Shown: in pieces, positions 1 through 64,000 of the stretch
Layout: each line of letters begins with the position of its first letter
Position numbering within the stretch: position 1 is the stretch's first letter
NCBI GenBank assembly: GCA_039938515.1
Contig: JBDUUL010000012.1
Location: forward strand, 1-64,000
DNA from: Nitrososphaera sp.
GTDB taxonomy: Archaea; Thermoproteota; Nitrososphaeria; Nitrososphaerales; Nitrososphaeraceae
Length of the DNA: 64,000 nucleotides
Direction of reading: 5' to 3'
Notes under the pieces: generated by a model
The model's database searches: none
What the model was told of the DNA's origin: nothing
Seen by the model: the letters and a program-made list of their open reading frames with translations, nothing else
Program-made: the position numbers and the translations under genes

Positions 1-2
1 GC

Positions 3-1295
3 GGCCTGACTTATACGATAATGCCCGTCAGCTATGGAGGGTACGTCTTTGACCACTGGGCAGACTCGTCAGGTCCGTCGACAAGGAACATTGCAATAAG
101 TTCGGACACAACGCTGACGGCCGTATATAGAAGCTCGTCAGAAGCTCCCACAGCTTGCGCCCCCCAACCTGCTTCCCCTACGGTGGCCCCCGCGGCGAAA
201 GCCGCTCCCACCAGTACTGCGGCTTTGGCGCCCATCCAGTCAACACCGTCCCCCTCATCAGTAACGACAACTGCTGCAACTTCTCCCCAAAGCACCCCTT
301 CAAGCCCTGCACCCGCTGCTCCATCAACGCCCCAGCCAGCTCCTCAACCGCCATCTACTCCTCCCCCCACTCAAGTCTCGGTATCGACAGGCTCATTGAC
401 CAAAGTCAGCTCCGGAATCCAGGAATATGATTCGCTCACCAGTGGGAACTTTGACTCGGGTCAACTTGCAGCAAACAATCCAAACTCCTGGATCTACTTC
501 GGCTCCGGGCCATCTCAAGGCGCGCCATATTCATATTCTATGGATGCGTCTTCAGGGCTGAAGCTGGCCGTTCAGGCTCTCGGGCCGGGCCAATGGGCAG
601 GCCTCTATGCCGAAACTCCCAAGGAGCCCTCAAACCTCTACCATGCCGTCCTATCTCTTGGCTCCTCATCTCTTGGCGACAACTCATTCAATACAGGTCT
701 CTATGTGCAGACCGCAAACGGCCTGATCAACTATGTCACCTGCGTGGGCTCACTTACACCATCCGGCCCGGTCTGGGCAGTAATCAGAACCACCGGCAAC
801 ACTGTGCAGGCAACATCGTTCCAAACACTCTGGATGGATACAAGTTCAGGCCAACCATCATCAAGGGACTGCACTATAGTCACCAACGGCTCCAACTATC
901 TGCAGGTCTACCTGGACGGCAGCCTCGTTTATTCGAGCAGCAGTTTAGACCTCCAAATGCCTGCGCCGTTTAACGCCTACCTGGAGGTCCAGTCGTCAAC
1001 GCAGTCTGGAATGCTGTCTAGTTCATACAGGGACTACTACTCGGCTGCAAATCAGTACATTACCGTTACAAATGCGCCTCCAGGTGACGTTGTAAAGGTC
1101 GTGGGCACTGACTCGAGGGTAGTCTCCAGTGCTACTGTGAGTTCAGATGGCTCCGCGCGGGTCGATGTCGGCGCCTACCATATGCCGCTGGCTGGATCAG
1201 TGGTGCTTTACGGCCCTGATGGGAGCACGGCCATTGCCTCAGGCGGCTCAGGCTCGCTGTTCGCCGGCGATGTATACAGCATGTCGGGCGCATAG
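3..1295 (+). CDS. Surface protein, C-terminal part (5' end outside window)
   Basis: The frame is open from the left edge (G-L-T-Y-T-I precede the first Met at 21), so this is the end of a longer exported protein. The first ~35 residues, with a GGYVFDHW core and a TLTAVY strand, resemble the end of the repeat domains common in Nitrososphaera surface proteins. Next comes a Pro/Ser/Thr/Ala-rich linker (about residues 40-125 from Met 21), then ~220 residues of aromatic- and Gly-rich beta sequence that could be a laminin-G/concanavalin-like carbohydrate-binding fold, and a short C-terminal beta domain. No membrane anchor or catalytic motif is visible. A role in adhesion or glycan binding is inference. 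Confidence 0.7.
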   Translation, partial: GLTYTIMPVSYGGYVFDHWADSSGPSTRNIAISSDTTLTAVYRSSSEAPTACAPQPASPTVAPAAKAAPTSTAALAPIQSTPSPSSVTTTAATSPQSTPSSPAPAAPSTPQPAPQPPSTPPPTQVSVSTGSLTKVSSGIQEYDSLTSGNFDSGQLAANNPNSWIYFGSGPSQGAPYSYSMDASSGLKLAVQALGPGQWAGLYAETPKEPSNLYHAVLSLGSSSLGDNSFNTGLYVQTANGLINYVTCVGSLTPSGPVWAVIRTTGNTVQATSFQTLWMDTSSGQPSSRDCTIVTNGSNYLQVYLDGSLVYSSSSLDLQMPAPFNAYLEVQSSTQSGMLSSSYRDYYSAANQYITVTNAPPGDVVKVVGTDSRVVSSATVSSDGSARVDVGAYHMPLAGSVVLYGPDGSTAIASGGSGSLFAGDVYSMSGA

Positions 1296-1330
1296 GACGA
1301 AAAGGAAGTCCGGCAAGCCCCGCCCTTCTC

Positions 1331-1338
1331 TTTTTTTT
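1331..1338 (+). terminator. Oligo-T terminator after the surface protein
   Basis: A run of eight T follows the stop codon at 1295 by about 36 nt. Archaeal RNA polymerase stops at oligo-T tracts, so this is the likely end of the upstream transcript. Confidence 0.5.
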
Positions 1339-1453
1339 GCCGTTCTTGCTGAGAATCTCAAGCCGGCGAAATCCACACCGGTCCGCCTCCGTAAGTAGTA
1401 GTACTAGCATACACACACAAATTATCTTAAAGCAAACCAGCAACAAAGCGATC

Positions 1454-2113
1454 ATGCTCAGTCCGAAGCGCATTGTCATTTTCGCGCTTCTCGCAGTTGA
1501 CGGTTTGCTCGCGTTCAGCGTCCTGATGAGCGGACCTACGATCCAGTCAGTCGTGGGGCTGATTTTTCTCAATGCAGTAGTCGGCGGGCCTGCGTACGCA
1601 GCAAGCTACTTTTTGTCCAAGCGGTCGCCCAAGATTCCAGACCTCAATCCAAAGCCAAAGACCACGGGTGGTTTGTCACTCAACCTTTCGGGCTTGTTCA
1701 AAGCAAAGCCTTCCAAACCAAAGAGCTCAAAACCTGCGGTTCATGCCCCGGTACTTACAAAGAAAGGCGAATCCGTCAGCAGCATTGCAGAGCAGCGAAT
1801 TGCAGACCACCTATCTGAGAAGGGCGTCTCGTACGACTACCTTGTCCTGTCGCGCCTGGCATCGGGAAGGAGAGTCAAGAGATCAGCATTCTATCTCTCA
1901 GACTACTCGGCTTTTGTCCTCTTCCGCACTCGATTAAGCTCTGCAGACGGAGGCGAAGGACTCGCGTCTGACGAAGAGACGGAATGGCAGAGAATGAGGC
2001 CGGAAGTGCAGGACCTCAAGTTTATTATATTCAGACAGAAGGACTTGAGGAATTTGGAAAGCTCCCTAAACTCAGTTTTGGCTCAGCTTGACAGCCTGCG
2101 GATGCCAAGCTGA
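1454..2113 (+). CDS. Two-helix membrane protein with cytoplasmic domain, unknown function
   Basis: The ATG at 1454 is preferred over an in-frame start at 1337 because a TTATCTTAAA box lies ~25 nt upstream, giving a leaderless start, and because the extra N-terminus is basic and non-conserved in look. The ~219-residue product has two membrane segments (about residues 5-24 and 31-55), a Lys/Pro/Ser-rich linker (60-105) and a soluble C-terminal domain starting AEQRIADHLSEKGVSYDY. That opening (Glu, then a helix, then Y-D-Y) resembles the start of some PD-(D/E)XK nuclease-like folds, but no complete metal site can be seen, so this is only a hint. The gene converges with the glycosyltransferase at 2141. 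Confidence 0.65.
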   Translation: MLSPKRIVIFALLAVDGLLAFSVLMSGPTIQSVVGLIFLNAVVGGPAYAASYFLSKRSPKIPDLNPKPKTTGGLSLNLSGLFKAKPSKPKSSKPAVHAPVLTKKGESVSSIAEQRIADHLSEKGVSYDYLVLSRLASGRRVKRSAFYLSDYSAFVLFRTRLSSADGGEGLASDEETEWQRMRPEVQDLKFIIFRQKDLRNLESSLNSVLAQLDSLRMPS

Positions 2114-2140
2114 GAACTACCTTCTGCCACGCGAAGAACA

Positions 2141-3493
2141 TCACGCCGGCGCAGCTTCCGGCTCGCCCTGTCCTTGCGGGGGGAAGGTGTGGGGTCGGCC
2201 CCTCCAGGAGACAGGCTTGGCACCCTTGCCAAATATTATTGGCGCAACTGAATAGGCTGCGCAAACTACCAGGAACAACGCTCCCATGGCGCAAAGCAGG
2301 GAGTAGGCTGGCGACTGCCTGTACTTCCAAATGCCCTTCACGGCGGTGGTAATAATGACCGCAAGGCACAGCGCCGAGTCAGCGATAAACAGCGCCGACC
2401 ACACGCCCGCAGGTTGGTGTGTGCCTCCAGATGCAGCAAGCCCATGGATTGCAGAAAATGGCCACAGCAAGAATGGGAAGATTATCATTCCGATCATGGC
2501 AAACTGCTGGAGGAGGGGCGCCCTCTTTTGCCGCATCGCAATCGGAATCACCGTCCGCCTGATTCCGCTCCAAAGAGTCGCAAGATCCCGCGACCACAGT
2601 GCTGTCACCAGAGAGTCTATTTTGAACATCTTGATCCTGTATCCGCCCTGCTTGAGAAGCCTGCCCATGCTTGCGTCTTCCTGGATCTCATCCTTGACGC
2701 GCGCATAGGTTCCGACACTTTCAAACGCCCTCTTTCGTATCATAAAATAGCTGCCCATGACAAAAGCGACTTTTGATCCCGGATCGTTTGCGTCTGCAAT
2801 CCCCCTACCAGACACTTCAGAGTAGAGGTTCCAGACTGGCATCACGATCTTTGACCAAAAGTCCCTGAGAGGCAGAAACGGCACACCTGTGAGAACGTCG
2901 AGATTCTCTGACAGCATCGCCTCAAGCGTGAGGCGGATAGCTTCCGGGTTATCAAGGTGGCCGTCGGCATCCATGAACAGCAATACCTTTCCCCGGCTGT
3001 GAAGATAGCCCTGCTGAGACGCCCATGTCTTCCCGGTCCATCCGTCTGGTTTGGTGTCAATGCTCAACACCCGCAGCTTGCCGCTGAACTGCGTCTGCGC
3101 TTCCAATTCCCTCATGATGGCAAGCGTCCTGTCGGTGGAATTGTCGTCTATGGCTATGACCTCGAAATTTGCGTCGCGCTGGAGTAGAATTGAGATTAGG
3201 CACTCGCGGATACTTTCCTCTTCGTTGCGGGCCGGGACAATAACACTTACGAGCGGAAGCGGTATTGTGCGGAGCCGCCTCAGCGCTAGCCAATCGCGCT
3301 TTGGACGTACGGGGTTCTTTCTGCCCGCTGATTGGATTGAAGGAGTCCTGAAGTGCGAGCTCAGGGACTTTGAGATTAGTACAACCCATGCAGCTGCGGC
3401 TGCTAGAATACCGCCCAATAGCGCCGTAGGCAGCACATCGTAATTCTGTACAACAAACAACGAGACGGCGTTCAGAAAGGGGCTGTCTAGCAT
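2141..3493 (-). CDS. Membrane-anchored family 2 glycosyltransferase
   Basis: An N-terminal membrane helix precedes a GT-A domain with VSVIVPARNEEESI, VIAIDDNSTDRT, a DADGHLDNP metal-binding motif and a QEDASMG-type acceptor motif. Three or more hydrophobic segments follow at the C-terminus. The arrangement matches processive-type or carotenoid/hopanoid-associated GT2 enzymes that use lipid or polysaccharide acceptors. The ATG at 3493 is chosen because a TTATATCA box sits ~23 nt upstream; the longer frame from 3532 would begin with GTG and overlap that box. It lies in a glycan-related block with a GNA1-like acetyltransferase, a deacetylase and two further glycosyltransferases. The donor sugar and product cannot be read from the sequence. 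Confidence 0.85.
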   Translation of the reverse strand: MLDSPFLNAVSLFVVQNYDVLPTALLGGILAAAAAWVVLISKSLSSHFRTPSIQSAGRKNPVRPKRDWLALRRLRTIPLPLVSVIVPARNEEESIRECLISILLQRDANFEVIAIDDNSTDRTLAIMRELEAQTQFSGKLRVLSIDTKPDGWTGKTWASQQGYLHSRGKVLLFMDADGHLDNPEAIRLTLEAMLSENLDVLTGVPFLPLRDFWSKIVMPVWNLYSEVSGRGIADANDPGSKVAFVMGSYFMIRKRAFESVGTYARVKDEIQEDASMGRLLKQGGYRIKMFKIDSLVTALWSRDLATLWSGIRRTVIPIAMRQKRAPLLQQFAMIGMIIFPFLLWPFSAIHGLAASGGTHQPAGVWSALFIADSALCLAVIITTAVKGIWKYRQSPAYSLLCAMGALFLVVCAAYSVAPIIFGKGAKPVSWRGRPHTFPPQGQGEPEAAPA

Positions 3494-3511
3494 GCCAGAT
3501 ATGTGGTCAGA

Positions 3512-3524
3512 ATTTGATATAAGC
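3512..3524 (-). promoter_or_regulatory. TATA box of the GT2 gene
   Basis: On the minus strand a GCTTATATCAAA box lies ~23 nt before the ATG at 3493, the spacing expected for a leaderless archaeal transcript. Confidence 0.5.
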
Positions 3525-3578
3525 AAAGGCACGAAAAGTACAGTTCAAATCTGACACCTAGTCCGAGACATTCTTGTG

Positions 3579-4175
3579 CTAAGTCGACTGAGCGGCACCT
3601 GACGAGGGTGATTTCTTCATACAGTTGTCCTGGTAGGAAAAGCCCAGCTTCTCATAAAACCGCATTGTCGAGTCGGAGCAGTCCAGGACTATCTTGATAC
3701 AGCCAGCCTTTTCAGCTTGGAGTACTGCATGTGATACGAGTTTTGCCCCGATGCCTAGCTTTTCAAAGCCCGTTCGAACACTGACATCTTCGATGTGTCC
3801 CACCCTGCTTCCTCCAAGAATGAACTTGGGTTCGATAAGGAGGGTTGTCGTGCCAACGACCTGCCTCGATGCAAAGGGTGGCCTCTCCTCTTGAGTCGGA
3901 GCACTTGTCGTCGCGACAAAGATTTTGTGTAATGGATTTGATTTGATTTCTTTGAGGATTTCCCTGGCATGTCCGGGCTGAAGCCGCGAAGTGCCAGGAA
4001 TGAGATTGTCTAGAGAGTCGAGAAAACCCAAAGTAATGTCCTCCTCTTCAAGTTCAGATATCGCGATTTTCGGGATAGCGGTTGCATCAAGAATTCCTCT
4101 GGTGGTGCCCGAGGGAGCGGTTGTACTTTGTTCAGAACCAGAGCTTGAACCAGTGACTGGAAGGTCATTCGGCAT
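3579..4175 (-). CDS. GNAT acetyltransferase, glucosamine-6-phosphate N-acetyltransferase (GNA1)-like
   Basis: The 198-residue product has a ~95-residue N-terminal region and a C-terminal GNAT domain. The stretch GHIEDVSVRTGFEKLGIGAK matches the GNA1 pattern G-H-I-E-D-V-V-V..R-G-x-x-L-G, and the following IVLDCSDSTMRFYEKLGF matches the GNA1 LDC-D...FYEK-G motif. GNA1 makes N-acetylglucosamine-6-phosphate for UDP-GlcNAc. A Shine-Dalgarno-like GGAGG lies ~12 nt before the ATG at 4175, 47 nt after the upstream deacetylase, which suggests one transcript. A GlcNAc pathway role fits the deacetylase and glycosyltransferase neighbours but is inferred. The N-terminal third has no recognised motif. Confidence 0.75.
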   Translation of the reverse strand: MPNDLPVTGSSSGSEQSTTAPSGTTRGILDATAIPKIAISELEEEDITLGFLDSLDNLIPGTSRLQPGHAREILKEIKSNPLHKIFVATTSAPTQEERPPFASRQVVGTTTLLIEPKFILGGSRVGHIEDVSVRTGFEKLGIGAKLVSHAVLQAEKAGCIKIVLDCSDSTMRFYEKLGFSYQDNCMKKSPSSGAAQST

Positions 4176-4222
4176 TATGGCTAGATCCTCCGCCGCAATT
4201 CTTATTTGGATTTCAGGCCGCC

Positions 4223-4999
4223 TCAGCCAAAGAAACGCGTCAGGTTAGTATAATCAAGGAAATTGTAGTTCATTTCTTTGAGGCTCGTTATCATTTCCGA
4301 CTGGTCTGCCAGCGCGCGGTCGTCATCCTTGGGATGAATAGCCAGTCTGACCATCTGGCTGTTATTCAGAATCTTGTCCCTGAACTTCCGCCTGTTAAGG
4401 CCCAAACTCAATGCGTTGAAGTAGGGGGATCCCCTGTCCCAGTTAAGAATGGAGCAGTGAAGCCGGGTATTTTTTCTGAGCAGGAGGATCTCCTGATCAG
4501 TTTCAACCAGCGAAAAGCCCGTTTGTTGCAGGGCATCGATGGTGTACTTGTTTACCGCCCATGTTGGCGGAACAAAAACACCCGGGGTGATTCCGGACTT
4601 TGAAAGGATTGCTTGGCCTTTTCTCAAGTGGTCAACTGCAGCGACGTAAGAGAAATTGTGGAAATCCTCGATATTGCCCTGGACATCCTCGTGGTAGAGG
4701 CCGTGCAGAACTACGGGTTGGTTGTATGACAAAATACTTCCTAGCCATCTCTGATTGTTGCTGATGTCAAACTTTTCATTTGACCTGAAGAGGGGTATCA
4801 TGGCAAAGCCGAAAGGAACTTCAAGCTTGCTCAGGAGCTCTGCAGCACGAACTATCCTGCTCTCGTACGCGGGAGTCACGTCATGGATTGTAACTGTGGC
4901 AAACTTGCTCTTGAGCGCATGTTCGGCGACCCCGAGCTCGTCCATTTCAATCGTCGCCATCTTGTAGTTGACCCAGTAATCCGTGACTACGTCCTTCAT
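4223..4999 (-). CDS. NodB/DUF2334-type polysaccharide deacetylase-like protein
   Basis: The sequence starts with VTIHDVTPAY, where the conserved HD of DUF2334/NodB folds lies, continues with VVLHGLYHED (H-G-x-x-H metal site) and with VFVPPTWAVN, the usual F-x-P-P-W substrate-loop motif, and ends with RLAIHPKD, a typical C-terminal active-site His. These are the landmarks of metal-dependent carbohydrate esterase family 4-like deacetylases, which remove acetyl groups from GlcNAc-type sugars. There is no signal peptide, so it probably acts in the cytoplasm. The ATG at 4999 sits ~21 nt after a TAAATAAAATT box. The acetyltransferase at 3579 is directly downstream. Confidence 0.75.
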   Translation of the reverse strand: MKDVVTDYWVNYKMATIEMDELGVAEHALKSKFATVTIHDVTPAYESRIVRAAELLSKLEVPFGFAMIPLFRSNEKFDISNNQRWLGSILSYNQPVVLHGLYHEDVQGNIEDFHNFSYVAAVDHLRKGQAILSKSGITPGVFVPPTWAVNKYTIDALQQTGFSLVETDQEILLLRKNTRLHCSILNWDRGSPYFNALSLGLNRRKFRDKILNNSQMVRLAIHPKDDDRALADQSEMITSLKEMNYNFLDYTNLTRFFG

Positions 5000-5104
5000 G
5001 CCGAGCTAGCTTGGAGCTTGAATTTTATTTAACAATGATAAAAGAAATTCATTAGCTAATTTTTCAGCTGTATCAAATGGCAGAGACTGCAGCTCGACTA
5101 AAAA

Positions 5105-5111
5105 TTTTATA
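5105..5111 (+). promoter_or_regulatory. TATA box for the small ORF at 5127
   Basis: TTTTATA ends 16 nt before the ATG at 5127, close to the leaderless spacing seen for other genes in this window. Confidence 0.4.
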
Positions 5112-5126
5112 GCATGGCTCTGCTCT

Positions 5127-5360
5127 ATGGCTACCTGCATGAGTTCCAGTGGGAGTGATGCTAACAGCGGCAAGACAAAGCAAAAATTTGCGTACGCGAC
5201 AATAAGAATGCCCGACGGATCTGAGCACGAGATACCGCTTGCGCCAAAGCAGTTCAAGACCGGCCGCGAGGGTTACTATTCGCAGGTGCCGTCATTTGTA
5301 TATGATGGTGAAATCTATGGCGGCCAGATCCAGCTGTGGAAAAAGACAAAGACCGAGTGA
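5127..5360 (+). CDS. Small soluble protein, unknown function
   Basis: A 77-residue protein with a Ser/Gly-rich start and a compact beta-like core (KFAYATIRMPDGSEHEIPL, then YYSQVPSFVYDGEIYGG). Amino-acid use (charged, aromatic, Gly turns) is that of a folded protein, and a TATA-like box lies just upstream. I do not recognise a family. It is divergent from the deacetylase gene and convergent with the GT2 gene at 5394. The opposite-strand frame at 5006-5257 is Leu/Ser-rich and less convincing. Confidence 0.6.
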   Translation: MATCMSSSGSDANSGKTKQKFAYATIRMPDGSEHEIPLAPKQFKTGREGYYSQVPSFVYDGEIYGGQIQLWKKTKTE

Positions 5361-5393
5361 GTATTTACGGGCTGCCATAGACTAAACGCGGGC

Positions 5394-6185
5394 TCATATC
5401 AGCCCAAGGTACGCGAGTACGAACCATATCTTTGTCCGAAATGCGATGTACGCCTCTCGCGCAGTGCTCCGGATTAGCATTTGCCAGATAACTTCCTTGG
5501 TCGTGACCATCTTGTACTTTTTGTAAACATGGCCCTCCTCGATCTGCTGCTTCTTTGGTACATACCTGGGAACCGTTGCTATCACGGTGCCGGTGCGGCG
5601 ATACACGTTTGTCTCGAATTTGGGATAATGCTCTGCAAGGTAGTTCTCGACCTTGAGCCACTTCAGGCCTTTGGAGTCAAAATAGTGTTTGGTTGCTGCA
5701 TCCTCGCCATGCGGGAGGTCGAGGTTGATGTCTTGAAGGTAACTGCGTTTTAGCAACGTCTGTCCGAAAACACCATAGCGCACCTTGGTCAAGTTCTGCA
5801 CTCGCCTCAGCCTGTAGTACTCTATCCTGCAACCCTCTATGGCGTCGGCCTGGTCCATGTACTTGGACATCTCGTCAAACCATCCCTTTTGAAGCACCAT
5901 ATCCGAGTCAATCACGGCGACCCAGTCCGCCTTTGCGACGCTAAAGCCGAACTGTGTTGCTTGGCCCAGGTTGAGTTCCGGCTTTACGTATATCTCCACG
6001 CCGGGATAGCTGGAGGCTATTTTCAGCGTATCGTCAGTCGACCCGCCGTCAACTATGATCACCTTGCGGACGGGGATCTCTGCAAATATCGAGTCAAGAC
6101 ATTGACTCAAGAGTTCTGACGAGTTGCGAGTTCTAATTACAACATCGACAGCGGCATTCTTGTTCTCCTGAGACGATAACAACAC
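5394..6185 (-). CDS. Family 2 glycosyltransferase
   Basis: A soluble GT-A domain is clear: VDVVIRTRNSSELLSQCLDS, VIIVDGGSTDDTL, and AVIDSDMVL carrying the D-x-D metal site. The C-terminal part is basic with a last hydrophobic segment, suggesting membrane association. The frame stays open back to 6407, but that would overlap the upstream gene by over 100 nt, and the extra residues look non-coding. A GTTAAATTTG box ~20 nt upstream of the GTG at 6185 points to a leaderless GTG start. An ATG at 6329 is the main alternative. The acceptor and donor are unknown. Confidence 0.8.
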   Translation of the reverse strand: MLLSSQENKNAAVDVVIRTRNSSELLSQCLDSIFAEIPVRKVIIVDGGSTDDTLKIASSYPGVEIYVKPELNLGQATQFGFSVAKADWVAVIDSDMVLQKGWFDEMSKYMDQADAIEGCRIEYYRLRRVQNLTKVRYGVFGQTLLKRSYLQDINLDLPHGEDAATKHYFDSKGLKWLKVENYLAEHYPKFETNVYRRTGTVIATVPRYVPKKQQIEEGHVYKKYKMVTTKEVIWQMLIRSTAREAYIAFRTKIWFVLAYLGLI

Positions 6186-6300
6186 TCTGATTCTTGCTTC
6201 CTGCAAATTTAACGGTTGAGTGCATTCGTACAAGTGCAAGTAGCATAGTCGGATTAGTGATGATTCAATTCTAAAACTCTTCGCAGAAGCTTTTTGAAGT

Positions 6301-7521
6301 TCAAGTTGCCTCTGAACCGGAAATTCCATTTGCGCTGCTGTCGCTGCCTGATGAAACGGCTTGAACAGGCCTGTCTGTAGCAGGCAAAACACCTGAATCG
6401 GGGGCAACTGCGTTCAGGGTTGCTCTAACCTCTGCAAATTGCTGCAGCCACTCCTGCTGCTTGACAAGTCTAAGCTCATCAATTTCCTCAGTCAGCCTGG
6501 GAAGGTTGCTCATTGCTCTCCTGACCGCGGCAGCTATCTGGCCCGGGCTATTGTCAACATAAAGTGTGCCCCTGTCAAAGTATTCCTTCAGTGCAGGCCA
6601 TGAGGAAGTTATGAGTGGCCTTGCAAGCCCCAGCGCCTCGGCTGCTCCGGAAAGCATCGTGTCGTCGCGGTTTGTAAGTGCCATTACAGCATCGGCGTCT
6701 GAGAGCAGCGAAAGGTAGTCGGACTTGGGCAGGTATCCTGTGAAAACCACGTTGCCGTCATTATTTTTGCCGCGAGGAGCCACCCCGAATTTTTCCGCAT
6801 GCCTGGAGTCGCCTGTGATGTAAAACGTTGCCTCCGGCACTAGGCAGGCAGCCGCGATTACCTCTCTTATTGGCTCGTCGGGCGCAAAGGAACAGACCAC
6901 TGCCACCTTGAAGGATGATCTTGATGGTTTGCTGAGGTCATTGTCGGTTCGAATCCTTTCAGCAGTGGCAGGCACTCTGTCTGCAAGCACTTGACATCTC
7001 TTCACAGAGTACCTCGACATTACCCTTTGCTTCAGCCCGTTATTTGTAACTATGACCAGGCTCGCTCTTCCCAGGATTTTCCTGTGAATGGCCATTAGCC
7101 TCGACCAAGGAGGTTCAAAGTCGGCGGTATGGGCGTCCACAATTATTCTTGCATTTCTCTCAAACAGTGAGCGATACAGCAGGGCAGAAATTGTGCAGAA
7201 AGGAGACGGCTCCTGGCATATTATTAGGCGAGGTCTTCTCGCTTTCAAGGCTGAAATGCTTTTCATAAGCAGTAGCGGATATTTTACCGGCGTATACCAC
7301 TTTCTCTTGAACCTGTAGCTAAGGAGGATTAGCTCGGCGCCGAGAGCACTAGAGAGACCTTCTGCTCTTGGGCTTGACGGTGCCCAAACAAGAAACACTG
7401 GTCTGACGCGAACGCTGCTTTTCTGAATTGCCGCCTTCGCGGCAACGCTGCCGCCGTCAGATTTTTGTTCATGGTCCCTGCTAGGCTGTTGCATCCGCAC
7501 ATCGCGACGGACGCCGGGCAT
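6301..7521 (-). CDS. GT4-like glycosyltransferase
   Basis: The protein has a GT-B architecture. The N-terminal half carries VFLVWAPSSPRAEGLSSALG, LIICQEPSPF and a VDAHTADF segment. The C-terminal half carries KVAVVCSFAPDEP, VVFTGYLPKSDYLSLLSDAD and an ...AEALGLARPLITSS helix matching the nucleotide-sugar site of GT4 enzymes; the usual E-x7-E motif is only partly kept (MLSGAAEALGLARP). No membrane segment is seen. The first ~38 residues are polar and may be disordered, and an internal Met at 7494 is an alternative start. It lies upstream of the GT2 gene on the same strand, so the two may act in one glycan pathway. Confidence 0.78.
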   Translation of the reverse strand: MPGVRRDVRMQQPSRDHEQKSDGGSVAAKAAIQKSSVRVRPVFLVWAPSSPRAEGLSSALGAELILLSYRFKRKWYTPVKYPLLLMKSISALKARRPRLIICQEPSPFCTISALLYRSLFERNARIIVDAHTADFEPPWSRLMAIHRKILGRASLVIVTNNGLKQRVMSRYSVKRCQVLADRVPATAERIRTDNDLSKPSRSSFKVAVVCSFAPDEPIREVIAAACLVPEATFYITGDSRHAEKFGVAPRGKNNDGNVVFTGYLPKSDYLSLLSDADAVMALTNRDDTMLSGAAEALGLARPLITSSWPALKEYFDRGTLYVDNSPGQIAAAVRRAMSNLPRLTEEIDELRLVKQQEWLQQFAEVRATLNAVAPDSGVLPATDRPVQAVSSGSDSSANGISGSEAT

Positions 7522-7636
7522 TTACCAATTAGACAAGAATTCATACACTGATTTAGCCGGAACACATAACCGGAGCGGGATTTCTAGGTTTAACACCCCG
7601 GTTGACCAGCCTATCAATTGAAAGTCTGTCACGGCC

Positions 7637-8065
7637 TCAATTTGCTGAATCTACGTGGCGTTTTCGAGGCTTGTGAAAGTCCGAACTGTCTTCGGTCTGG
7701 TTCTTGTCAGCTTCTGCTTCAGACTCGACTATGCTTCCAAACGCGTCAAGGTCTATGGGTTTCTGGAGGCAAACAACCGGGTGCTCGAGTGACCTTACCG
7801 ACTCGTGCACCACGTCATCCACAAAAGCGCTGATCAAAAGTATCTTTTGCCGCGGCCAGCGGGACTGGATCTCGGCTGCCACAGCAACACCGTCTCTTCT
7901 CGGCATCCGATAGTCCAGAATCACTATATCATATGGTTTTTTTGCATTTTCAATCATCTGGAGGCATTCGATGCCATCCTTTGCAATCTCAACCTCGTGG
8001 CCTATGGACTCAAGCAGGCTCTTGTAGACAAGAGCTATTGGCTCCTCATCCTCGGCTACCAGCAT
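7637..8065 (-). CDS. Single-domain response regulator (CheY-like)
   Basis: A receiver domain covers most of the protein. The acidic pocket is in MLVAEDEEP, the phospho-acceptor Asp is in DIVILDYRMPRRDG (about residue 51), the switch Ser is in ILLISAF, and the Lys is in VCLQKPIDLDAF. No output domain follows; the ~25-residue tail is polar and acidic then basic. The ATG at 8065 is used because an in-frame codon at 8071 is TTG. No histidine kinase is adjacent, so the partner is unknown. In archaea such stand-alone receivers often relay between kinases or act by protein contact. Confidence 0.85.
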   Translation of the reverse strand: MLVAEDEEPIALVYKSLLESIGHEVEIAKDGIECLQMIENAKKPYDIVILDYRMPRRDGVAVAAEIQSRWPRQKILLISAFVDDVVHESVRSLEHPVVCLQKPIDLDAFGSIVESEAEADKNQTEDSSDFHKPRKRHVDSAN

Positions 8066-8219
8066 TCGCAATTTGGGACTAGTTGCGATCCTTGCCCTAT
8101 AGGCTCATGTCTGTTTAGAGCACTACACTAAACCACAATTTCCCTTTTTGAGGGCTATTGCTTTCAGATATTGTGCAAGAGGCAGAGAATCCTGCTCTTT
8201 CTAAGGATATGTATGGATA

Positions 8220-8257
8220 ACATAGTTAATTCACATAGTTAATCTACTCTTAATAGC
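8220..8257 (+). promoter_or_regulatory. Tandem operator-like repeat plus TATA box of the Cdc48-N gene
   Basis: ACATAGTTAAT occurs twice (8220-8230 and 8233-8243, period 13 nt) immediately before the ACTCTTAATAG box (8247-8257), which lies ~23-30 nt upstream of the ATG at 8280. The position fits a binding site for an activator or repressor. Confidence 0.5.
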
Positions 8258-8279
8258 CCGGGCAGGTGCGGGTATAACC

Positions 8280-8993
8280 ATGGAACCTTCCGCAGGAATG
8301 GTGCCCGAGAGGAAACGGCCGGTTATCAACAGCGACAATACCTCAAAACATAACGAGGCCTGGGATAAATTCATGAGAAGGCCCATCTCGCAAGACGTTG
8401 TGCCTCCTGCGCGGCCGGATGACGAGGTCTACGTGCACAAGCTGCGCGTGGGCGAGGCAAAATCCACCGATGCAGGTCGCAACATAATCAGGATTGACGC
8501 CTCGTCATTAATCCTGCTTGGAATCAAGGTAGGCGATATTGTGGTTATTGCGGGCGCCAACGGTTTCAGGGCCGCAGCCCTCTGCCTCGACTCCGAGATA
8601 ATGGAGGTAGAGCCTGTAATCAGGATGGATAGGGTGATGCGCACCAACCTTGGCTTGGCACTGGGCGACCTCATGCCCTGCTCATCTATTAAAGTCGTCC
8701 AAGCTGTACCCGACTCAACTGAGCGCGAAATAATCCTAGACCCGTTGGTCCCCAAAGTGCCAGCGGCGATTGACGAAGCTTATCTCGCCCGGGCTTTGAG
8801 GGGGATGCCGCTTGTGGCAGGCCAGGCTATTGTCGTTCCGTACTTTGGCGGCGTCTGGTATCCGTTTATAGTGCTCCGCATACTTTCCCCCACCTCGACA
8901 GACGTGCTGCGACGCAGCAACCAGCCAGAGTTTGTGGCAATAGTCGGCCCAAGCACGCGGCTTGTATTTGGCGCATCAGGCCTTTCGACCTGA
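8280..8993 (+). CDS. Free-standing Cdc48/VAT N-domain protein
   Basis: Residues ~48-230 follow the N-terminal domain of Cdc48/p97/VAT: L-R-V-G-E-A with D-A-G-R-N-I-I-R-I-D, then LGIKVGDIVVI (double-psi barrel), the I-R-M-D-R-x-x-R-T-N-L segment and a C-terminal subdomain starting at YLARALRGMPLVAGQ. The protein stops where the first AAA+ module should begin; no Walker motif is present. In Cdc48 this domain binds adaptors and substrates, so this protein may be an adaptor or competitor of the cell's Cdc48, or may act alone. The first ~45 residues are polar and probably disordered. The start is leaderless with a TATA box and a tandem repeat upstream. Confidence 0.82.
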   Translation: MEPSAGMVPERKRPVINSDNTSKHNEAWDKFMRRPISQDVVPPARPDDEVYVHKLRVGEAKSTDAGRNIIRIDASSLILLGIKVGDIVVIAGANGFRAAALCLDSEIMEVEPVIRMDRVMRTNLGLALGDLMPCSSIKVVQAVPDSTEREIILDPLVPKVPAAIDEAYLARALRGMPLVAGQAIVVPYFGGVWYPFIVLRILSPTSTDVLRRSNQPEFVAIVGPSTRLVFGASGLST

Positions 8994-9068
8994 ACGGAAC
9001 CCGAAGGCCGACTCCGCGGCGATCATTCTTAATAGCAGGAGGAACGGCTCTAGCAAGGTATTTCAGGA

Positions 9069-10343
9069 ATGAAAGAAGCTATCACTGAGCGCGTCGAGCA
9101 AATTTCCAAGCGCCACGACACAACCGATACCCAGCCCGGCTCAATGAAGCCGCTTTTCCCGAAAGCAGAGTTTGAATCGCGGCTTGAAAGACTCCGCCTG
9201 GCGATGAAAGACTCAGGGCTCGACGTGGCCATTGCGACGGCGCCTGTCAACATTTTTTGGACGTCAGGTTACCTGGGTTCGCCCTCCCATCGAAAGACTC
9301 CTGAATTTATTCATGCCGCAAGCTATCCTTGGGTCCTAGTGCCTCAATCCGGCGAACCCGTGATAGTGGGAAACGCTGGTGCCCTGGTCTCCTATGAAAA
9401 GGAGACCACTATCTCCCGGATCTACACCCATCATCCAACGAAGGACAGGGTTCCCTCACTTGTTGACGCTCTGAGAAGCGAGCATCTTATCTCGGACAGC
9501 TCGGATGGAAAGAGAATCGGCCTAGATTTCGGAGACTATGAGTCCATGTTGGTGCCTCAATATCAGAACCTAGCCAAGCTGCTTGCTGGATCCGCACGTG
9601 TAACTGATGCCACTGATCTTTTTCAGCGCACTCGAATTTTGCGGTCAAACCGGGAGATAGAATCATTGAGGATCGCTTCAGACATCCAGAACAGGGCCTT
9701 TGCCATGTTCTTTAGGAATGTGCAGAAAGGCATGAACGAGCTGGAACTCACCGCACTTATGGAAAGATGCCAGTATGATTGTGGTTCCACCGAGTCGGGA
9801 AACGCACTCGTATGGACTCACCCCTCATACGCCCTTTTCAAAAGGCAGTACCCCGACAGGCTGATGAAAGATGGCGATGTGCAGTGGGTAGACGGCGGGG
9901 CTGTTTACAACGGCTACCATGCGGACTATGACCAGCTTCTTGTCTACGGAAGCGCCAACTCGAAGCAGCTGCACACATTTGGCGCAATGAAAAAAACTTA
10001 CGATCAGGCAATACCGGATTTCTTCAGGCAGAACAAGCCTTTTTCGGAGATTGCCCGGCAGGTGATGGCTCTCATGAAGAAAAACGGTCTTCAGAATCCG
10101 CTAGAGCCAGAAATCTTTCTCGGTCACAACTTGGGTTATCTTATGGTCGAGCCGCCATACTTTGGCACTTTCACTGACCCGAGTCTGGTACTGAAGCCGG
10201 GCATGGTGATTGCGCCGGAATGGTTTACCATGACAGAATACGGGCCAATACTCTATGAACGAAATTATGTCGTGCGCCAGGACGGAAGCCTCGAAGAGAT
10301 CTCTCGATTTGAAAAGGAGCTTGTAGAAGTAGGAAACCGGTAG
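9069..10343 (+). CDS. M24 family metallopeptidase (Xaa-Pro peptidase/creatinase fold)
   Basis: An N-terminal creatinase-like domain (about 30-175) is followed by a pita-bread domain. All five metal ligands of M24 enzymes can be placed: Asp in VDGGAVYNGYHAD (two Asp, eleven residues apart), His in FLGHNLGY, Glu in IAPEWF and Glu in YERNYVV. This supports a two-metal aminopeptidase such as an Xaa-Pro dipeptidase; the creatinase/ectoine-hydrolase branch is also possible. It has no signal peptide, so it is cytoplasmic. Length (424 residues) is usual for the family. It follows the Cdc48-N gene on the same strand but has its own TATA-like box (TCTTAATAG near 9028). Confidence 0.85.
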   Translation: MKEAITERVEQISKRHDTTDTQPGSMKPLFPKAEFESRLERLRLAMKDSGLDVAIATAPVNIFWTSGYLGSPSHRKTPEFIHAASYPWVLVPQSGEPVIVGNAGALVSYEKETTISRIYTHHPTKDRVPSLVDALRSEHLISDSSDGKRIGLDFGDYESMLVPQYQNLAKLLAGSARVTDATDLFQRTRILRSNREIESLRIASDIQNRAFAMFFRNVQKGMNELELTALMERCQYDCGSTESGNALVWTHPSYALFKRQYPDRLMKDGDVQWVDGGAVYNGYHADYDQLLVYGSANSKQLHTFGAMKKTYDQAIPDFFRQNKPFSEIARQVMALMKKNGLQNPLEPEIFLGHNLGYLMVEPPYFGTFTDPSLVLKPGMVIAPEWFTMTEYGPILYERNYVVRQDGSLEEISRFEKELVEVGNR

Positions 10344-10358
10344 CGGCGCACCTGTAAC

Positions 10359-11582
10359 CTACACAGATGCGCTGATTTTATTTGAGGCGAAATTATGGTT
10401 CAGGTAACGCAGTAGCCGCTGGGCGTCACGCTGCGCAATCCGAATATTATCGGCAAGTACTGCCTTTTTCCCTTTCACAATGCTGACCTTGACAATCGAT
10501 TCTTCGCCTTGCATCGAAATTGACATATCGAGTTCAGGGCCTTTCATCATGAAACCTTTTATGGGCTCCGCAATCAGGCGGCGGCCCTCATCCGCTAATC
10601 GTGGGGAAGAGAACTCCATCTCATGCCGGTTGATGCTGTCCTCGACAGTAAATACGAGTCCACCGTTTTCCTTCTTTAAGAGTCTGAGGACGTATTTCTC
10701 TATCGCCTCAACCTCGATAGAGTCGGATACTGGTTCATCGTGAACTTGTGCTACTGCCTTGGGTCGCCAGACCATGCCCTGCCGGGCAACAGTGATGGAG
10801 TACTTGCCCTCGCCCCCGCTGACGCGCAAATGCTCGTCAACTGTCTTTTGCAAATCGTCAAGAGGCATAGGGCGGGTCGGGCCCCGGAACCACTGGTTGC
10901 GAGCGTCCTCCGTATCCTTTTCGCCGGTGTATCCTAGGATGTAGGTGTCCTTTGCATTCCACCGGCGAACAAGGTTGTACGCCTCGGAAACCGATATAGT
11001 TCCAGTCGACGGGTGCTCGTTATAACTCTCCGTTCCGACAATGAGCAGGTCGGGATTCCACATCAGGTTTGCATCGACGTTTGGCAGCGTGAGAAAATCC
11101 CAACCACAGATTATCTTACTACCGGCGTACCTGACTACGTAAATAACCGCACCCGGCGAGCTTCCAAAATCGCCCGAGTGCTCTGCCTGAACCGGTACGA
11201 TCGAAAAGGGGCCGAGATCAAATGACTGAGAAGGAACTACGTGCGAAATCCGTCCGGACAAAGCCGGCGAGTCTTTCAAAATCTGGTCGGCACACTCTTT
11301 GGTGCAGTATACCTTCAATTCCCTGCCTTGCGCAGCCGCAAGGATGGACTCGATCCCGGCGTACTGATCCTTGTGCCCATGAGTGATAAGTATCGCATCC
11401 GGAGAAGATCCGATGTCATCTGAAGCTTGCTTCAAGCTAGATTCAACCCCCGGACCCGCCCCGACGAGTACGTGAAATCTTCTTCCGTCCGAATTTCCAA
11501 CTATGGAACAAGAAGAGCATGCGCCTTCTTGTGACTGCTTCGTGAGCACCCCGTTTACACGAATAAGCAAGGCACCTTCCAT
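10359..11582 (-). CDS. Metallo-beta-lactamase-fold hydrolase with an altered zinc motif
   Basis: Residues ~60-260 form a metallo-beta-lactamase fold: ILITHGHKDQYAGI, then VQAEHSGDF for the next His and CGWDFL for the bridging Asp. The usual H-x-H-x-D-H is changed to H-G-H-K-D-Q, so one second-metal ligand is missing. A ~150-residue C-terminal region follows that looks like a separate alpha/beta domain of unknown function. The ATG at 11582 is preferred to an in-frame TTG at 11603. The gene converges with the M24 gene (15 nt apart). Substrate unknown; RNase-, Lactamase-B- and phosphodiesterase-like roles are all possible. Confidence 0.75.
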   Translation of the reverse strand: MEGALLIRVNGVLTKQSQEGACSSCSIVGNSDGRRFHVLVGAGPGVESSLKQASDDIGSSPDAILITHGHKDQYAGIESILAAAQGRELKVYCTKECADQILKDSPALSGRISHVVPSQSFDLGPFSIVPVQAEHSGDFGSSPGAVIYVVRYAGSKIICGWDFLTLPNVDANLMWNPDLLIVGTESYNEHPSTGTISVSEAYNLVRRWNAKDTYILGYTGEKDTEDARNQWFRGPTRPMPLDDLQKTVDEHLRVSGGEGKYSITVARQGMVWRPKAVAQVHDEPVSDSIEVEAIEKYVLRLLKKENGGLVFTVEDSINRHEMEFSSPRLADEGRRLIAEPIKGFMMKGPELDMSISMQGEESIVKVSIVKGKKAVLADNIRIAQRDAQRLLRYLNHNFASNKISASV

Positions 11583-11647
11583 GTCTAATCCAGTACTAGA
11601 CAAGGAGCATCCTACTTAAACCTAAAGGCTGGTTCTTCGCTGATTTT

Positions 11648-11815
11648 CTAGGCCGCCGCTGCCTGACCTGCGATCACCGGCTTTTCCACTTTAGCCTTTA
11701 CGAAGTGAATCCTCTTGTAGTGGTTCCTGAGTTCGCCCAGGCTGCCGCCAACAACCCTCTTGCATCTGGGACAAACCCACTTCTCGGCGCAAATACCCAT
11801 GAGACGGTTTATCAT
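11648..11815 (-). CDS. Small C2H2 zinc-finger protein
   Basis: Read from the minus strand, an ATG at 11815 opens a 55-codon frame. Its core WVCPRCKRVVGGSLGELRNH continues to YKRIH, giving C-x2-C-x13-H-x4-H, a classical C2H2-type finger. The tail is Lys- then Ala-rich. A CTATAAC box lies 21 nt before the ATG, and a second in-frame ATG at 11800 follows. The box itself lies in one arm of a hairpin at 11828-11865. Such minimal fingers in Nitrososphaera are usually thought to bind nucleic acid or protein; the target here is unknown. Confidence 0.72.
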   Translation of the reverse strand: MINRLMGICAEKWVCPRCKRVVGGSLGELRNHYKRIHFVKAKVEKPVIAGQAAAA

Positions 11816-11827
11816 GTATGGCTTATA

Positions 11828-11865
11828 GGAGTTATAGCAGCTGGACTGAGGAGCTGCTATACTCC
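11828..11865. repeat. Hairpin at gene end / promoter of the zinc-finger gene
   Basis: GGAGTTATAGCAGCT (11828-11842) and AGCTGCTATACTCC (11852-11865) are inverted copies with one unpaired base and a 9-nt loop. The element overlaps the stop codon of the minus-strand gene ending at 11857 and contains the TATA box of the zinc-finger gene. It may end one transcript and mark the start of the next. Confidence 0.6.
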
Positions 11866-12186
11866 TGCGAGCTTCACGTGCCCGTATAGCCGGGCATTGT
11901 TCAATTCTCCAATCTCGCTTCTCTTGTGCTTTCTACGCTCAAGGACGTATCCGCTGGTGGAATGATAGATTATGACCATGTCTTTTGGATAAAACGAAAG
12001 CATTTCGTGGTTCTCAAAATCCGTAGCCATGTGTCTCAAGTGAATCCGCTCCCAGGAAAATAGGTCGTCCATCTTGCCTGCAAAATGAAAAGTGCTCCCG
12101 CAAGGGCAGTCTACATCACGCCAGCTGCCTTTGAGGTTGCGCAGCCATACGGAATCATTAGCCCGTTTTGCGTTGTTTTCCATCAT
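11857..12186 (-). CDS. Small Cys/His protein, unknown function
   Basis: A 109-residue product with a charged start, a DVDCPCGSTFHFAG motif (C-x-C only, so not a full zinc finger), a Met/His/Phe-rich middle and a basic C-terminus (LERRKHKRSEIGEL). The ATG at 12186 lies ~37 nt after a CTATAATAATC box, implying a short leader. I do not recognise the family. It precedes the C2H2 finger gene on the same strand, and its last codons form half of the hairpin described above. Confidence 0.55.
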   Translation of the reverse strand: MMENNAKRANDSVWLRNLKGSWRDVDCPCGSTFHFAGKMDDLFSWERIHLRHMATDFENHEMLSFYPKDMVIIYHSTSGYVLERRKHKRSEIGELNNARLYGHVKLAGV

Positions 12187-12227
12187 AGCAGTGTAGCTAG
12201 GACATTGACATTGTCCGATTATTATAG

Positions 12228-12749
12228 CTAGCCGCCCGTCATTCTCGTGAATCTACTCGTGCTCTGGGTTTCTCTGATATAATCAAGGTTTGCAAGCGCC
12301 ACCTCTGCGGACTCCCTTACCTCCTCACTCTCGTCTTTTTCCAGGGCCCCAAGCAAGATTTCGCGTGCATCCTCAGACCCTATGACGCCCATGGCCACTG
12401 CCGCCTCATGCCTCACGAAAAAACTCGGGTCATGCTTCACGGCCTCACCAAGGGCTCCAATGCCGCTTGTCAGCCCGAGCTGGCCCAATGAAAAAGCCGC
12501 CTCGTGACGTACAAGGGCATTCCTGTCGTGAAGCAAAACCCTGCCAATGGGCTCTACTGCGTTCTCGCCGGCAATTTCTGCGAGAATGCATACTGCCCGC
12601 GTGCGGACTATGCTGTCCGGGTGCGTTAAAAGGCCCTTAAAGTATCCTTGATTATTGCTCTCAAATTGCCGTTCCATCTCTTCAAAGAGTGAAAGCCTAT
12701 CCGGTGAGGCCGCACCAGTAGTTGCAGAGGAGGCAGGTTTTGTCGTCAT
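12228..12749 (-). CDS. HEAT-repeat protein with two His-Glu motifs
   Basis: Four HEAT repeats fill residues ~40-160. Two consecutive repeats carry VRHEAAFSLGQLG and VRHEAAVAMGVIG, matching the His-Glu motifs and surroundings of the iron-binding repeats of deoxyhypusine hydroxylase. That enzyme has two such pairs in ~300 residues; this protein has one pair in 173. It may be a general scaffold of the PBS-lyase HEAT type, or a half-size relative that dimerises. A target, aIF5A, is encoded at 58332 but is not adjacent. The hydroxylase idea is inference from the motif only. Confidence 0.8.
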   Translation of the reverse strand: MTTKPASSATTGAASPDRLSLFEEMERQFESNNQGYFKGLLTHPDSIVRTRAVCILAEIAGENAVEPIGRVLLHDRNALVRHEAAFSLGQLGLTSGIGALGEAVKHDPSFFVRHEAAVAMGVIGSEDAREILLGALEKDESEEVRESAEVALANLDYIRETQSTSRFTRMTGG

Positions 12750-12803
12750 GTTGCAAACCCACTTGTGTCGGTGTTACTTTTTTGTGTTTTGAATCTCAAG
12801 GTT

Positions 12804-12812
12804 ATTATAAAT
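12804..12812 (+). promoter_or_regulatory. TATA box for the gene at 12836
   Basis: ATTATAAAT is centred ~28 nt before the ATG at 12836, consistent with a leaderless transcript and with choosing that ATG over the TTG at 12830. Confidence 0.5.
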
Positions 12813-12835
12813 AATGCCTGAGGTATCTGTTGCCG

Positions 12836-13297
12836 ATGCGCGTAAGGTTCTGGCGTCTCACAATAAACGACCTGTTAAATGCAAACTATCCGGCCGAAAA
12901 AGCCAACCATTGGGATATCAAATGCATGCAGGGCGAGTTCGAGCATTTCGGGGTATTCTGGTTCAGGTACGGAATCCCGTTTGACAAAGAGCCGGTCAAC
13001 GGACTTGGAGTGTACTTCAACGAGATTCCTAAGCAGACAGTAGAAGGCGTCCTCGCTTTCCTTCAGTCAAAGTTCGGCGGGAGGATAAAGTACCGCCAGT
13101 CAAGGGCGTTTCTTGAAGGAGCAAGAGAATTCACGGACGCAAAGTCGATAGGTCTCCTGGCAAACGAGCTGAGCCTCAAGTTCAACGCCCCGGTGGAGCT
13201 GACGGTTGAGTTCGAGAAAGCAGACAAGGATGAGGTGGACCAGGACAAGTTTGGCCTGCCTGCGTCAAAGGCTCTCCCAATAACTGGCCCCGATTAG
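12836..13297 (+). CDS. Conserved-looking soluble protein, unknown function
   Basis: A 153-residue protein without membrane segments. It begins MRVRFWRLTINDLLNANYP and contains a central aromatic strand region (FGVFWFRYGIPF) and a C-terminal helical half with an LTVEFEKADKDEVDQDK tail. Composition is that of a folded cytoplasmic protein. The start follows a good TATA box. It lies directly upstream of tatC (gap 88 nt, same strand), but nothing in the sequence links it to protein export. I do not recognise its family. Confidence 0.7.
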   Translation: MRVRFWRLTINDLLNANYPAEKANHWDIKCMQGEFEHFGVFWFRYGIPFDKEPVNGLGVYFNEIPKQTVEGVLAFLQSKFGGRIKYRQSRAFLEGAREFTDAKSIGLLANELSLKFNAPVELTVEFEKADKDEVDQDKFGLPASKALPITGPD

Positions 13298-13385
13298 GGT
13301 TAAGATCCGCACATGTCTAGCAAGAATGGACAGACAATAATTATATCCCGTCTGCCTGCTAGTACTCGCTGAAGGGAAAGACTCG

Positions 13386-14210
13386 ATGAGCGGAGAAATG
13401 ACCCTGATGGAGCACTTCCACGAGCTCCGCGGGAGGGTAATTCACATTGCCGTCTCGGTAATTGTAGTCTCGCTCTTCTGCATGAGTTTTGGACTAAGGA
13501 CGTTCGAGTACGGTGGCGTAACTTTAGTTTATCCATTCCCAGACCCGATTCACAACGTTGCCGTAGGCTTGACTCATTACATGCAGGAATCGCTTCTTCC
13601 ACATGAAGTGCGCCTCATTCAGACGGCACCAGGACAGGCATTTTTCGCGCAGTTTAACGTTGCATTGCTTCTAGGCGTGCTAGCTTCGCTCCCGGTGATA
13701 GTAATGGAAATATCGGGCTTTGTTTCACCGGCTATCAGCAGCAGGACCAAAGGCAGCATCGCCAAGGTCCTGTTCTTCGTCTTTGTTCTCTTTGCGGCAG
13801 GAATAATTTTTTCATATCTTTTCGTAATTCCATTTACGCTTGACTTCCTTTACAAGTACGGGCAGGCAATAGGCGTGGAGACATTTCTCAACGTGAATGA
13901 CTTTATCGCTTTTGTCATGCAGTTCTTTGTGGGCTTTGGCGTGGCGTTTCAGCTCCCGATCATAATGTACGTGGTCTCTCTGACTGAAGCCATTTCACCG
14001 AGATTCTGGCGAAATAACTTAAGGTATGCGATAATTGCAATAGCAATATTTGGCGCTGCTATTACCCCAGACGGAAGCGGGATAACGATGTGGTTTGTTT
14101 CTCTGCCCATGATCGGGTTATATCTGGCAGGAATGTTTGTCGTTGAGCGCAGAGCCCACAGCCTTCAGGGCCCGGAACGTCAGACCGGCGAAAGACCCGT
14201 GCAACTGTGA
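13386..14210 (+). CDS. tatC: Twin-arginine translocase subunit TatC
   Basis: The protein starts with MTLMEHFHELRGRVI, the conserved TatC N-terminus (E-H-x-x-E-L-R-x-R), and has six predicted membrane helices, a large first periplasmic-side loop and the F-x-x-F/P-containing second half ending in VVERRA. TatC is the receptor for RR-signal-peptide proteins in the membrane. The tatA gene follows 65 nt downstream, forming a minimal TatAC system. The 274-residue length is slightly above the usual ~250. Confidence 0.95.
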   Translation: MSGEMTLMEHFHELRGRVIHIAVSVIVVSLFCMSFGLRTFEYGGVTLVYPFPDPIHNVAVGLTHYMQESLLPHEVRLIQTAPGQAFFAQFNVALLLGVLASLPVIVMEISGFVSPAISSRTKGSIAKVLFFVFVLFAAGIIFSYLFVIPFTLDFLYKYGQAIGVETFLNVNDFIAFVMQFFVGFGVAFQLPIIMYVVSLTEAISPRFWRNNLRYAIIAIAIFGAAITPDGSGITMWFVSLPMIGLYLAGMFVVERRAHSLQGPERQTGERPVQL

Positions 14211-14275
14211 GTCCCCGGATGCGGACACCTTTACGATAAAGACTATATGCCGGGGAGCGCATTTTAGGATTGGCT

Positions 14276-14572
14276 ATGGCGTACGAGAATGTTATCATTG
14301 TAATCGTGGCCGCCGGCATTCTCCTATTCGTCGGGTCGAAGAAACTTCCCGAGCTTGCGAGGGCAGTTGGCCGCGCACAGGGCGATTATGAAAAAGGAAA
14401 GAGGGAAGCAGCCGAGGAAATCAAGCGGGCACAAAATCAGGGCTCCTCAGTGGGCAGGGAAAAACTTGAGGAGCTAGCCGTGAGCCTCGGGATCGACTAC
14501 TCTAACAAGAATGACGACGAGCTGCGTGCCGCGATAGAGTCTGAAATTAGCAAAGGCAAAGCAAAGGTCTGA
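14276..14572 (+). CDS. tatA: Twin-arginine translocase subunit TatA
   Basis: One N-terminal membrane helix (VIIVIVAAGILLFVGSKKLP) is followed by the F-G-x-x-K-L-P-type hinge, here F-V-G-S-K-K-L-P, and an amphipathic helix (ELARAVGRAQGDYEKGKREA). The C-terminal ~35 residues form a polar tail with a coiled-coil look. The ATG at 14276 is supported by an ACTATATGC box ~26 nt upstream; an in-frame TTG lies 6 nt earlier. It forms the pore-lining partner of TatC just upstream. Confidence 0.93.
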   Translation: MAYENVIIVIVAAGILLFVGSKKLPELARAVGRAQGDYEKGKREAAEEIKRAQNQGSSVGREKLEELAVSLGIDYSNKNDDELRAAIESEISKGKAKV

Positions 14573-14688
14573 ATGCGCTCTGCATAAGGGGCTTCTTGTA
14601 TTGCGCCTGCGACCGTCGTACGTCACCATCACCTGCAGTATTCATTAAATATGGTCTGCCAAATGCAGAGCTTTGAGCTAGTATTCAT

Positions 14689-15786
14689 TTGATAACTTTA
14701 CAGCAGGTATCGTCAATTCTTAACCAGTATGATCCCAAGAAGGTTTCAGTCGCTGCAATAGGCAGCCATTCGGCCCTTGAAATAATGGACGGGGCAAAGG
14801 ATGAAAACCTCTCCACCATATGCATATGCCAGAAGGGCCGCGATTTGCCGTACAGGCGGTTCAAGCGGCTTGCAGACGAGATAATGCTGGTCGAAAAGTT
14901 CTCCGACGTTCTTAACCGAGAAAATCAGGAGCGGCTAAGGCAACAAAATGCAATAATCGTTGCGCACAGAGCATTCACCGCCTACCTCGGATACGACAAT
15001 ATAGAGAACAACCTGAAGGTGCCGGTTTTCGGAAATAGGATGTTGCTGAGGGCAGAGGAGAGAACAGCAGCGCGCAACCAGTACTACCTGCTTGATAAGG
15101 CCAAAATAAGGCACCCGAGGATCTTTGCCAGGCCATCGGACATCGACGGACCCGCAATGGTGAAGGTTCAGGAAGCAAAAAGAAATCTGGAGCGAGCCTT
15201 TTTCATAGTGACCTCATATGAGGATTACAAGCGCAAGTCTGCAGAAAAAATAGACAGCGGCCGCGTGACGAAAAAGGATTTGGACGCGGCGACGATAGAG
15301 GAATACGTTCCGGGCACGTACTTTAACCTCAACTTCTTCCATTCGCCGATTACCGGCGAGACCGAATTTCTTGGGATCGAGCGCAGGCTACAGACGAACC
15401 TTCACGACCTCGTTTCAATTCCAGCGCGGCAGCAGCTGGAATTTGACGCCGAGGTCCGCAATATAGAAGTGGGCCACATGCCGGCGAGCATCAGAGAGTC
15501 GTTACTTGAAAAGGTCTTTGAAATGGGCGACAAGTTTTCTGTCGCCGCAAGAAAAGAATATCCGCCGGGAATAATAGGGCCGATTTCGCTTCAGAGTATA
15601 GTGACTGTCGACCTTGACTTTGTCGTCTACGATGTTTCGCTTCGTGTCCCTGGAAATCCAATCTTGGCCACTACCAGTCCCTACACTAAATACTACTATG
15701 GGGAAACCTTTGGAGTCGGACGCAGGATAGCTATGGAAATCAAGAGCGCCACTGCCCAGGGCAAATTGGGCGAGATTGTTACCTAA
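14689..15786 (+). CDS. purP: FAICAR synthetase (formate-dependent AICAR ligase) PurP
   Basis: The 365-residue product matches archaeal PurP along its length: an N-terminal VSVAAIGSHSALEIMDGAK, the FGNRMLLRAEERTAARNQYY region, an ATP-grasp core with EEYVPGTYFNLNFF, and the C-terminal DVSLRVPGNP and Y-T-K-Y-Y-Y-G segment. PurP makes FAICAR from AICAR, formate and ATP in archaeal purine synthesis. The start codon is TTG. A TTCATTAAATATGG box lies ~40 nt upstream, so a short leader is possible. Its stop overlaps that of the convergent DUF151 gene by four bases. Confidence 0.95.
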   Translation: MITLQQVSSILNQYDPKKVSVAAIGSHSALEIMDGAKDENLSTICICQKGRDLPYRRFKRLADEIMLVEKFSDVLNRENQERLRQQNAIIVAHRAFTAYLGYDNIENNLKVPVFGNRMLLRAEERTAARNQYYLLDKAKIRHPRIFARPSDIDGPAMVKVQEAKRNLERAFFIVTSYEDYKRKSAEKIDSGRVTKKDLDAATIEEYVPGTYFNLNFFHSPITGETEFLGIERRLQTNLHDLVSIPARQQLEFDAEVRNIEVGHMPASIRESLLEKVFEMGDKFSVAARKEYPPGIIGPISLQSIVTVDLDFVVYDVSLRVPGNPILATTSPYTKYYYGETFGVGRRIAMEIKSATAQGKLGEIVT

Positions 15787-16301
15787 CGCTCTATTGCTTC
15801 CTTGAAAAGGCCGCTTCGCACCTTGATAGGCGCGTCGTAATAGGCCGCCAGCGCGATGGCGTCAGATGCCCTGTAATTCCGGAGCACAACTGTATTCCCT
15901 CTGTTTCTGAAATACAGATTCGCCCTGATTACGTGCCCCTCGCTGTCAGTTCCGCTCTGGTAGATGTGAACCTCTTCTAGCAGCATGTTTTGAGATACTG
16001 CAATTTCCTCTACGAGGTTGTAAATCGTTGGAATGCTGTTCTTGTCGCCCTCCTGGAATCGTGAAATGTGCCGGGCAACCTCCCCGGAAAATGCGCTCAT
16101 GGTAAACTCCTTTCCGTCAAACGAGGTCAGGACGACAACTCCCTGCAATCCGAGATTGTCCCCATAGCCTACCTTGCTTATCTTTGCATCGACATACTCT
16201 TCGCCCTGAATGGAGCTTGACACGACATGATGATATAGTTCACACCAAGAATTAAGGCTTTGTAGAAGCGATATGAATCTGGATTTTTCCTCTTTTCCCA
16301 T
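15783..16301 (-). CDS. DUF151 bifunctional-nuclease-domain protein
   Basis: Residues ~35-160 match the BFN/DUF151 domain: a strand KISKVGYG, VVVLTSFDGKEFTMSAFSG, a middle with VEEIAVSQNMLLEEVHI and the C-terminal core ANLYFRNRGNTVVLRNYRAS-DAIALA. The D-A-I-A-L-A motif and the following PIKV are hallmarks of the family, which includes plant and Thermotoga nucleases with RNase/DNase activity. The first ~30 residues are an extra charged extension. The function in archaea is not established. Confidence 0.88.
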   Translation of the reverse strand: MGKEEKSRFISLLQSLNSWCELYHHVVSSSIQGEEYVDAKISKVGYGDNLGLQGVVVLTSFDGKEFTMSAFSGEVARHISRFQEGDKNSIPTIYNLVEEIAVSQNMLLEEVHIYQSGTDSEGHVIRANLYFRNRGNTVVLRNYRASDAIALAAYYDAPIKVRSGLFKEAIER

Positions 16302-16383
16302 TGTGATTGGGCATTGTCAAGCGGAGTAGCGAGCACGATTATCACCAACGGTTTATTTGGCTGTCCGCGCAAAATCACTGGAA

Positions 16384-17232
16384 ATGGACGCACAGCTCTC
16401 GCAGAGCATGCGTGAACGCGGCTTTAGAGTATTGTTCATGGGCGTCTTTTCCCTTGTCATCGCGTTTATCATTTATTCCAGGCTCTCCGGCTCGTCTGAG
16501 GGCAATGCGCCATCGCAGCAGCTGGAAAACCTTGCTCTCGGCATGCTGGCCATGACGGCAGCCTCCATGGCTTCAGTTCTATATGGAGCGCGTCTATTGT
16601 TCAGGTCCGAGCAACTACGGACCGCAGGAGGAACTGGCTTGATGTCCATGATAACAGGGGCGTTCTTGAGTAAAAGGTCCTGGCAGATTATGGTAGTTGC
16701 CGCGCTGGCGTACGGGGTCTTTTTTTCATTTCTGTCTCAAATATTCGTCTATCGACCCGATCTTTCGCTTTCGCAGGAAGGGATTGCGGTTCCCTCAATA
16801 TCGCTCACCCCGTGCTGCGGAGCGCCGGGTTACATGCCCATGCTTACTGCGTACCTTACCGATCACTTTCTCATTTTGGTAATCCCCGTCAATGTGGTAC
16901 TTGCTACTGTAGTTTCGCTGATGGTAGGATTCAATGTTTCGCTGAGCGTCTACACGTACGAACTCAGAAAGACAATTCAGGCGAGAACATCGATTGTAAG
17001 CGGCATCGGCGCAGCCAGCGGCCTATTCATGGGCTGCCCGACCTGCGCAGGTAGCCTGATTTCCGCGGCCCTTGGAATTGGCGCGGTCGGAGCGGGGACG
17101 ACGAGCGCCGCGATTCTGGCGCCGTTTCAGACTGTCTTTATTGCTGCGGGTCTTCCCGCACTTGCCATTGCACCTTTTCTAGTGGCAAGGAGCATCAGGG
17201 CAATTCATTCCTGCAAGATAGCAGGCAATTGA
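16384..17232 (+). CDS. Polytopic membrane protein with CC and CxxC motifs
   Basis: About six membrane helices. Two Cys motifs stand out: TPCCGAPGY (about residues 141-149, near the start of a helix) and FMGCPTCAGSL (about 216-226, entering a helix). Paired Cys at membrane boundaries occur in mercury/copper transporters and in thiol-redox carriers such as CcdA, but overall I cannot assign a family. Metal or disulphide handling is inference. The ATG at 16384 is chosen from a GGTTTATTTGG box ~27 nt upstream; an in-frame TTG at 16357 lies inside that box. It faces the DUF151 gene. Confidence 0.75.
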   Translation: MDAQLSQSMRERGFRVLFMGVFSLVIAFIIYSRLSGSSEGNAPSQQLENLALGMLAMTAASMASVLYGARLLFRSEQLRTAGGTGLMSMITGAFLSKRSWQIMVVAALAYGVFFSFLSQIFVYRPDLSLSQEGIAVPSISLTPCCGAPGYMPMLTAYLTDHFLILVIPVNVVLATVVSLMVGFNVSLSVYTYELRKTIQARTSIVSGIGAASGLFMGCPTCAGSLISAALGIGAVGAGTTSAAILAPFQTVFIAAGLPALAIAPFLVARSIRAIHSCKIAGN

Positions 17233-17253
17233 CCGAACGCCATTAGGACTTGA

Positions 17254-19035
17254 TTAAAGCTTGTCTCGCGTGACGCTGCGAGCGGAAGGCGCGCGTGCAG
17301 GCATTACTGCTGAAGGATGCGGAACGTTGACCGGTGCCAGAAAGGGAGTGACCTTTTGCGCAATGCTGTCCAAATACATCTGCACGTGGGGCTCCACGTC
17401 CCAGATCTTCTTTTCCCCAAAGAGGTATCCGTAGCGCTGTGAGCTGCCAATTTTTTCTCGATGCCGGAGAGCTTCAAGATATACTTTGGTAACGGCGTGT
17501 TCGTCGAATCCGTTCTTTCTGGCTATCGCGTCGAGCATCCCATGCATCCCGGAGCCGTGCTGCGCCGCCTCCTTGACCCTGTATGCAATCTCCTTTGGTA
17601 TGCCAAGAGCTCTGGCAAGATTGCGATGCACTCTCTTGCCGTACATGTCCCTACCATCCCTGATGTTTAACCGCAGGCTGCATTCCATGGCCACACGTAT
17701 GACTTCTGGATCCAAAAATGGTTCACGGAGCTCGATGCTGTTGGCCATGGTTATCTTGTCTTCACGCTCCAGGGTCTCTTTGTACAGGAGAAGCAGATCT
17801 TGCATCATGTGGGACCGAAGCTTGCGATAACCTTCCTTTTCCGCAACTCTGGAATACCATGAATAGCCGCCAAATAACTCATCAGCGCCCTGCCCGGTTA
17901 GCATGACTCTCACACCGTCAACGCTGGCAAGCTTTACTGCGCCATAAACCGGCAGAGCAACTTCAACCTGACCGGAATTGCTGTCCTCGATGACATTGAG
18001 TACCTCGGGGACTAGGTTCTCGACCTGGATTTGGTCAAGCTCGCATACTCGAAGGTCAAGGTCCAGTTGTTTCGCAATCTGTCTTGCAAAGGTAGTATCG
18101 TGTGACCCTCTAATCCCACACGTGTAGCAAACCACGCTTGGGACCAATTGTTTTGCGGCGTGCGCTACCATTACGCTGTCGATGCCGCCGGAAAAAATTA
18201 TGCCTATACTATCAAAGTCCTGCGTCCTCTTTTTCATGGAATTCATAAATGCCTGCTTGTACGCGCTTACGGCGCCGGACATTGTCTTGTACCGAAGCTT
18301 GCCAACCGGCGGAACAGGCTGCGAGACCTCGTATCGCTCAATCGCTCCGTCTTCACTTATGAGGACTGCCTCGCAAGGCATGACTCGCTGCGTCGGTTCG
18401 GAAATGCCAATCTTCCAAAGAGCCTTTCTCTCTGATGCAAATGCAACCAGGCTGCTGTCCTGCGCGTAGTACAACTGCCTTACACCGAGCCTGTCACGGA
18501 CCAGCACGGTATCTCCGGTTACTTCGTCTCGAACTACGATCGCATAGACACCGTCAAGTACAGCGACTGTCATTCTGATGGCGCTAATGAGCACGTCCGA
18601 GCTTTTAGCATTAGGCGTATTGATGCGGTTAAAGTTGTCTTCAAGAATGTGGACAATCAACTCACTGTCTGTCTGCGTATGCAAAATATGACGCGGGGTG
18701 CCATCAGGGGCTTTCGTTTGCTCAATGCCTGCGCGCAGGTCTTTGTAGTTGTAAATTTCGCCGTTATGCTCTAAAGTAAACCGCCCGTCGCAACTCCGAA
18801 ATGGTTGGGCGCCGCATGTCCCGCCGACTATGGCAAGGCGTGTGTGTCCGATGGCACTCCTGCCGCTTAGCCTTTCCATGTCAAGGCTTTTGATAGAGTC
18901 TGACTTGACGATTCTGCCATCCGCAACGATGCCCGCGCCATCCGGTCCCCTGTGAACCATGCAGCCTAGCATTACACGTACCTTGGCCACTGAATCCTCG
19001 CCGTTTTTTGATATTACTCCTGCAATTCCACACAT
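17254..19035 (-). CDS. asnB: Asparagine synthetase (glutamine-hydrolysing)
   Basis: The protein starts M-C-G-I-A-G-V, with Cys2 the glutaminase nucleophile; the ATG at 19035 is fixed by this. The class II amidotransferase domain (about 1-215, with LEHNGEIYN) is followed by the synthetase domain with the PP-loop GIIFSGGIDSVMV near residue 285 and LTGQGADELFGGY downstream. It converts aspartate and glutamine to asparagine. A GAATATTTGG box lies ~24 nt upstream. Length (593) is normal. It converges with the Cys-rich membrane protein gene at 16384. Confidence 0.93.
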   Translation of the reverse strand: MCGIAGVISKNGEDSVAKVRVMLGCMVHRGPDGAGIVADGRIVKSDSIKSLDMERLSGRSAIGHTRLAIVGGTCGAQPFRSCDGRFTLEHNGEIYNYKDLRAGIEQTKAPDGTPRHILHTQTDSELIVHILEDNFNRINTPNAKSSDVLISAIRMTVAVLDGVYAIVVRDEVTGDTVLVRDRLGVRQLYYAQDSSLVAFASERKALWKIGISEPTQRVMPCEAVLISEDGAIERYEVSQPVPPVGKLRYKTMSGAVSAYKQAFMNSMKKRTQDFDSIGIIFSGGIDSVMVAHAAKQLVPSVVCYTCGIRGSHDTTFARQIAKQLDLDLRVCELDQIQVENLVPEVLNVIEDSNSGQVEVALPVYGAVKLASVDGVRVMLTGQGADELFGGYSWYSRVAEKEGYRKLRSHMMQDLLLLYKETLEREDKITMANSIELREPFLDPEVIRVAMECSLRLNIRDGRDMYGKRVHRNLARALGIPKEIAYRVKEAAQHGSGMHGMLDAIARKNGFDEHAVTKVYLEALRHREKIGSSQRYGYLFGEKKIWDVEPHVQMYLDSIAQKVTPFLAPVNVPHPSAVMPARAPSARSVTRDKL

Positions 19036-19138
19036 TTTGTTAACTACCACCAAATATTCAAAGGTCGATTTCTCCGCTCAACGCCAGCAGGGATATCGAC
19101 TTCAATCACATTAAGATGGCGTAAATCACTTTTAAGAC

Positions 19139-19828
19139 TTAAGGAAGGAAAGACAGAACTTTGTACAGGTCGCCATCACTGATTATGTTCTCAGTTGCTT
19201 TTGCTATCTCTGGGTCCTTGGGCATGAACGCAATGCCGACTCCCGCGCGCTCTATCATGCAGATGTCCGACTTGGTGTCGCCTATGGCAATGGTTTTGTC
19301 GATTCCAACCCGCGTCTGATCGGCAAATTTTTCAAGGTGAAATCGCTTGCATACGGATATGTTGCAAAAGCAGCCTATCCTTTCCCATCCAAGAGGCATT
19401 TCGACCCTGCCCGTCGCCCTGCCTTGCTTGATTTCAAGAATATTGGCGGCGACAAAGTCAATCCCTAGCCTGCTGGCCACGTAGCCCGCCACTATGGTGT
19501 AGCTGTCGCTGATAATTCCCACGACATAGCTCATTTCTCGCAGCGCGGAAATCGTCTTTTCACAGTTACGCGCAAGCGGGATTGACTCCACCGCATTTTC
19601 GATATCCTTGGTTGTCGCGCCGGCAAACAGCGATGCAATCGCGGTTGTCTGCTCGAATCCGGGCTTCCCGCCGAATGCACGCATCCTTTCTCTTACCTTT
19701 TCCTCGACGCCTAACTGCCGGGCAAGAGAAAGGACGAGCCTGCCATCGAGAAGAGTCCCGTCCATGTCAAATGCTGCAAGGCCGCGATATAGACCTCCAG
19801 AGTCTTTTTGCGTCTTGGCGTCTCCCAA
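19139..19828 (-). CDS. HAD phosphatase, SerB-like; possible mannosyl-3-phosphoglycerate phosphatase
   Basis: HAD motif I is FDMDGTLLDG, motif II VVGIISDSYT, and motif IV IAIGDTKSDICMI; the cap type matches SerB-like (subclass I) phosphatases. It lies just downstream of mpgS on the same strand. The known MPG phosphatases are a different HAD subclass, so using this enzyme to finish mannosylglycerate would be a replacement; phosphoserine phosphatase is the alternative. The TTG at 19828 has a GGGGGAG ribosome-binding-like site 8 nt upstream and avoids overlap with mpgS (20 nt gap); a longer TTG start at 19903 is possible. Confidence 0.8.
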   Translation of the reverse strand: MGDAKTQKDSGGLYRGLAAFDMDGTLLDGRLVLSLARQLGVEEKVRERMRAFGGKPGFEQTTAIASLFAGATTKDIENAVESIPLARNCEKTISALREMSYVVGIISDSYTIVAGYVASRLGIDFVAANILEIKQGRATGRVEMPLGWERIGCFCNISVCKRFHLEKFADQTRVGIDKTIAIGDTKSDICMIERAGVGIAFMPKDPEIAKATENIISDGDLYKVLSFLP

Positions 19829-19847
19829 TGGCCCGGCTCCCCCAGCG

Positions 19848-21026
19848 CTATTGGGCCGATATGCTTGCCTTTGAAAGCGCCTTTGCAAACTGCCTGACGT
19901 CAACGTCCCTGATGGGCTCTATTTTTTGCAATGGCGGCGGCTCCTCGGTGGCCTCAAGCATAGATTTGCTCCTCAGATGTTCAAGTATCTTTTCCCGCAG
20001 TTTCGGCGGGCATATCCTGCTATGATAAATGGAGCCGAGCGATGCAACTATCATTTCCTTCAGGTGCTCGTCTCCCTTGTCCTCATGAAAGTGGGGGTTG
20101 CGCGTCTCGACCTGCATTATCTCCAGGCCCTTGTCCATCACATCTTGGTAAGCGGTAGGCACGATGCCGCCAAACTCTTCGAGCGCATTGACAATCTCAA
20201 AAGATTCGATTGAAAATCCTGACGAATAGGTGAGTAGCTCCGCGAGCTTGATGGACATGCAGTGCTCTCCGGAATTTCCCGTTCTCATTACCTCCGTTTC
20301 AAACCCCGTATAGTACGACATCAACGAATTCAGGTACTGGTTGGTAATTTCAGAGACGCGCCCCCACTTTGAAAAGTAAAGGCCCCCTTCGGAGATCTTG
20401 GGCTTGTAGATCCAAGAGACGCGCACCATAACGTAGGGCGTCTTTGACATGGCTATGCCGGATGCAAAAATCTTGACGTACTCGTTCACTGCTCCGGGGA
20501 CATAGTTATCAGAGTCAATAAACCCGACGTATTCCTTGCCAGCCATTTTCGCGAGCATCATGCCGACCACCATTCCCTCCGCCTTGCCGCTTCTCACTGC
20601 ACCATCAGGGCCTATCAGGGCGCTGTAGCCCGCCTGCGTCAGTGCGGCCGCAAGACCCGGATCTTTCTGGTGAATTATCAAAGAGTCCCGGCCAACGAAC
20701 CGGTTGAATTGCTCAAGCGCATCTTTTTCAAGTTTGTAACGGTCCACAGGCTGCCTTGGGCTGTTTGACACAATTATCGTGAGGCAATCGTGGGGAATGC
20801 CGCTCAGGACGCCTTCAAGCAACTTCAACCGCTCGCCCTTTATGGGAATAACAATTGCCATCTTGCGTTCGATTTCAGCTATCTGGTCGTTTGAAACCTT
20901 TTGAACCCATTCGTTCGGAGACCTGCTGCCGTCGTCAAACCCTGAGTCAATTTCGTATACGCGCTGGACCCCGTGAAGGCTTACCGCCCCAAAGCGCTCC
21001 GTATATCTTGGAAGATCCAGCTTCAT
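19848..21026 (-). CDS. mpgS: Mannosyl-3-phosphoglycerate synthase (GT55)
   Basis: The N-terminus MKLDLPRYTERFGAVSLHGV matches Pyrococcus MPGS, and long identical-looking stretches follow: MAIVIPIKGERLKLLEGVL, IIVSNSPRQP, IHQKDPGLAAAL, VRSGKAEGM, YVGFIDSDNYVPGAVNEYVK with the D-x-D metal site, and NPHFHEDKGDEHLKEM. It transfers mannose from GDP-mannose to 3-phosphoglycerate, the first step to the osmolyte mannosylglycerate. The start at 21026 gives the family's usual length (~392); in-frame ATG 21074 and GTG 21140 are alternatives, the latter overlapping the upstream gene. Confidence 0.95.
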   Translation of the reverse strand: MKLDLPRYTERFGAVSLHGVQRVYEIDSGFDDGSRSPNEWVQKVSNDQIAEIERKMAIVIPIKGERLKLLEGVLSGIPHDCLTIIVSNSPRQPVDRYKLEKDALEQFNRFVGRDSLIIHQKDPGLAAALTQAGYSALIGPDGAVRSGKAEGMVVGMMLAKMAGKEYVGFIDSDNYVPGAVNEYVKIFASGIAMSKTPYVMVRVSWIYKPKISEGGLYFSKWGRVSEITNQYLNSLMSYYTGFETEVMRTGNSGEHCMSIKLAELLTYSSGFSIESFEIVNALEEFGGIVPTAYQDVMDKGLEIMQVETRNPHFHEDKGDEHLKEMIVASLGSIYHSRICPPKLREKILEHLRSKSMLEATEEPPPLQKIEPIRDVDVRQFAKALSKASISAQ

Positions 21027-21123
21027 AGAACGTGCGCTTTCAGAAACGTCGGGATCACATATAGCGATTTCCATAAGTAGATCGCAGCTTTCAGGTCGAT
21101 CTAGTGCATCTATATTCGAGGTT

Positions 21124-22107
21124 CTACCAGGCAAGGACACCTTCTGGCAGTCTTTCGATAAGCCAAAGCGCCGCGTCTAGCTGAGACTTTGAATGGTTCA
21201 GGTGGCCTTCTCCAAGCTCAATGGTTCCTTGGATCGTGCCTCCCGTCAAAGCCGCCAACTCCCTCAGGACGGTGACGAGCGGAATCTCTCCTTTGCCTAG
21301 AGGGAGGCCTTCTCCCTGAACGGTATAGCCGGCGGCATCGCTAATGTGAAGCAGCGCCAAACTGCCCGATAGCATCTTTGCGCATTCTTTCCAGTCAGGG
21401 GCAAAAGAGTAGATCTCCCTGTCTAGGTCTCCACACAGATTCCCCCTGCCGTCCTTTAGGTAATTTGAATAAAGCGTATAGTGGGAAAGGTCAAGCACGG
21501 TCTTTATCCCTGCCTTTTGGAGGGGCTCGAATTCGTGTGGATGAAAAGGACCGCTGCTTGCAAAGCCGCTACCGTACTTGGGGTAGCTGTTTTCGACTGC
21601 GAATTCGCACGAGTCCCTGTACTCTGCCAGCTCATTTTTGACCAGCCTCAGGTATTCTTGAACGGCCTGTGACATCATTTCAAATTTTTCCGTTCTGGTG
21701 ATCGGAAGGTTTTCGAGTGGCACGTAGTTGGTCAAATGAGAGATTACCATGACTTTGTTTTCAAGCCCGACCAGCCCTGAAACCATGCTTGCTTCCTCGG
21801 CAGTACGTATGATGGATTCCCTTATTGTGGGCCCCGACTTTTCGTCCCAGAGATTTTCGCCCCTCTGGTAGATTATTGCATGGTATGACAGGTACTCGAT
21901 CCTGTTCGACCTGCAAAACAAAGCAATGTCTTCCGCTCTCTTCCGGACTGATGTCTTGTTAAATATCGACGGTATCTGCTGTACCTCGTGTCCGCGTATC
22001 CGGCGACCTGTCGTGTCGGAAACTTTACGAATTATTTTTCCGATGTCTGCTAGATCTCCTGCTTTGTGCGATGACTTTAGCTGAAGTAGTATCAAAACGG
22101 GCGGCAT
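21124..22107 (-). CDS. Sugar isomerase/endonuclease IV-like TIM-barrel protein
   Basis: A TIM barrel of the AP-endonuclease 2 family with the usual metal ligands on strand ends: FAVENSYPKYG (Glu), TVLDLSHYTLYS (Asp, His), ALLHISDAAG (His, Asp) and GTIELGEGHLN (Glu, then His). Such proteins isomerise or epimerise sugars or sugar phosphates, or act as DNA-repair nucleases. It is the first gene before mpgS and the HAD phosphatase on the same strand, so a supply step for mannosylglycerate is an attractive but unproven guess. The ATG at 22107 opens the frame. Confidence 0.75.
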   Translation of the reverse strand: MPPVLILLQLKSSHKAGDLADIGKIIRKVSDTTGRRIRGHEVQQIPSIFNKTSVRKRAEDIALFCRSNRIEYLSYHAIIYQRGENLWDEKSGPTIRESIIRTAEEASMVSGLVGLENKVMVISHLTNYVPLENLPITRTEKFEMMSQAVQEYLRLVKNELAEYRDSCEFAVENSYPKYGSGFASSGPFHPHEFEPLQKAGIKTVLDLSHYTLYSNYLKDGRGNLCGDLDREIYSFAPDWKECAKMLSGSLALLHISDAAGYTVQGEGLPLGKGEIPLVTVLRELAALTGGTIQGTIELGEGHLNHSKSQLDAALWLIERLPEGVLAW

Positions 22108-22155
22108 CTTGCATAGAATGATCGCCCTTATTGCTTTAGCGCTAGCATTCAGCTA

Positions 22156-22183
22156 CCCAAACATCATAACCCAAACATCATAA
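22156..22183. repeat. 14-bp tandem duplication
   Basis: CCCAAACATCATAA occurs twice in direct tandem (22156-22169, 22170-22183), 49 nt before the TIM-barrel gene. It may be a replication-slippage copy or a doubled regulator site. Confidence 0.8.
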
Positions 22184-22252
22184 CATCGACCTCTAGAAAG
22201 CAGAGTAGGAAGAGCAGACAGGATGCGATCTCGCCTGCCTTTGCCAAATCAA

Positions 22253-22260
22253 TTAAATTA
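22253..22260 (+). promoter_or_regulatory. TATA box of the candidate rod RNA
   Basis: TTAAATTA lies ~25 nt upstream of the first base of the long inverted repeat at 22281. Confidence 0.45.
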
Positions 22261-22280
22261 TGCTCGTACCAATGCAATGT

Positions 22281-22396
22281 ATTCGCATTGTGATCCCGAG
22301 CGTTTGTACGCGTGCCATGTTCCCGGCTACAAACGGCGTTCGCTTGGGGCTGCTGTCACAATGCGAATGCTTGATTCTCCGAATCAGGATTCTTTT
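22281..22396 (+). ncRNA. Candidate rod-shaped small RNA (~115 nt)
   Basis: Three nested stems are seen. A perfect 13-bp stem pairs ATTCGCATTGTGA (22281-22293) with TCACAATGCGAAT (22356-22368). Inside it, CCCGAG (22295-22300) pairs with CTTGGG (22343-22348, one G-U), and CGTTTGTA (22301-22308) pairs perfectly with TACAAACG (22328-22335). A terminator-like hairpin TGATTC-TCC-GAATCA (22372-22386) and a T-rich tract (22390-22396) follow. A TATA-like box sits ~25 nt before the first stem. It could be read on either strand, but the promoter and T-tract favour plus. No known RNA family is recognised. Confidence 0.6.
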
Positions 22397-22437
22397 GTAA
22401 CAGTCTTGATAGAGAGCTTAAAGTCCCTGTTCTGAGG

Positions 22438-22725
22438 TCAATGCTTGCGCCATTGCGCTCCGGGTTTGCAAATGTGATAGCCCTTGAGGCTGATCGGCCC
22501 GTTGCATGCCTGACATACCCGCGGTGTCGGTGTCCTCTTTGGCAGATGCTGAAAATTTCCTCTGCTGACCTCGTTAACCGCCTTTTCAAGCGCGACGAGT
22601 TTTGCCTGCAACTTTGGAATGCTCCTCTTTGCCTTTCTATTGTGCATTCTCAGGCGCACTTTGTAAATCTGATCATGCAGGTCGCGCAATTTCTTTTTGC
22701 GAATGTGGCGGTTCGGGTCTGCCAT
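22438..22725 (-). CDS. Small coiled-coil / zinc-ribbon-like protein
   Basis: A 95-residue basic protein. Residues ~5-60 form a long charged helix (HIRKKKLRDLHDQIYKVRLR and onward), probably a coiled coil. The C-terminus has VCQACNGPISLKGYHICKPG, a C-x2-C ... C arrangement with a His that could hold zinc. The ATG at 22725 opens the frame. The Lys/Arg-rich makeup suggests nucleic-acid or ribosome binding; this is inference. The opposite frame at 22441-22818 lacks such order. Confidence 0.7.
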   Translation of the reverse strand: MADPNRHIRKKKLRDLHDQIYKVRLRMHNRKAKRSIPKLQAKLVALEKAVNEVSRGNFQHLPKRTPTPRVCQACNGPISLKGYHICKPGAQWRKH

Positions 22726-22820
22726 GCCTCTTATCTCCGTGCAGAAATTGACACTTTAATGTTTCCCGCCCTCAGGGGCCCGTGCAGGAGGGGAGGAAAC
22801 AGAAGAACTTATCACTAATC

Positions 22821-22854
22821 TTTTATACCTCTCAAGACGATGTGGCATGAGAGG
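22821..22854 (+). promoter_or_regulatory. Promoter with downstream palindrome
   Basis: A TTTTATAC box (22821-22828) is followed at once by CCTCTCA (22828-22834) and its inverted copy TGAGAGG (22848-22854). The palindrome covers the predicted transcription start and the leader-ORF ATG at 22847, a place where a repressor would block initiation. Confidence 0.5.
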
Positions 22855-22978
22855 ATTCCTATCTATGTTTATACTCAGCAAAGCTTCTGTATGTTTCTTA
22901 CATGATCCAAGCCTCGTCTTCTACGAGATCGTCCACTTTACAGTCTTTTTGTCCGGCCAAGGTGCAATTACGCAATGA
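22847..22978 (+). CDS. Leader ORF coupled to the beta-helix protein gene
   Basis: An ATG 20-25 nt after a good TATA box opens a 43-codon hydrophobic frame (MRGFLSMFILSKASVCFLHD and on) whose TGA overlaps the ATG of the next gene as ATGA. The start is leaderless. The overlap suggests that ribosomes finishing this peptide start the downstream protein, so it may be a translation-coupling leader. It is too short to assign a function. No homologue can be judged from here. Confidence 0.5.
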   Translation: MRGFLSMFILSKASVCFLHDPSLVFYEIVHFTVFLSGQGAITQ

Positions 22979-25458
22979 TCGCTTGGCGCAAGTACCGGAA
23001 TCTGGGACTGACCCTGGCGCTGATTTCGGTTATCCTGACAACTTGTGCTACTGCTGTTTTTTCTGCAAATCTGCGCCAGGTTTCAGGTAGCACCACTAGC
23101 GAAGTTCAGCAGTATGACTATATCATTTACACCGATGGCGCAACGACTTATGCGAAGAATGGAACTACCGGTGCAATAGACTATTCCAGTGTGGACGCGG
23201 CAACCGCTATTCAAGAAGCTGTGAATTCGCTGCCAACTAAAACCACATACGGCAACCACTACATTTTCATACAGCCGGGACCGAATAATGACACGTATTC
23301 TATTGCAGAGACTATCAACGTAACCGGCAGTGTTATGTTCGTGGGAACAGGAATCGACGACGTTTTGGAGCTTCAAAATGGAACCAACAAGCCAATGTTT
23401 TCATTCACTAACGGCGGCATTTCGGACGGCCACAACGCCGGACTAGAAAACCTTCGCCTTGAGGGCGACAAAGTCAATCAGAGCGGCGGCGACTATCTCG
23501 TGACAATTAGGAACGATTATGATGCGATAATAGAGCACGTCTGGTTCTGGCAGGCGTACGGAGGTGCCTTGCATTTGCAGAACACCGTCCAGGCTCAAGT
23601 GTACCGCTCGTGGTTTGAAGATTCGGGTGGGAATGGAAAGGTGGTTCTCGGCGGCAGTGCAGGGACTCAAAGTCCGCCTGCACTCTACGTCGACCAGGGC
23701 ACTTCACCCAAGATTATTGACAACATTTTCTTTGACAATCCCCACAAGGACATCTATACATACCTGGTCACAACGGACCCCCAGATTCGAGGAAATATTT
23801 TTGTAGATTCATTGACCGGCGCCTTGGTGCTTGACGCTTCGAAATACGGGCAGGTGTCAGAGAACTGGTTCGAAGAAAACTCGTTCAACAACGATGGTCT
23901 GTATCCTGCAATACTTGTAGATTCCACTTCTCCGGGCAACCGCTGCTCGAACATCGAAATATCCAAGAACACAGGATTTGCCGAGGCTCCAACAAGGCCA
24001 AGCTACTTTGTAGATTCAGACGGCAATTGCGATCAAATAGATATTGTTGCAAACGACTTTAGCGGTGCCACCGTTGGCTTGTACCGGCAGGCAACCGGGT
24101 CGACCGCCTTTTCCGTATCCGAGAACCGCGGGAATACCAACCAGGGTTTACTCGACTGCAGCTATCAGGTATCGATTACGGGAGCTTCATACTCCGCTCG
24201 CAACGGCAGGACGGGCGTCAATGATTTCGTCGACTCAAATGCGACTAGAGTGATCAATAATGCTCTGGCAGCTGGGCCGGGAACAGTCTGCCTAGACCCG
24301 GGAACATTCAAACTTACCGGCGAAGTGCAAATGAACTCAAAGGGCGAAGGGCTTGTGGGCCAAGGTCCGGAAGTGACCATCCTTAACCAGACTCGCAGCG
24401 GTTATAGCGCACTCCATATCAACGGTGCAAATTATGAGAGGGTATCTGACCTCTCGCTCTATGTGCCCCAAGCCGGCGCAACAGATCATGTCTTGAAGAT
24501 AACACCATTGACATCTAGTGGAACGACTGGCAGCGTGTTTCAGAATCTGCGGATCCAGAACGGCGATGCAGTTCACTATGGAATATTTGGCCAGAACGTC
24601 GACCAGAGCAAGTTTGACAATATAGAAATCTCGAAAGGAATCAACGGCGTCGACTTGGTCGGCAACGATGCCTCAACTACACACGGCCACAATACGTGGT
24701 CAGGCATAAAGATACTTACAAGCGGAGCGCCCGCAGGCACGGGTTTTAAGATCGATAAGGTGGGCTCTTTTGCCGAGCGGTACAACAGCATTTCAAACCT
24801 CGAAGTCAAGCCAGCCTTGTACACCATCGGTAGCACTGGAGTATCGGTTGCAGGCGATTACAACATCGTTAACACGGCAGACATCGAAAACGTTGATACT
24901 GGCATAAACGTCTTTTCCGGAAATAACGTGGGAGTCGTCGGGGCAGAGATTATCGCCAACGGCGAAAGTTCAACATTCAAGGGTGCTGTTTATGTCCAGT
25001 CTGCCGCGAGGAACTTTTACCTCTCAGATGCTGATATCCTGCCGGTCGCACCAACATCGGGGAACACCGGGATCCGCGACCAGGTTACTCAGCCTCAGGG
25101 GGGATCGGTTTACACTGACGTCCGCGTTGGCAACTTTGCCTCCGGCAGCAGAATCCTGCTTTCGGCGGTATCCGTAACAAAGGGACTTGGGTTGGTAGAC
25201 GTGCAGTCAGGAAGATATTCAGAAAATGGTGGCACAGCCACGTTCAGCGGAACTGGCTCGAGAACTGCGTTTAGCATCAACCACAACCTCGTCTTCACTC
25301 CTACGAACTACGAAGTGGTGCCATGCTCCTCTGCGGCTGCAATCACATTCTACGTGACAGCTTCCAGTACGCAGCTAACCGTAACCTTTACGACGGCGCC
25401 GCCTGCAGGCACAAACAATGTTGCTCTCTGCTGGAGGGCATCTTGGACAGACAATTGA
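22975..25458 (+). CDS. Secreted right-handed parallel beta-helix surface protein (pectate-lyase-3 type)
   Basis: A signal peptide occupies residues 1-~31 (LALISVILTTCATAVFSANL). The next ~700 residues carry many N-x-I-x-x-N ladders (e.g. ISGNRG-like turns, NIEISKNTGF, YNSISNLEV) and two starts of pectate-lyase-3 modules, the second near NGRTGVNDFVDSNATRVINN after residue 400. The C-terminal ~70 residues form a small beta domain (FSINHNLVFTPTNYEVVPCS). It is exported, probably binding or modifying glycans, with no catalytic residues assigned. An AGGTG site ~11 nt before the ATG and the ATGA overlap with the leader ORF suggest coupled translation. Confidence 0.85.
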   Translation: MIAWRKYRNLGLTLALISVILTTCATAVFSANLRQVSGSTTSEVQQYDYIIYTDGATTYAKNGTTGAIDYSSVDAATAIQEAVNSLPTKTTYGNHYIFIQPGPNNDTYSIAETINVTGSVMFVGTGIDDVLELQNGTNKPMFSFTNGGISDGHNAGLENLRLEGDKVNQSGGDYLVTIRNDYDAIIEHVWFWQAYGGALHLQNTVQAQVYRSWFEDSGGNGKVVLGGSAGTQSPPALYVDQGTSPKIIDNIFFDNPHKDIYTYLVTTDPQIRGNIFVDSLTGALVLDASKYGQVSENWFEENSFNNDGLYPAILVDSTSPGNRCSNIEISKNTGFAEAPTRPSYFVDSDGNCDQIDIVANDFSGATVGLYRQATGSTAFSVSENRGNTNQGLLDCSYQVSITGASYSARNGRTGVNDFVDSNATRVINNALAAGPGTVCLDPGTFKLTGEVQMNSKGEGLVGQGPEVTILNQTRSGYSALHINGANYERVSDLSLYVPQAGATDHVLKITPLTSSGTTGSVFQNLRIQNGDAVHYGIFGQNVDQSKFDNIEISKGINGVDLVGNDASTTHGHNTWSGIKILTSGAPAGTGFKIDKVGSFAERYNSISNLEVKPALYTIGSTGVSVAGDYNIVNTADIENVDTGINVFSGNNVGVVGAEIIANGESSTFKGAVYVQSAARNFYLSDADILPVAPTSGNTGIRDQVTQPQGGSVYTDVRVGNFASGSRILLSAVSVTKGLGLVDVQSGRYSENGGTATFSGTGSRTAFSINHNLVFTPTNYEVVPCSSAAAITFYVTASSTQLTVTFTTAPPAGTNNVALCWRASWTDN

Positions 25459-25500
25459 CTAACCAAGGCCCTCTCTGCACAAAGCACCGTCCATAACGCC

Positions 25501-25506
25501 TTTTTT
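25501..25506 (+). terminator. Oligo-T terminator after the beta-helix gene
   Basis: Six T at 25501-25506, ~43 nt after the stop codon, in an AT-rich stretch. Confidence 0.4.
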
Positions 25507-25610
25507 CAAATAAAAAATACAAAATCTTGCAAGAAAGTTATTGAAAACTGTAATTGCCTTTATTCATTCCGAAAACCTTATCACCATGGTTGGTTATTTA
25601 TCCAATTATC

Positions 25611-26288
25611 TTGGAAAGAGCCGTCCAACACATTCAAGATGCCAAAACAGGCGACCAAAATGCTCCACCTACAAATGATGTCGTCACTCTAATGAGCTCT
25701 CCCGTTGGCGAAGTAATGAGAACTGACGTGGCAGTACTGGAATTTGACGCGAGCGTTCAGGAAGCGCTGAACAACATGCAGGAGAAAAACCTCCGCAGCG
25801 TACTAGTCGCACATAAGGGCGAAGTCGTGGGCCTGGTAAGCAAGACTGATGTCCTGTTCAAGGTCACATCGCAGGGCAAGAATCCCTCAAAAGTCAGGGT
25901 CCGTGAAGTAATGAGCAGCCCCGTCGTTGCTGTCAATCCTCAGACTACCATTCAGGAGGCGCTTGAGATGATGGACAGAAAGAAAGTTCGGCAAGTGATG
26001 GTGCATGCGTTTGCGGCCGTCCTTGGGATGGTAACTCGCGAGGATATTTCGGAGAGGATTGAGAAAGCCTCCTTGGCTACCGAGTCAAAGGCAATTTCCG
26101 GCGCAGCGGTCTGCATAATCGACACCAAGACTATATCTTATACCCGTGATACGTCAAAGGCAAATTATCAATGCCCCTATTGCGGCTCGCCGTTTGATAC
26201 AAAGGAGGGCCTGTCAAAACACATCGACAGGCTCCATGAGGAGTCCGGCCTCCTGGAAGGCGATTACCGCAAACTTCACGAGCTCTAG
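25611..26288 (+). CDS. CBS-pair protein with C2H2 zinc finger
   Basis: Two CBS motifs occupy ~residues 30-155 (VGEVMRTDVAVLEFDASVQE..GLVSKTDVLF, then VREVMSSPVVAVNPQTTIQE..GMVTREDI). The C-terminus has CPYCGSPFDTKEGLSKHIDR followed by LH, a C2H2 finger. CBS pairs bind adenosine ligands, so this may be a metabolite-sensing nucleic-acid or protein binder. The start is uncertain: TTG 25611 has an ACCTTATCAC box ~28 nt upstream, while ATG 25692 lies just before the first CBS motif. It converges with the large surface protein gene 14 nt away. Confidence 0.8.
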   Translation: MERAVQHIQDAKTGDQNAPPTNDVVTLMSSPVGEVMRTDVAVLEFDASVQEALNNMQEKNLRSVLVAHKGEVVGLVSKTDVLFKVTSQGKNPSKVRVREVMSSPVVAVNPQTTIQEALEMMDRKKVRQVMVHAFAAVLGMVTREDISERIEKASLATESKAISGAAVCIIDTKTISYTRDTSKANYQCPYCGSPFDTKEGLSKHIDRLHEESGLLEGDYRKLHEL

Positions 26289-26301
26289 GGCCAGCGCCTT
26301 T

Positions 26302-29300
26302 TCAACCGTTATGCCGTCGCCTTTCCTGCCCGATATGTCTGCCTATTATTACCATGGCGCCCAGCGCAGAGGTAACCAGCAGCGTCGTGAACGTTGACGG
26401 AAATTCAGGCACAACCTGTTCGCCGGTTATCACGATGCTGTGAGTGCTATGCATGTAATTTACCGTTATTGAGGTTTCATTAGTGTCGTCATAGTGCTCA
26501 ACCGTGTAATTCTTAGTCGGCTCTCCGTCTATCGTTACAGAAAGATTGTCCCGGAGTACCGAGCTTAATAGGACTGTAGTGGAGCCACTCGTTCCATGCT
26601 CACCGCTAACTCTAAAAGAGATTTGCTTCCTTCCTTCGTCAAAGGCAAAATCTGTCAGGTTAGCCGACGATGTCCTCAGCGCCACTGTGTAGGTGCCGTT
26701 CTTTGCAGAAACTGTCTGGTTATAGAACCTGTCTCCGAACAGCTTGTCATAATGGCCCGGTCTGAATGCGTCGATTGAACCTGGCAGCGAGATCGATTTT
26801 ATTGATTGCTTAAACTGAGGCAACACGCTCTCCCTCGTATCGTTGTCACTTGCAATAAGGCCTATACTGATACTCAAGTCACTGGTAAAGGCGTGGTACT
26901 CTTCGATTACTTCTGAACCCAGACCGAACATGTCGCATCTATAGTTCACCTTGCTAAGCGAAAGCCCTCCATTTTCAGTGAAGATGTGTGTTTCATTGAC
27001 CGGGCCGCAGACATGCCTGCCTGATCTCGGTTTTTCGTTCAACGCCTTGCCGAGGTCCTTGATACTGATATAGAGCGTCGCTTTGGAGCTGTGATCTGGG
27101 CTCTGTGGAGCGTAGGCTAGATAGGATGTAAAGTTTCCAATTTCCTGTTTGTAGCCTGTCCAGCCATCCGGCAGGTTAATCGTTAGCCCACTTTGCTTGT
27201 CCGATATGGTACTGCCAGAAAGCTTCGTGGAAATATCTTGTGGGATTATCTGGACAGAACCGACTAATTGATTTGCTGTAGGCAAGTAATCAAGGTAGTC
27301 AGCGACCGAAGTGGCGTAGGTGGCCATATAGGCTATCCCGTTCCTGACGGCAACGATAACGGCACCCTTTACCTGCAGGCCGCCTCCGGCTGCCGTTCCG
27401 AGGTAGGCATCCGAATTCTGCATACTTGCAACGTTGTACGCCACCTGAAGGTTCTGACCTCCCCTCTGATCCGTAGGTTCCTTGACAAACGCGCTAAACA
27501 CAACCTTGTATGCGGGAAAGCCGCCCAAAGTCGTGCCGGCCGTGTCGACCAACTTGAAGCCATCAAAATTATCCGCGAGCGTATAGGGGAGCACATCCGC
27601 AAATTCCTTGGCAGTCATGTTCAGAAACACCGGGGATGCGGCTATGTTGAAGATTCTTGGGGAGCTAGCATCTGTAAAGGTTACGCTGGATGGTGACCCG
27701 AATTCTGATGTTTTATGCACGTGCCAGTCTCCGGGGTACTGAAGTTGCATTCCAAGTTCCTTGCTTGAGTACAGGTCAAAGCCAGTCTCGATTTGGTTAG
27801 TGTCTATCTTGAAAGAATGTACCATCTGCTGTAGTATCGGAGCGTACAATGAACCATACTTGGTGAATTCTCCAACGAACATTACTACGTATACGCGCTT
27901 TTCGACTATTGTCCATATGACGAAAACCGTAACGCGCGTTCCGTCCCTGCTGTAGCCGGATAGCTGAAGCTGCTGGCCAGGATATCCTCCAAGTGAACTA
28001 AGTTGAGAACCAGTGGTCGTGACATTTGAAAGGAATTGAGATTGTTCTATTTCGGACGTTAGGCTCTTGGAGTAATCATACAAGCTGATGTCGTACGTAA
28101 GATCCTGTACTGAAACTAGGACCGATTCACGGATTACGTCGTTTGCATTATCCAGGGGAGCCTCAAACCCGACCGGAAAGTCTGGCGGTTGGTACTTTGA
28201 CCAGGTCGACGGATATTGGATGCTAAATCCATAATCCGTGTTGTTGTAAGTCAAAAATTCTGGAAGTCCTCCGGACGTTGCGTATGTGGGAGGCGGGCTG
28301 GTGTCAGTCGGGATGTGAAAGCTTGAAAGCGCCGCGTTTTTCTGAGCAGCATAGTCCCCGCTGATATTCTCGGAAACTATGAATGCGAACTCGTATGACT
28401 TGCCATTCGCAAGAGCAAACTCTCTGTAAGCCTCAAAGGTTTCAGCAGACGAGGTCTTGTAATTGATAACCAGCAGCCGACCTGCGTCCCCAGAAAGTGT
28501 TACCGGCTGCCAGCTGTAACTGAAAGAGTCATACGTGATGTTGTAAAAGTTGACAGTGTCCGCCTGATAAGAGTCAAGTGTCTCTCCTCCTGTCACATTC
28601 CCGACAAATACTCGGGCAGTTGCATAATTGTTAAAGAAATACCCATGGTAGGGCGAATAAAATGAAACGCCATCAGAAGAGCTTTCCACCTGCCAGTTTT
28701 TGTCATATTGGATTGAATAGCCCAGCTTGTTGTCGGAATAAGAGGCTAGCACGGGCACCCGGGGTGACAGCGGGGTAAGCGTAGTTGCAATGAGCGACGA
28801 GAACATCGCAGTGAATGACGGTTCATAATCAGACGCTTTTGATTTGTCAGTAACGGCTTGCATCAGGTATGCGCGGTTTCCGTTGATCGACCAAATCGCC
28901 CATCCTTGAACTTCGCCCGTAAATGCCGGGGTGTTTACGTAGGAAGAATAAATTATTTCATGCGCAGGATTGCCTGCGAGCCACTTCCCGGTGGTGAGGT
29001 TCTGGATAATGTGAAAATCAGGGTCTGCGGTTTCCCTATAATTGATGTATACGCTTCCAAACTGGTCCAAGGTGACAGAATTGTTTAACTTTTCCTCGAC
29101 AAAGTTCACGTGTGTGGGGTAGTTGTGGCCAGTGAGATCTGATAATGCAAAGAAAGAGATCGTATTTTCGAAAGCCAAGTAGGTCGAGTTTATCATCCAG
29201 TCGGTGGGGTAAGAAATCTGCACTCCCATCGTAGAATTTACATATTTGTTCCAATTCGCCGTCGAGGGAATGGCACTCTGAGCAAAAGCCCGGTTTGAAA

Positions 29301-29406
29301 TGGTTGAGAAGGGCAAGAAAGAGAGACTTGCAGGGACGCCAAGCAGAAGCACCACTAGTGAAATTGCTATTATCGTCTTGTAGATACTTCTAGAGTTATT
29401 ATCCAT
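26302..29406 (-). CDS. Large surface protein with five PsbP-like repeats and a PEF-type C-terminal sorting signal
   Basis: After a signal peptide (residues ~10-43) five domains of ~165 residues each open with a variant of G-x-x-I-x-Y-P-x-x-W: near residues 60, 234, 397, 555 and 742. They resemble PsbP-like/lipoprotein domains. A beta domain (about 905-985) precedes the tail VVPEFPSTFTTLLVTSALGA, a hydrophobic helix and an RRRH cluster, the layout of the PEFG-CTERM signal handled by archaeosortases, with P replacing G. It is therefore probably anchored at the surface after processing. A TTTAAATAAATC box lies ~20 nt before the ATG. Function unknown. Confidence 0.82.
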   Translation of the reverse strand: MDNNSRSIYKTIIAISLVVLLLGVPASLSFLPFSTISNRAFAQSAIPSTANWNKYVNSTMGVQISYPTDWMINSTYLAFENTISFFALSDLTGHNYPTHVNFVEEKLNNSVTLDQFGSVYINYRETADPDFHIIQNLTTGKWLAGNPAHEIIYSSYVNTPAFTGEVQGWAIWSINGNRAYLMQAVTDKSKASDYEPSFTAMFSSLIATTLTPLSPRVPVLASYSDNKLGYSIQYDKNWQVESSSDGVSFYSPYHGYFFNNYATARVFVGNVTGGETLDSYQADTVNFYNITYDSFSYSWQPVTLSGDAGRLLVINYKTSSAETFEAYREFALANGKSYEFAFIVSENISGDYAAQKNAALSSFHIPTDTSPPPTYATSGGLPEFLTYNNTDYGFSIQYPSTWSKYQPPDFPVGFEAPLDNANDVIRESVLVSVQDLTYDISLYDYSKSLTSEIEQSQFLSNVTTTGSQLSSLGGYPGQQLQLSGYSRDGTRVTVFVIWTIVEKRVYVVMFVGEFTKYGSLYAPILQQMVHSFKIDTNQIETGFDLYSSKELGMQLQYPGDWHVHKTSEFGSPSSVTFTDASSPRIFNIAASPVFLNMTAKEFADVLPYTLADNFDGFKLVDTAGTTLGGFPAYKVVFSAFVKEPTDQRGGQNLQVAYNVASMQNSDAYLGTAAGGGLQVKGAVIVAVRNGIAYMATYATSVADYLDYLPTANQLVGSVQIIPQDISTKLSGSTISDKQSGLTINLPDGWTGYKQEIGNFTSYLAYAPQSPDHSSKATLYISIKDLGKALNEKPRSGRHVCGPVNETHIFTENGGLSLSKVNYRCDMFGLGSEVIEEYHAFTSDLSISIGLIASDNDTRESVLPQFKQSIKSISLPGSIDAFRPGHYDKLFGDRFYNQTVSAKNGTYTVALRTSSANLTDFAFDEGRKQISFRVSGEHGTSGSTTVLLSSVLRDNLSVTIDGEPTKNYTVEHYDDTNETSITVNYMHSTHSIVITGEQVVPEFPSTFTTLLVTSALGAMVIIGRHIGQERRRHNG

Positions 29407-29464
29407 GCCCTGACCAAGTACGGGATTTATTTAAAGATACTATTCTGCGCACGGTGGATGCTCG

Positions 29465-29890
29465 TCAGCTTATCGAAAACTCCGCTTGTGCTGAAGCAAT
29501 GGGAGAGTAGCCCGAAGCGGTGTGAATGGATGCCGTGTAATTACCGCTGCCTGCACCCGAGTCAGCCCACTCGATTGTCTTTGACTCTCCTGCGTGTAGC
29601 AGAGTAATCACCTGGCCGGACACCGGGCTGTAAATCTGCCCGGTGGACTGATTTTTCACCGAAAGCCCAAGATTGAGGTCCGGAAAGGCAAGATCGCTAG
29701 GGCCTGAATTCTTTGCCGTAAATGACACCAGCCCGCCTCTGCTATAATGTACCTTTTCGGAACTTAGGATCAAACCCGTATTGCCGCCAGGTTTTCCACT
29801 TTCCGAACTCTTTTGATAAAATGCTGCCAAACCCAACATGAGTCCCATGACCGCAAAAGTCAGGATAAAGAGAGCAACGCTTGAGCGCAT
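29465..29890 (-). CDS. Membrane-anchored Ig-like (BsuPI-like) domain protein
   Basis: An N-terminal membrane helix (VALFILTFAVMGLMLGLAAF) is followed by a ~95-residue extracellular beta domain. The pattern FTAKNSGPSDLAFPDLNLGL..LLHAGESKTIEW..GNYTASI matches the BsuPI/DUF4625-like Ig fold found in many archaeal exported proteins. The ATG at 29890 is chosen because the longer frame begins with TTG at 29923. It is downstream of the large surface protein on the same strand direction but 60 nt before its start, so it has its own unit. Ligand unknown. Confidence 0.7.
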   Translation of the reverse strand: MRSSVALFILTFAVMGLMLGLAAFYQKSSESGKPGGNTGLILSSEKVHYSRGGLVSFTAKNSGPSDLAFPDLNLGLSVKNQSTGQIYSPVSGQVITLLHAGESKTIEWADSGAGSGNYTASIHTASGYSPIASAQAEFSIS

Positions 29891-29972
29891 TCCTATGTAA
29901 AATCTAACTGAACGACCATGCAAAAAATATTTCTTCTATGACCATCGGATGCAGGCGTCGGACATCCTGAAG

Positions 29973-30656
29973 TCATAATGAGACAATGGTGAGTAGTTCC
30001 TGTCTGAGGCTCTCAATGATGATCCTTGATGCGGCCTCACCCAAGAGCTTTCCAAGCTTGTCGACGAACTTGTCGGGCTGGGAAACGATGTCGGTATCGC
30101 GTAATTTGTATACGAGCCTGAAGGTGTCAAAAATAAGCTCCGCGGTTTCCGCGTCCAGCTTTTTCGCTAGTACATTCCTTATGGCTTCGACAAGTTTCAA
30201 TCGCTGCAGCGGGCTTATGGTAAAGTCTCGGCGGAGCGAACCATCGTGCTTATCAAGCAGCGCTATCAGGTGGGCTAGAGAGAGTTTGTCGAGCCATTCA
30301 GTCAAATACCCGCAAACGAATTGAACATTTTCTGGCAGCCGCTGCGCAAGTATCGATTCATAGTCAATTACCTTTGAATGGTGGTTTGATTGGTCAAAAA
30401 AAAGGTCCCCAAGCATTCCGACCGCCACCGCACCGGCGAATCTATTTGTCCTTTTCATTTCGAATAGCTTCTCCCATTGTTTAAACAGGATTGTGCATTC
30501 TGTGTCAGCGGAGAAGAAGATTCTGGGCTCGATTATCGTCAGGGCCCCTGTTTCAACGTAACCCTCGATGCCTCCAAGGATCCTCCCCAGTACGGGTATG
30601 ACATCGACGGCTCTTGGCTCTGCGATGTAAATGACGGCATAATTCGCTTCGAGCAA
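29973..30656 (-). CDS. MEDS-domain sensory protein, N-terminus uncertain
   Basis: The first part matches the MEDS (DcmR-type) sensory domain: ANYAVIYIAEP, a GGIEGYVETGALTIIEP core and a tail of alternating helices. The second half (after ~130) is all helical. The only in-frame start is TTG at 30656, yet the frame is open back to a stop at 30747-30749 and includes residues HRHIVGLLEANYA that fit the domain's start. A strong TATA box (30766-30776) points to an ATG at 30742 or 30738, both out of frame. Either the gene starts at TTG or a frameshift has occurred. Such proteins sense small molecules or redox state, often near transcription regulators. Confidence 0.6.
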   Translation of the reverse strand: MLEANYAVIYIAEPRAVDVIPVLGRILGGIEGYVETGALTIIEPRIFFSADTECTILFKQWEKLFEMKRTNRFAGAVAVGMLGDLFFDQSNHHSKVIDYESILAQRLPENVQFVCGYLTEWLDKLSLAHLIALLDKHDGSLRRDFTISPLQRLKLVEAIRNVLAKKLDAETAELIFDTFRLVYKLRDTDIVSQPDKFVDKLGKLLGEAASRIIIESLRQELLTIVSL

Positions 30657-30909
30657 ACCTACGATGTGTCGATGGATAAGAGGACGAAATTCGTCAAGCT
30701 TCTGATGGCGCAGAGTGCGTGTGCATGAGGCGAACCATCCATTCTCCTAAAGTGGAGAATTTGAGTATAAATGCCTTGTTAGTCGAATCCTACTATGACA
30801 GAGGCGCAGAATGGATGACAAATGGCGTAATTGTCGCCCGTCGCAGACAATACCGTGGACTGATGTTTGAAAAGATACAAGAAATATTGGAGAAGGCCAT
30901 CCGTGACGC

Positions 30910-31329
30910 CTATCTCCTCTTTGTGCTTTTTTTGGACTTCTTGGAAGATGGCTTTGCGGGCCGCTTTACCATGCTCTGCCACAGCGCGATCATGTTGCCC
31001 TCCGGGTCAGCCCCAATAAATGACCAGCCCATACCCGGTACCTCATTCTTGCCTACGACCTCTGTTCCGCCAGCTGCTTTGAAGGTCTCTATGGCAGAAT
31101 CTATCTTGTCGACATTGATGTAGTTCCTTGGCGCCTCGTTTGGGGCCATTCGCTTGTACATGCCGCCGCCTACACTCTTGCCCTGGGGGCCAGTAGAAAT
31201 CAGCCAGTATTCAAATCCTGGCATCTTGGCATCTTTGAACTTCCATCCAAAGCACTTGCTGTAGAACTCCTTCTGCTTTTCAACGTCGTTTGCTGGTATT
31301 TCGAAATGGACGACAGTCTTTACGACCAT
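30910..31329 (-). CDS. VOC/glyoxalase-family protein
   Basis: A vicinal-oxygen-chelate fold is clear: VVHFEIPANDVEKQKEFYSK and FGWKF, then GGGMYKR, YINVDKIDSAIETFKAAGG and the C-terminal PEGNMIALWQS. The family includes glyoxalases and dioxygenases. The His/Glu metal ligands (VHFE start, ...E) are partly present. The ATG at 31329 is used because a CTTAATAAC box lies ~25 nt upstream; ATGs at 31350 and 31380 are in frame. The C-terminus is a Lys/Ser-rich tail. Substrate unknown. Confidence 0.85.
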   Translation of the reverse strand: MVVKTVVHFEIPANDVEKQKEFYSKCFGWKFKDAKMPGFEYWLISTGPQGKSVGGGMYKRMAPNEAPRNYINVDKIDSAIETFKAAGGTEVVGKNEVPGMGWSFIGADPEGNMIALWQSMVKRPAKPSSKKSKKSTKRR

Positions 31330-31636
31330 AGTCGCTTGGTAGAAGTGCATGTTATTAAGTTTGATTGCATCGGTTCTCATGCAGCCTCGAAACTTTACTG
31401 GGGTCGCACTAATCTATTCAGTACGGCGTTTGAATTCCGCATTGCGCCTAACCATACGAACGGCCGCGTCCGCCTTGAGTGTGTCCTAGAGTAATTCAAA
31501 AGTTTGCTCTCTTGCCGGCTTTGCGTGCACCAGGAAACTGATTATCTGCGTCAACTTGCTGGTATTCCCTTCAGCAGACCAACAAGCCGAGAGGCGGTAA
31601 GGCCCAATTATCAAGAAACTAGCATCTCTGCAGCCT
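31330..31636. other. Intergenic region between the VOC and USP genes
   Basis: About 300 bp hold the promoter of the VOC gene and the 3' end of the universal stress protein transcript. No tRNA, strong hairpin or credible short gene was seen. Confidence 0.5.
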
Positions 31637-32116
31637 TTAGGCCGAGTGCCTCACGATAAGGACCGGGCACGATGCGCGCTCGGCGACGCTCCTCGACACG
31701 CTCCCGAGCATACCCTTGTTCGAAGTGACGCCGGATCCCACATTGCTTATCACAACAAGTTCCACGCCTTCCTTCTTGGCAAACTCAACAATAGAGTCGA
31801 CAACGTGGCCCACCCTGACGGCGATAGTGATGCCTATGCCTGTGGTGCGGTACTCTTTCCTCTTTGCTTCAAGCTCTAGGGTGGCTATGTCAATCATTGT
31901 ATTGTATACTGATCTAATCCTCTCAGAGAGTGCCAACTCTTCTTGGAGCTCCCTTGGGGGCCGCATTGCCGGGTTCTTTTGGGATTTCGGAATCTCGGGT
32001 ATGACGTGAAGGATAATCACGTGGGAACCAATCACCTGAGCGAGTTTCATCGCGTGCTCTAGAGCCATCAGAGATGCTGTCGAAGAGTCGTATGGAACGA
32101 GAATCTTTCCATACAC
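31637..32116 (-). CDS. Universal stress protein (UspA family)
   Basis: The start KILVPYDSSTASLMALEHAM and the C-terminal ATP-site pattern NVGSGVTSNKGMLGSVSRSV (G-x2-G-x9-G-S-x-S) define an ATP-binding Usp domain of normal size (159). The first codon is GTG. It is cytoplasmic. No nearby partner defines its role. Confidence 0.92.
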   Translation of the reverse strand: MYGKILVPYDSSTASLMALEHAMKLAQVIGSHVIILHVIPEIPKSQKNPAMRPPRELQEELALSERIRSVYNTMIDIATLELEAKRKEYRTTGIGITIAVRVGHVVDSIVEFAKKEGVELVVISNVGSGVTSNKGMLGSVSRSVAERASCPVLIVRHSA

Positions 32117-32355
32117 GGCCTAATAACTCCCTGGTCCGGCCAATACGGGGGCTGCGCGCAGGATGCATAAAATGATTGTCTTGCTATTGAGGTATCGTAT
32201 AACGAATGCCTTGCATTAGACGCTCTGTTCAGATTCTGGTTCTACAAGAGCATGTGTTCAGGGTGTGACATCGACTGGCCGGCTGTTTATTTAGCTCATC
32301 TCATAATCTCTCATCGGCGCCGGTGAACCAATTATATTAGTTTTTTCTGAATTTG

Positions 32356-32363
32356 CTTTATAC
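32356..32363 (+). promoter_or_regulatory. TATA box of the secreted protein at 32385
   Basis: CTTTATAC is centred ~25 nt before the ATG, a strong archaeal promoter arrangement. Confidence 0.6.
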
Positions 32364-32384
32364 TTCTTAGTTCGCTGACCACTC

Positions 32385-33020
32385 ATGACAGCAAAGAGGA
32401 CGTTTCTCTTAGCAACCGCCTCATTGGCAGCAGTTTTTGTTGTTTCAATGATGGCAACACCGGCCTTAGCAGCAGGAACCTACGCGCAGCTCGTTGCGTT
32501 TGCGGTTCACAAATTCGGACCAGTCAATGGATATGGCATCCAAGCAGCGACTCCAATACCTAATTCGCCAGCGTCAATTTCGGAGCTTTCTTCATACGCT
32601 GTATTCGGTTACGGCTGGCTTGACCACCTGCCGTCGGCTACAAACCCGGCTACCGCAGTACTCGCTACGATCCATCCTGCATTTACCGATTCAACTTATG
32701 CAGCTGGCTCGCAATGGCACGCCCACACCGCGACTCTGGTCCTGGACAAGGTAGGAGAAATTTGTGTTGCGGCAATTGCAAGCCCAAGTTTCAAGCTGGG
32801 AATTGCAAATGACCTGATGGGCGAAACATTACCGTCGTCAACTGCAGGTGCAATAACCGCAGCAGGCGCAGCCGCATCATATGGCGTAGTCCTGGACGGG
32901 TCTAACAGCTGCAGCCCGATAGAGGTAGAGTTACAACAGCCCGATGGGAGCTTTGCGCCCTCAGCTCATACACTGGAGGTCGTCCCCATTTCTGCTACGA
33001 CAAACAATGTTTTGCCGTAG
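32385..33020 (+). CDS. Exported protein, unknown function
   Basis: A signal peptide (FLLATASLAAVFVVSMMATP, cut near ALAAG) precedes a ~180-residue mature protein rich in Ala, Ser, Thr and Gly with beta-type spacing (YAQLVAFAVHKFGPVNGYG). It has two Cys (about residues 126 and 170). No membrane anchor is visible, so it is released or held by other means. The strong promoter suggests high expression. I do not recognise a family. Confidence 0.75.
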   Translation: MTAKRTFLLATASLAAVFVVSMMATPALAAGTYAQLVAFAVHKFGPVNGYGIQAATPIPNSPASISELSSYAVFGYGWLDHLPSATNPATAVLATIHPAFTDSTYAAGSQWHAHTATLVLDKVGEICVAAIASPSFKLGIANDLMGETLPSSTAGAITAAGAAASYGVVLDGSNSCSPIEVELQQPDGSFAPSAHTLEVVPISATTNNVLP

Positions 33021-33030
33021 CCCTCTTTCC

Positions 33031-33036
33031 TTTTTT
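33031..33036 (+). terminator. Oligo-T terminator
   Basis: A TTTCCTTTTTT tract begins 6 nt after the stop codon of the secreted protein gene. Confidence 0.5.
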
Positions 33037-33224
33037 GCAAAACCCGCGTCGATGCAGGCGAAGCAGCTTCCTCTTCGAACCAGTTTTTCGGAGCTAGCGC
33101 CTATTAGAATTCTGAGCATTGTCCCTCGCCACAATGCCAAAAGGCTGTGGGGTGCGACTGCACTGAATGGCAAAGTACACAAACGGCTTTTATCTATTTC
33201 CGAGGTTCTGGCTCATGTTGGAAA

Positions 33225-33467
33225 ATGACCGACTTGAACACAAAATCAATGCCTGAGGGGATGGGATGGCGAGTTGGTGTCACTATACTTGGCTTTTTCG
33301 GCATGATTATTGCAGTCGTTCTGTGGCTTTTCTTCTTTGCGGCAAGCTATAACGTATACCAGAACATCGCCGTTCTTATTGCCATTGGCCTGTCGTTTAT
33401 CGCAACGATGGCTGCCACTTGGGCTTCGTGGGGATTAAGACAGGCCCAGAGGTGCGACCCTGCATGA
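33225..33467 (+). CDS. Small two-helix membrane protein
   Basis: An 80-residue protein beginning MTDLNTKSMPEGMGWRVGVT, with two membrane helices (about 15-40 and 45-66) and a short polar tail. The ATG at 33225 is chosen because a CTTTTATCT box lies ~30 nt upstream; the longer frame from 33147 has a Cys/Trp-rich, unlikely N-terminus. Function unknown. Such proteins are common in thaumarchaeal genomes. Confidence 0.6.
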   Translation: MTDLNTKSMPEGMGWRVGVTILGFFGMIIAVVLWLFFFAASYNVYQNIAVLIAIGLSFIATMAATWASWGLRQAQRCDPA

Positions 33468-33628
33468 CAAAAGACGAGAACAGGGTTTTAGGGCCCACAG
33501 TCATTGTAGCATACCCTTAATCGTCGTATCTGCCATATACTTGCCAGTTCCTTGGCAATTAGACCTCCATTCTATGGCAACGAGTTACAATCGGGAGGCT
33601 ACCACAAGATGAAGAATAGAACGTCTTT

Positions 33629-35830
33629 CTACTCTTTGTCTATGAACTCGTCGGGATTTGGCGGCTCTGGATTCAAGCCCTTTCTCTTTCTAATGTCCGC
33701 TATCAGGTTCCTGAATACCGACTGCGGGACCGGCTGCCAGGCTTTGAAGAATGTGTTCCACATTGCCTTGCCAGCAGTTCCTCCCCTCATGACCTCGGAA
33801 AGGTCGAAGGTCTCTGATGCCGGAACCTCTCCTTGAATGATGGCAATGATGCCCTTCTGCTCTACGTTAATGAGTTTGCCGCGCTTGCCTGAAAGAATCC
33901 CAGCCACGGTTCCTATCTGCTCCTGCGGACACTTGATTTCAATCCCGAGCACGGGCTCGAGCAGAACGGGGTCAGCTATCAGCATCGAACCAAGCATGGC
34001 TCTTCGCGTAGCTGGCATCAATTGCGCCAGCCCCCTGTGCGCCGGGTCCTCGTGCGGGACAAAGTGATGCAAGACAAATTTCACGCCCCTCACCTGTTCC
34101 TTTGCTATTGGGCCGTTGTGAATGACATCGTCAAAGCCAGATCTGATAGAGTCCATAGATTCCTGAAGGAACTGAACACCCTTGGTCTCGTCGATAAGCA
34201 TGTTGCCCGTTATATCTACGGCTGCAACGCTCCTTGCCTCATCCGCGCTCCAGCCCTTCTCCCTTAGCAGCTTGGCCATCTCCTTCTTGTCCATGTCTTC
34301 CTTTATCTTTCCAGTCCGAATCATATCCAGAATGTCGTCTGGAAGCGGCTCGATTCTAAGGAAGATCTTGTTGTGCTTGTTTGGAGACTTGCTCATGATA
34401 GGGCCAGCCTTGGCGCGAATTGTCTCCCTGTAGTTGATTAATGGCTGGGTGGTGGTGATCTCAAGTCCCGCTTCCTGCAGAAGCGACGTCGCGATTTCGA
34501 GGTGCAAGACTCCCATGCCGGCCATCAGGGTCTCCCCGCTCTCCTCGTTTATCTTGACAACAAGGTTCGGATCCTCAACGGTAATCCTGCGCAGCGCCTC
34601 AACGAGCTTTGGAAGGTCCTTCGGATGCTTCGGCTCAACGGCGATAGTGACCACCGGCTCTGAAACATACTTGATTGACTCGAATGCCTGTGTTCCCTTG
34701 ACGGTCGAGACTGTCTCACCGGCTACGGCATAATCCAGACCCAGCAGCGCGGGAATGTTACCAGCAGAAAGGACGCTTACTACCTCGCGCGTGTTGCCCA
34801 TGTAGATGTTGACGGACTGTACCTTGCCCGTCCTCTTGGCATCTATCAGTTGAACCTCGTCTCCGTCCTTGATGGTGCCGGAGAAAAGCCTGCCTGTAGC
34901 GACCCTTCCAGCCTGAGGGTCAACATTGATGGTGGTGACCATCATCAGGACCGGACCCTTTTCGTCGCAGGCAAGAAGCGACTTGCCGATATCCGAGTTC
35001 AAGTCACCGGGCCATATCTTGGGAATCCTGTACTTCTGTGCTACGTGCGGGGGCGGGTGGTGTTCCACAACCATTCCGAGAACCGCGTCGTGCAACGGGG
35101 ACCTCTCGGAGAGCCCCTTGACGACCTTGGGGTCGTCGCTCGTGTAGGCCTCATATACGTCCTTGAAGCCGACGCCCTTCTTTTGCGCCATCTTGAAGTT
35201 AAAGCCCCACCTATCTTTCGCGGATCCAAAGGCGACGCTGTTTCCCTGGATGCTTACCTTCCACTTCTCCTTGAGCTCAGGTTCTGCATACAAGTCCACG
35301 AGCCTGTTAAAGTCGGAAATGATATTGGAAAGCCACTTTTGCATGCCCTGAGGGTCAAGTCTCAGCTCCTTGACGAGCCTGTCTATCTTGTTGATGTACA
35401 AGACCGGTCGGACGCGCTCTTCAAGCGCCTGGCGCGTCACCGTTTCGGTCTGGGTCATAATGCCCTCGACAGAGTCCGAGACAACGACCACACCGTCAAT
35501 CGCGCGCAGTGCTCGGGTGACCCTGCCTGTAAAGTCAATGTGGCCAGGAGTGTCGATCATGTTGATGACGTACTCCTTACCTTCGGTCTCGTAAAACAGC
35601 GTGACGTTTGCCCCCCTGATTGTCATCTGCCTGTTCTGTTCAAGTTTCATAGAGTCAAGAGCAAGCGCCTGTCCGGCAACCGAGGGTGAAATGATGCCCG
35701 ACGCAGCCAAGAGGCTGTCACTCATGGTAGTCTTGCCGTGGTCCACGTGAGCGATTACGCCGAAGTTACGGATCTGATCCTTGTTACCGATAATTCTCAG
35801 GATATCCTGAGTCGACTTGAACTTTGGCAT
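33629..35830 (-). CDS. fusA: Translation elongation factor aEF-2
   Basis: The GTPase motifs are FGVIAHVDHGKTTMSD (G1), D-T-P-G-H (G3) and N-K-I-D (G4). Domain IV carries the HEDPAHRGLAQLMPATRRA loop whose His is converted to diphthamide. It moves tRNAs and mRNA on the ribosome. The ATG at 35830 gives MPKFKSTQDILRIIGNKDQI, the usual archaeal N-terminus; an upstream in-frame start is unneeded. The diphthamide enzyme Dph6 is encoded at 50834 in this window. Confidence 0.97.
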   Translation of the reverse strand: MPKFKSTQDILRIIGNKDQIRNFGVIAHVDHGKTTMSDSLLAASGIISPSVAGQALALDSMKLEQNRQMTIRGANVTLFYETEGKEYVINMIDTPGHIDFTGRVTRALRAIDGVVVVSDSVEGIMTQTETVTRQALEERVRPVLYINKIDRLVKELRLDPQGMQKWLSNIISDFNRLVDLYAEPELKEKWKVSIQGNSVAFGSAKDRWGFNFKMAQKKGVGFKDVYEAYTSDDPKVVKGLSERSPLHDAVLGMVVEHHPPPHVAQKYRIPKIWPGDLNSDIGKSLLACDEKGPVLMMVTTINVDPQAGRVATGRLFSGTIKDGDEVQLIDAKRTGKVQSVNIYMGNTREVVSVLSAGNIPALLGLDYAVAGETVSTVKGTQAFESIKYVSEPVVTIAVEPKHPKDLPKLVEALRRITVEDPNLVVKINEESGETLMAGMGVLHLEIATSLLQEAGLEITTTQPLINYRETIRAKAGPIMSKSPNKHNKIFLRIEPLPDDILDMIRTGKIKEDMDKKEMAKLLREKGWSADEARSVAAVDITGNMLIDETKGVQFLQESMDSIRSGFDDVIHNGPIAKEQVRGVKFVLHHFVPHEDPAHRGLAQLMPATRRAMLGSMLIADPVLLEPVLGIEIKCPQEQIGTVAGILSGKRGKLINVEQKGIIAIIQGEVPASETFDLSEVMRGGTAGKAMWNTFFKAWQPVPQSVFRNLIADIRKRKGLNPEPPNPDEFIDKE

Positions 35831-35966
35831 GAGGGGTGTTTGAAAAAACTTTTGCGCAGGTCTATTAAATGTTCGGTTGGGAGGGCTGTGCCTCACGCGG
35901 CCCTTCAGAGCTAATTAAATTACAATTTATAATGTATCCAAGAGCAAGTTAGGAGGCCGGATTGCA

Positions 35967-36800
35967 ATGAAGAAGATACGCCTTGGGCACACGCCGGACG
36001 CCGACGACGCGTTCATGTTCTACGGACTTGCATCGGGCAAGATTGCATCAGAGTTTGAAATTGAACATTTCATTGAAGACATAGAGTCGTTGAACAAGCG
36101 TGCGATAAACCACGAGCTTGACGTAACAGCAGTATCTGCCCATGCGTACGCGTATCTCCACGACTATGTGATACTTCGCAGCGGCAGCAGCTTTGGTATC
36201 GATTACGGCCCGATTGTGATTGCTCCCAAGGAATCGGGAATCACAAAGGATAACCTGAGCAAAAAGACGATTGCCATTCCAGGAAGAATGACTTCTGCAA
36301 ACCTTCTTCTGCAGCTTGCAATCGGCAGATTCGCCGGAAAAGAGGTGTCCTTTGAAAAGATTCCTGACTCCGTAAGGGCGGGCACGGTCGACGCGGGTTT
36401 GATAATTCACGAGGCGCAGATTACCTATGACAAGAACGAGTTCGACGCCGTGCTTGACTTGGGAAAGTGGTGGTCGAATGAGACTCAGTCGTTGCCTGTT
36501 CCGCTTGGAATTAACGTAGCAAGCACCAGGACCATGACTGACGAAGAGATACAAGCGTTCAGTACCCTTTTTGCACAGTCGATTGATTTTGGCCTAAAAA
36601 ACATCGATGCTGCAGTCGACTACGCAATGAAGTACGGCAGGAACCAGCCGAGAGAGACTATTCGCCGTTTTGTAAAAATGTACGTCAACGACTTTACAAC
36701 GGACATGGGGCCGGATGGCCGAAAATCTGTCGGCACTTTCTTTGACATGGCCTATCGACGCGGGCTCCTGGAGCGGCTGCCTGCAGTAAAGGTCGTCTAG
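35967..36800 (+). CDS. mqnD: 1,4-dihydroxy-6-naphthoate synthase MqnD (futalosine menaquinone pathway)
   Basis: The sequence starts IRLGHTPDADDAFMFYGL and has DIESLNKRAINHELDVTAVS and GPIVIAP, the MqnA/MqnD fold; the LNKRA and DVTAVSAHAY patterns favour MqnD. It makes 1,4-dihydroxy-6-naphthoate, the last ring-forming product of the futalosine route to menaquinone. A TTTATAATG box and a GGAGG site precede the ATG. mqnE, mqnC and a UbiD-family gene lie next to it, supporting the pathway; mqnB and mqnA are not in the window. Confidence 0.88.
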   Translation: MKKIRLGHTPDADDAFMFYGLASGKIASEFEIEHFIEDIESLNKRAINHELDVTAVSAHAYAYLHDYVILRSGSSFGIDYGPIVIAPKESGITKDNLSKKTIAIPGRMTSANLLLQLAIGRFAGKEVSFEKIPDSVRAGTVDAGLIIHEAQITYDKNEFDAVLDLGKWWSNETQSLPVPLGINVASTRTMTDEEIQAFSTLFAQSIDFGLKNIDAAVDYAMKYGRNQPRETIRRFVKMYVNDFTTDMGPDGRKSVGTFFDMAYRRGLLERLPAVKVV

Positions 36801-36819
36801 CTAAAGCCGACGCTGACTG

Positions 36820-37950
36820 CTAGTCGTATCTTTTCAAGATATTAAAGTAAGTGTCTCGCTGCGCGGGCTCTCGCTTGATTTCCTTTATCATGTTCGCAAG
36901 TTCCTGAATCGAGGTGCCGGCAGACTTGCCCGCGGCTTTGAAGATTTCCTCTGAAAACGCCGTCCCGACGAGATCGTTTCCGCCGTACGACAGAGCCACT
37001 TGGGCGATTTTCTTTCCTAACGCAACCCAGTAAACGGAAAGGTTGCGCAGGCTCCTGCCGAGGAGGAGTCTAGAGACCGCAAGCACGCGCAGGTCGTATG
37101 GCGCAGGACTTTCGGATTTGATTATTCCCTTTTGCTCAAGTTCGGTATTCTCGAGACTGAATTTCAGCGGAATAAACGTGGTAAAACCGCCTGTCTTCTT
37201 TTGGAGCTCGCGGATCCTGATAACGTGGTCTACGATGTGCTCGGGTTTTTCTACATGACCAAAAAGCATGGTGCAGTTGCTTTTCAGGCCGACCTCATGC
37301 GCCTGCTTGGCCGTGTCAAGCCACTCCTCGCCGGAGCACTTGCCAACCACTATCTGCTTTCTTGCCTCCGGATGAAAGATTTCGGCGCCTCCGCCTGGAA
37401 GTGCATCGAGCCCCGCCGCCTTGAGCCGGAGAAGCACTTCCTTGACTGAATTGTGGGTAAGCCTGGCGATAAAGAAAATTTCTGCAGGGGTGAGCGCCTT
37501 TATTTTGACCTGCGGATAATCTACCTTGATGGCCCTGATCATGTTCTCATAATAGTCCAGGCCCAGCTTTGGGTGAAACCCGCCTACAATATGCAGCTCT
37601 GTTGCTCCCATCTGCTCAACGGCGATTTTTGCCCGCGCCACAATCTGCTGGGTGTCCAAGGTATAGGCGTCAGACTCGCCACCCTTTCGATAAAATGCGC
37701 AGAGGGGGCAACTGGCAGCACACACGTTAGTGTAATTGAGATAATACGATGCAACAAATGTAACGACGCTGCCGCACAGCTCTTTTCTAAGGCTATCAGC
37801 CGCGGCGGCAAGGAGGAAAAGGCTCTCCTCATTCATTAGCTGCACCCCGTCGCTATGATTCAGCTCCTCGCCGGCAAGCGCTTTCTCAAGCGCCGGCGTT
37901 CCAGCGGATAGGTTGCTGTCATTCTGGCGGCTTGCCTGCAATGAGAACAT
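36820..37950 (-). CDS. mqnE: Aminofutalosine synthase MqnE (radical SAM)
   Basis: The radical-SAM cluster motif is CAASCPLC (C-x3-C-x2-C), preceded by LNYTNVC. The ATELHIVGGFHP motif is that of MqnE, compared with IQGGHNP in MqnC. It joins SAM-derived adenosyl radical chemistry to the enolpyruvyl benzoate intermediate. The ATG at 37950 follows a TTATAATG box by ~24 nt (leaderless), so the longer frame from 38094 is rejected. It converges with mqnD 19 nt away and is divergent from mqnC. Confidence 0.92.
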   Translation of the reverse strand: MFSLQASRQNDSNLSAGTPALEKALAGEELNHSDGVQLMNEESLFLLAAAADSLRKELCGSVVTFVASYYLNYTNVCAASCPLCAFYRKGGESDAYTLDTQQIVARAKIAVEQMGATELHIVGGFHPKLGLDYYENMIRAIKVDYPQVKIKALTPAEIFFIARLTHNSVKEVLLRLKAAGLDALPGGGAEIFHPEARKQIVVGKCSGEEWLDTAKQAHEVGLKSNCTMLFGHVEKPEHIVDHVIRIRELQKKTGGFTTFIPLKFSLENTELEQKGIIKSESPAPYDLRVLAVSRLLLGRSLRNLSVYWVALGKKIAQVALSYGGNDLVGTAFSEEIFKAAGKSAGTSIQELANMIKEIKREPAQRDTYFNILKRYD

Positions 37951-38100
37951 TTGCCACTTTACGTCATTATAAATCAAGTCTTTGCTTGCTCGGAAATCGG
38001 CGCGCTCTGGTTTGTGCCAAACCGTCAAAGGATTAAATATAAACGTGAAGCCGTCGTTTCTGATACCTGTTTGCCCTATAGCAAGACTGTCCAAGCTCTG

Positions 38101-39198
38101 ATGAGCAGATCTGATGTTGGTGACCTTTTGGATGGCGTCCTGTCGGGCCGCCGGCTAGGGCTTGATGACTGCATCAGGCTAATAAAGTCGGACGACCCTT
38201 ACTCGATTGGTCTTGTCGCCGGAGCGCTCCGCGAGAGGCAATTTGGAAACACTGTCACCTTCGTAAACAACATCATCCTCAATTACACGAATGTCTGCGT
38301 CACTTATTGCAAATTCTGCGCCTTCTACAGGCCGCCGGGGCACCAGGAAACTTATACGGTGCCTGTCGAGGAAATCGTACGCAGAGTCGCGACATCGCGG
38401 GAAGCGTTTGGCATTACACAGGTGCTTATACAGGGAGGCCACAATCCTGGCCTGAAAATAGAATACTTTGAAGAGGCTTTCAGGGCCATACACGAAAAAT
38501 GCCCCGGAATGGGCGTGCACGGTCTGTCTGCTTCGGAGGTCGACATGATTGCTCGGGTAGAGCGCAGCAGCACAAAGGAGGTGCTCGCGAGGCTCAAAGC
38601 GGCCGGCCTGGATTCGCTCCCGGGCGCGGGGGCAGAGATCCTCGAAGACTCGGTGAAGGCTCAGATAAGCCCGCTCAAAATAAAGAGCAGCGAGTGGCTG
38701 AGAATAATGGAAGAAGCCCACGAACTTGGGCTCAAGTCTTCTGCCACAATGATGTACGGCACTGTCGAAACCGAGGAAGATAGGGCCCGCCACATCATGA
38801 AAATAGCCGCGCTTCAGGAAAAGACCGGGGGCTTTATGGCGTTTATCCCATGGAGCTTTGAGCCGAACAAGACCGAGATGCAGGAGGAAGGCTTGGTCAG
38901 GTATCCCTCGGGGGGCCTGCAGCTGCTCAAAATGATCGCAGTCTCGCGCATAATGTATTATGGGTTGATTGACCACCTCCAGTCGTCGTGGCTTACAAAT
39001 GGAGTCGGAATGGCGCAGCTTGCGTTAAACTACGGGGCAGACGACTTTGGGGGCACGCTAATCGGGGAGGAAGTGGTAAGCGCGACAGGCGCTCGCTCAA
39101 CCGAGCTCACGTCAGAGAGGATAATCGCTGCCGTCAAGCAGGCAGGCTTTAGGGTTGCAGAGCGCGACAATGCGTACAATATCATAAAGTACTGCTAG
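38101..39198 (+). CDS. mqnC: Dehypoxanthine futalosine cyclase MqnC (radical SAM)
   Basis: The cluster motif CVTYCKFC and ITQVLIQGGHNPGLKIEYFE match MqnC. The enzyme cyclises dehypoxanthine futalosine into the naphthoate precursor. The ATG at 38101 is ~25 nt after a CCTATAG box; a TTG at 38071 is an alternative. It shares high similarity with mqnE, as expected for paralogues of one family, and is divergently transcribed from it. The C-terminus reads NAYNIIKYC. The frame runs on without interruption. Confidence 0.92.
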   Translation: MSRSDVGDLLDGVLSGRRLGLDDCIRLIKSDDPYSIGLVAGALRERQFGNTVTFVNNIILNYTNVCVTYCKFCAFYRPPGHQETYTVPVEEIVRRVATSREAFGITQVLIQGGHNPGLKIEYFEEAFRAIHEKCPGMGVHGLSASEVDMIARVERSSTKEVLARLKAAGLDSLPGAGAEILEDSVKAQISPLKIKSSEWLRIMEEAHELGLKSSATMMYGTVETEEDRARHIMKIAALQEKTGGFMAFIPWSFEPNKTEMQEEGLVRYPSGGLQLLKMIAVSRIMYYGLIDHLQSSWLTNGVGMAQLALNYGADDFGGTLIGEEVVSATGARSTELTSERIIAAVKQAGFRVAERDNAYNIIKYC

Positions 39199-39203
39199 CA
39201 GGC

Positions 39204-40067
39204 TCAAACCTGCCTGCCAAGGGGGTGCACGTGCGCCAGCACCGTCTCTAGGTTTTCATTTGAACAATATTGACATGGGCCATTGGGAAGGTAGACGAAA
39301 ACAAACCCATCAACATAGCCCGAGCTCATGTCAACCGCCTTGATTATGTCCTGTGGATCTGTGAACCGAAACGACATCTGGACAAAAACCTCGATATTGG
39401 GGTTCTCGGCTCGCGCAAACTCTGTTACCTTCTTGACGTCTCCCGCAAAAAGTGTGAAGTTCGCCCGGTCGGCAAGTTCGCGCTGGAACTGCATGTTAAG
39501 ATAATCGACTTTCCTCCAGTCGATGCTCTGGTAATTGTCAATAAGGTATGTCCTGTCGGGAGTAACGCCAAACTTGAGACCCGCCCCGTGCACAGCGTCT
39601 GCAGCCTTGCTAACCGAACCCGCAATGTCCTGCTGCTCCTGCTCGGGCGTCTGAGGCCAGTGCTCCGGGTCGTATACAATGTAGTCAAGCCTGATCCCGC
39701 GTGATCGGGCGTCGCTCGTAGCTGTCGCGATCCCATCAATCGAAGGTGTCGGCGCAATCTTCTTTGCTGATGGTATGTCGCGAGCAAGAGGCGAGCCAGG
39801 GCCAATCACATCGTCGCCAGGCCCAACGTATTTTTCAATCAGGCCTATCGTCGCCGCATCGCGGGTGGAGGTAAACACGCTGAGTACCTTGCCACTTGGG
39901 CCTGCGGATGCCGAGCTGTTGCCGTTCTCCGGGGGATTCCTCTGGCCGTCCTGCAAAGCAGGATTTGGCGGGCCGTAAGGTCTGGCCAAATACACCGCGG
40001 CGATTGAAGCGCCAGCGACAGCAATGGCAGCGGCAGCCGCAATGATTATGACGAAAGTTATGCGCAC
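39204..40067 (-). CDS. Exported or membrane-anchored TIM-barrel-like protein, unknown function
   Basis: An N-terminal membrane/signal segment (about residues 3-29, Ala- and Val-rich, no lipoprotein Cys) is followed by a Pro/Asn/Ser-rich linker and a globular domain from ~60 that reads like a beta/alpha barrel (RLDYIVYDPEHWP, GLKFGVTPDRTYLI, VDYLNMQFQREL, IEVFVQMSFRF, VDGFVFVYLPNG). A CQYCSNENLE motif is near the end. The barrel suggests glycosidase-like activity on the outside, but no catalytic pair is proven. The start codon is GTG. Confidence 0.6.
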   Translation of the reverse strand: MRITFVIIIAAAAAIAVAGASIAAVYLARPYGPPNPALQDGQRNPPENGNSSASAGPSGKVLSVFTSTRDAATIGLIEKYVGPGDDVIGPGSPLARDIPSAKKIAPTPSIDGIATATSDARSRGIRLDYIVYDPEHWPQTPEQEQQDIAGSVSKAADAVHGAGLKFGVTPDRTYLIDNYQSIDWRKVDYLNMQFQRELADRANFTLFAGDVKKVTEFARAENPNIEVFVQMSFRFTDPQDIIKAVDMSSGYVDGFVFVYLPNGPCQYCSNENLETVLAHVHPLGRQV

Positions 40068-40157
40068 AACAGCGCTAGCGGCATTGCCAAACTATTATCA
40101 TTTGCGTCCGGAGATTGTCAAAACAAAGGACTAATCACTTATCATGAACATTGCTGG

Positions 40158-41615
40158 CTATGCCATGCCATCAAAATAATCCTTCCACCTGGTGTCGACA
40201 AGCTGCCTGGTTTCCTCGTCGACAACTGCAAGCTTTTGAATTTCTCTGTGGTAGCCCTCCTCGCGCCATTTCGTCGTTGCATCAATGCCCAGTTTTGAGC
40301 CGAGGTTGACCAAGGGCGACGCGGGATCGAGAGTGTCGGTGGGAGTGTTGTTTATGATTACTGTATCGCGGGCTGGGTCTGCTCGCGTGGTCACTGCCCA
40401 TATTACGTCGTTCATGTCGTGGATGTCAATCTCGCTGTCTACTACAACAAACATTTTTGTCAGGGACAACTGCCCCATTCCCCACAATCCCATCATCACC
40501 TTCTTTGCCTGGCCGGGATACTGTTTCTTTATCGAGATTACTGCAAGCCCCTGAAACCAGCCTGCCGCCGGCATGGCAAAGTCAATAACCTCCGGATGAA
40601 ACATCTGTATGAGGGGAAGGAATGCGCGCTCGATGACCTTGCCAATATAGGCGTCCTCGAGCACCGGTTTGCCAACGACCGTAGTGAGGTAGACCGGGTT
40701 CCTTCGCCTACTAATTGCCGTCAGCGTAAATGTCGGATATGGCTCGGCCGGGGTATAGTACCCAGTGTGGTCTCCAAACGGGCCTTCCATCCGCAGGTCG
40801 TTTGGATCGACATAGCCCTCAAGCACAATCTCGGCGTTTGCCGGGACTTCCAGGTCCACGGTCTTGCATTTTACCAGCTTTACTCCGCGTTTTCTTGTGA
40901 TGCCGGAGAACAGGTACTTGTCCATGCCCTCAGGCACGGGGGCTACAGCGCTGAACACAGTTGAAGGATCCGCACCAATGACGATCGCAGCCTCTATCTT
41001 GCGGTTCTGCTCCTTGAGCATCCTGAAATGCTGGGCGCCGCGCTTGTGCGTCTGCCAGTGCATTATCGCATGCCGGCTGTCGACCAGCTGCACCCTGTAG
41101 ACTCCAAGGTTCCTGACCTCCGTCTCAGGGTGCTTTGTCACGGTGAGCCCAAAGGTGATAAACTTGCCCGCGTCGCCGGCAAAAGACTTTAGCACCGGCA
41201 GCGAGTCGAACGAGGCCGCCTCGGTTTCATAGACCTCGTGCACGGGTCCGTCGTCAGCATACTTGGGCCCGTACTCGCCGATTTCCTGAAGCTTGGGAAG
41301 CATCTTGAGCTTACTTAACATCCCTGCAGGAACCTTCATCTTTGTCAAATCGGAAATCCTTTTTCCGATTTCCGTAAAATCGTCGGTTTCCAAGGCAATT
41401 GACAACCGCTTCATAGTTCCAAACGCATTGCCCAGAATTTGCATCTCGCTCCCCCGAACGTTCTCAAAGAGCACTGCCGGGCCGTCGCCCCGGTACATCA
41501 GCCTGCGCATTATCTCGGCGACTTCGAGGTCTGGATTAACCTGCATCTTGACCCTTCTGAGCTCTCCTGCATTTTCAAGCGCGTCAATGTACTCGCCGAG
41601 GCTTTCAAAGGGCAT
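40158..41615 (-). CDS. UbiD-family decarboxylase
   Basis: The sequence is UbiD-like throughout: YIDALENAGELRRVKMQVNP at the start, GLTVTKHPETEVRNLGVYR, and RMEGPFGDHTGYYTPAEPYP carrying the catalytic Glu. The prenylated-FMN enzyme decarboxylates aromatic acids. Its neighbourhood (mqnD, mqnE, mqnC) suggests the decarboxylation step of menaquinone synthesis after prenylation (MqnL-type). No UbiX partner is seen in the window. The ATG at 41615 lies ~28 nt after an ATATTATATTG box; the longer frame starts with GTG. Confidence 0.9.
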   Translation of the reverse strand: MPFESLGEYIDALENAGELRRVKMQVNPDLEVAEIMRRLMYRGDGPAVLFENVRGSEMQILGNAFGTMKRLSIALETDDFTEIGKRISDLTKMKVPAGMLSKLKMLPKLQEIGEYGPKYADDGPVHEVYETEAASFDSLPVLKSFAGDAGKFITFGLTVTKHPETEVRNLGVYRVQLVDSRHAIMHWQTHKRGAQHFRMLKEQNRKIEAAIVIGADPSTVFSAVAPVPEGMDKYLFSGITRKRGVKLVKCKTVDLEVPANAEIVLEGYVDPNDLRMEGPFGDHTGYYTPAEPYPTFTLTAISRRRNPVYLTTVVGKPVLEDAYIGKVIERAFLPLIQMFHPEVIDFAMPAAGWFQGLAVISIKKQYPGQAKKVMMGLWGMGQLSLTKMFVVVDSEIDIHDMNDVIWAVTTRADPARDTVIINNTPTDTLDPASPLVNLGSKLGIDATTKWREEGYHREIQKLAVVDEETRQLVDTRWKDYFDGMA

Positions 41616-41778
41616 CTCTATTCTTGCTTGCAGCAAAGGATGCACAATATAATATCTTGCTGTTTGAGGTTTTGCACCGCCGTCAATTGCAAGAACCGCG
41701 CACGCTCCTTTCTCTTCAATGAAAGCCAGCAGTGTCGCGGGGGAAAAAGCATATCTACAGCTCCCTCAAGCCTAACTC

Positions 41779-42267
41779 GTGTCAAGAAAGAAATCCGGCA
41801 CAAAGACCTCCAAGACTCTATACGACCTGCTGATTAAAGCCAAAGTTTCACTAACATCAATTGAGGATGTAGGGTCTGATTCGGTCGAAATCAAGAACCA
41901 CGTCAGAGGAAAAGTCTCGGGCAGGTATTATTCCGGTGCACACATCGACACAACTGAGGGAACAATGATGATGGATGGCTCGATGCAGTTTAACGTTAAA
42001 TTCATCCACTTCACATCAAAGGGAGAAATGGTCGTCGGACAGGGCGCAGCTTCGCAAGATCCTGTGGACCGTAGTGGCAAGGCCATGTTCTCAGGCGAGG
42101 CCACAACCTGGACGCGATCGACCAGGCTTTCGAGTTTAAACGGCGCTCGATGGCAGTTCGACGGCACATACAACTCATCCGGAGAATCAATCGAGGCCAG
42201 GTGCACTCTGGTCGAGAAGGGCCGGCCGCAAGGAACTGAAGACGAGAGCTCGTCACAAAGCTCCTGA
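41779..42267 (+). CDS. Soluble beta-rich protein, unknown function
   Basis: A 162-residue protein with a basic N-terminus (SRKKSGTKTSKTLYDLLIKA), a central beta series (GKVSGRYYSGAHIDTTEGTM, then MQFNVKFIHFTSKGEMVVGQ) and a Ser/Glu tail. The pattern of alternating strands suggests a lipocalin-like or beta-barrel fold, which is guesswork. The start is GTG, ~27 nt after a CATATCTAC box. It is divergent from the UbiD gene. No family recognised. Confidence 0.65.
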   Translation: MSRKKSGTKTSKTLYDLLIKAKVSLTSIEDVGSDSVEIKNHVRGKVSGRYYSGAHIDTTEGTMMMDGSMQFNVKFIHFTSKGEMVVGQGAASQDPVDRSGKAMFSGEATTWTRSTRLSSLNGARWQFDGTYNSSGESIEARCTLVEKGRPQGTEDESSSQSS

Positions 42268-42415
42268 GCGGGGAGCCCCATCGGCTGTTACTAATAAAGT
42301 CCACAAGTTACATGCAGACATAAAGGCACACCCTGGCGTTCAGATTTTTCTACGTGAATCTAATAATGCAGAATGGTTAGCCAATAAGTAAATACCTTCT
42401 CGCACTGCGGTAGCC

Positions 42416-42667
42416 ATGTCTGAACAAAAGCGTGAGGACTCCGCTTCAGTTGAGGATCCAATGAGTCCAGAGAATATCAATGCTCGCGAGCCAGCGGCAG
42501 TCGATCGAGAAATGTCGGACCAAAAAATAGTCGACAAGGGAAGCACAGGAACAAATGCTGAAGAGGGGTCGGAAATAGTACAAAAAAGCGGCATGGCAAA
42601 GGGAACGGACGGTGCCTGGCAGACTGGCAACACATACGAGCAAGGCGCTGCCGGAACTAACCAGTAG
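42416..42667 (+). CDS. Small acidic disordered protein
   Basis: An 83-residue polar sequence without hydrophobic core (SEQKREDSASVEDPMSPENI and on, ending GAAGTNQ). It is probably intrinsically disordered. A TAAGTAAATACC box lies ~24 nt before the ATG, and an oligo-T tract follows its stop. I do not recognise it. It may interact with partners through charge. The antisense frame at 42340-42753 is less credible. Confidence 0.55.
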   Translation: MSEQKREDSASVEDPMSPENINAREPAAVDREMSDQKIVDKGSTGTNAEEGSEIVQKSGMAKGTDGAWQTGNTYEQGAAGTNQ

Positions 42668-42688
42668 ACGTGGCAATCTCTAGCTGGG

Positions 42689-42700
42689 TTTTTTGTTTTT
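42689..42700 (+). terminator. T-rich terminator
   Basis: TTTTTTGTTTTT lies ~22 nt after the stop of the small acidic gene. Confidence 0.5.
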
Positions 42701-42803
42701 CGACAGGTGATAATCAACGGCAAAATCAAAATCATGTGAGCGTAACAACACAAACGAGGAAATTCCTAAAGAAGCAATAGTAACACCGGAACAGGAACAC
42801 CCT

Positions 42804-42926
42804 GTGCAGACGACCATAAGGCCCGAAGAGGTCGAAAGCAAGGATGAGCGCGACTATGACGCACTGACGACAGTCGACCATGATGAGGACTCGGACGACA
42901 ATCCGGATTATGACCCGGCGGTTTAA
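42804..42926 (+). CDS. Acidic peptide frame, possible tiny gene or remnant
   Basis: From a GTG at 42804 a 40-codon frame reads QTTIRPEEVESKDERDYDAL and ends in an Asp-rich tail (DEDSDDNPDYDPAV), 15 nt before the HerA-like start. The same frame stays open upstream (EEIPKEAIVTPEQEHP) without a start codon until a stop, so a longer gene may have lost its start or carry a frameshift. The strongly protein-like acidic composition argues it is or was coding. Confidence 0.35.
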   Translation: MQTTIRPEEVESKDERDYDALTTVDHDEDSDDNPDYDPAV

Positions 42927-42941
42927 TGCAGTTCACCGGCA

Positions 42942-44651
42942 GTGAAGGGATTGGCCAATAAAAGCAAGAGATACTCCCTTAACCATTCAGCCTATCTCAA
43001 GAGAATTGGCACAACACTGGCGGAGGAGCGCTTTCGGAATACCAGCGACGGTTTTTGGTTTGCGCTGGAGCGGGATGTAATTGTAAACCCTTTTGACTTT
43101 GTCACGGTTTCAAACGCTCTTGGGACAATTACTGTTGGGATGGTAAAACAGCTCGAAGCGGCGCCAGGCGGATTTAGAAGCGAATCGGCATCTAACGGCC
43201 GCGTAGGTTTCGCAAACCGGCAAGAGAGCGTCATCCTGGCCAGCGTGGCACCGATGGGAAACAGCGGCTACGAGGGCGAATTTGCGAGAAACGTACCCGT
43301 CGAAATGCCGGTGGGGGCAGGCCGTCCGGTCAGATTTTCAAGTGAGCAGGAGGTCCTCTTCGCGCTGGGCACACCGGACATGAAGAATCCCATCCCCGTC
43401 GGTGCGATTGAAATGGCAAACGGCCTGTCAATACCGATTTCCTTTGACGTTTCCTTTCTGCTGGGGCCGGATACCACGCATGTTAATGCCGCTGGAATCT
43501 CAGGCAACAACAAGACAACATACCTGCTCTTTCTCCTGCAGGCCGCCTATCAGAGGTTAGAGGAAACCGCGGTTATCATTTTCAATACCAAAGAACAGGA
43601 TTTGCTGCACATCGACGACGGCGGCAGGGTCAAGACAAAGGACAAGCTGGCGTTTAGCATGGTCGGCATCGACTTGGAACCTTTCGATGACGTGACGTAC
43701 ATGTTGCCGAGGGGACCCGATGGCCGGCCAAATTCTGCTTACCTGCCCAAAAACTCAAAGACTTACTCTTTTGAACTCGGGGACGTTTATGAGAGCCTTG
43801 ACCTGCTCTTTCTTGGAAATCAGAGCTCGCCCTTCCACACTCCACAGCTCATGTCTCTGGCTTCAATACTCAACTACATCTACGAATCCTGGCCTCTGGA
43901 GGCACAGGTGTCCGGAGGTCCGCCAAAAAAAGTCCGGACTTGGAGCGACCTGTCAGAGTTCCGGGGTTATCCTCAGGAAATAGCTGCACACCAATTCACT
44001 CTGCTGCGCTTCTTCGAGAACCTGCGCAGAATCCGCAAGTCCCCGCTTTTTGTTGATCGCAAAAAGACAAGCACTTACCTTGGCGACGAGATAAGGAGGA
44101 TAAGAAACAAGCAGGTATATGTCATCGACATTGCCCGCATCCCATCACTAGACGAGCAGGCGTTTATCGTAGGTGACGTGATGAAGTGCATCGACGAGAT
44201 TTACTCTCTGAAGCGAGCAGAAGGCCCTGATGGAAGAGAAAAGCAAGGCAGAAAATCCCGCATGCGCAAGACCAACGCTCCAAAGTACGTCCTAATCTTT
44301 ATCGACGAAATAAACCGTTTCGTCCCCCGGCTTCCATCAGGCGTAAAGATGGCGCCGGCCGCCGAACAAATAATGAAGACGGTAATGACTGGCGGCTCGC
44401 GGGGCACCGTACTATTCTCTGCGCAGCAGTTCAAGAGCGCAGTACATCAGGGAATCCTTGAAAACACCGGCCTTCACGTGTGCGCGAAACTCGGGTTGCA
44501 GGAGCTGGAGAGCTCTCCCGCCTATTCTGGGCTTGACGAGCACATGAAACTATGCGTCACTAGGCTTAACAGGGGAGAGATGGTGCTCCTACACCCCGCA
44601 CTGCGCCAGCCTGTAAGGATAGTTTTCCCAAGGACGCCTTTGAAACTGTGA
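42942..44651 (+). CDS. HerA-like ATPase (HAS-barrel plus FtsK/HerA motor)
   Basis: A HAS-barrel region (about 35-80, with VIVNPFDFVTVSNALGTITV) precedes the motor. The P-loop reads GISGNNKTT, where a Gly of the usual G-x-x-G-x-G-K-T is Asn. Walker B is VLIFIDEINRFVP, then GGSRGTVLFSAQQ for the sensor motif and NTGLHVCAKL. Such motors pump DNA; classic HerA pairs with NurA, Mre11 and Rad50, none of which are neighbours here. The GTG start lies ~20 nt after a GGTTTAATG box. Confidence 0.85.
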   Translation: MKGLANKSKRYSLNHSAYLKRIGTTLAEERFRNTSDGFWFALERDVIVNPFDFVTVSNALGTITVGMVKQLEAAPGGFRSESASNGRVGFANRQESVILASVAPMGNSGYEGEFARNVPVEMPVGAGRPVRFSSEQEVLFALGTPDMKNPIPVGAIEMANGLSIPISFDVSFLLGPDTTHVNAAGISGNNKTTYLLFLLQAAYQRLEETAVIIFNTKEQDLLHIDDGGRVKTKDKLAFSMVGIDLEPFDDVTYMLPRGPDGRPNSAYLPKNSKTYSFELGDVYESLDLLFLGNQSSPFHTPQLMSLASILNYIYESWPLEAQVSGGPPKKVRTWSDLSEFRGYPQEIAAHQFTLLRFFENLRRIRKSPLFVDRKKTSTYLGDEIRRIRNKQVYVIDIARIPSLDEQAFIVGDVMKCIDEIYSLKRAEGPDGREKQGRKSRMRKTNAPKYVLIFIDEINRFVPRLPSGVKMAPAAEQIMKTVMTGGSRGTVLFSAQQFKSAVHQGILENTGLHVCAKLGLQELESSPAYSGLDEHMKLCVTRLNRGEMVLLHPALRQPVRIVFPRTPLKL

Positions 44652-45071
44652 TCACTTTTTCAGCTTGGCGACTAACTTTGCCTTGTTCTTTTTCACAAGC
44701 GGGATTATCTTTTTGGTGATCAACTGTTCCGTATTGCCAGGTTTTACGTCAAACGACATCAGGAGCACATAATACAAGTCGCCGGACTCGCCGGTAATGG
44801 GAACCGTCGCCCTTATGACCTTCTCATAATGAGATGTCGCAAAGTTGATCTTGCCAAGCATATACTCCCATCGAAGGCGGGTATGCTGCCGGTTTGCCGC
44901 GGTAATTGCGTACTGTGCCCTCTCTTCAGGCGTAAGCAAGGCCTTGAGGCCCTTTCTCTCTGCAATGCCCACTAGCTTGCCGTCATCCTCGGCTATGCCA
45001 ACAAACCTGATGGACTTGTCAAGAGCAACCACCTTGCGGCAGAACTCTGAAAGAAATTCCGTCATCTTCAT
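44652..45071 (-). CDS. Soluble roadblock/profilin-like protein, unknown function
   Basis: A 139-residue protein starting MKMTEFLSEFCRKVVALDKS, with IRFVGIAEDDGKLVGIAERK as a beta hairpin that resembles the roadblock/longin start, and ending in a Lys-rich helix. Such folds often act in small-GTPase or sensor complexes, but here the match is only by look. The ATG at 45071 has an in-frame ATG six bases later. It converges with the HerA-like gene directly at its stop codon. Confidence 0.6.
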   Translation of the reverse strand: MKMTEFLSEFCRKVVALDKSIRFVGIAEDDGKLVGIAERKGLKALLTPEERAQYAITAANRQHTRLRWEYMLGKINFATSHYEKVIRATVPITGESGDLYYVLLMSFDVKPGNTEQLITKKIIPLVKKNKAKLVAKLKK

Positions 45072-45221
45072 CTACCCTCCAGCGGGTAGCTATATTTGAT
45101 TTTCTGGCTTGCGGAGAGCTCTGCCTCAATCGCACTGCCAATCTGCGTAGTATGCAAGTTCGTGCGCGGACTCGTCCTGAATATACACTTATATGCGATG
45201 CTCCAGCCATCCTGTTTTACT

Positions 45222-45614
45222 TTGTCGACGCAGGATCTAGTTGTCATCGAGGATAAAAAGAACTCACTCCTCGGAAGGCGCGAAGTAAAGGCCCTGTTCA
45301 AGGGCGCGGCAGGAACCATGAAGCGCATCGACGCTGCTGAAAAGATTGCTGGTGAGCTTCACATTGACAAGAAGAACGTGATTCCGATTAGCTTGGTCTG
45401 CGAGACAGGCAAGATCGACGTGCATGCATCATTTTACGTCTATGACGATGAAAAGGAAGCACAAAAACAGCTTCCCCGGTTCAGAATGCTGAGGACAATG
45501 CCAAAGGCAGACAGAAAGAAAATTCTTGACGAAGAAAAGGCAGCCAGACTCAAGGCAAAGCAGGCTGCGACTGCCGAGAAGGGTGCAAAGGGCGGCGGAG
45601 GTGCCAAGAAGTAG
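45222..45614 (+). CDS. rps24e: Ribosomal protein S24e
   Basis: The core VVIEDKKNSLLGRREVKALF is the S24e N-terminus, followed by IDAAEKIAGELHIDKKNVIP and the archaeal FYVYDDEKEAQKQ. The C-terminal tail is Lys/Ala/Gly-rich. A TATA box (CACTTATATGC, near 45190) is ~30 nt before the TTG at 45222, giving a 130-residue product. The ATG at 45198 would lie only 5 nt from that box. The stop overlaps the S27ae start by one base. Confidence 0.92.
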   Translation: MSTQDLVVIEDKKNSLLGRREVKALFKGAAGTMKRIDAAEKIAGELHIDKKNVIPISLVCETGKIDVHASFYVYDDEKEAQKQLPRFRMLRTMPKADRKKILDEEKAARLKAKQAATAEKGAKGGGGAKK

Positions 45615-45823
45615 TGGCAGACAAGAAGGCAGCCCCAAAGGGCGAGGTCGCTGTATACAAATTCTACAAAGTCCAGGGGGATAAGGTTACTCGAAGCAAA
45701 CGTGACTGCCCACGGTGCGGCAAGGGCACCTTCATGGCAGAACACAAGGACCGGCTCACTTGCGGCAAGTGCGGATTTACCGAGTTTGTCCACAAGGAAC
45801 AGCAAAAGAAGGGCAAAAAGTAA
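45614..45823 (+). CDS. rps27ae: Ribosomal protein S27ae
   Basis: The 69-residue protein has the four zinc Cys CPRC ... CGKC and the GKGTFMAEHKDRLTCGKCG core of archaeal S27ae. The GTG start overlaps the S24e stop (TAGTG), so they are co-translated. No ubiquitin-like domain is present, as expected for archaea. Confidence 0.95.
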   Translation: MADKKAAPKGEVAVYKFYKVQGDKVTRSKRDCPRCGKGTFMAEHKDRLTCGKCGFTEFVHKEQQKKGKK

Positions 45824-45845
45824 CCTACCTAGCGATTTCTGGGCC

Positions 45846-47537
45846 TCATTTCGCGGCCCTTTTGATTTCGTTCTTTATCGCCAGGGCCACCTGCGGAGTA
45901 AGGACAGGATAAAAGGACTCAAGGTGCCTTCTAGAGCCCGCAAGTTTCTGTACTACCTCCTTTGGATGCAAGCCTTCCGCAAGGTATCCTTGGAAGAACT
46001 TGCGAACGAGCAGGCAGGCAGACTCGGCGCTTGAACTCCGCTTCAGCGCCCAGGAGAGAAATTGCGCAATATCCCAAGCCTGATCCTTGGAATCCCTCGA
46101 GAACTGCTCAAGCTCCGTGAAATAGAGGCTGCCGTCGGACAACAGGATATTCTTGGGCTTTAGGTTGCCAAAACTTGCTCCGTGCGAGTGAACCCTTGAA
46201 ATTTGCTCGCCGGCGATCTCGATAAAAAAATTGTCTCGGGACTGCTCCCCCGACTTCAAGAATTCGGTTATGATTTGTGCCATAGAAACTCCCTCGATAT
46301 ACTGCGTGACGACGAGTTTTCTGTCCAGTACTATCGCTTCTATCTTGGGAGCCCTAAGGCCGACATGTTTCAGGAACCTCAGCCCCTTGTACTGCGTCCC
46401 GAGCAGCACAAGGGGTTCGACACTGTACCTCTTTACCGGGGCAGTCCACACATTTAGCGCCGACCACTTTAGGCTCTTTGAAACGGCAAGCGACTTTACA
46501 ACCAGCTTCCTTACGATATTGGGGCTATCGCTGCTTCCCGCGCTTGTGAGCTCCAAAAGCCTGGTCTGGCTGCTGCTATTTCCAAGCCTCGTCCGTTTTG
46601 AAACCACCAGACCCGCCCCAATCCCTGCCTTCAGGCAGTACTCGTCTATCCAGCCGCGGCTGCTCTCCGCGATGAGTTGGCCTTCTGGCAGCGTGCAAAA
46701 CTGCCCGACGGGATCTGATATTGAGAGCGGCGGCTCAATCCTTGAAGTGCGCCTCCTCAGCTTCGATTCAGCCTCGCCGACCGACCTGTGCATCACCTTG
46801 AGGCCTGCGTATGTGTGCACAAGATATGAGCCAAACTGCTTCAGCCGGCTTGAGAGTTTCAATTGTACAGTCCCTCCTTCGACCTTTATACTCCGCTCTG
46901 ATATGCCGATACGGTCCTTGCCTCGGCTCTCAAAGAGCGCAGGGTCCTCGCCCCTGATTTCTTCAAGCGAGCGCTCGTAACCCAAAAGCGTCGCGCCGAG
47001 ATTTCGGTGGCTATTTGTTCCTGAATAGGTCTTGTAGTAGCTGTACGCAGCGCTTGGATAATGGGCCGACCTTCTCTTTATCTTTGAAAAGTGAATATAC
47101 TCCAGCGGAAAGGCGAGTTCAGTGCACAAGGTTCCTGAAATAGCCGCGAGCTCTTTTGTTTCTTCGAGGATAACCCTCTTTTTGTAGGCCCTTTCCAGCT
47201 CTGTCAGGTACCTGGAGCCCTGCAACGGCTCGTAAACGTGAAGCAGCCTGCCGATTACAAACTCTCCTAGCATGCCTTTTGTCGCGTCGGCTTCAATGGC
47301 GCGTTTATCAATAACAAGCGCGGAGACGTCTCCCCTTGACCTGTCGCGGATGTAGGTGTAGCTTACGCCAAAGGCAAAGCGTTCGAGTACCAGCAGAAGG
47401 TCGATGTCGCTGTCCGGCCTGGAATAGCCCGCAACCCTCGAACCATAAAGACAGGCCGCAACTACAGACCTTCCCCGCGCAAGCCTCGCTATGCATTCGT
47501 GAACAAACTCTAGTTCCGTGGGCGAGATACTAGGCAT
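45846..47537 (-). CDS. Nucleotidyltransferase-kinase fusion, kinase lacking key residues
   Basis: Residues ~28-50 are a MNT/Pol-beta-type nucleotidyltransferase: LYGSRVAGYSRPDSDIDLLL, with G32-S33 and D44-x-D46. A helical middle follows (about 120-330). The C-terminal ~200 residues resemble a Bud32/RIO-type kinase: VVKSLAVSK (ATP Lys region), ISRVHSHGASFGNLKPKN and YFTELEQF, then a WDIAQFL helix. The catalytic Asp of HGD/HRD seems to be Asn and the DFG Asp a Glu, so it may be a pseudokinase. The ATG at 47537 overlaps the previous stop by 8 nt. Confidence 0.78.
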   Translation of the reverse strand: MPSISPTELEFVHECIARLARGRSVVAACLYGSRVAGYSRPDSDIDLLLVLERFAFGVSYTYIRDRSRGDVSALVIDKRAIEADATKGMLGEFVIGRLLHVYEPLQGSRYLTELERAYKKRVILEETKELAAISGTLCTELAFPLEYIHFSKIKRRSAHYPSAAYSYYKTYSGTNSHRNLGATLLGYERSLEEIRGEDPALFESRGKDRIGISERSIKVEGGTVQLKLSSRLKQFGSYLVHTYAGLKVMHRSVGEAESKLRRRTSRIEPPLSISDPVGQFCTLPEGQLIAESSRGWIDEYCLKAGIGAGLVVSKRTRLGNSSSQTRLLELTSAGSSDSPNIVRKLVVKSLAVSKSLKWSALNVWTAPVKRYSVEPLVLLGTQYKGLRFLKHVGLRAPKIEAIVLDRKLVVTQYIEGVSMAQIITEFLKSGEQSRDNFFIEIAGEQISRVHSHGASFGNLKPKNILLSDGSLYFTELEQFSRDSKDQAWDIAQFLSWALKRSSSAESACLLVRKFFQGYLAEGLHPKEVVQKLAGSRRHLESFYPVLTPQVALAIKNEIKRAAK

Positions 47538-48255
47538 AACCGGATCTTCTTTTCCGAAGCCTGATGCTCTCAAACTCGGCGAGCTTGTCCTTGACTGCCT
47601 GCTCCACCTGCAGCCTGGCCATCGCCTCTATCGGGATCTTGATGGTGTTGGCGTCAATTGGGACATGTACAGTCGGGAGCCCCTTGTTCATCCACTGCTC
47701 GATCACCTTGTCTTCAAGCTTGTAGTCCCTGAAGCCGTCGGGAAACCGCGCTGTTATGTGCTTTATCAGCCCGGGATCGGATTTGAAAACTGCCCGCTCA
47801 TCAAGCAGCTTACCCGAGTCAGCATATCTCCCTTCAAATAACGTCCCTGAAATCTCGTCAGAGATTACATTCATTTTTACGATTCTCCCCACAAGCTCCA
47901 GATAGTGCATGAACTCGTGGGCAAGTATGGCATGTATCGTGCCCTTGAGTCCAAATGCAACAAGGGGCGCGGTAACCTGGATGACGACGCGCAGTATGCC
48001 TCCCTCCTGAGCATTGACCACGGGGACAGTACGTGCGAAAAAAATTCCCATGTGTGAGAATTCTGCCGCTGAAGTCGAGACTACAAGGCTTGGCTCGACA
48101 TAGTAGTAGGGATAGTCAAGCCCGGATGCCTTTTCCACCCGGGAGATTCCTTCTCTTACCAGGTCAATTCTGTCTATAATTTTGGAATAAATAGAATCTG
48201 GCAGCTTGCCTGCATCGTGCAAAGAATGTACCTTGTAAAGTGGATCAAAGCTCAA
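47530..48255 (-). CDS. HExxH metallopeptidase-like protein
   Basis: A zincin motif HAILAHEFMHYLEL lies near residue 112-120, where HEFMH gives H-E-x-x-H. The flanking VAFGLKGTIHAI and downstream GRYADSGKLLDERAVFKSD are not typical of a named family. The third zinc ligand could be a Glu or His beyond the motif. The start is TTG overlapping the Pus10 stop (TTGA), so translation is coupled. Its neighbours Pus10 and SRP54 suggest action on ribosome- or tRNA-related proteins, which is inference only. Confidence 0.7.
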   Translation of the reverse strand: MSFDPLYKVHSLHDAGKLPDSIYSKIIDRIDLVREGISRVEKASGLDYPYYYVEPSLVVSTSAAEFSHMGIFFARTVPVVNAQEGGILRVVIQVTAPLVAFGLKGTIHAILAHEFMHYLELVGRIVKMNVISDEISGTLFEGRYADSGKLLDERAVFKSDPGLIKHITARFPDGFRDYKLEDKVIEQWMNKGLPTVHVPIDANTIKIPIEAMARLQVEQAVKDKLAEFESIRLRKRRSGYA

Positions 48256-49460
48256 GCAAATGACAGCTTGTCGGCGTCAGACAAAAATGTTACTGCGAGA
48301 ATGTCAAAATTTACACAGTGGCATTTTGCCCCAATTATCTCCGAGACGCTGGGCTTTGAATACTGCTCGCCTCCGACGAATTGTTTGATCGAAAGGCCAC
48401 CGTCGGCGTCAATTACGAGCATGAATTCGCTATTATCCTTGCTTTGGGCCTTCGTAGCCCTGGCCGCATATACCTTTTTTGTAACCATCCTGCCCTTGTT
48501 CTCAAGGGAAACCTCCTTGCCTGCCAGCGATTGTTGAAGCCTGATAAGGTCTTGCCGCAGTACGGGCCGCTCCGCACGGATTATTATCCTTGTCCTGACC
48601 GCGAACCGGATTTGCGCCTCTATCTGCTCTTCTGAATCGTCCACAAGGGACAGCTTGGCATAGATCCCGGCACCCCTGACGTGCAGCTGCCGGAGCAGTG
48701 CTCTCTTTTTTGGATCAAAGACGCGAACATAGAACGGCCTGCCTCTTCCAAGAACCAGGCTGTCCCGATCCTCGCTGCCAATCCAAGAGTACCTTGGAAC
48801 CTGACCTCCGGTCCTTGACACCAGGGCACGTGAAACGACTGACTCGACAGAGTCGTCGCCTTTCTCGAGGCCTGTAAGCTCGCAGGTTTCGCAACCCCTT
48901 CCCTCGCAATGCCTGCAGCGCTGATGCTTCTGTGCAAACCCGCGGACCTTCTTTGTATAATTGCCCAGAAACATCAGCGGCCTGCTGCGCATCGCAATCG
49001 AGACTGAATTCTCCTTGTCCACGGTAATGCTTATTGTAAGGTCTGGCCTCTGGTAGTCTACGATTCTGCCGGTCGACCGGGCCAGACGCATACCAAGCTC
49101 CCTTGTGAACTGCCCCTTTACGTTTTCAATTCCCCTTATCTTGAGCAGGGCTCTCAATGCGTCCTCGCGCTCGTATATCTGGGTGGGCAACACGGCTCCT
49201 ATCAAGAATGTCTTGAAGTCATAGCGCCCTGAGGCGGCAATTATTTTAGCGGTTATTGAATCAAGTTGGGGCATGAGGCCGCGGCAGATGTCGCATCGCG
49301 CCTCCGCGGTTGGAGGCCTTCGTTGCCTTGGGCGGACTGGCCCTGGATTTCTCTTCAGGCACAGGCGGCAGAGGGAATAGTCGTCCCGCAGCCGAGTCGC
49401 AGGATGCGGGGTCTGTCGTCTGGTCTCCAGCAGGCCCTCATTGCGTTTACCATTATCCAA
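48252..49460 (-). CDS. pus10: tRNA pseudouridine synthase Pus10 (positions 54/55)
   Basis: Archaeal Pus10: N-terminal C-x2-C pair (CRLCLKRNP ... CDICRGLM), a THUMP-like region, and the catalytic segment PRYSWIGSEDRDSLVLGRGR with PF, where the first Asp is the expected nucleophile. It makes pseudouridine at tRNA positions 54 and/or 55. The TTG at 49460 has AGGAG eight bases upstream and overlaps the srp54 stop by 8 nt; TTG 49466 is the alternative. The gene sits inside a five-gene operon. Confidence 0.93.
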   Translation of the reverse strand: MDNGKRNEGLLETRRQTPHPATRLRDDYSLCRLCLKRNPGPVRPRQRRPPTAEARCDICRGLMPQLDSITAKIIAASGRYDFKTFLIGAVLPTQIYEREDALRALLKIRGIENVKGQFTRELGMRLARSTGRIVDYQRPDLTISITVDKENSVSIAMRSRPLMFLGNYTKKVRGFAQKHQRCRHCEGRGCETCELTGLEKGDDSVESVVSRALVSRTGGQVPRYSWIGSEDRDSLVLGRGRPFYVRVFDPKKRALLRQLHVRGAGIYAKLSLVDDSEEQIEAQIRFAVRTRIIIRAERPVLRQDLIRLQQSLAGKEVSLENKGRMVTKKVYAARATKAQSKDNSEFMLVIDADGGLSIKQFVGGEQYSKPSVSEIIGAKCHCVNFDILAVTFLSDADKLSFA

Positions 49461-50841
49461 GACCAAATCTCCTAAAGAAGCCCTGCATGTTTCTGCCCTT
49501 CGACTGCTTCATTATCGCTTTAGAGTTGTTGTAGTGCTTGAGCATCTCTTTCACCTCGCCCTCAGACATACCTGCGCCCCTGGCAATGCGTTTCTTCCGG
49601 GAGTCGTTTATCAGGTCGGGATTTCTCTTTTCCTCCTTTGTCATCGACTGGATTATGAAGCGCCAGCTTTCCATCCTGTCCTGCATCTCATCGAGCTTTT
49701 CGTCGTTTACCATCCCCGAAAAACCCGGCATGTTCTCAATGACGTTTCTAAAACCAATCTTGCTAACCTGTTCCATCTGCATGTAAAAGTCCTCGATTGT
49801 CATCTTGCCACTCATTACCCTCTTTGCCTGATTCTCATCGGCCTGTACCTCAAGTCCCTTTGCCATCTCAAGGAGCGCTTTGATGTCTCCCATACCCAAA
49901 AGCCTCCCTACAAAGCGAGTAGGCGAGAACTGCTCGAGGTCGTCGATGCGCTCACCTGTTCCTATAAACATGACCTTTGCGCCAGTAGCAGTCGAAGCCG
50001 CCAAGGCTCCGCCACCCTTTGCAGTGCCGTCAAGTTTTGTCAGCACAATGCCGCCGACCGGCGCGGCTTTGTGAAACGCCTCAGCCTGGGCCCGCGCTTG
50101 CTGGCCAAGAGTCCCGTCTATTACTAGGAGCACCAGGTCAGGAGTCGAGACCTTGTACATGTCGTTCATTTCTTGGAGGAGGCCTGCCTCTTCCTTGTGC
50201 CTCCCAGCCGTATCAATTATTATGATGTCGAGGTTCTGGGGCCTGAAATAATCAAGCCCTTTTCTTACAATTTCGACGGCGTCCTTGTTTGATTCCTCGC
50301 CGAATACCTCGACGTTTATTTTGCTGCAGTTCATCTTCAACTGAGTCAGCGCCCCCGGTCGCCAGGTGTCCGCTCCAACCACACCGACCCTGTAGCCGTG
50401 CCTTGTAAGCCATCTGGCCAGCTTTGCGGTCACCGTGGTCTTGCCACTGCCCTGGATGCCAAGCATCAGGACGATGTTCTGCTTGCCCGGCTTGAAGAAG
50501 GTGGTAATGCCCGTCTCGTCCTCCTCTCCTGCACCTCCGCGCGCGGACTTGTCGATGGTCTTGATGGTATCGCCGGCATATCCTAGCATCTTTGCAAGCT
50601 CTCCGTAAAGGATGGTTACTATGTGGTCCTTTCTGGAAAGCCCCTTTGGCGGCTGCTCCTTGAGTGACCTTTCCTTGAGCGTCGTCGTAATTGAGAGTAC
50701 AAGTTTTACGTTCACGTCGGACTGCAACAGAGCGCGCTGCACGTCTTTGCATAAGGCATCAATAAGCTCCTCGTTTATGTCAGACGCGCGGACGATTTTT
50801 TTCAGCGCACTCCTAAGGCCATCACGAAGGTTGTCAAACAT
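49453..50841 (-). CDS. srp54: Signal recognition particle GTPase SRP54
   Basis: The N domain begins MFDNLRDGLRSALKKI. The G domain has GIQGSGKTTVTAKLA (G1), DTAGRHKEE (G3) and TKLDGTAKGG (G4). The Met-rich M domain ends the protein (MQMEQVSKIGFRNVIENMPG). It recognises signal peptides on the ribosome and delivers them to the membrane. The ATG at 50841 overlaps the dph6 stop by 8 nt (ATGTTTGA). Confidence 0.97.
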   Translation of the reverse strand: MFDNLRDGLRSALKKIVRASDINEELIDALCKDVQRALLQSDVNVKLVLSITTTLKERSLKEQPPKGLSRKDHIVTILYGELAKMLGYAGDTIKTIDKSARGGAGEEDETGITTFFKPGKQNIVLMLGIQGSGKTTVTAKLARWLTRHGYRVGVVGADTWRPGALTQLKMNCSKINVEVFGEESNKDAVEIVRKGLDYFRPQNLDIIIIDTAGRHKEEAGLLQEMNDMYKVSTPDLVLLVIDGTLGQQARAQAEAFHKAAPVGGIVLTKLDGTAKGGGALAASTATGAKVMFIGTGERIDDLEQFSPTRFVGRLLGMGDIKALLEMAKGLEVQADENQAKRVMSGKMTIEDFYMQMEQVSKIGFRNVIENMPGFSGMVNDEKLDEMQDRMESWRFIIQSMTKEEKRNPDLINDSRKKRIARGAGMSEGEVKEMLKHYNNSKAIMKQSKGRNMQGFFRRFGLG

Positions 50842-51568
50842 GCTTGGATTCCTGCTTGTTTTTGCTTAATAGCGCGGCTTCCAGTATTTCAAACATTCCC
50901 CGCTGGCCGTCCCAGTGGGAACGGGAGCTAATAACTGCAAGCCTCTTCTCAAAAAGGGGGCAATCAAGAACCAGTGTCTCCGCCTCTCCTCCCTCAAAGG
51001 CCAGGTTGAATCCATACTTTGCGCTGAATCCTGCCAGTCTGTCAAGCGACGCTGCGTCAACCACTACTCCCAGCCAGCTCTTGTCTAGTCCCATGGCAGA
51101 GACAGATACTATCATTACCTCAAAATGCCTCTCAAGAAGCTCCCGCATGTATGGCAGCGGTTCTGCCTGCCATAATGGAGAGACGAGCTGCAGGCCAGTG
51201 CTATCGCACACGGACTGGAAGGCGACTCTCTGGTAATTGCTCGCGATGCCACCGCTTACAAGACCTTCAATCCTGAACTCGGAAACGGCTTTTCTTACGG
51301 CTATTTCAAGACCCTGTTTCTCGATCTCACCCGTTGCAGCAGGTTGCATTGCAGAGCCGGCTTCAAATTCTATAATCGGCAGTTGCATTGCTTTAGCCTG
51401 GTACCGCGTTATCCCGGCGTTTGGGTAGTGAAACAGCATGCTCTCATCCGAGGGTGGCCTCGCTCCTATCAGGCAAACTACAGAGTGACCTGACTCTATC
51501 GCCTTGAGAATAGCAAATGTGCTGTCTTTGCCGCCCGAAAAAAGTGCCGCCAGCCGCATCTGCCTCAT
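50834..51568 (-). CDS. dph6: Diphthine-ammonia ligase Dph6
   Basis: The PP-loop LAALFSGGKDSTFAILKA and the EGLVSGGIASNYQRVAF and GLDKSWLGV segments define the ATP-bind-4/Dph6 family. It amidates diphthine on EF-2 to give diphthamide; the target EF-2 (33629) is in this window. The ATG at 51568 (or 51559) is chosen to match the family start; a TTG at 51622 with an AGATAAAAAC box upstream is an alternative. It is the first gene of the overlapping srp54-pus10 operon. Confidence 0.9.
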   Translation of the reverse strand: MRQMRLAALFSGGKDSTFAILKAIESGHSVVCLIGARPPSDESMLFHYPNAGITRYQAKAMQLPIIEFEAGSAMQPAATGEIEKQGLEIAVRKAVSEFRIEGLVSGGIASNYQRVAFQSVCDSTGLQLVSPLWQAEPLPYMRELLERHFEVMIVSVSAMGLDKSWLGVVVDAASLDRLAGFSAKYGFNLAFEGGEAETLVLDCPLFEKRLAVISSRSHWDGQRGMFEILEAALLSKNKQESKHV

Positions 51569-51686
51569 GCCCTGTCGTACGGCATTGAAATTGACAACAA
51601 GACGCAGGTTGCCAAGTGGCAAATTTTCGCCGAATTGTTTTTATCTCCAGGAGTAGGAGTGAAATGCGGTACTAGCACTGCTAGTA

Positions 51687-52535
51687 GTGGTCATAGCTAT
51701 TCATTTGAGTGTTCTTCTTGAGGTCAACAATCTCTCCAAGCACTATCCCAAGAAGGCAGGCTTGCTAAGCGCGCTTGGAAGGTCAAGGCCGGAGTGGCAC
51801 AAGGCAGTCGACAATGTTTCCTTTAGCGTTGACAGAGGAAAGGTGCTCGTCATAGCGGGCGAGTCAGGCTCTGGCAAGACTACTATTGCAAAAATGGTGA
51901 CCGGCGCGACCGCGCCGACTTCCGGCACCGTCACTTTTGACGGCGTTGATGTGTGGAAGCTCAGGGGCCACGAGCTGAAACAATTCCGTTCCAAGGTTCA
52001 CATGGTCTATCAGGACCCATACTCCTCGCTTGATCCTAGGATGAAAGTGATGGACATCGTGATGGAGCCTCTGAACATCCATGAGGGAAGGAAGTCGACA
52101 AGGGGCCAGAAAGAAGAGAAGGTTCTGAACTCGCTGGTCGAAGTCCGCCTTGCGCCCGAGATAGCCCAGCTCCTTCCGCAAGACCTTTCGGGTGGCCAGA
52201 GGCAGCGCGTGGCAATTGCAAGAGCCATAGTGCTGCGCCCGCAACTGATAGTTGCCGACGAGCCCGTGTCGATGCTCGATGTGTCTGTGAGGGCGGAAAT
52301 CCTAAACCTGATGATGAATCTGAAGGACCAGCTCCAGTCCGCATTTATCTACATCACCCACGACCTGTCGACAGCCAGGTACGTGGGCGACAGCATAATC
52401 GTCATGAAGAATGGGACGGTGCGGGAGAAGGGCAGCATCGATCAGGTTCTACTGCAGCCTTCAGATTCGTACACAAAAGCGCTTATCAGTGCTATCCCTG
52501 ACATAAGCTCGGCGTATCAGGACGTCGGAAACTAG
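51687..52535 (+). CDS. Oligopeptide-type ABC transporter ATPase (DppF/OppF-like)
   Basis: Walker A is IAGESGSGKTTIAKMV, the Q-loop YQDPYSSLDPRM, the signature LSGGQRQRVAIARA and Walker B LIVADEPVSMLD, then the switch His in YITHDLS. The S-S-L-D-P motif and C-terminal PDSY-T-K-A-L-like end fit the OppF/DppF branch. The start codon is GTG at 51687 or TTG at 51705. Its neighbours are the binding protein and two permeases. A second ATPase, usual for this family, is not found in the cluster. Confidence 0.92.
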   Translation: MVIAIHLSVLLEVNNLSKHYPKKAGLLSALGRSRPEWHKAVDNVSFSVDRGKVLVIAGESGSGKTTIAKMVTGATAPTSGTVTFDGVDVWKLRGHELKQFRSKVHMVYQDPYSSLDPRMKVMDIVMEPLNIHEGRKSTRGQKEEKVLNSLVEVRLAPEIAQLLPQDLSGGQRQRVAIARAIVLRPQLIVADEPVSMLDVSVRAEILNLMMNLKDQLQSAFIYITHDLSTARYVGDSIIVMKNGTVREKGSIDQVLLQPSDSYTKALISAIPDISSAYQDVGN

Positions 52536-52599
52536 GAAAGAAAAGTGTTCTATAACCACAATGGTTTTATGAATCCGGTTAAGCCTACTAGTACAATAG

Positions 52600-55500
52600 A
52601 TGCAGAAAGCAATTCTGCTCGGTTCGCTGGCGACACTTTCTCTGCTCGTTTGCGCTTTTGTCTCGTCAGTTGCGTCAAGCAATTCCGCCTTCGGCCAGGC
52701 CGCCAAGGGTCCCGTTTCAGACTCGGTAAAGTTTACACAGTATTCTGACGAGAATATCGCGCTCAAGGCAGTAAAGTCCGGCGACATTGATGCTTACCTT
52801 TACAGGATTCCAATCGAGCTGGTATCGGACGCGCAGAAAGATCGCGGCCTCGCAGTCTATGACCGAGACGCGGGCTCTTTCGGCCTTCTAATGAACCCTG
52901 CCCCGTCGAACGATTCCAGCGTGCTTAATCCCTTTCAGTTCAGGCAGGTGAGGTTTGCCATGAATTACGTGGTAGACAGGCAGTTTACCGTAAGCGACAT
53001 TCTGAAGGGCTCCGGAACGCCAATGTCTGATCCCTTCGGCATATCGTCACCAGAGTACACCACCATAGCTGACATTGTCGAATCCTTTGCATTCCGCCAC
53101 GACCTTTCGTTTGCAAACCAGACCATAAGTGCAACCCTGAAGAGCGCCGGTGCCACTATGCAGTCAGGCAAATGGCAATTCAAGGACAAGCCGATTACGA
53201 TCAACTTCTTCATCAGAAGCGACGACCCAAAGAGGAATGCAATCGGCGAAGCTATTGCGTCCGACCTTGAAAAACTGGGCTTTACGCTAGACAGGATATA
53301 CGGCGACCTTGCCCGCGCACAGCTTGACGTCTACGGTTCCGATCCGCAGGAACTCAAATGGCAGCTCTATACTGAAGGCTATGCGGGAACCGCCACGTTC
53401 GTAGCATACAACCCGACCGTTACTGCTCAGATGTACGCTCCCTGGTACGGAAACATGCCCGGCCGTGGATCGTCGGCGACATGGCAGTACGCAAACAAAA
53501 CACTAGACGCCATAACGCAAAAGATCCTGAACCTGAACTTTACCTCAAAGGAGGAGAGAACCCAGCTTGTAAGAAGCGCGGTGCAGCAGGGGATGCAAGA
53601 GTCTGTCAGGATTTTTATCGCGCAGACAAAGGAGCCTTATGTGGCATCATCCTCGGTCAAGGGGCTTGTTAACGACTTTGGCGCGGGCATTTCAAGCAGG
53701 TTTTCCATAATTGACGCCAAGGCAGACGGCAAGTCCGACCTCAATATTGGAGTAAGAAACCTTGCACAGGGTGCATGGAATAACATCGGAGGGCTAAAAG
53801 ACACCTTTACAATAACACTGTCCTCGCCCGTTGAAGACCCGGCGGTCATGTACCATCCTTATCTCGGCACTGCAATTCCAGTCAGAACCAACTGGACGGA
53901 CATTACAACACATGGGCCGACCGGCTCGCTCAACGTTTCAGCGGACGCCATCAAGTGGGATCCTTTTGCCGGGAAATGGCAGCAGGTGGGAAGCGGCACA
54001 ACCGCAGAGAGCAGCGTCACCTACAAGATTCTCTATGGAAACTGGCATAACGGCATAGCGATGGACAAGAACGACCTGCTGTATTCCTATTATTTTGGCT
54101 TCCAGTGGGGGACGAATACAACCTCGAACGGCAAGCCATACCTGACGTATGACCCCGAGTACACCCCCTCGGCTGCGCCCAGCCTTCCCACCCTGAAAGG
54201 GATAAAATTCACCTCCGACGATACGGTCGTCTCTTATGTAGACGCATGGCATTTCGACAGCAGGGAAATAGCCAGCCTTGCATCCATATGGGCGGTTGAG
54301 CCATGGGAAATTACCGCCGCGGAGGAGAGGCTCGTCACTGCATCCAAGCTGTCGTTCTCAAGCAGTGGCGCCGTACAAAAAGGCGTCGACTGGCTGTCGC
54401 TTGTCAACCCTGTCCATGCACAAATGATAAGCGACGAGCTGCAAAAGATGAAGGACGAACGCTATATCCCGACCGCGCTGCAGGGGCTCGTGACAAGCGA
54501 TGAGGCAAACAAGAGGTATGACGCAAGCATCAAATGGATATCCGAACACCACCACGCTGTAATTAGCAACGGTCCATTCTATCTCGATACGTTCAACGCA
54601 GCGGGCCAGACGGCGACCTTGAAGGCATTCCGGGACGACTCGTACCCGTTCCCGCCGGATTACTGGTCAGCAAAGTTCGGCGTTCCGCAGGTAGCTTCTG
54701 TTAAGAGTATCGATACAACAGGCCCTGCGACAATCGGCAAGCCCAAGGCAGTGAAGATCGTGGTGAACGTCGCAGATCAGCCAAGCAGCGACGCACAGGT
54801 CCTCTACTTTTTGTCCGGCGACAAAGGGGTTTCGGCATCCGGCAACGCAACTGCGTCGGCGAATAATCCAGGCGTTTTCGTGGCGACCATGAATTCGAGC
54901 GTCACCGGGCAACTTGCGCCGGGCGCATACCAGTTCAAGGTATTTGCGATTGGCAACCAGGCATACAAGCCAGCATTCGCGTCCGTCCCGCTGCTGCTCA
55001 TGACAGCTACCGCGAGCGGTTCTGGCCCAGGCGGCCAAGGCAACGGCACTGGCTCCGGAACGACAGCGGGCAGCAATACCAAATCTGGCTGCCTTATCGC
55101 AACCGCAGCGTTTGGCTCAGAGCTAACACCACAGGTCCAGTACCTGCGTAATTTCAGGCAGAACTATATCCTGCAGACGGTCTCCGGATCCGCCTTTATG
55201 GACACCTTTAACAACATCTACTATTCATTCAGCCCACAGGTTGCCGATTATGAAAGGGGCCAGCCCTGGCTTCAGGAAACGGTCAAGGCGTCAATATACC
55301 CGCTTTTTGGGATTCTCATGGCCTCGGAAAGAGCACATAACTCAGTCAGTGGTGGAGAAGCCGGCGCCGTACTTGCCGGGGTCACTGCAAGCTCCCTCAT
55401 CGGAGCAGTCTACCTTGCTCCGCCGATAGCTGCATACTCGATTTTCAGGCGGAAATCCGTCCGGACTCGCTGGCTAAAGTTACTGGCCGGGCTTGCTGCG

Positions 55501-55695
55501 TCTGCACTTGTGGCAACTGTAGCTGGAATCATGGCGCACAACTCAGAATGGCTGTCGATTAGCACGGCAGCTTTTGTGGCTCTTACTGCCGCAACAAGCG
55601 CCATGGCTTTTGGTGTGTTTGCAATACCGAAAGTCGCCTCGGCAATAAGACTGCGGGTGCACGCGAGCAGACAAAAGCGAGCGCAAGAATTTTAA
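52600..55695 (+). CDS. Oligopeptide-binding protein (SBP family 5), permuted order, with CFI-box C-terminus and membrane anchor
   Basis: A signal peptide (1-~32) precedes blocks of SBP family 5 in swapped order. Near residue 60, SGDIDAYLYRIP and, at 110-128, FRQVRFAMNYVVDR correspond to the family's later half. Only near 490 comes KILYGNWHNGIAMDKNDLLY, the normal early block, then SNGPFYLDTF (about 655) and SYPFPPDYW (about 685). At ~829 a GCLIATAAFGSELTPQVQYL motif (CFI-box) is followed by ~3 membrane helices (915-1015). So it is likely tethered to the membrane beside the permeases. A GGTTTTATG box precedes the ATG. Confidence 0.85.
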   Translation: MQKAILLGSLATLSLLVCAFVSSVASSNSAFGQAAKGPVSDSVKFTQYSDENIALKAVKSGDIDAYLYRIPIELVSDAQKDRGLAVYDRDAGSFGLLMNPAPSNDSSVLNPFQFRQVRFAMNYVVDRQFTVSDILKGSGTPMSDPFGISSPEYTTIADIVESFAFRHDLSFANQTISATLKSAGATMQSGKWQFKDKPITINFFIRSDDPKRNAIGEAIASDLEKLGFTLDRIYGDLARAQLDVYGSDPQELKWQLYTEGYAGTATFVAYNPTVTAQMYAPWYGNMPGRGSSATWQYANKTLDAITQKILNLNFTSKEERTQLVRSAVQQGMQESVRIFIAQTKEPYVASSSVKGLVNDFGAGISSRFSIIDAKADGKSDLNIGVRNLAQGAWNNIGGLKDTFTITLSSPVEDPAVMYHPYLGTAIPVRTNWTDITTHGPTGSLNVSADAIKWDPFAGKWQQVGSGTTAESSVTYKILYGNWHNGIAMDKNDLLYSYYFGFQWGTNTTSNGKPYLTYDPEYTPSAAPSLPTLKGIKFTSDDTVVSYVDAWHFDSREIASLASIWAVEPWEITAAEERLVTASKLSFSSSGAVQKGVDWLSLVNPVHAQMISDELQKMKDERYIPTALQGLVTSDEANKRYDASIKWISEHHHAVISNGPFYLDTFNAAGQTATLKAFRDDSYPFPPDYWSAKFGVPQVASVKSIDTTGPATIGKPKAVKIVVNVADQPSSDAQVLYFLSGDKGVSASGNATASANNPGVFVATMNSSVTGQLAPGAYQFKVFAIGNQAYKPAFASVPLLLMTATASGSGPGGQGNGTGSGTTAGSNTKSGCLIATAAFGSELTPQVQYLRNFRQNYILQTVSGSAFMDTFNNIYYSFSPQVADYERGQPWLQETVKASIYPLFGILMASERAHNSVSGGEAGAVLAGVTASSLIGAVYLAPPIAAYSIFRRKSVRTRWLKLLAGLAASALVATVAGIMAHNSEWLSISTAAFVALTAATSAMAFGVFAIPKVASAIRLRVHASRQKRAQEF

Positions 55696-55701
55696 TATAA
55701 A
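55692..55701 (+). promoter_or_regulatory. TATA box before the first permease gene
   Basis: TTAATATAAA lies ~30 nt before the TTG at 55731, supporting a separate start inside the transporter cluster. Confidence 0.5.
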
Positions 55702-55730
55702 TCCAAGGCCATAGACCCGGCTGCTTTGTT

Positions 55731-56798
55731 TTGAAGGGTCTTCAGGCCTTTATCCTCAAGCGGGCGGTATACCTTGTATTCGTGCTTTTCGCTACCGTGG
55801 TCGTCACGGTGGGCCTCTTGGGGCCTACATTCGACAAGGTGCTGGCCGGCGTTATCCGAGACCACTGCACAGAAGACGTCAACATGAATCCAAAACTATC
55901 AAAGCTGCCTCCAATTGAACGCAATAAACTAATCGCAGACTGTGATCGTACTCAGACTGTTTCACAGGGAATCGACCAGCCATGGTACTCGCCAAACCGG
56001 CTCTACAACACGGTCGAGAAAGTCATGTTTTTGGACCTGGGAAGGACGGCAAACACCTACCAGGGGGGCGCTGGAACGCATGACATCCATGACCTCATAA
56101 TGGAACGTCTGCCAAGAACAGTACTTCTCTTTGGCAGCGCCACGGTAATCGTATCTGTCATTGGAATCTATCTTGGCACGCACGTGGCTGGCAGGGAAGG
56201 CTCGATAAGCGACAAGGCAGTCTCCGCGGTGACAGTCGCGAGCAGCAGCTTCCCGACCTGGTGGGTAGGGATGCTCATGATCCTGGCTTTTGCCTTTGCG
56301 CTCAGGGTATTCCCGGCGCAGTCGCTGATACAGACGTCTCCCACTGATCCGATGTACGTGCCCGACCTGCTTTACCACATGGCCCTGCCGCTCATTACGC
56401 TTGTGATAATCGGGTTTGGTGCCTGGGCGTATTCAGTGCGCTATTTTGTCCTCCTTGTGCTTGGCGAAGACTTTATCCGAGCCAAGCGGACCGCAGGCGT
56501 GCCGGAGCGCAGAGTGCTCTATTCCCATGCACTGAGAAATGCGGCGCCTCCAATTCTCACTTCCGTGGCACTGAGTCTTGCCGCATCGTTTGGAGGAGCA
56601 ATCCTGGTCGAGACCGTGTTTAACTGGCCCGGCATGGGGATGCTCTACTACGAGGCAATCGGATACTTTGACATTCCGGTAATAGTCGGGCTGACATACG
56701 TGTCTACGGTCATTTTTGTGATAACCGTATTTGCAATAGACCTAGCATACGGCATCTTTGACCCCCGGCTCCGGCTCGCACAGGAGGGGCAGGCATAG
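55731..56798 (+). CDS. Oligopeptide ABC transporter permease, OppB/DppB type
   Basis: Six membrane helices, with a large extracytoplasmic loop (about 30-120) after the first. The permease EAA region is RTAGVPERRVLYSHALRNAA. It forms half of the membrane channel. The start is a leaderless TTG after a TTAATATAAA box. Its stop overlaps the GTG of the next permease by one base, so both are made together. Confidence 0.9.
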   Translation: MKGLQAFILKRAVYLVFVLFATVVVTVGLLGPTFDKVLAGVIRDHCTEDVNMNPKLSKLPPIERNKLIADCDRTQTVSQGIDQPWYSPNRLYNTVEKVMFLDLGRTANTYQGGAGTHDIHDLIMERLPRTVLLFGSATVIVSVIGIYLGTHVAGREGSISDKAVSAVTVASSSFPTWWVGMLMILAFAFALRVFPAQSLIQTSPTDPMYVPDLLYHMALPLITLVIIGFGAWAYSVRYFVLLVLGEDFIRAKRTAGVPERRVLYSHALRNAAPPILTSVALSLAASFGGAILVETVFNWPGMGMLYYEAIGYFDIPVIVGLTYVSTVIFVITVFAIDLAYGIFDPRLRLAQEGQA

Positions 56799-58213
56799 TG
56801 TCGGAAAAACCGTCAGACAGGATACTTTCAAAAAGCGAGATTGTGTCTCGGCTCCTTCGTTCGAGGGCCGGCTTGGCGGGCGTCATCCTACTGCTGCTCC
56901 TTACTTTGATTTCTGTATATGCCGCAATCGCCGTGCCCCGCGAATCGTACGACCAGTGGAACAATCCAACCTTCTGGCAGGATTATCCCAAGACCGTGCC
57001 GCCTGCATGGACGGACCTGCCATTCCTTGGTAGTAGCGCCGCCAAGACTATAGTGCTCACGCGGTCCGACGCAACCGTAACCGAATCCCAAATGCAGGGT
57101 GGCAGGGCAGTCAGTTATTCTTGGAATGCGGGCTACTCATATGACTCATTTCCAAGCCGCTTCAGCCTTACCGCCAAGGCGGAATACTCAAAGCTCCCGC
57201 TAATCCAGCTGGACGTCACGAGACCCGACGGGCAGACATTTACACTTTACTATTCCGCGCTGCCATCAGTGCAGGGGACAGGCATGACCGTAACGGACGT
57301 GCGAATAGTCTCAACCGACAGCTCGATTTCGTCAAATCTGCAAAACTACGTTGGACAGTTTAGCTGCGACATAGACGTTGCCAAACCGCAGGTGATGATC
57401 TTTTCAGACGCCCACGACTGCAAAGTTCTCAAGGGCAATTATGTCTTCAAAGTCACAGCTTACTTTTTCTCGCCTTCCGACTCTATACGGGAAGTCGCGT
57501 TAATTTTTCCCGGCCAGGTCTTTGGCCTTATGGGTACCGATGACACAGGCAGAGACCTCTCTATCGGCATACTCTGGGGTGCGCCAGTGGCTCTGTTTAT
57601 CGGGCTCTCGGTTGCGTTTGCCTCAACCTTCATTGGACTGTACTATGGCGTAATTTCCGGCTTTAAGGGTAGGTATGCGGACGAGGGCATGATGCGTATG
57701 AACGATATCTTTTACTCCCTTCCAGCGCTTCCGCTCCTGATTATCCTTTCAGTCACAGTCGGAAGAAGCATCTTTCTATTTGTCGGGTTTTTCATACTGT
57801 TTGGCTGGGTTCCAATTGCGAAAATAGCCCGCAGCCTGGCACTTCAGATAACCAAGCTCCAGTACGTCGAGGCAGCAAAACTGATGGGTGAAACTGACCT
57901 GAGAATAATTAGAAGGCATGTAATACCGCAATTGATTCCGATTGCTTTTGCGACCATCGCTGTCGCCGTTCCAAGCGCGATACTCGCAGAGGCTGCCCTC
58001 AGCTTTTTGGGCCTTGGCGATCCGTCAATCCCCACTTGGGGCCGCATACTGCACGATGCAAACTCTGCGGCGGCAGTCCAGCGCGGGATCTGGTGGTGGG
58101 CCCTCATCCCAGGCTTTATGATTGCGCTAACAGGTACTGCCTTTGTGCTAATTGGAAATACTCTGAACTCGATCGTGAACCCGCGCTCGAGGCGGCAGAC
58201 AAAGGTCGTATGA
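56798..58213 (+). CDS. Oligopeptide ABC transporter permease, OppC/DppC type
   Basis: The N-terminal helix (AGLAGVILLLLLTLISVYAA) is followed by a ~170-residue extracytoplasmic insert, longer than usual for OppC, then LMGTDDTGRDLSIGILWGAP, the mark of the family, and the EAA loop EAAKLMGETDLRIIRRHVIP. The GTG start overlaps the previous stop, with AGGAGG ~11 nt upstream. It completes the transporter with OppB-like and the tethered binding protein. Confidence 0.92.
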   Translation: MSEKPSDRILSKSEIVSRLLRSRAGLAGVILLLLLTLISVYAAIAVPRESYDQWNNPTFWQDYPKTVPPAWTDLPFLGSSAAKTIVLTRSDATVTESQMQGGRAVSYSWNAGYSYDSFPSRFSLTAKAEYSKLPLIQLDVTRPDGQTFTLYYSALPSVQGTGMTVTDVRIVSTDSSISSNLQNYVGQFSCDIDVAKPQVMIFSDAHDCKVLKGNYVFKVTAYFFSPSDSIREVALIFPGQVFGLMGTDDTGRDLSIGILWGAPVALFIGLSVAFASTFIGLYYGVISGFKGRYADEGMMRMNDIFYSLPALPLLIILSVTVGRSIFLFVGFFILFGWVPIAKIARSLALQITKLQYVEAAKLMGETDLRIIRRHVIPQLIPIAFATIAVAVPSAILAEAALSFLGLGDPSIPTWGRILHDANSAAAVQRGIWWWALIPGFMIALTGTAFVLIGNTLNSIVNPRSRRQTKVV

Positions 58214-58331
58214 ATTTTCGGATGCCTCAGTTCTCATAATCTTCATCACACTTGAGTTGATGATATCAGCCGGCTCTTCCTACACTTCATCAGCATCCGG
58301 CGCGACAAATATTGTGGCGCTTGTATAACCT

Positions 58332-58733
58332 TTAGCCCTTGACCCGGACTATCTTTATCCTGTCAAGGACCTTCCAGTACTCGACTTCTCGGCCGTTGAC
58401 ATCCCCTTGAAGTTTCTCCTTTATCTCATCGTCAACCGCGGTGGTTTCAAACGTGTCAAACGTTTCGAGGTCCTGAATCATAAGCACTTCGCCCTGCTTT
58501 GAAATAATCTGCCCATTGCGCTTGTCGATCAGGGGGACATCGACCTTGGTGGAGACAGGACCGACAAACGGGTGGGGCCTTCCATCGAAAACACCTACTG
58601 CAGTAATTCGTGCCTTGGCTGACCCGTGTTTTCCCGGCTTGCTGTGATCGTACGACACTATCCTGCACGGCTCGCCATCCACAATTATGTAGGAACCGAT
58701 TTTGAGAGCGCCCAAGTCCATCGGCTTGCTCAT
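58332..58733 (-). CDS. eif5A: Translation initiation factor aIF5A
   Basis: The hypusine loop reads DHSKPGKHGSAKARITAVGV, with the modified Lys in PGKHG. An SH3-like N-domain is followed by an OB-fold C-domain of normal length (133 residues). It helps the ribosome through proline-rich stretches. A GTTATTAGTAC box lies ~27 nt upstream of the ATG at 58733. The HEAT protein at 12228 could conceivably act on it. Confidence 0.95.
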   Translation of the reverse strand: MSKPMDLGALKIGSYIIVDGEPCRIVSYDHSKPGKHGSAKARITAVGVFDGRPHPFVGPVSTKVDVPLIDKRNGQIISKQGEVLMIQDLETFDTFETTAVDDEIKEKLQGDVNGREVEYWKVLDRIKIVRVKG

Positions 58734-59003
58734 AAGTTCAAAGGGCTAAAGAATAAGGAGTACTAATAACCATTTCGCCGTCTCGGCGTGGATTGTTTTC
58801 CGCAGGTTCCTAATGGTAATTGCAATAGCCGGGTCAGAATTTTTTTTCTTGAAACTCAGCAATAGGCTTCCGGAAAGGAAGCCAGCTGACTTCAACTCTA
58901 ACTCTTCATCATTCCCTTCGACTTGTGTAATTCTCCAAGTATAAAGGCTCAGACGCTGATTCGGCAGCATGTCTACATAATTGACCGGTCCGGCAGGCTG
59001 GAG

Positions 59004-59618
59004 TTACTTGAGTTTCTCCAGGATTGAAAAGCTCACGAGGTTTGTGAGAGCGATTCCCTTCCTTGCAACCTCGCGCCGGGTGCGCTCACAGTACTTCTGG
59101 TCGGTTTGGTGGCTGCTGGCCCCCTCAACCTCTAGCATGACCAGGTTGCGTGAATAGGGGAACGTGAACCTCGGTTTTTCGGCCGAAACCAGCTGCATCT
59201 GGGCAAGGCTTGCCCTCTTGACCCTGTCCCTCCTAGCGATAATGTTCGCGAGCTCGCTTACTTCCGAGTCCGCACCCGTGTACTTTGTAAAGTAGAGAGA
59301 AACATAGTTCAAGTGTATGCCGCTACGCTCGAATAACGGAGTGTCCAAGCTGAACATGAATGAAAGCCTATCCATTTCATTTGTTGCAATGTCGTCTAGT
59401 ACCCCTGACATGTCCCTGAAGGAAGCAACGATGTAATTGTTCGCCCTGTTCGGAAAGTAGGGCGTGCTCTCATCCGCAAAGGTGGCCGCAGCAAAGTATG
59501 CATCTACTATATTGTCGCTCTTTTTCCAGCCTTCGACAAGGGCGCCGGATTGCTTTCCATGAGGCGTACAGGCATAGCCCTGAATATCCGCCTGCTGTCC
59601 CGCATCCACTACAGACAA
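59004..59618 (-). CDS. Soluble protein, unknown function
   Basis: A 204-residue protein without membrane segments. The middle has DRLSFMFSLDTPLFERSGIH and NYVSLYFTKY, the end VEGASSHQTDQKYCERTRRE. It has the look of a folded enzyme or scaffold, but I cannot assign a family. The TTG start is ~25 nt after an AGTATATATTT box, so it is leaderless. It is divergent from the non-coding stretch at 59733. Confidence 0.7.
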   Translation of the reverse strand: MSVVDAGQQADIQGYACTPHGKQSGALVEGWKKSDNIVDAYFAAATFADESTPYFPNRANNYIVASFRDMSGVLDDIATNEMDRLSFMFSLDTPLFERSGIHLNYVSLYFTKYTGADSEVSELANIIARRDRVKRASLAQMQLVSAEKPRFTFPYSRNLVMLEVEGASSHQTDQKYCERTRREVARKGIALTNLVSFSILEKLK

Positions 59619-59732
59619 TGCATAATGGTGGGTAAATATATACTGTTTGCCCGCAACGTTATCTAAAAATCAACAATAAACTTTATTTTATGTAAGATTT
59701 AGAGAATAAATTACCCACTTTTTAGAGTGATT

Positions 59733-60050
59733 TTGCCGGCCCGGAGAGAGGCTTGGTGTCCGCCTGGGGAAAGGGAGAGCATGCGCTCGGCGTAAAGCGG
59801 GAGCCATTGGAAATCGCTACAGCCTCTCGAACACATTCGACCGAATCGCACCGGAGCCTGTCTATTCGATCTCCAAAAATAATGCGTCTGCCCCTGTGCG
59901 GAAACCCGGCCGGGTGCTGGTTCGGTGATATCCATACGCGATGCCATTGTTGCTGACCGAATCTATGCTTGTGGCCGGGTGCTCCATCTCGCTATCCGCC
60001 CCACTTCCATCCAATTCACTCGAAAAAGGAGGTGCTCTGGCTGGAGCGTT
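59733..60050 (+). ncRNA. Candidate structured non-coding RNA (~310 nt)
   Basis: No credible gene lies between 59619 and 60055. A GAATAAATTA box (59703-59712) is ~25 nt upstream. CCGGCC (59736-59741) can pair with GGCTGG (60039-60044) at the ends. GAGAGGCT (59746-59753) pairs perfectly with AGCCTCTC (59821-59828), and GGTTCGGT near 59920 pairs with ACCGAATC near 59958. GGCCGGGTGCT appears twice (near 59910 and 59973). Known RNase P and SRP RNA core motifs were sought and not found. Family unknown. Confidence 0.4.
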
Positions 60051-60055
60051 AAGCG

Positions 60056-61003
60056 CTATTCCTCGAACACTGGTGCAGTATCCACAGACTTGGACGACAT
60101 AGCAATATCCCAAAGTGCAGAACTTGCGGCCCCGGCGAGCTTGGCTCGGTAGTAGGGCATCAGGCTGTATCCGACCATGGCCGACACAAGACCAACGGGG
60201 TCGGCCAGCCCTGCCTTGACCGCCGCGCGTACGGCGTCAAGGGCGGTGAGATTGAGATCAAGCCTGGCCGTGTGCTCTCTTAGCTGCTGATGGCCTCTAA
60301 AGGAACGCAGAACCTGCGACGCGAAATCCCTTATTGTTGATGCGGGACTAAAGTACACGACCGCCTCGTCGTTGTACTCAAGCGCCATCCCAAGCTCGAT
60401 TGCCTTGCACTGCAGGTAGAGGTCTATCGCAATCAGGTTCTCTGGAATTCGAATTCGTTCTGCCGCTTCCGTGGAAATTGCAAGCGCCCTGCCCATAACG
60501 GTGTACTTTGAGATCTCATTAGATCTTCGGACATGGCGAAGCCAGTCTGAAATAAAGGCCGATGCCCTGGCTGCAATCGAGTCCACCTGAACAGGCTCCG
60601 GCCGGGATGCACAAATGTGGACAACACGCCCGTCAGCCCGGTGCCTCTTGCCAACTCTCGATGCAAGTTGAGCCGTACAATCACGGCTCGGTATAACGTC
60701 GGCGTCGTAAAGTACCAAAGCTTCTGTTCCAGAAGTGGATTCTGCGGCAATCCTGCATGCGCCATCAAATATCTCGTTCCATGCTGCAGCAGCGCCCCTT
60801 CTCTCACAATGATGAAGGAAAATTACGTCCAAGCTCGAGACTCTGGCAAATTTCTCAACCAGATTTGGCGTATTGTCAGTCGAGTCGTCGGATATGATGA
60901 CAGCCGATATGCAAGACGATTGTTTTTCAAGAGATCGCAGAAAGTGAAGTATGTTCTTCTCCTCGTTAAAGCATGGTACGCCTACGATCACAGGGGTTTG
61001 CAT
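60056..61003 (-). CDS. Family 2 glycosyltransferase
   Basis: VIVGVPCFNEEKNILHFLRS and VIISDDSTDNTPNLV form the nucleotide-sugar site, and ALVLYDADVIPS the D-x-D metal site. The C-terminal half is helical with one membrane-like segment (about 270-290, LVSAMVGYSLMPYY). The ATG at 61003 is close to the divergent hemB promoter. The enzyme may act on lipids or glycans of the envelope; its acceptor is unknown. Confidence 0.82.
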   Translation of the reverse strand: MQTPVIVGVPCFNEEKNILHFLRSLEKQSSCISAVIISDDSTDNTPNLVEKFARVSSLDVIFLHHCERRGAAAAWNEIFDGACRIAAESTSGTEALVLYDADVIPSRDCTAQLASRVGKRHRADGRVVHICASRPEPVQVDSIAARASAFISDWLRHVRRSNEISKYTVMGRALAISTEAAERIRIPENLIAIDLYLQCKAIELGMALEYNDEAVVYFSPASTIRDFASQVLRSFRGHQQLREHTARLDLNLTALDAVRAAVKAGLADPVGLVSAMVGYSLMPYYRAKLAGAASSALWDIAMSSKSVDTAPVFEE

Positions 61004-61126
61004 TACTGTCTCTTCGGTTCCGAGAAGCTACTGAATGATCGTTATTTTATGAATTTTGTGCCTCTATATCAGATTAACAAACCGGAACAACATATTCATA
61101 GTGCAAATGCTGTAGAGTTCAGGTTG

Positions 61127-62164
61127 ATGCAGGGAGCCGCGGGGCCTCGCGCCGGTTCTGAAAGTGATTCTAGAGCGATCCTTGCATCTGCAGGTCTTAT
61201 GCCGCAGCACCTCATCGCTCCGGTGTTTGTAGCCGGGGCGAAGGCAACGGCCTTTGGCGCTAATTCCATGCCCGGGGTCAAGATTTGCAGCCTCGATGAA
61301 GTTGCAAGTCATGCAGGCTCGCTGCTCGACGCCGGGATATCATCGATAATTCTGTTTGGGATCCCTTTAATGCGGACACCGACTGGGAGCAATGCAAGTC
61401 AGTCAGATGGAGTCGTACAGACAGCAATCCGGCTGATTCGCTCTTTGCTGGGTCGGTCAATCGAAATAATTACCGATGTCTGCGTTTGCCAGTACAGCGA
61501 TTGCGGCCACTGCGGGCTAGAAATGCATCAACCGTCTTCAAATCCATCTGGCAATATGAGAGCCGCGCTGCGCAGGGATAACCTTCCGAGAATTGACAAC
61601 GACGCCACCCTCCGGGTTCTCTCTGAAATCGCCCTTAGCCATGCAGTTGCTGGTGCCGATGTCGTGGCACCATCCTCGATGATGGACGGGCAGGTATGGG
61701 CCATACGTGAAAAATTAAGGGAAAACGGCCTGAAGACCAAGATACTGTCATACTCGGCAAAGCACGCATCATCGCTCTATGCGCCCTTCCGGTCAGCGAC
61801 CTTTGCACCCAAGGCAGGCTCGCTGAGCACGGGACTCGACAAGGCCTCGTACCAGGTTTCATACGCAACTCCTCGGCAGGTGGTCCGCGAGGTCCTTACC
61901 GATATCGAGGAAGGTGCGGACATGGTCATGATAAAGCCCGCACTCTGCTATCTCGATCTAGTTGCCCGGGCTAAGGAAATCTCCAGCGTGCCTCTGGTCG
62001 TGCAAAACGTCAGCGGGGAGTACTCGATGATAATGGCGGCAGCCGACGCTGAGCTGATTGACGAAGAGGAATGGAAGGTTATTTCTATAGCATCAATGAA
62101 GCGGGCGGGAGCTGATCGGATAATTTCTTACTTTTCAGAAGATATCGTGCGGTACTTGCATTGA
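61127..62164 (+). CDS. hemB: Delta-aminolevulinic acid dehydratase (porphobilinogen synthase)
   Basis: The zinc Cys motif is DVCVCQYSDCGHCG (three Cys as in the zinc enzyme), the first active Lys is in LSYSAKHASSLYAPFR, and the second in MVMIKPALCYLD. It joins two ALA into porphobilinogen on the heme/siroheme path. A CATATTCATAG box ~28 nt upstream supports ATG 61127 (or TTG 61124). The same frame is open far upstream to 60617, but that part overlaps the glycosyltransferase on the other strand and lacks HemB motifs. Confidence 0.95.
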   Translation: MQGAAGPRAGSESDSRAILASAGLMPQHLIAPVFVAGAKATAFGANSMPGVKICSLDEVASHAGSLLDAGISSIILFGIPLMRTPTGSNASQSDGVVQTAIRLIRSLLGRSIEIITDVCVCQYSDCGHCGLEMHQPSSNPSGNMRAALRRDNLPRIDNDATLRVLSEIALSHAVAGADVVAPSSMMDGQVWAIREKLRENGLKTKILSYSAKHASSLYAPFRSATFAPKAGSLSTGLDKASYQVSYATPRQVVREVLTDIEEGADMVMIKPALCYLDLVARAKEISSVPLVVQNVSGEYSMIMAAADAELIDEEEWKVISIASMKRAGADRIISYFSEDIVRYLH

Positions 62165-62173
62165 GGCATCACG

Positions 62174-62182
62174 ATTATATTA
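62174..62182 (+). promoter_or_regulatory. TATA box of the tRNA-Tyr gene
   Basis: ATTATATTA is ~28 nt upstream of the tRNA 5' end. Confidence 0.55.
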
Positions 62183-62243
62183 GAATTGCCTAGGAGACGA
62201 CATGTCCCGCGGTAGCTCAGCCTGGTAGAGCTTTCGGCTGTAG

Positions 62244-62301
62244 ATGTCGGCTAATAAGTAGCTGACCGCGTGAGCAGCCTATCGGGCGTACACTTGCAGT
62301 T
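62244..62301 (+). other. tRNA-Tyr intron 1 (anticodon loop)
   Basis: 58 nt inserted after position 37; boundaries are uncertain by one base because an A occurs on both sides. It should form a bulge-helix-bulge for the splicing endonuclease. Confidence 0.75.
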
Positions 62302-62323
62302 ACCGAAGAGTCGCAGGCTCAAA

Positions 62324-62353
62324 CGAAAACGGCTTATGCCTTTTTGGAGCAAA
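62324..62353 (+). other. tRNA-Tyr intron 2 (T loop)
   Basis: 30 nt separates CTCAAA from T of the seven-base T loop. A CAAA repeat at both edges leaves the exact cut ambiguous by a few bases. An inner hairpin GGC-TTAT-GCC is flanked by AAAA and TTTT. Confidence 0.7.
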
Positions 62354-62390
62354 TCCTGCCCGCGGGACCAATGATTCACTCAATTTTTAC

Positions 62391-62399
62391 TATTTATTA
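62391..62399 (+). promoter_or_regulatory. TATA box of the aldehyde dehydrogenase gene
   Basis: TATTTATTA centred ~30 nt before the ATG at 62425. Confidence 0.5.
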
Positions 62400-62424
62400 G
62401 TATGAGGTTCTCTAGTTCTCAGCG

Positions 62425-63819
62425 ATGTCAGCTAAAATTCAGACAATCAACCCGGCAACCGGCAAAGTCATCCAGAACTATGAAAACGCACAACCAGACG
62501 CCGTCAGCAGGATGGTAAAAGACGGGCGCGAGGCGTTTGCGAAGTGGAAAAAGCTCGACATTCTGGAAAGAGCCGAGTACATGCGAAAACTCGGCAGGGT
62601 AATGCGCAAGAACAGAGAAGATTACGGCAGGACCGTCACAGAAGAGATGGGCAAGCCGATCAAGCAGTCAATGGCTGAGATAGAAAAATGCGCCTGGGTT
62701 TGCGACTATTATGCCGAACATGCCGAGGTGTTTCTCCGAGACGAGATTATTCCTACCGAGTTTCGCAAGTCGTTTGTGTCATTTGAACCGCTCGGTGTAA
62801 TCGCAAGCATCATGCCATGGAACTTTCCATTCTGGCAGGTAATGCGCTTTGCCGTCCCAGCCCTGACCGCAGGAAACGTGGGAATCCTAAAGCATTCAAG
62901 CGTGTGCCTCGGATCAGCTCTAAAGATCGCCAGTGCTTTTGCAGACGCCGGGTTTCCTGACAATGTCTTTCAGGCAGTTATCGGGGACTACAGGGCAGGC
63001 GAAGCGCTTGTGCAAGCAGACATTGACGGCGTTTCAGTGACCGGTAGCGTGGGCACCGGCCAGCGGGTTGCCGAGCTCGCGTCAAAAGATCTAAAGAAGT
63101 ATGTGCTCGAGCTTGGGGGAAGTGACCCCTTCATAGTGCTAGAGGACGCTGATCTTAGCCAAACAGCATACATGGCAACGCAATCACGCCTGCTAAACAC
63201 CGGCCAGAGCTGCATCTCTGCCAAGAGGTTTATCGTGCTCGAGTCAGTTGCCGACAAGTTTGCGAAGCTCTTTGTAGAAGACACAGAGGCGGAGGTGGTA
63301 GGCGACCCGCTTGACCCCAAGACCACCGTTGGCCCGCTTGTCAGGGACAGCCAGAGAAAAGCCCTCTCAGCTCAGGTTGAGGACGCTCGCCACAAGGGAG
63401 GAACAATACTAACAGGCGGCCGCCAGCTTGACGGTGACGGGTTCTTTTACCAGCCAACCATCATCTCAAACGTCAACCACGACATGGAAGTGGTGAAGGA
63501 AGAGGTGTTCGGTCCGGCTGCGCCGGTAATAGTTGTCAAGAGCGAGGAAGAAGCGGTGATGGAGGCGAATAATTCTGAGTTCGGGCTAGGGGCCAGCATC
63601 TGGACCACGAACATCGAACGTGGGGTCGAAATAGCCCGGCAAATTCAGAGCGGCCTCGTTTCGATAAACGAGATGGTCAAGTCCGACCCGCGTTTGCCGT
63701 TTGGAGGCGTCAAGAAATCCGGAATCGGCAGGGAGCTTTCAGAATATGGAATCAAAGAATTTGTAAACATAAAGTCCATTGTAGTCAAGGATATTACAAG
63801 CAAGCTGCTAGTCGAATAG
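62425..63819 (+). CDS. NAD(P)-dependent aldehyde dehydrogenase, succinate-semialdehyde type
   Basis: The ALDH fold is complete: IMPWNFPFWQVMRFAVPALT (coenzyme site), SVTGSVGTGQ, the general base Glu in YVLELGGSDPFIV, and the nucleophile Cys in NTGQSCISAKRF. The closest pattern is the succinate-semialdehyde/GabD-like group. The direction in vivo could be oxidation of an aldehyde or part of central carbon routes such as the 4-hydroxybutyrate cycle; this is inference. Length (464) is normal. Confidence 0.9.
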   Translation: MSAKIQTINPATGKVIQNYENAQPDAVSRMVKDGREAFAKWKKLDILERAEYMRKLGRVMRKNREDYGRTVTEEMGKPIKQSMAEIEKCAWVCDYYAEHAEVFLRDEIIPTEFRKSFVSFEPLGVIASIMPWNFPFWQVMRFAVPALTAGNVGILKHSSVCLGSALKIASAFADAGFPDNVFQAVIGDYRAGEALVQADIDGVSVTGSVGTGQRVAELASKDLKKYVLELGGSDPFIVLEDADLSQTAYMATQSRLLNTGQSCISAKRFIVLESVADKFAKLFVEDTEAEVVGDPLDPKTTVGPLVRDSQRKALSAQVEDARHKGGTILTGGRQLDGDGFFYQPTIISNVNHDMEVVKEEVFGPAAPVIVVKSEEEAVMEANNSEFGLGASIWTTNIERGVEIARQIQSGLVSINEMVKSDPRLPFGGVKKSGIGRELSEYGIKEFVNIKSIVVKDITSKLLVE

Positions 63820-63877
63820 CGGTCATAGCTAAACCGCTGGTCAGTCATGAGGCATTTTTTTACTGCCGCATGACAAC

Positions 63878-64000
63878 CTAGGCAGCCTTTAACCGTCTCG
63901 CTAATTCCAGCCTGGCATCAATTACGTTGATTTGCTCTTCGAGAAGCTTATGGTATCCAGTTAGCATTCTCTCCCGCTCTGAATACGGCTCCTTTCCTAT
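63878..64000 (-). CDS. C-terminal end of a helical protein (start outside window)
   Basis: On the minus strand a frame ends at 63878 and runs open to the right edge. The 40 visible residues (GKEPYSERERMLTGYHKLLE, then INVIDARLELARRLKAA) form one charged amphipathic helix, probably a coiled coil. It converges with the aldehyde dehydrogenase gene. Nothing more can be said from this fragment. Confidence 0.6.
   Translation of the reverse strand: MGKEPYSERERMLTGYHKLLEEQINVIDARLELARRLKAA

Follow-up and report, generated by a model that had tools for sequence, protein, structure and literature searches.

A circularly permuted OppA-like binding protein in Nitrososphaera, with canonical and third block orders in its family

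Operon and binding protein of the Nitrososphaera locus

We analyzed a 64,000-nt stretch of a Nitrososphaera sp. genome (contig JBDUUL010000012.1, positions 1–64,000), here termed the window, in which a plus-strand operon encodes an OppF-like ATPase, a binding protein, OppB and OppC, in this order. The first gene (51687–52535, +) specifies an OppF/DppF-type ABC ATPase (ABC_tran, 4.4e-33; the best NCBIfam match is a dipeptide ATP-binding subfamily model). It is followed by an open reading frame for a 1,031-aa substrate-binding protein (52600–55695, +), an OppB-type permease (55731–56798, +; BPD_transp_1, 2.5e-35) and an OppC-type permease (56798–58213, +; BPD_transp_1 at residues 281–465) with an extra extracytoplasmic domain. 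An OppD-like ATPase, ~40% identical to the window OppF, stands alone on another contig (G000 C1:386787–387521; loci L208 and L302). The genome thus combines OppB/OppC with OppD/OppF, OppF, OppB and OppC being adjacent and the OppD-like protein encoded elsewhere.

The binding protein is of the oligopeptide/dipeptide type (SBP_bac_5, cluster C), with its blocks circularly permuted. Behind a signal peptide region (residues 1–33; 52600–52698, +), recognized by a hydrophobic segment at residues 4–22 in hydropathy analysis and by low model confidence over residues 1–30, lies a C-block (residues 38–375; 52711–53724, +) that corresponds to what is normally the later half of an SBP_bac_5 domain. A short linker in the gap between the HMM boundaries of the two blocks (residues 376–378; 53725–53733, +) bridges the ancestral C and N termini, and the N-block (residues 379–691; 53734–54672, +), the first half of the normal domain, comes second. 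The Pfam SBP_bac_5 model (PF00496) aligned residues 38–263 with profile positions 146–348 only, so that the late part of the domain leads; this C-block match scored 71.8 bits against a curated cut-off of 32.4, and the N-block was undetected by the model. Standard profiles annotate half of the protein because of its permuted order.

In a phmmer search of the PDB, the protein matched the 732-aa archaeal OppA 7fi3_A (E = 1e-39), with residues 388–683 aligned to 7fi3_A 18–309 and residues 104–297 to 397–597. A profile built from 66 homologues matched the same chain at E = 6e-117, positions 4–342 corresponding to 7fi3 residues 317–594 and 663–723, and positions 354–642 to residues 17–306. Each block is thereby placed on the opposite half of 7fi3, which confirms the swapped block order described in the earlier note. 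Residues 17–306 and 317–723 of 7fi3 are each used once, so the whole domain is covered with its halves exchanged, and the new chain ends fall within the short loop 306–317. Both halves of the bilobed domain are present once, in an order other than the canonical N-to-C order of SBP_bac_5 and cluster C proteins; neither a single normal-order domain nor two full domain copies was found. When the canonical Thermococcal core was doubled, the permuted-order profile ran unbroken over the joint (276–636), and on the doubled Baldrarchaeota protein L235, which has a third block order termed type 2, the profile covered 70–645. The C-block follows immediately upon the end of the N-block in the ordinary SBP_bac_5 protein that was tested. 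Permuted members rearranged to canonical order aligned end to end with OppA at 26–30% identity.

An AlphaFold model of the window protein, built from sequences fetched in this analysis, forms one compact fold (mean pLDDT 85.7, pTM 0.76), with residues ~33–800 mostly at pLDDT >90. A Foldseek search with this model ranked 7fi3 first yet aligned no more than about half of it (TMt 0.40), the behavior expected when a sequential aligner meets a permutant; many cluster C proteins followed. Sequence and fold matches of the binding domain are to cluster C proteins of the OppA/NikA/DppA type, not to the MglB-related fold of cluster B (type I). Together with conservation across hundreds of genomes (below), the profile alignment, the doubling test, the reordered alignment and the compact model support the circular permutation that the earlier note had proposed. 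No second SBP_bac_5 protein was found in the window genome and, for this reason, the protein probably belongs to the principal peptide importer of this class that the genome encodes.

Past the end of the new fold, a beta-sandwich (Ig-like) domain (residues ~699–802; 54694–55005, +), modeled as consecutive strands at pLDDT >90, weakly matched a cell-surface glycoprotein (7ptp) in the profile search. A low-confidence linker separates it from a CFI-box-CTERM domain (residues 831–902; 55090–55305, +; NF041770, 71.1 bits, cut-off 40), behind which hydropathy predicts three membrane helices (residues 921–939, 961–979 and 991–1009; 55360–55626, +) that are also helical in the model; the CFI-box and the approximately three C-terminal helices had both been noticed earlier and were recovered here. 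This CFI-box tail is largely limited to the window's genus and occurs on other secreted proteins as well. In the same genome, the CFI-box and three-helix tail also ends two secreted proteins of 643 and 447 aa (L300, 529–2460, +; L301, 778–2121, −), which suggests that a C-terminal anchoring module is common to them.

Block orders, tails and partner permeases across genomes

The earlier note had proposed searching related genomes for the same order, and it was found, colinear, in 66 of 70 genomes from the GTDB family to which the window belongs. It was also colinear in 243/300 class genomes and 187/300 phylum genomes; all three tallies count a few fragments, and the latter two include some weaker or partial matches. 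The half-annotated protein occurs in most ammonia-oxidizing archaea sampled here, and ordinary canonical-order SBP_bac_5 proteins coexist within the same phylum. Phyla beyond Thermoproteota are covered by one named scan, in which the best 80 of 355 loci, scored for block order with separate C-block and N-block profiles, comprised 73 permuted, four canonical, one third-order and two incomplete cases. Permuted loci include Geoglobus, Baldrarchaeum (an Asgard archaeon among the taxa with C–N order) and Thermoplasmata, and among bacteria Thermotogota, Spirochaetota, Atribacterota, Bipolaricaulota and Bacillota. A novelty specific to Nitrososphaera was rejected, as the order spans Thermoproteota and further phyla. 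A tblastn search of 72,556 plasmids with a permuted member gave no full-length match; those listed were partial and fell on ordinary binding proteins, on their C-block side.

The four canonical loci of the named scan all belong to Thermococci. The third order is that of L235, known from a single MAG contig, where the cut lies within the N-block (profile 237/238) and the cut blocks are preceded by a signal peptide and followed by a C-terminal membrane helix. Canonical members also exist in two Thermoproteota lineages, f44 and f43. Those of f44 (L333 and L334; 897–898 aa) carry a Thr-rich linker and a C-terminal helix. Of the two f43 genes, L335 (genome G544) encodes an N-terminal membrane helix and a Thr/Pro linker, replacing signal peptide and C-terminal anchor, and L336 (G548) begins at a contig end; G556, from the same genus, has a permuted member. 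Searched against 398 genomes, a canonical-order profile showed permuted members as two halves, and the f43 gene was the only colinear canonical match among the matches listed.

A hydrophobic tail segment was present in all four canonical Thermococci, in type 2 and in most archaeal permuted (type 1) members, and the bacterial permuted members listed lack it, L273 being the sole exception. Anchoring and permutation are thus separable, because bacterial permuted members are mostly unanchored and canonical Thermococci are anchored. For the window protein, a C-terminal membrane tether is plausible as a prediction from sequence, and to this extent the earlier note's idea of a tethered protein holds; its connection to the permutation does not, as tail and order vary independently.

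The extra domain of OppC (residues ~60–240; 56975–57517, +), a typical trait of this transporter family, was recognized by length comparison and is absent from solved Opp/DppC chains, which start aligning at profile position ~240. As modeled (pLDDT 93), the window OppC has a beta-rich extracytoplasmic domain at about residues 85–237, which resembles jelly-roll carbohydrate-binding modules only weakly. Conserved W..W.DNPK..PP.W, RPDG and PLKG.Y motifs occur in this additional ~170-aa domain, a candidate docking or sensing domain. Upstream of the conserved OppC membrane domain, type 1 operons encode a median of 246 aa, Thermococci 243–256, type 2 250, f44 ~275 and f43 ~199, compared to a median of 71 (40–125) beside ordinary SBP_bac_5 proteins. 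The permease partner is therefore of one kind irrespective of block order. The suggestion that a permuted binding protein would meet its permeases differently found no support, as the genes for permuted, canonical and third-order proteins all neighbor one OppB/OppC subfamily, in which OppC is long. In the deeper relatives L203, L204, L205 and L167, genes for the binding protein, OppB, OppC and two ATPases all lie together. At L167 (G450, 327–12025), an ordinary-type OppB/OppC pair (OppC of 335 aa) adjoins the permuted operon on the same contig, the OppC of the permuted operon having 475 aa. Within 14–15 kb of the permuted genes L198, L199, L201 and L202 (order members, families f2 and f3), no OppB, OppC or ATPase relative was found, and these genes are hence uncoupled from permeases.

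Phylogeny and direction of change

Trees were obtained by quick searches, with eight ordinary SBP_bac_5 proteins as outgroup. The permuted-protein family, including its canonical members, formed one clade (support 100), within which the canonical members and the third cut point are nested among permuted ones. Thermococci are sister to permuted Geoglobus (support 99), canonical f44 lies within permuted Desulfurococcales/Acidilobaceae (support 100) and type 2 is placed beside permuted Baldrarchaeum (support 83–87). Canonical f43, on a long branch beside permuted f43, f4, f33 and f40 members, has the weakest placement (support 82). Analyzed separately, N-block and C-block agreed on their nearest permuted relatives in Thermococci and in f44; in f43, block affinities were mixed and the nearest relatives of the two blocks were not cleanly the same. 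Among the rows compared, an insertion at window residue 298 is confined to Thermococci and permuted Geoglobus. Parsimony on this tree requires a minimum of five block-order changes, with one origin followed by re-permutations. In AU tests, for which groups were picked by block order rather than from the tree and canonical f43 and f44 were included only once the first tree had been made, uniting all permuted members in one clade cost 174 log units (p = 0.00014) and grouping the canonical members cost 156 log units (p = 0.00012); with only Thermococci outside, p was 0.015.

These relationships are most simply explained if the chain was permuted once, long ago, and then re-permuted repeatedly, in most cases to the canonical order again. 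In the detailed form of this reading, which we consider likely, the family was permuted at least four or five times, being swapped once, reverted separately two or three times and cut once at a third position, with permease and fold constant and 7FI3 a revertant. With still greater confidence, we view the window protein as a permuted OppA-like component of an Opp/Dpp-type ABC importer that descends from one old permutation with later re-permutations. Its chain starts in the middle of a canonical domain and runs through the second half, a short linker at the old termini, the first half, the Ig-like domain and the membrane tail. Outside the membrane, the protein most likely catches peptides (or similar solutes) and passes them to OppB–OppC, with transport presumably driven by OppF and the OppD encoded elsewhere. 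The permutation would have arisen once, in the ancestor of a large transporter family of archaea and bacteria. Its probable mechanism is tandem duplication with subsequent trimming, the usual model for circular permutation (PMC3320104), although no family member still carrying an intact tandem duplicate, as an intermediate would, was found. Thermococci and one or two Thermoproteota lineages would then have reverted, and Baldrarchaeota would have moved to a third cut position.

An artefactual origin of the swapped match, through lobe self-similarity, a mis-assembled gene or two unrelated domains, is extremely improbable: binding-protein lobes are broadly alike in fold, but each block matches its own half at the E value given above, the gene is a single continuous ORF across hundreds of independent genomes and the protein is confidently modeled as a single fold. 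Mis-assembly was rejected because the order is common to these hundreds of genomes. More serious, yet still unlikely, is a canonical ancestor in which the C–N order arose repeatedly at the same cut point, leaving Thermococci and the other canonical members as relics. Permutation could recur at one favored loop, and among the other SBP_bac_5 proteins listed from this phylum, canonical order prevails. However, many identical events would be needed because permuted members surround each canonical lineage, whereas one origin with re-permutations needs a minimum of five changes; in addition, AU tests rejected both permuted and canonical monophyly, and the residue-298 insertion is common to Thermococci and permuted Geoglobus only.

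We also weighed whether permutation was an adaptation to C-terminal anchoring, the tether being relocated to free the docking faces. The predicted C-terminal anchors of the window protein and most archaeal members would fit, and the authors of the TpMglB-2 study suggested anchoring as a cause for their protein (PMC4990184). The tail helix is, however, missing in nearly all bacterial permuted members and present in canonical Thermococci and f44, and a canonical f43 member is anchored N-terminally, which makes this explanation very unlikely; coupling of permutation to anchoring was rejected as a rule, since tail presence cuts across block orders. As to the route by which the swapped order arose, fission into half-genes followed by fusion in reverse, instead of duplication and trimming, has a modest chance of being correct. 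It is a recognized route (PMC3320104), and the cut lies in a loop between halves able to fold as units. Against it, stable separate halves were seen in no lineage, genes that do appear split resembling contig ends or frameshifts, and the third cut of L235, inside the N-block, better suits duplication and trimming.

Comparison with known systems

Natural circular permutations are usually presented as single events that separate two protein groups. Here, one transporter family has permuted, canonical and third-order versions and a constant partner. Because three orders share this partner, the role of chain order in folding, secretion, tethering and docking becomes directly addressable in the permuted-OppA family.

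Thermococcus kodakarensis OppA (PDB 7FI3), by its title a complex with an endogenous pentapeptide, belongs to the same family, with both blocks homologous over their full length (E = 6e-117), and in its Thermococcal relatives the protein ends in a Thr-rich linker and an anchor, with a gene for a long OppC adjoining. It differs in its canonical order; besides being permuted, the window protein has the Ig-like domain, the CFI-box and three helices in addition. Cluster C proteins in general (OppA, DppA, NikA and AppA) share the SBP_bac_5 domain, as the C-block score above the Pfam cut-off attests, but in the window the order is permuted, the N-block is missed by Pfam and OppC has an extra domain. 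The open-access literature that was searched gave no description of a permuted binding protein from cluster C, although a prior mention in connection with 7FI3 is possible. A permuted binding protein is known from cluster B. This is TpMglB-2 (Tp0684, 'Cluster Bc'), a natural circularly permuted and membrane-tethered ABC binding protein (PMC4990184). It has the cluster B sugar-binding fold and another cut and is found mainly in treponemes and Gram-positives; reversion to canonical order is not described in the passages considered (PMC4990184). The coexistence of several permuted orders has a parallel in DNA methyltransferase-type families (PMC3320104), which are unrelated enzymes, whereas in the present transporters the partner subunits are constant and the canonical order has apparently been regained.
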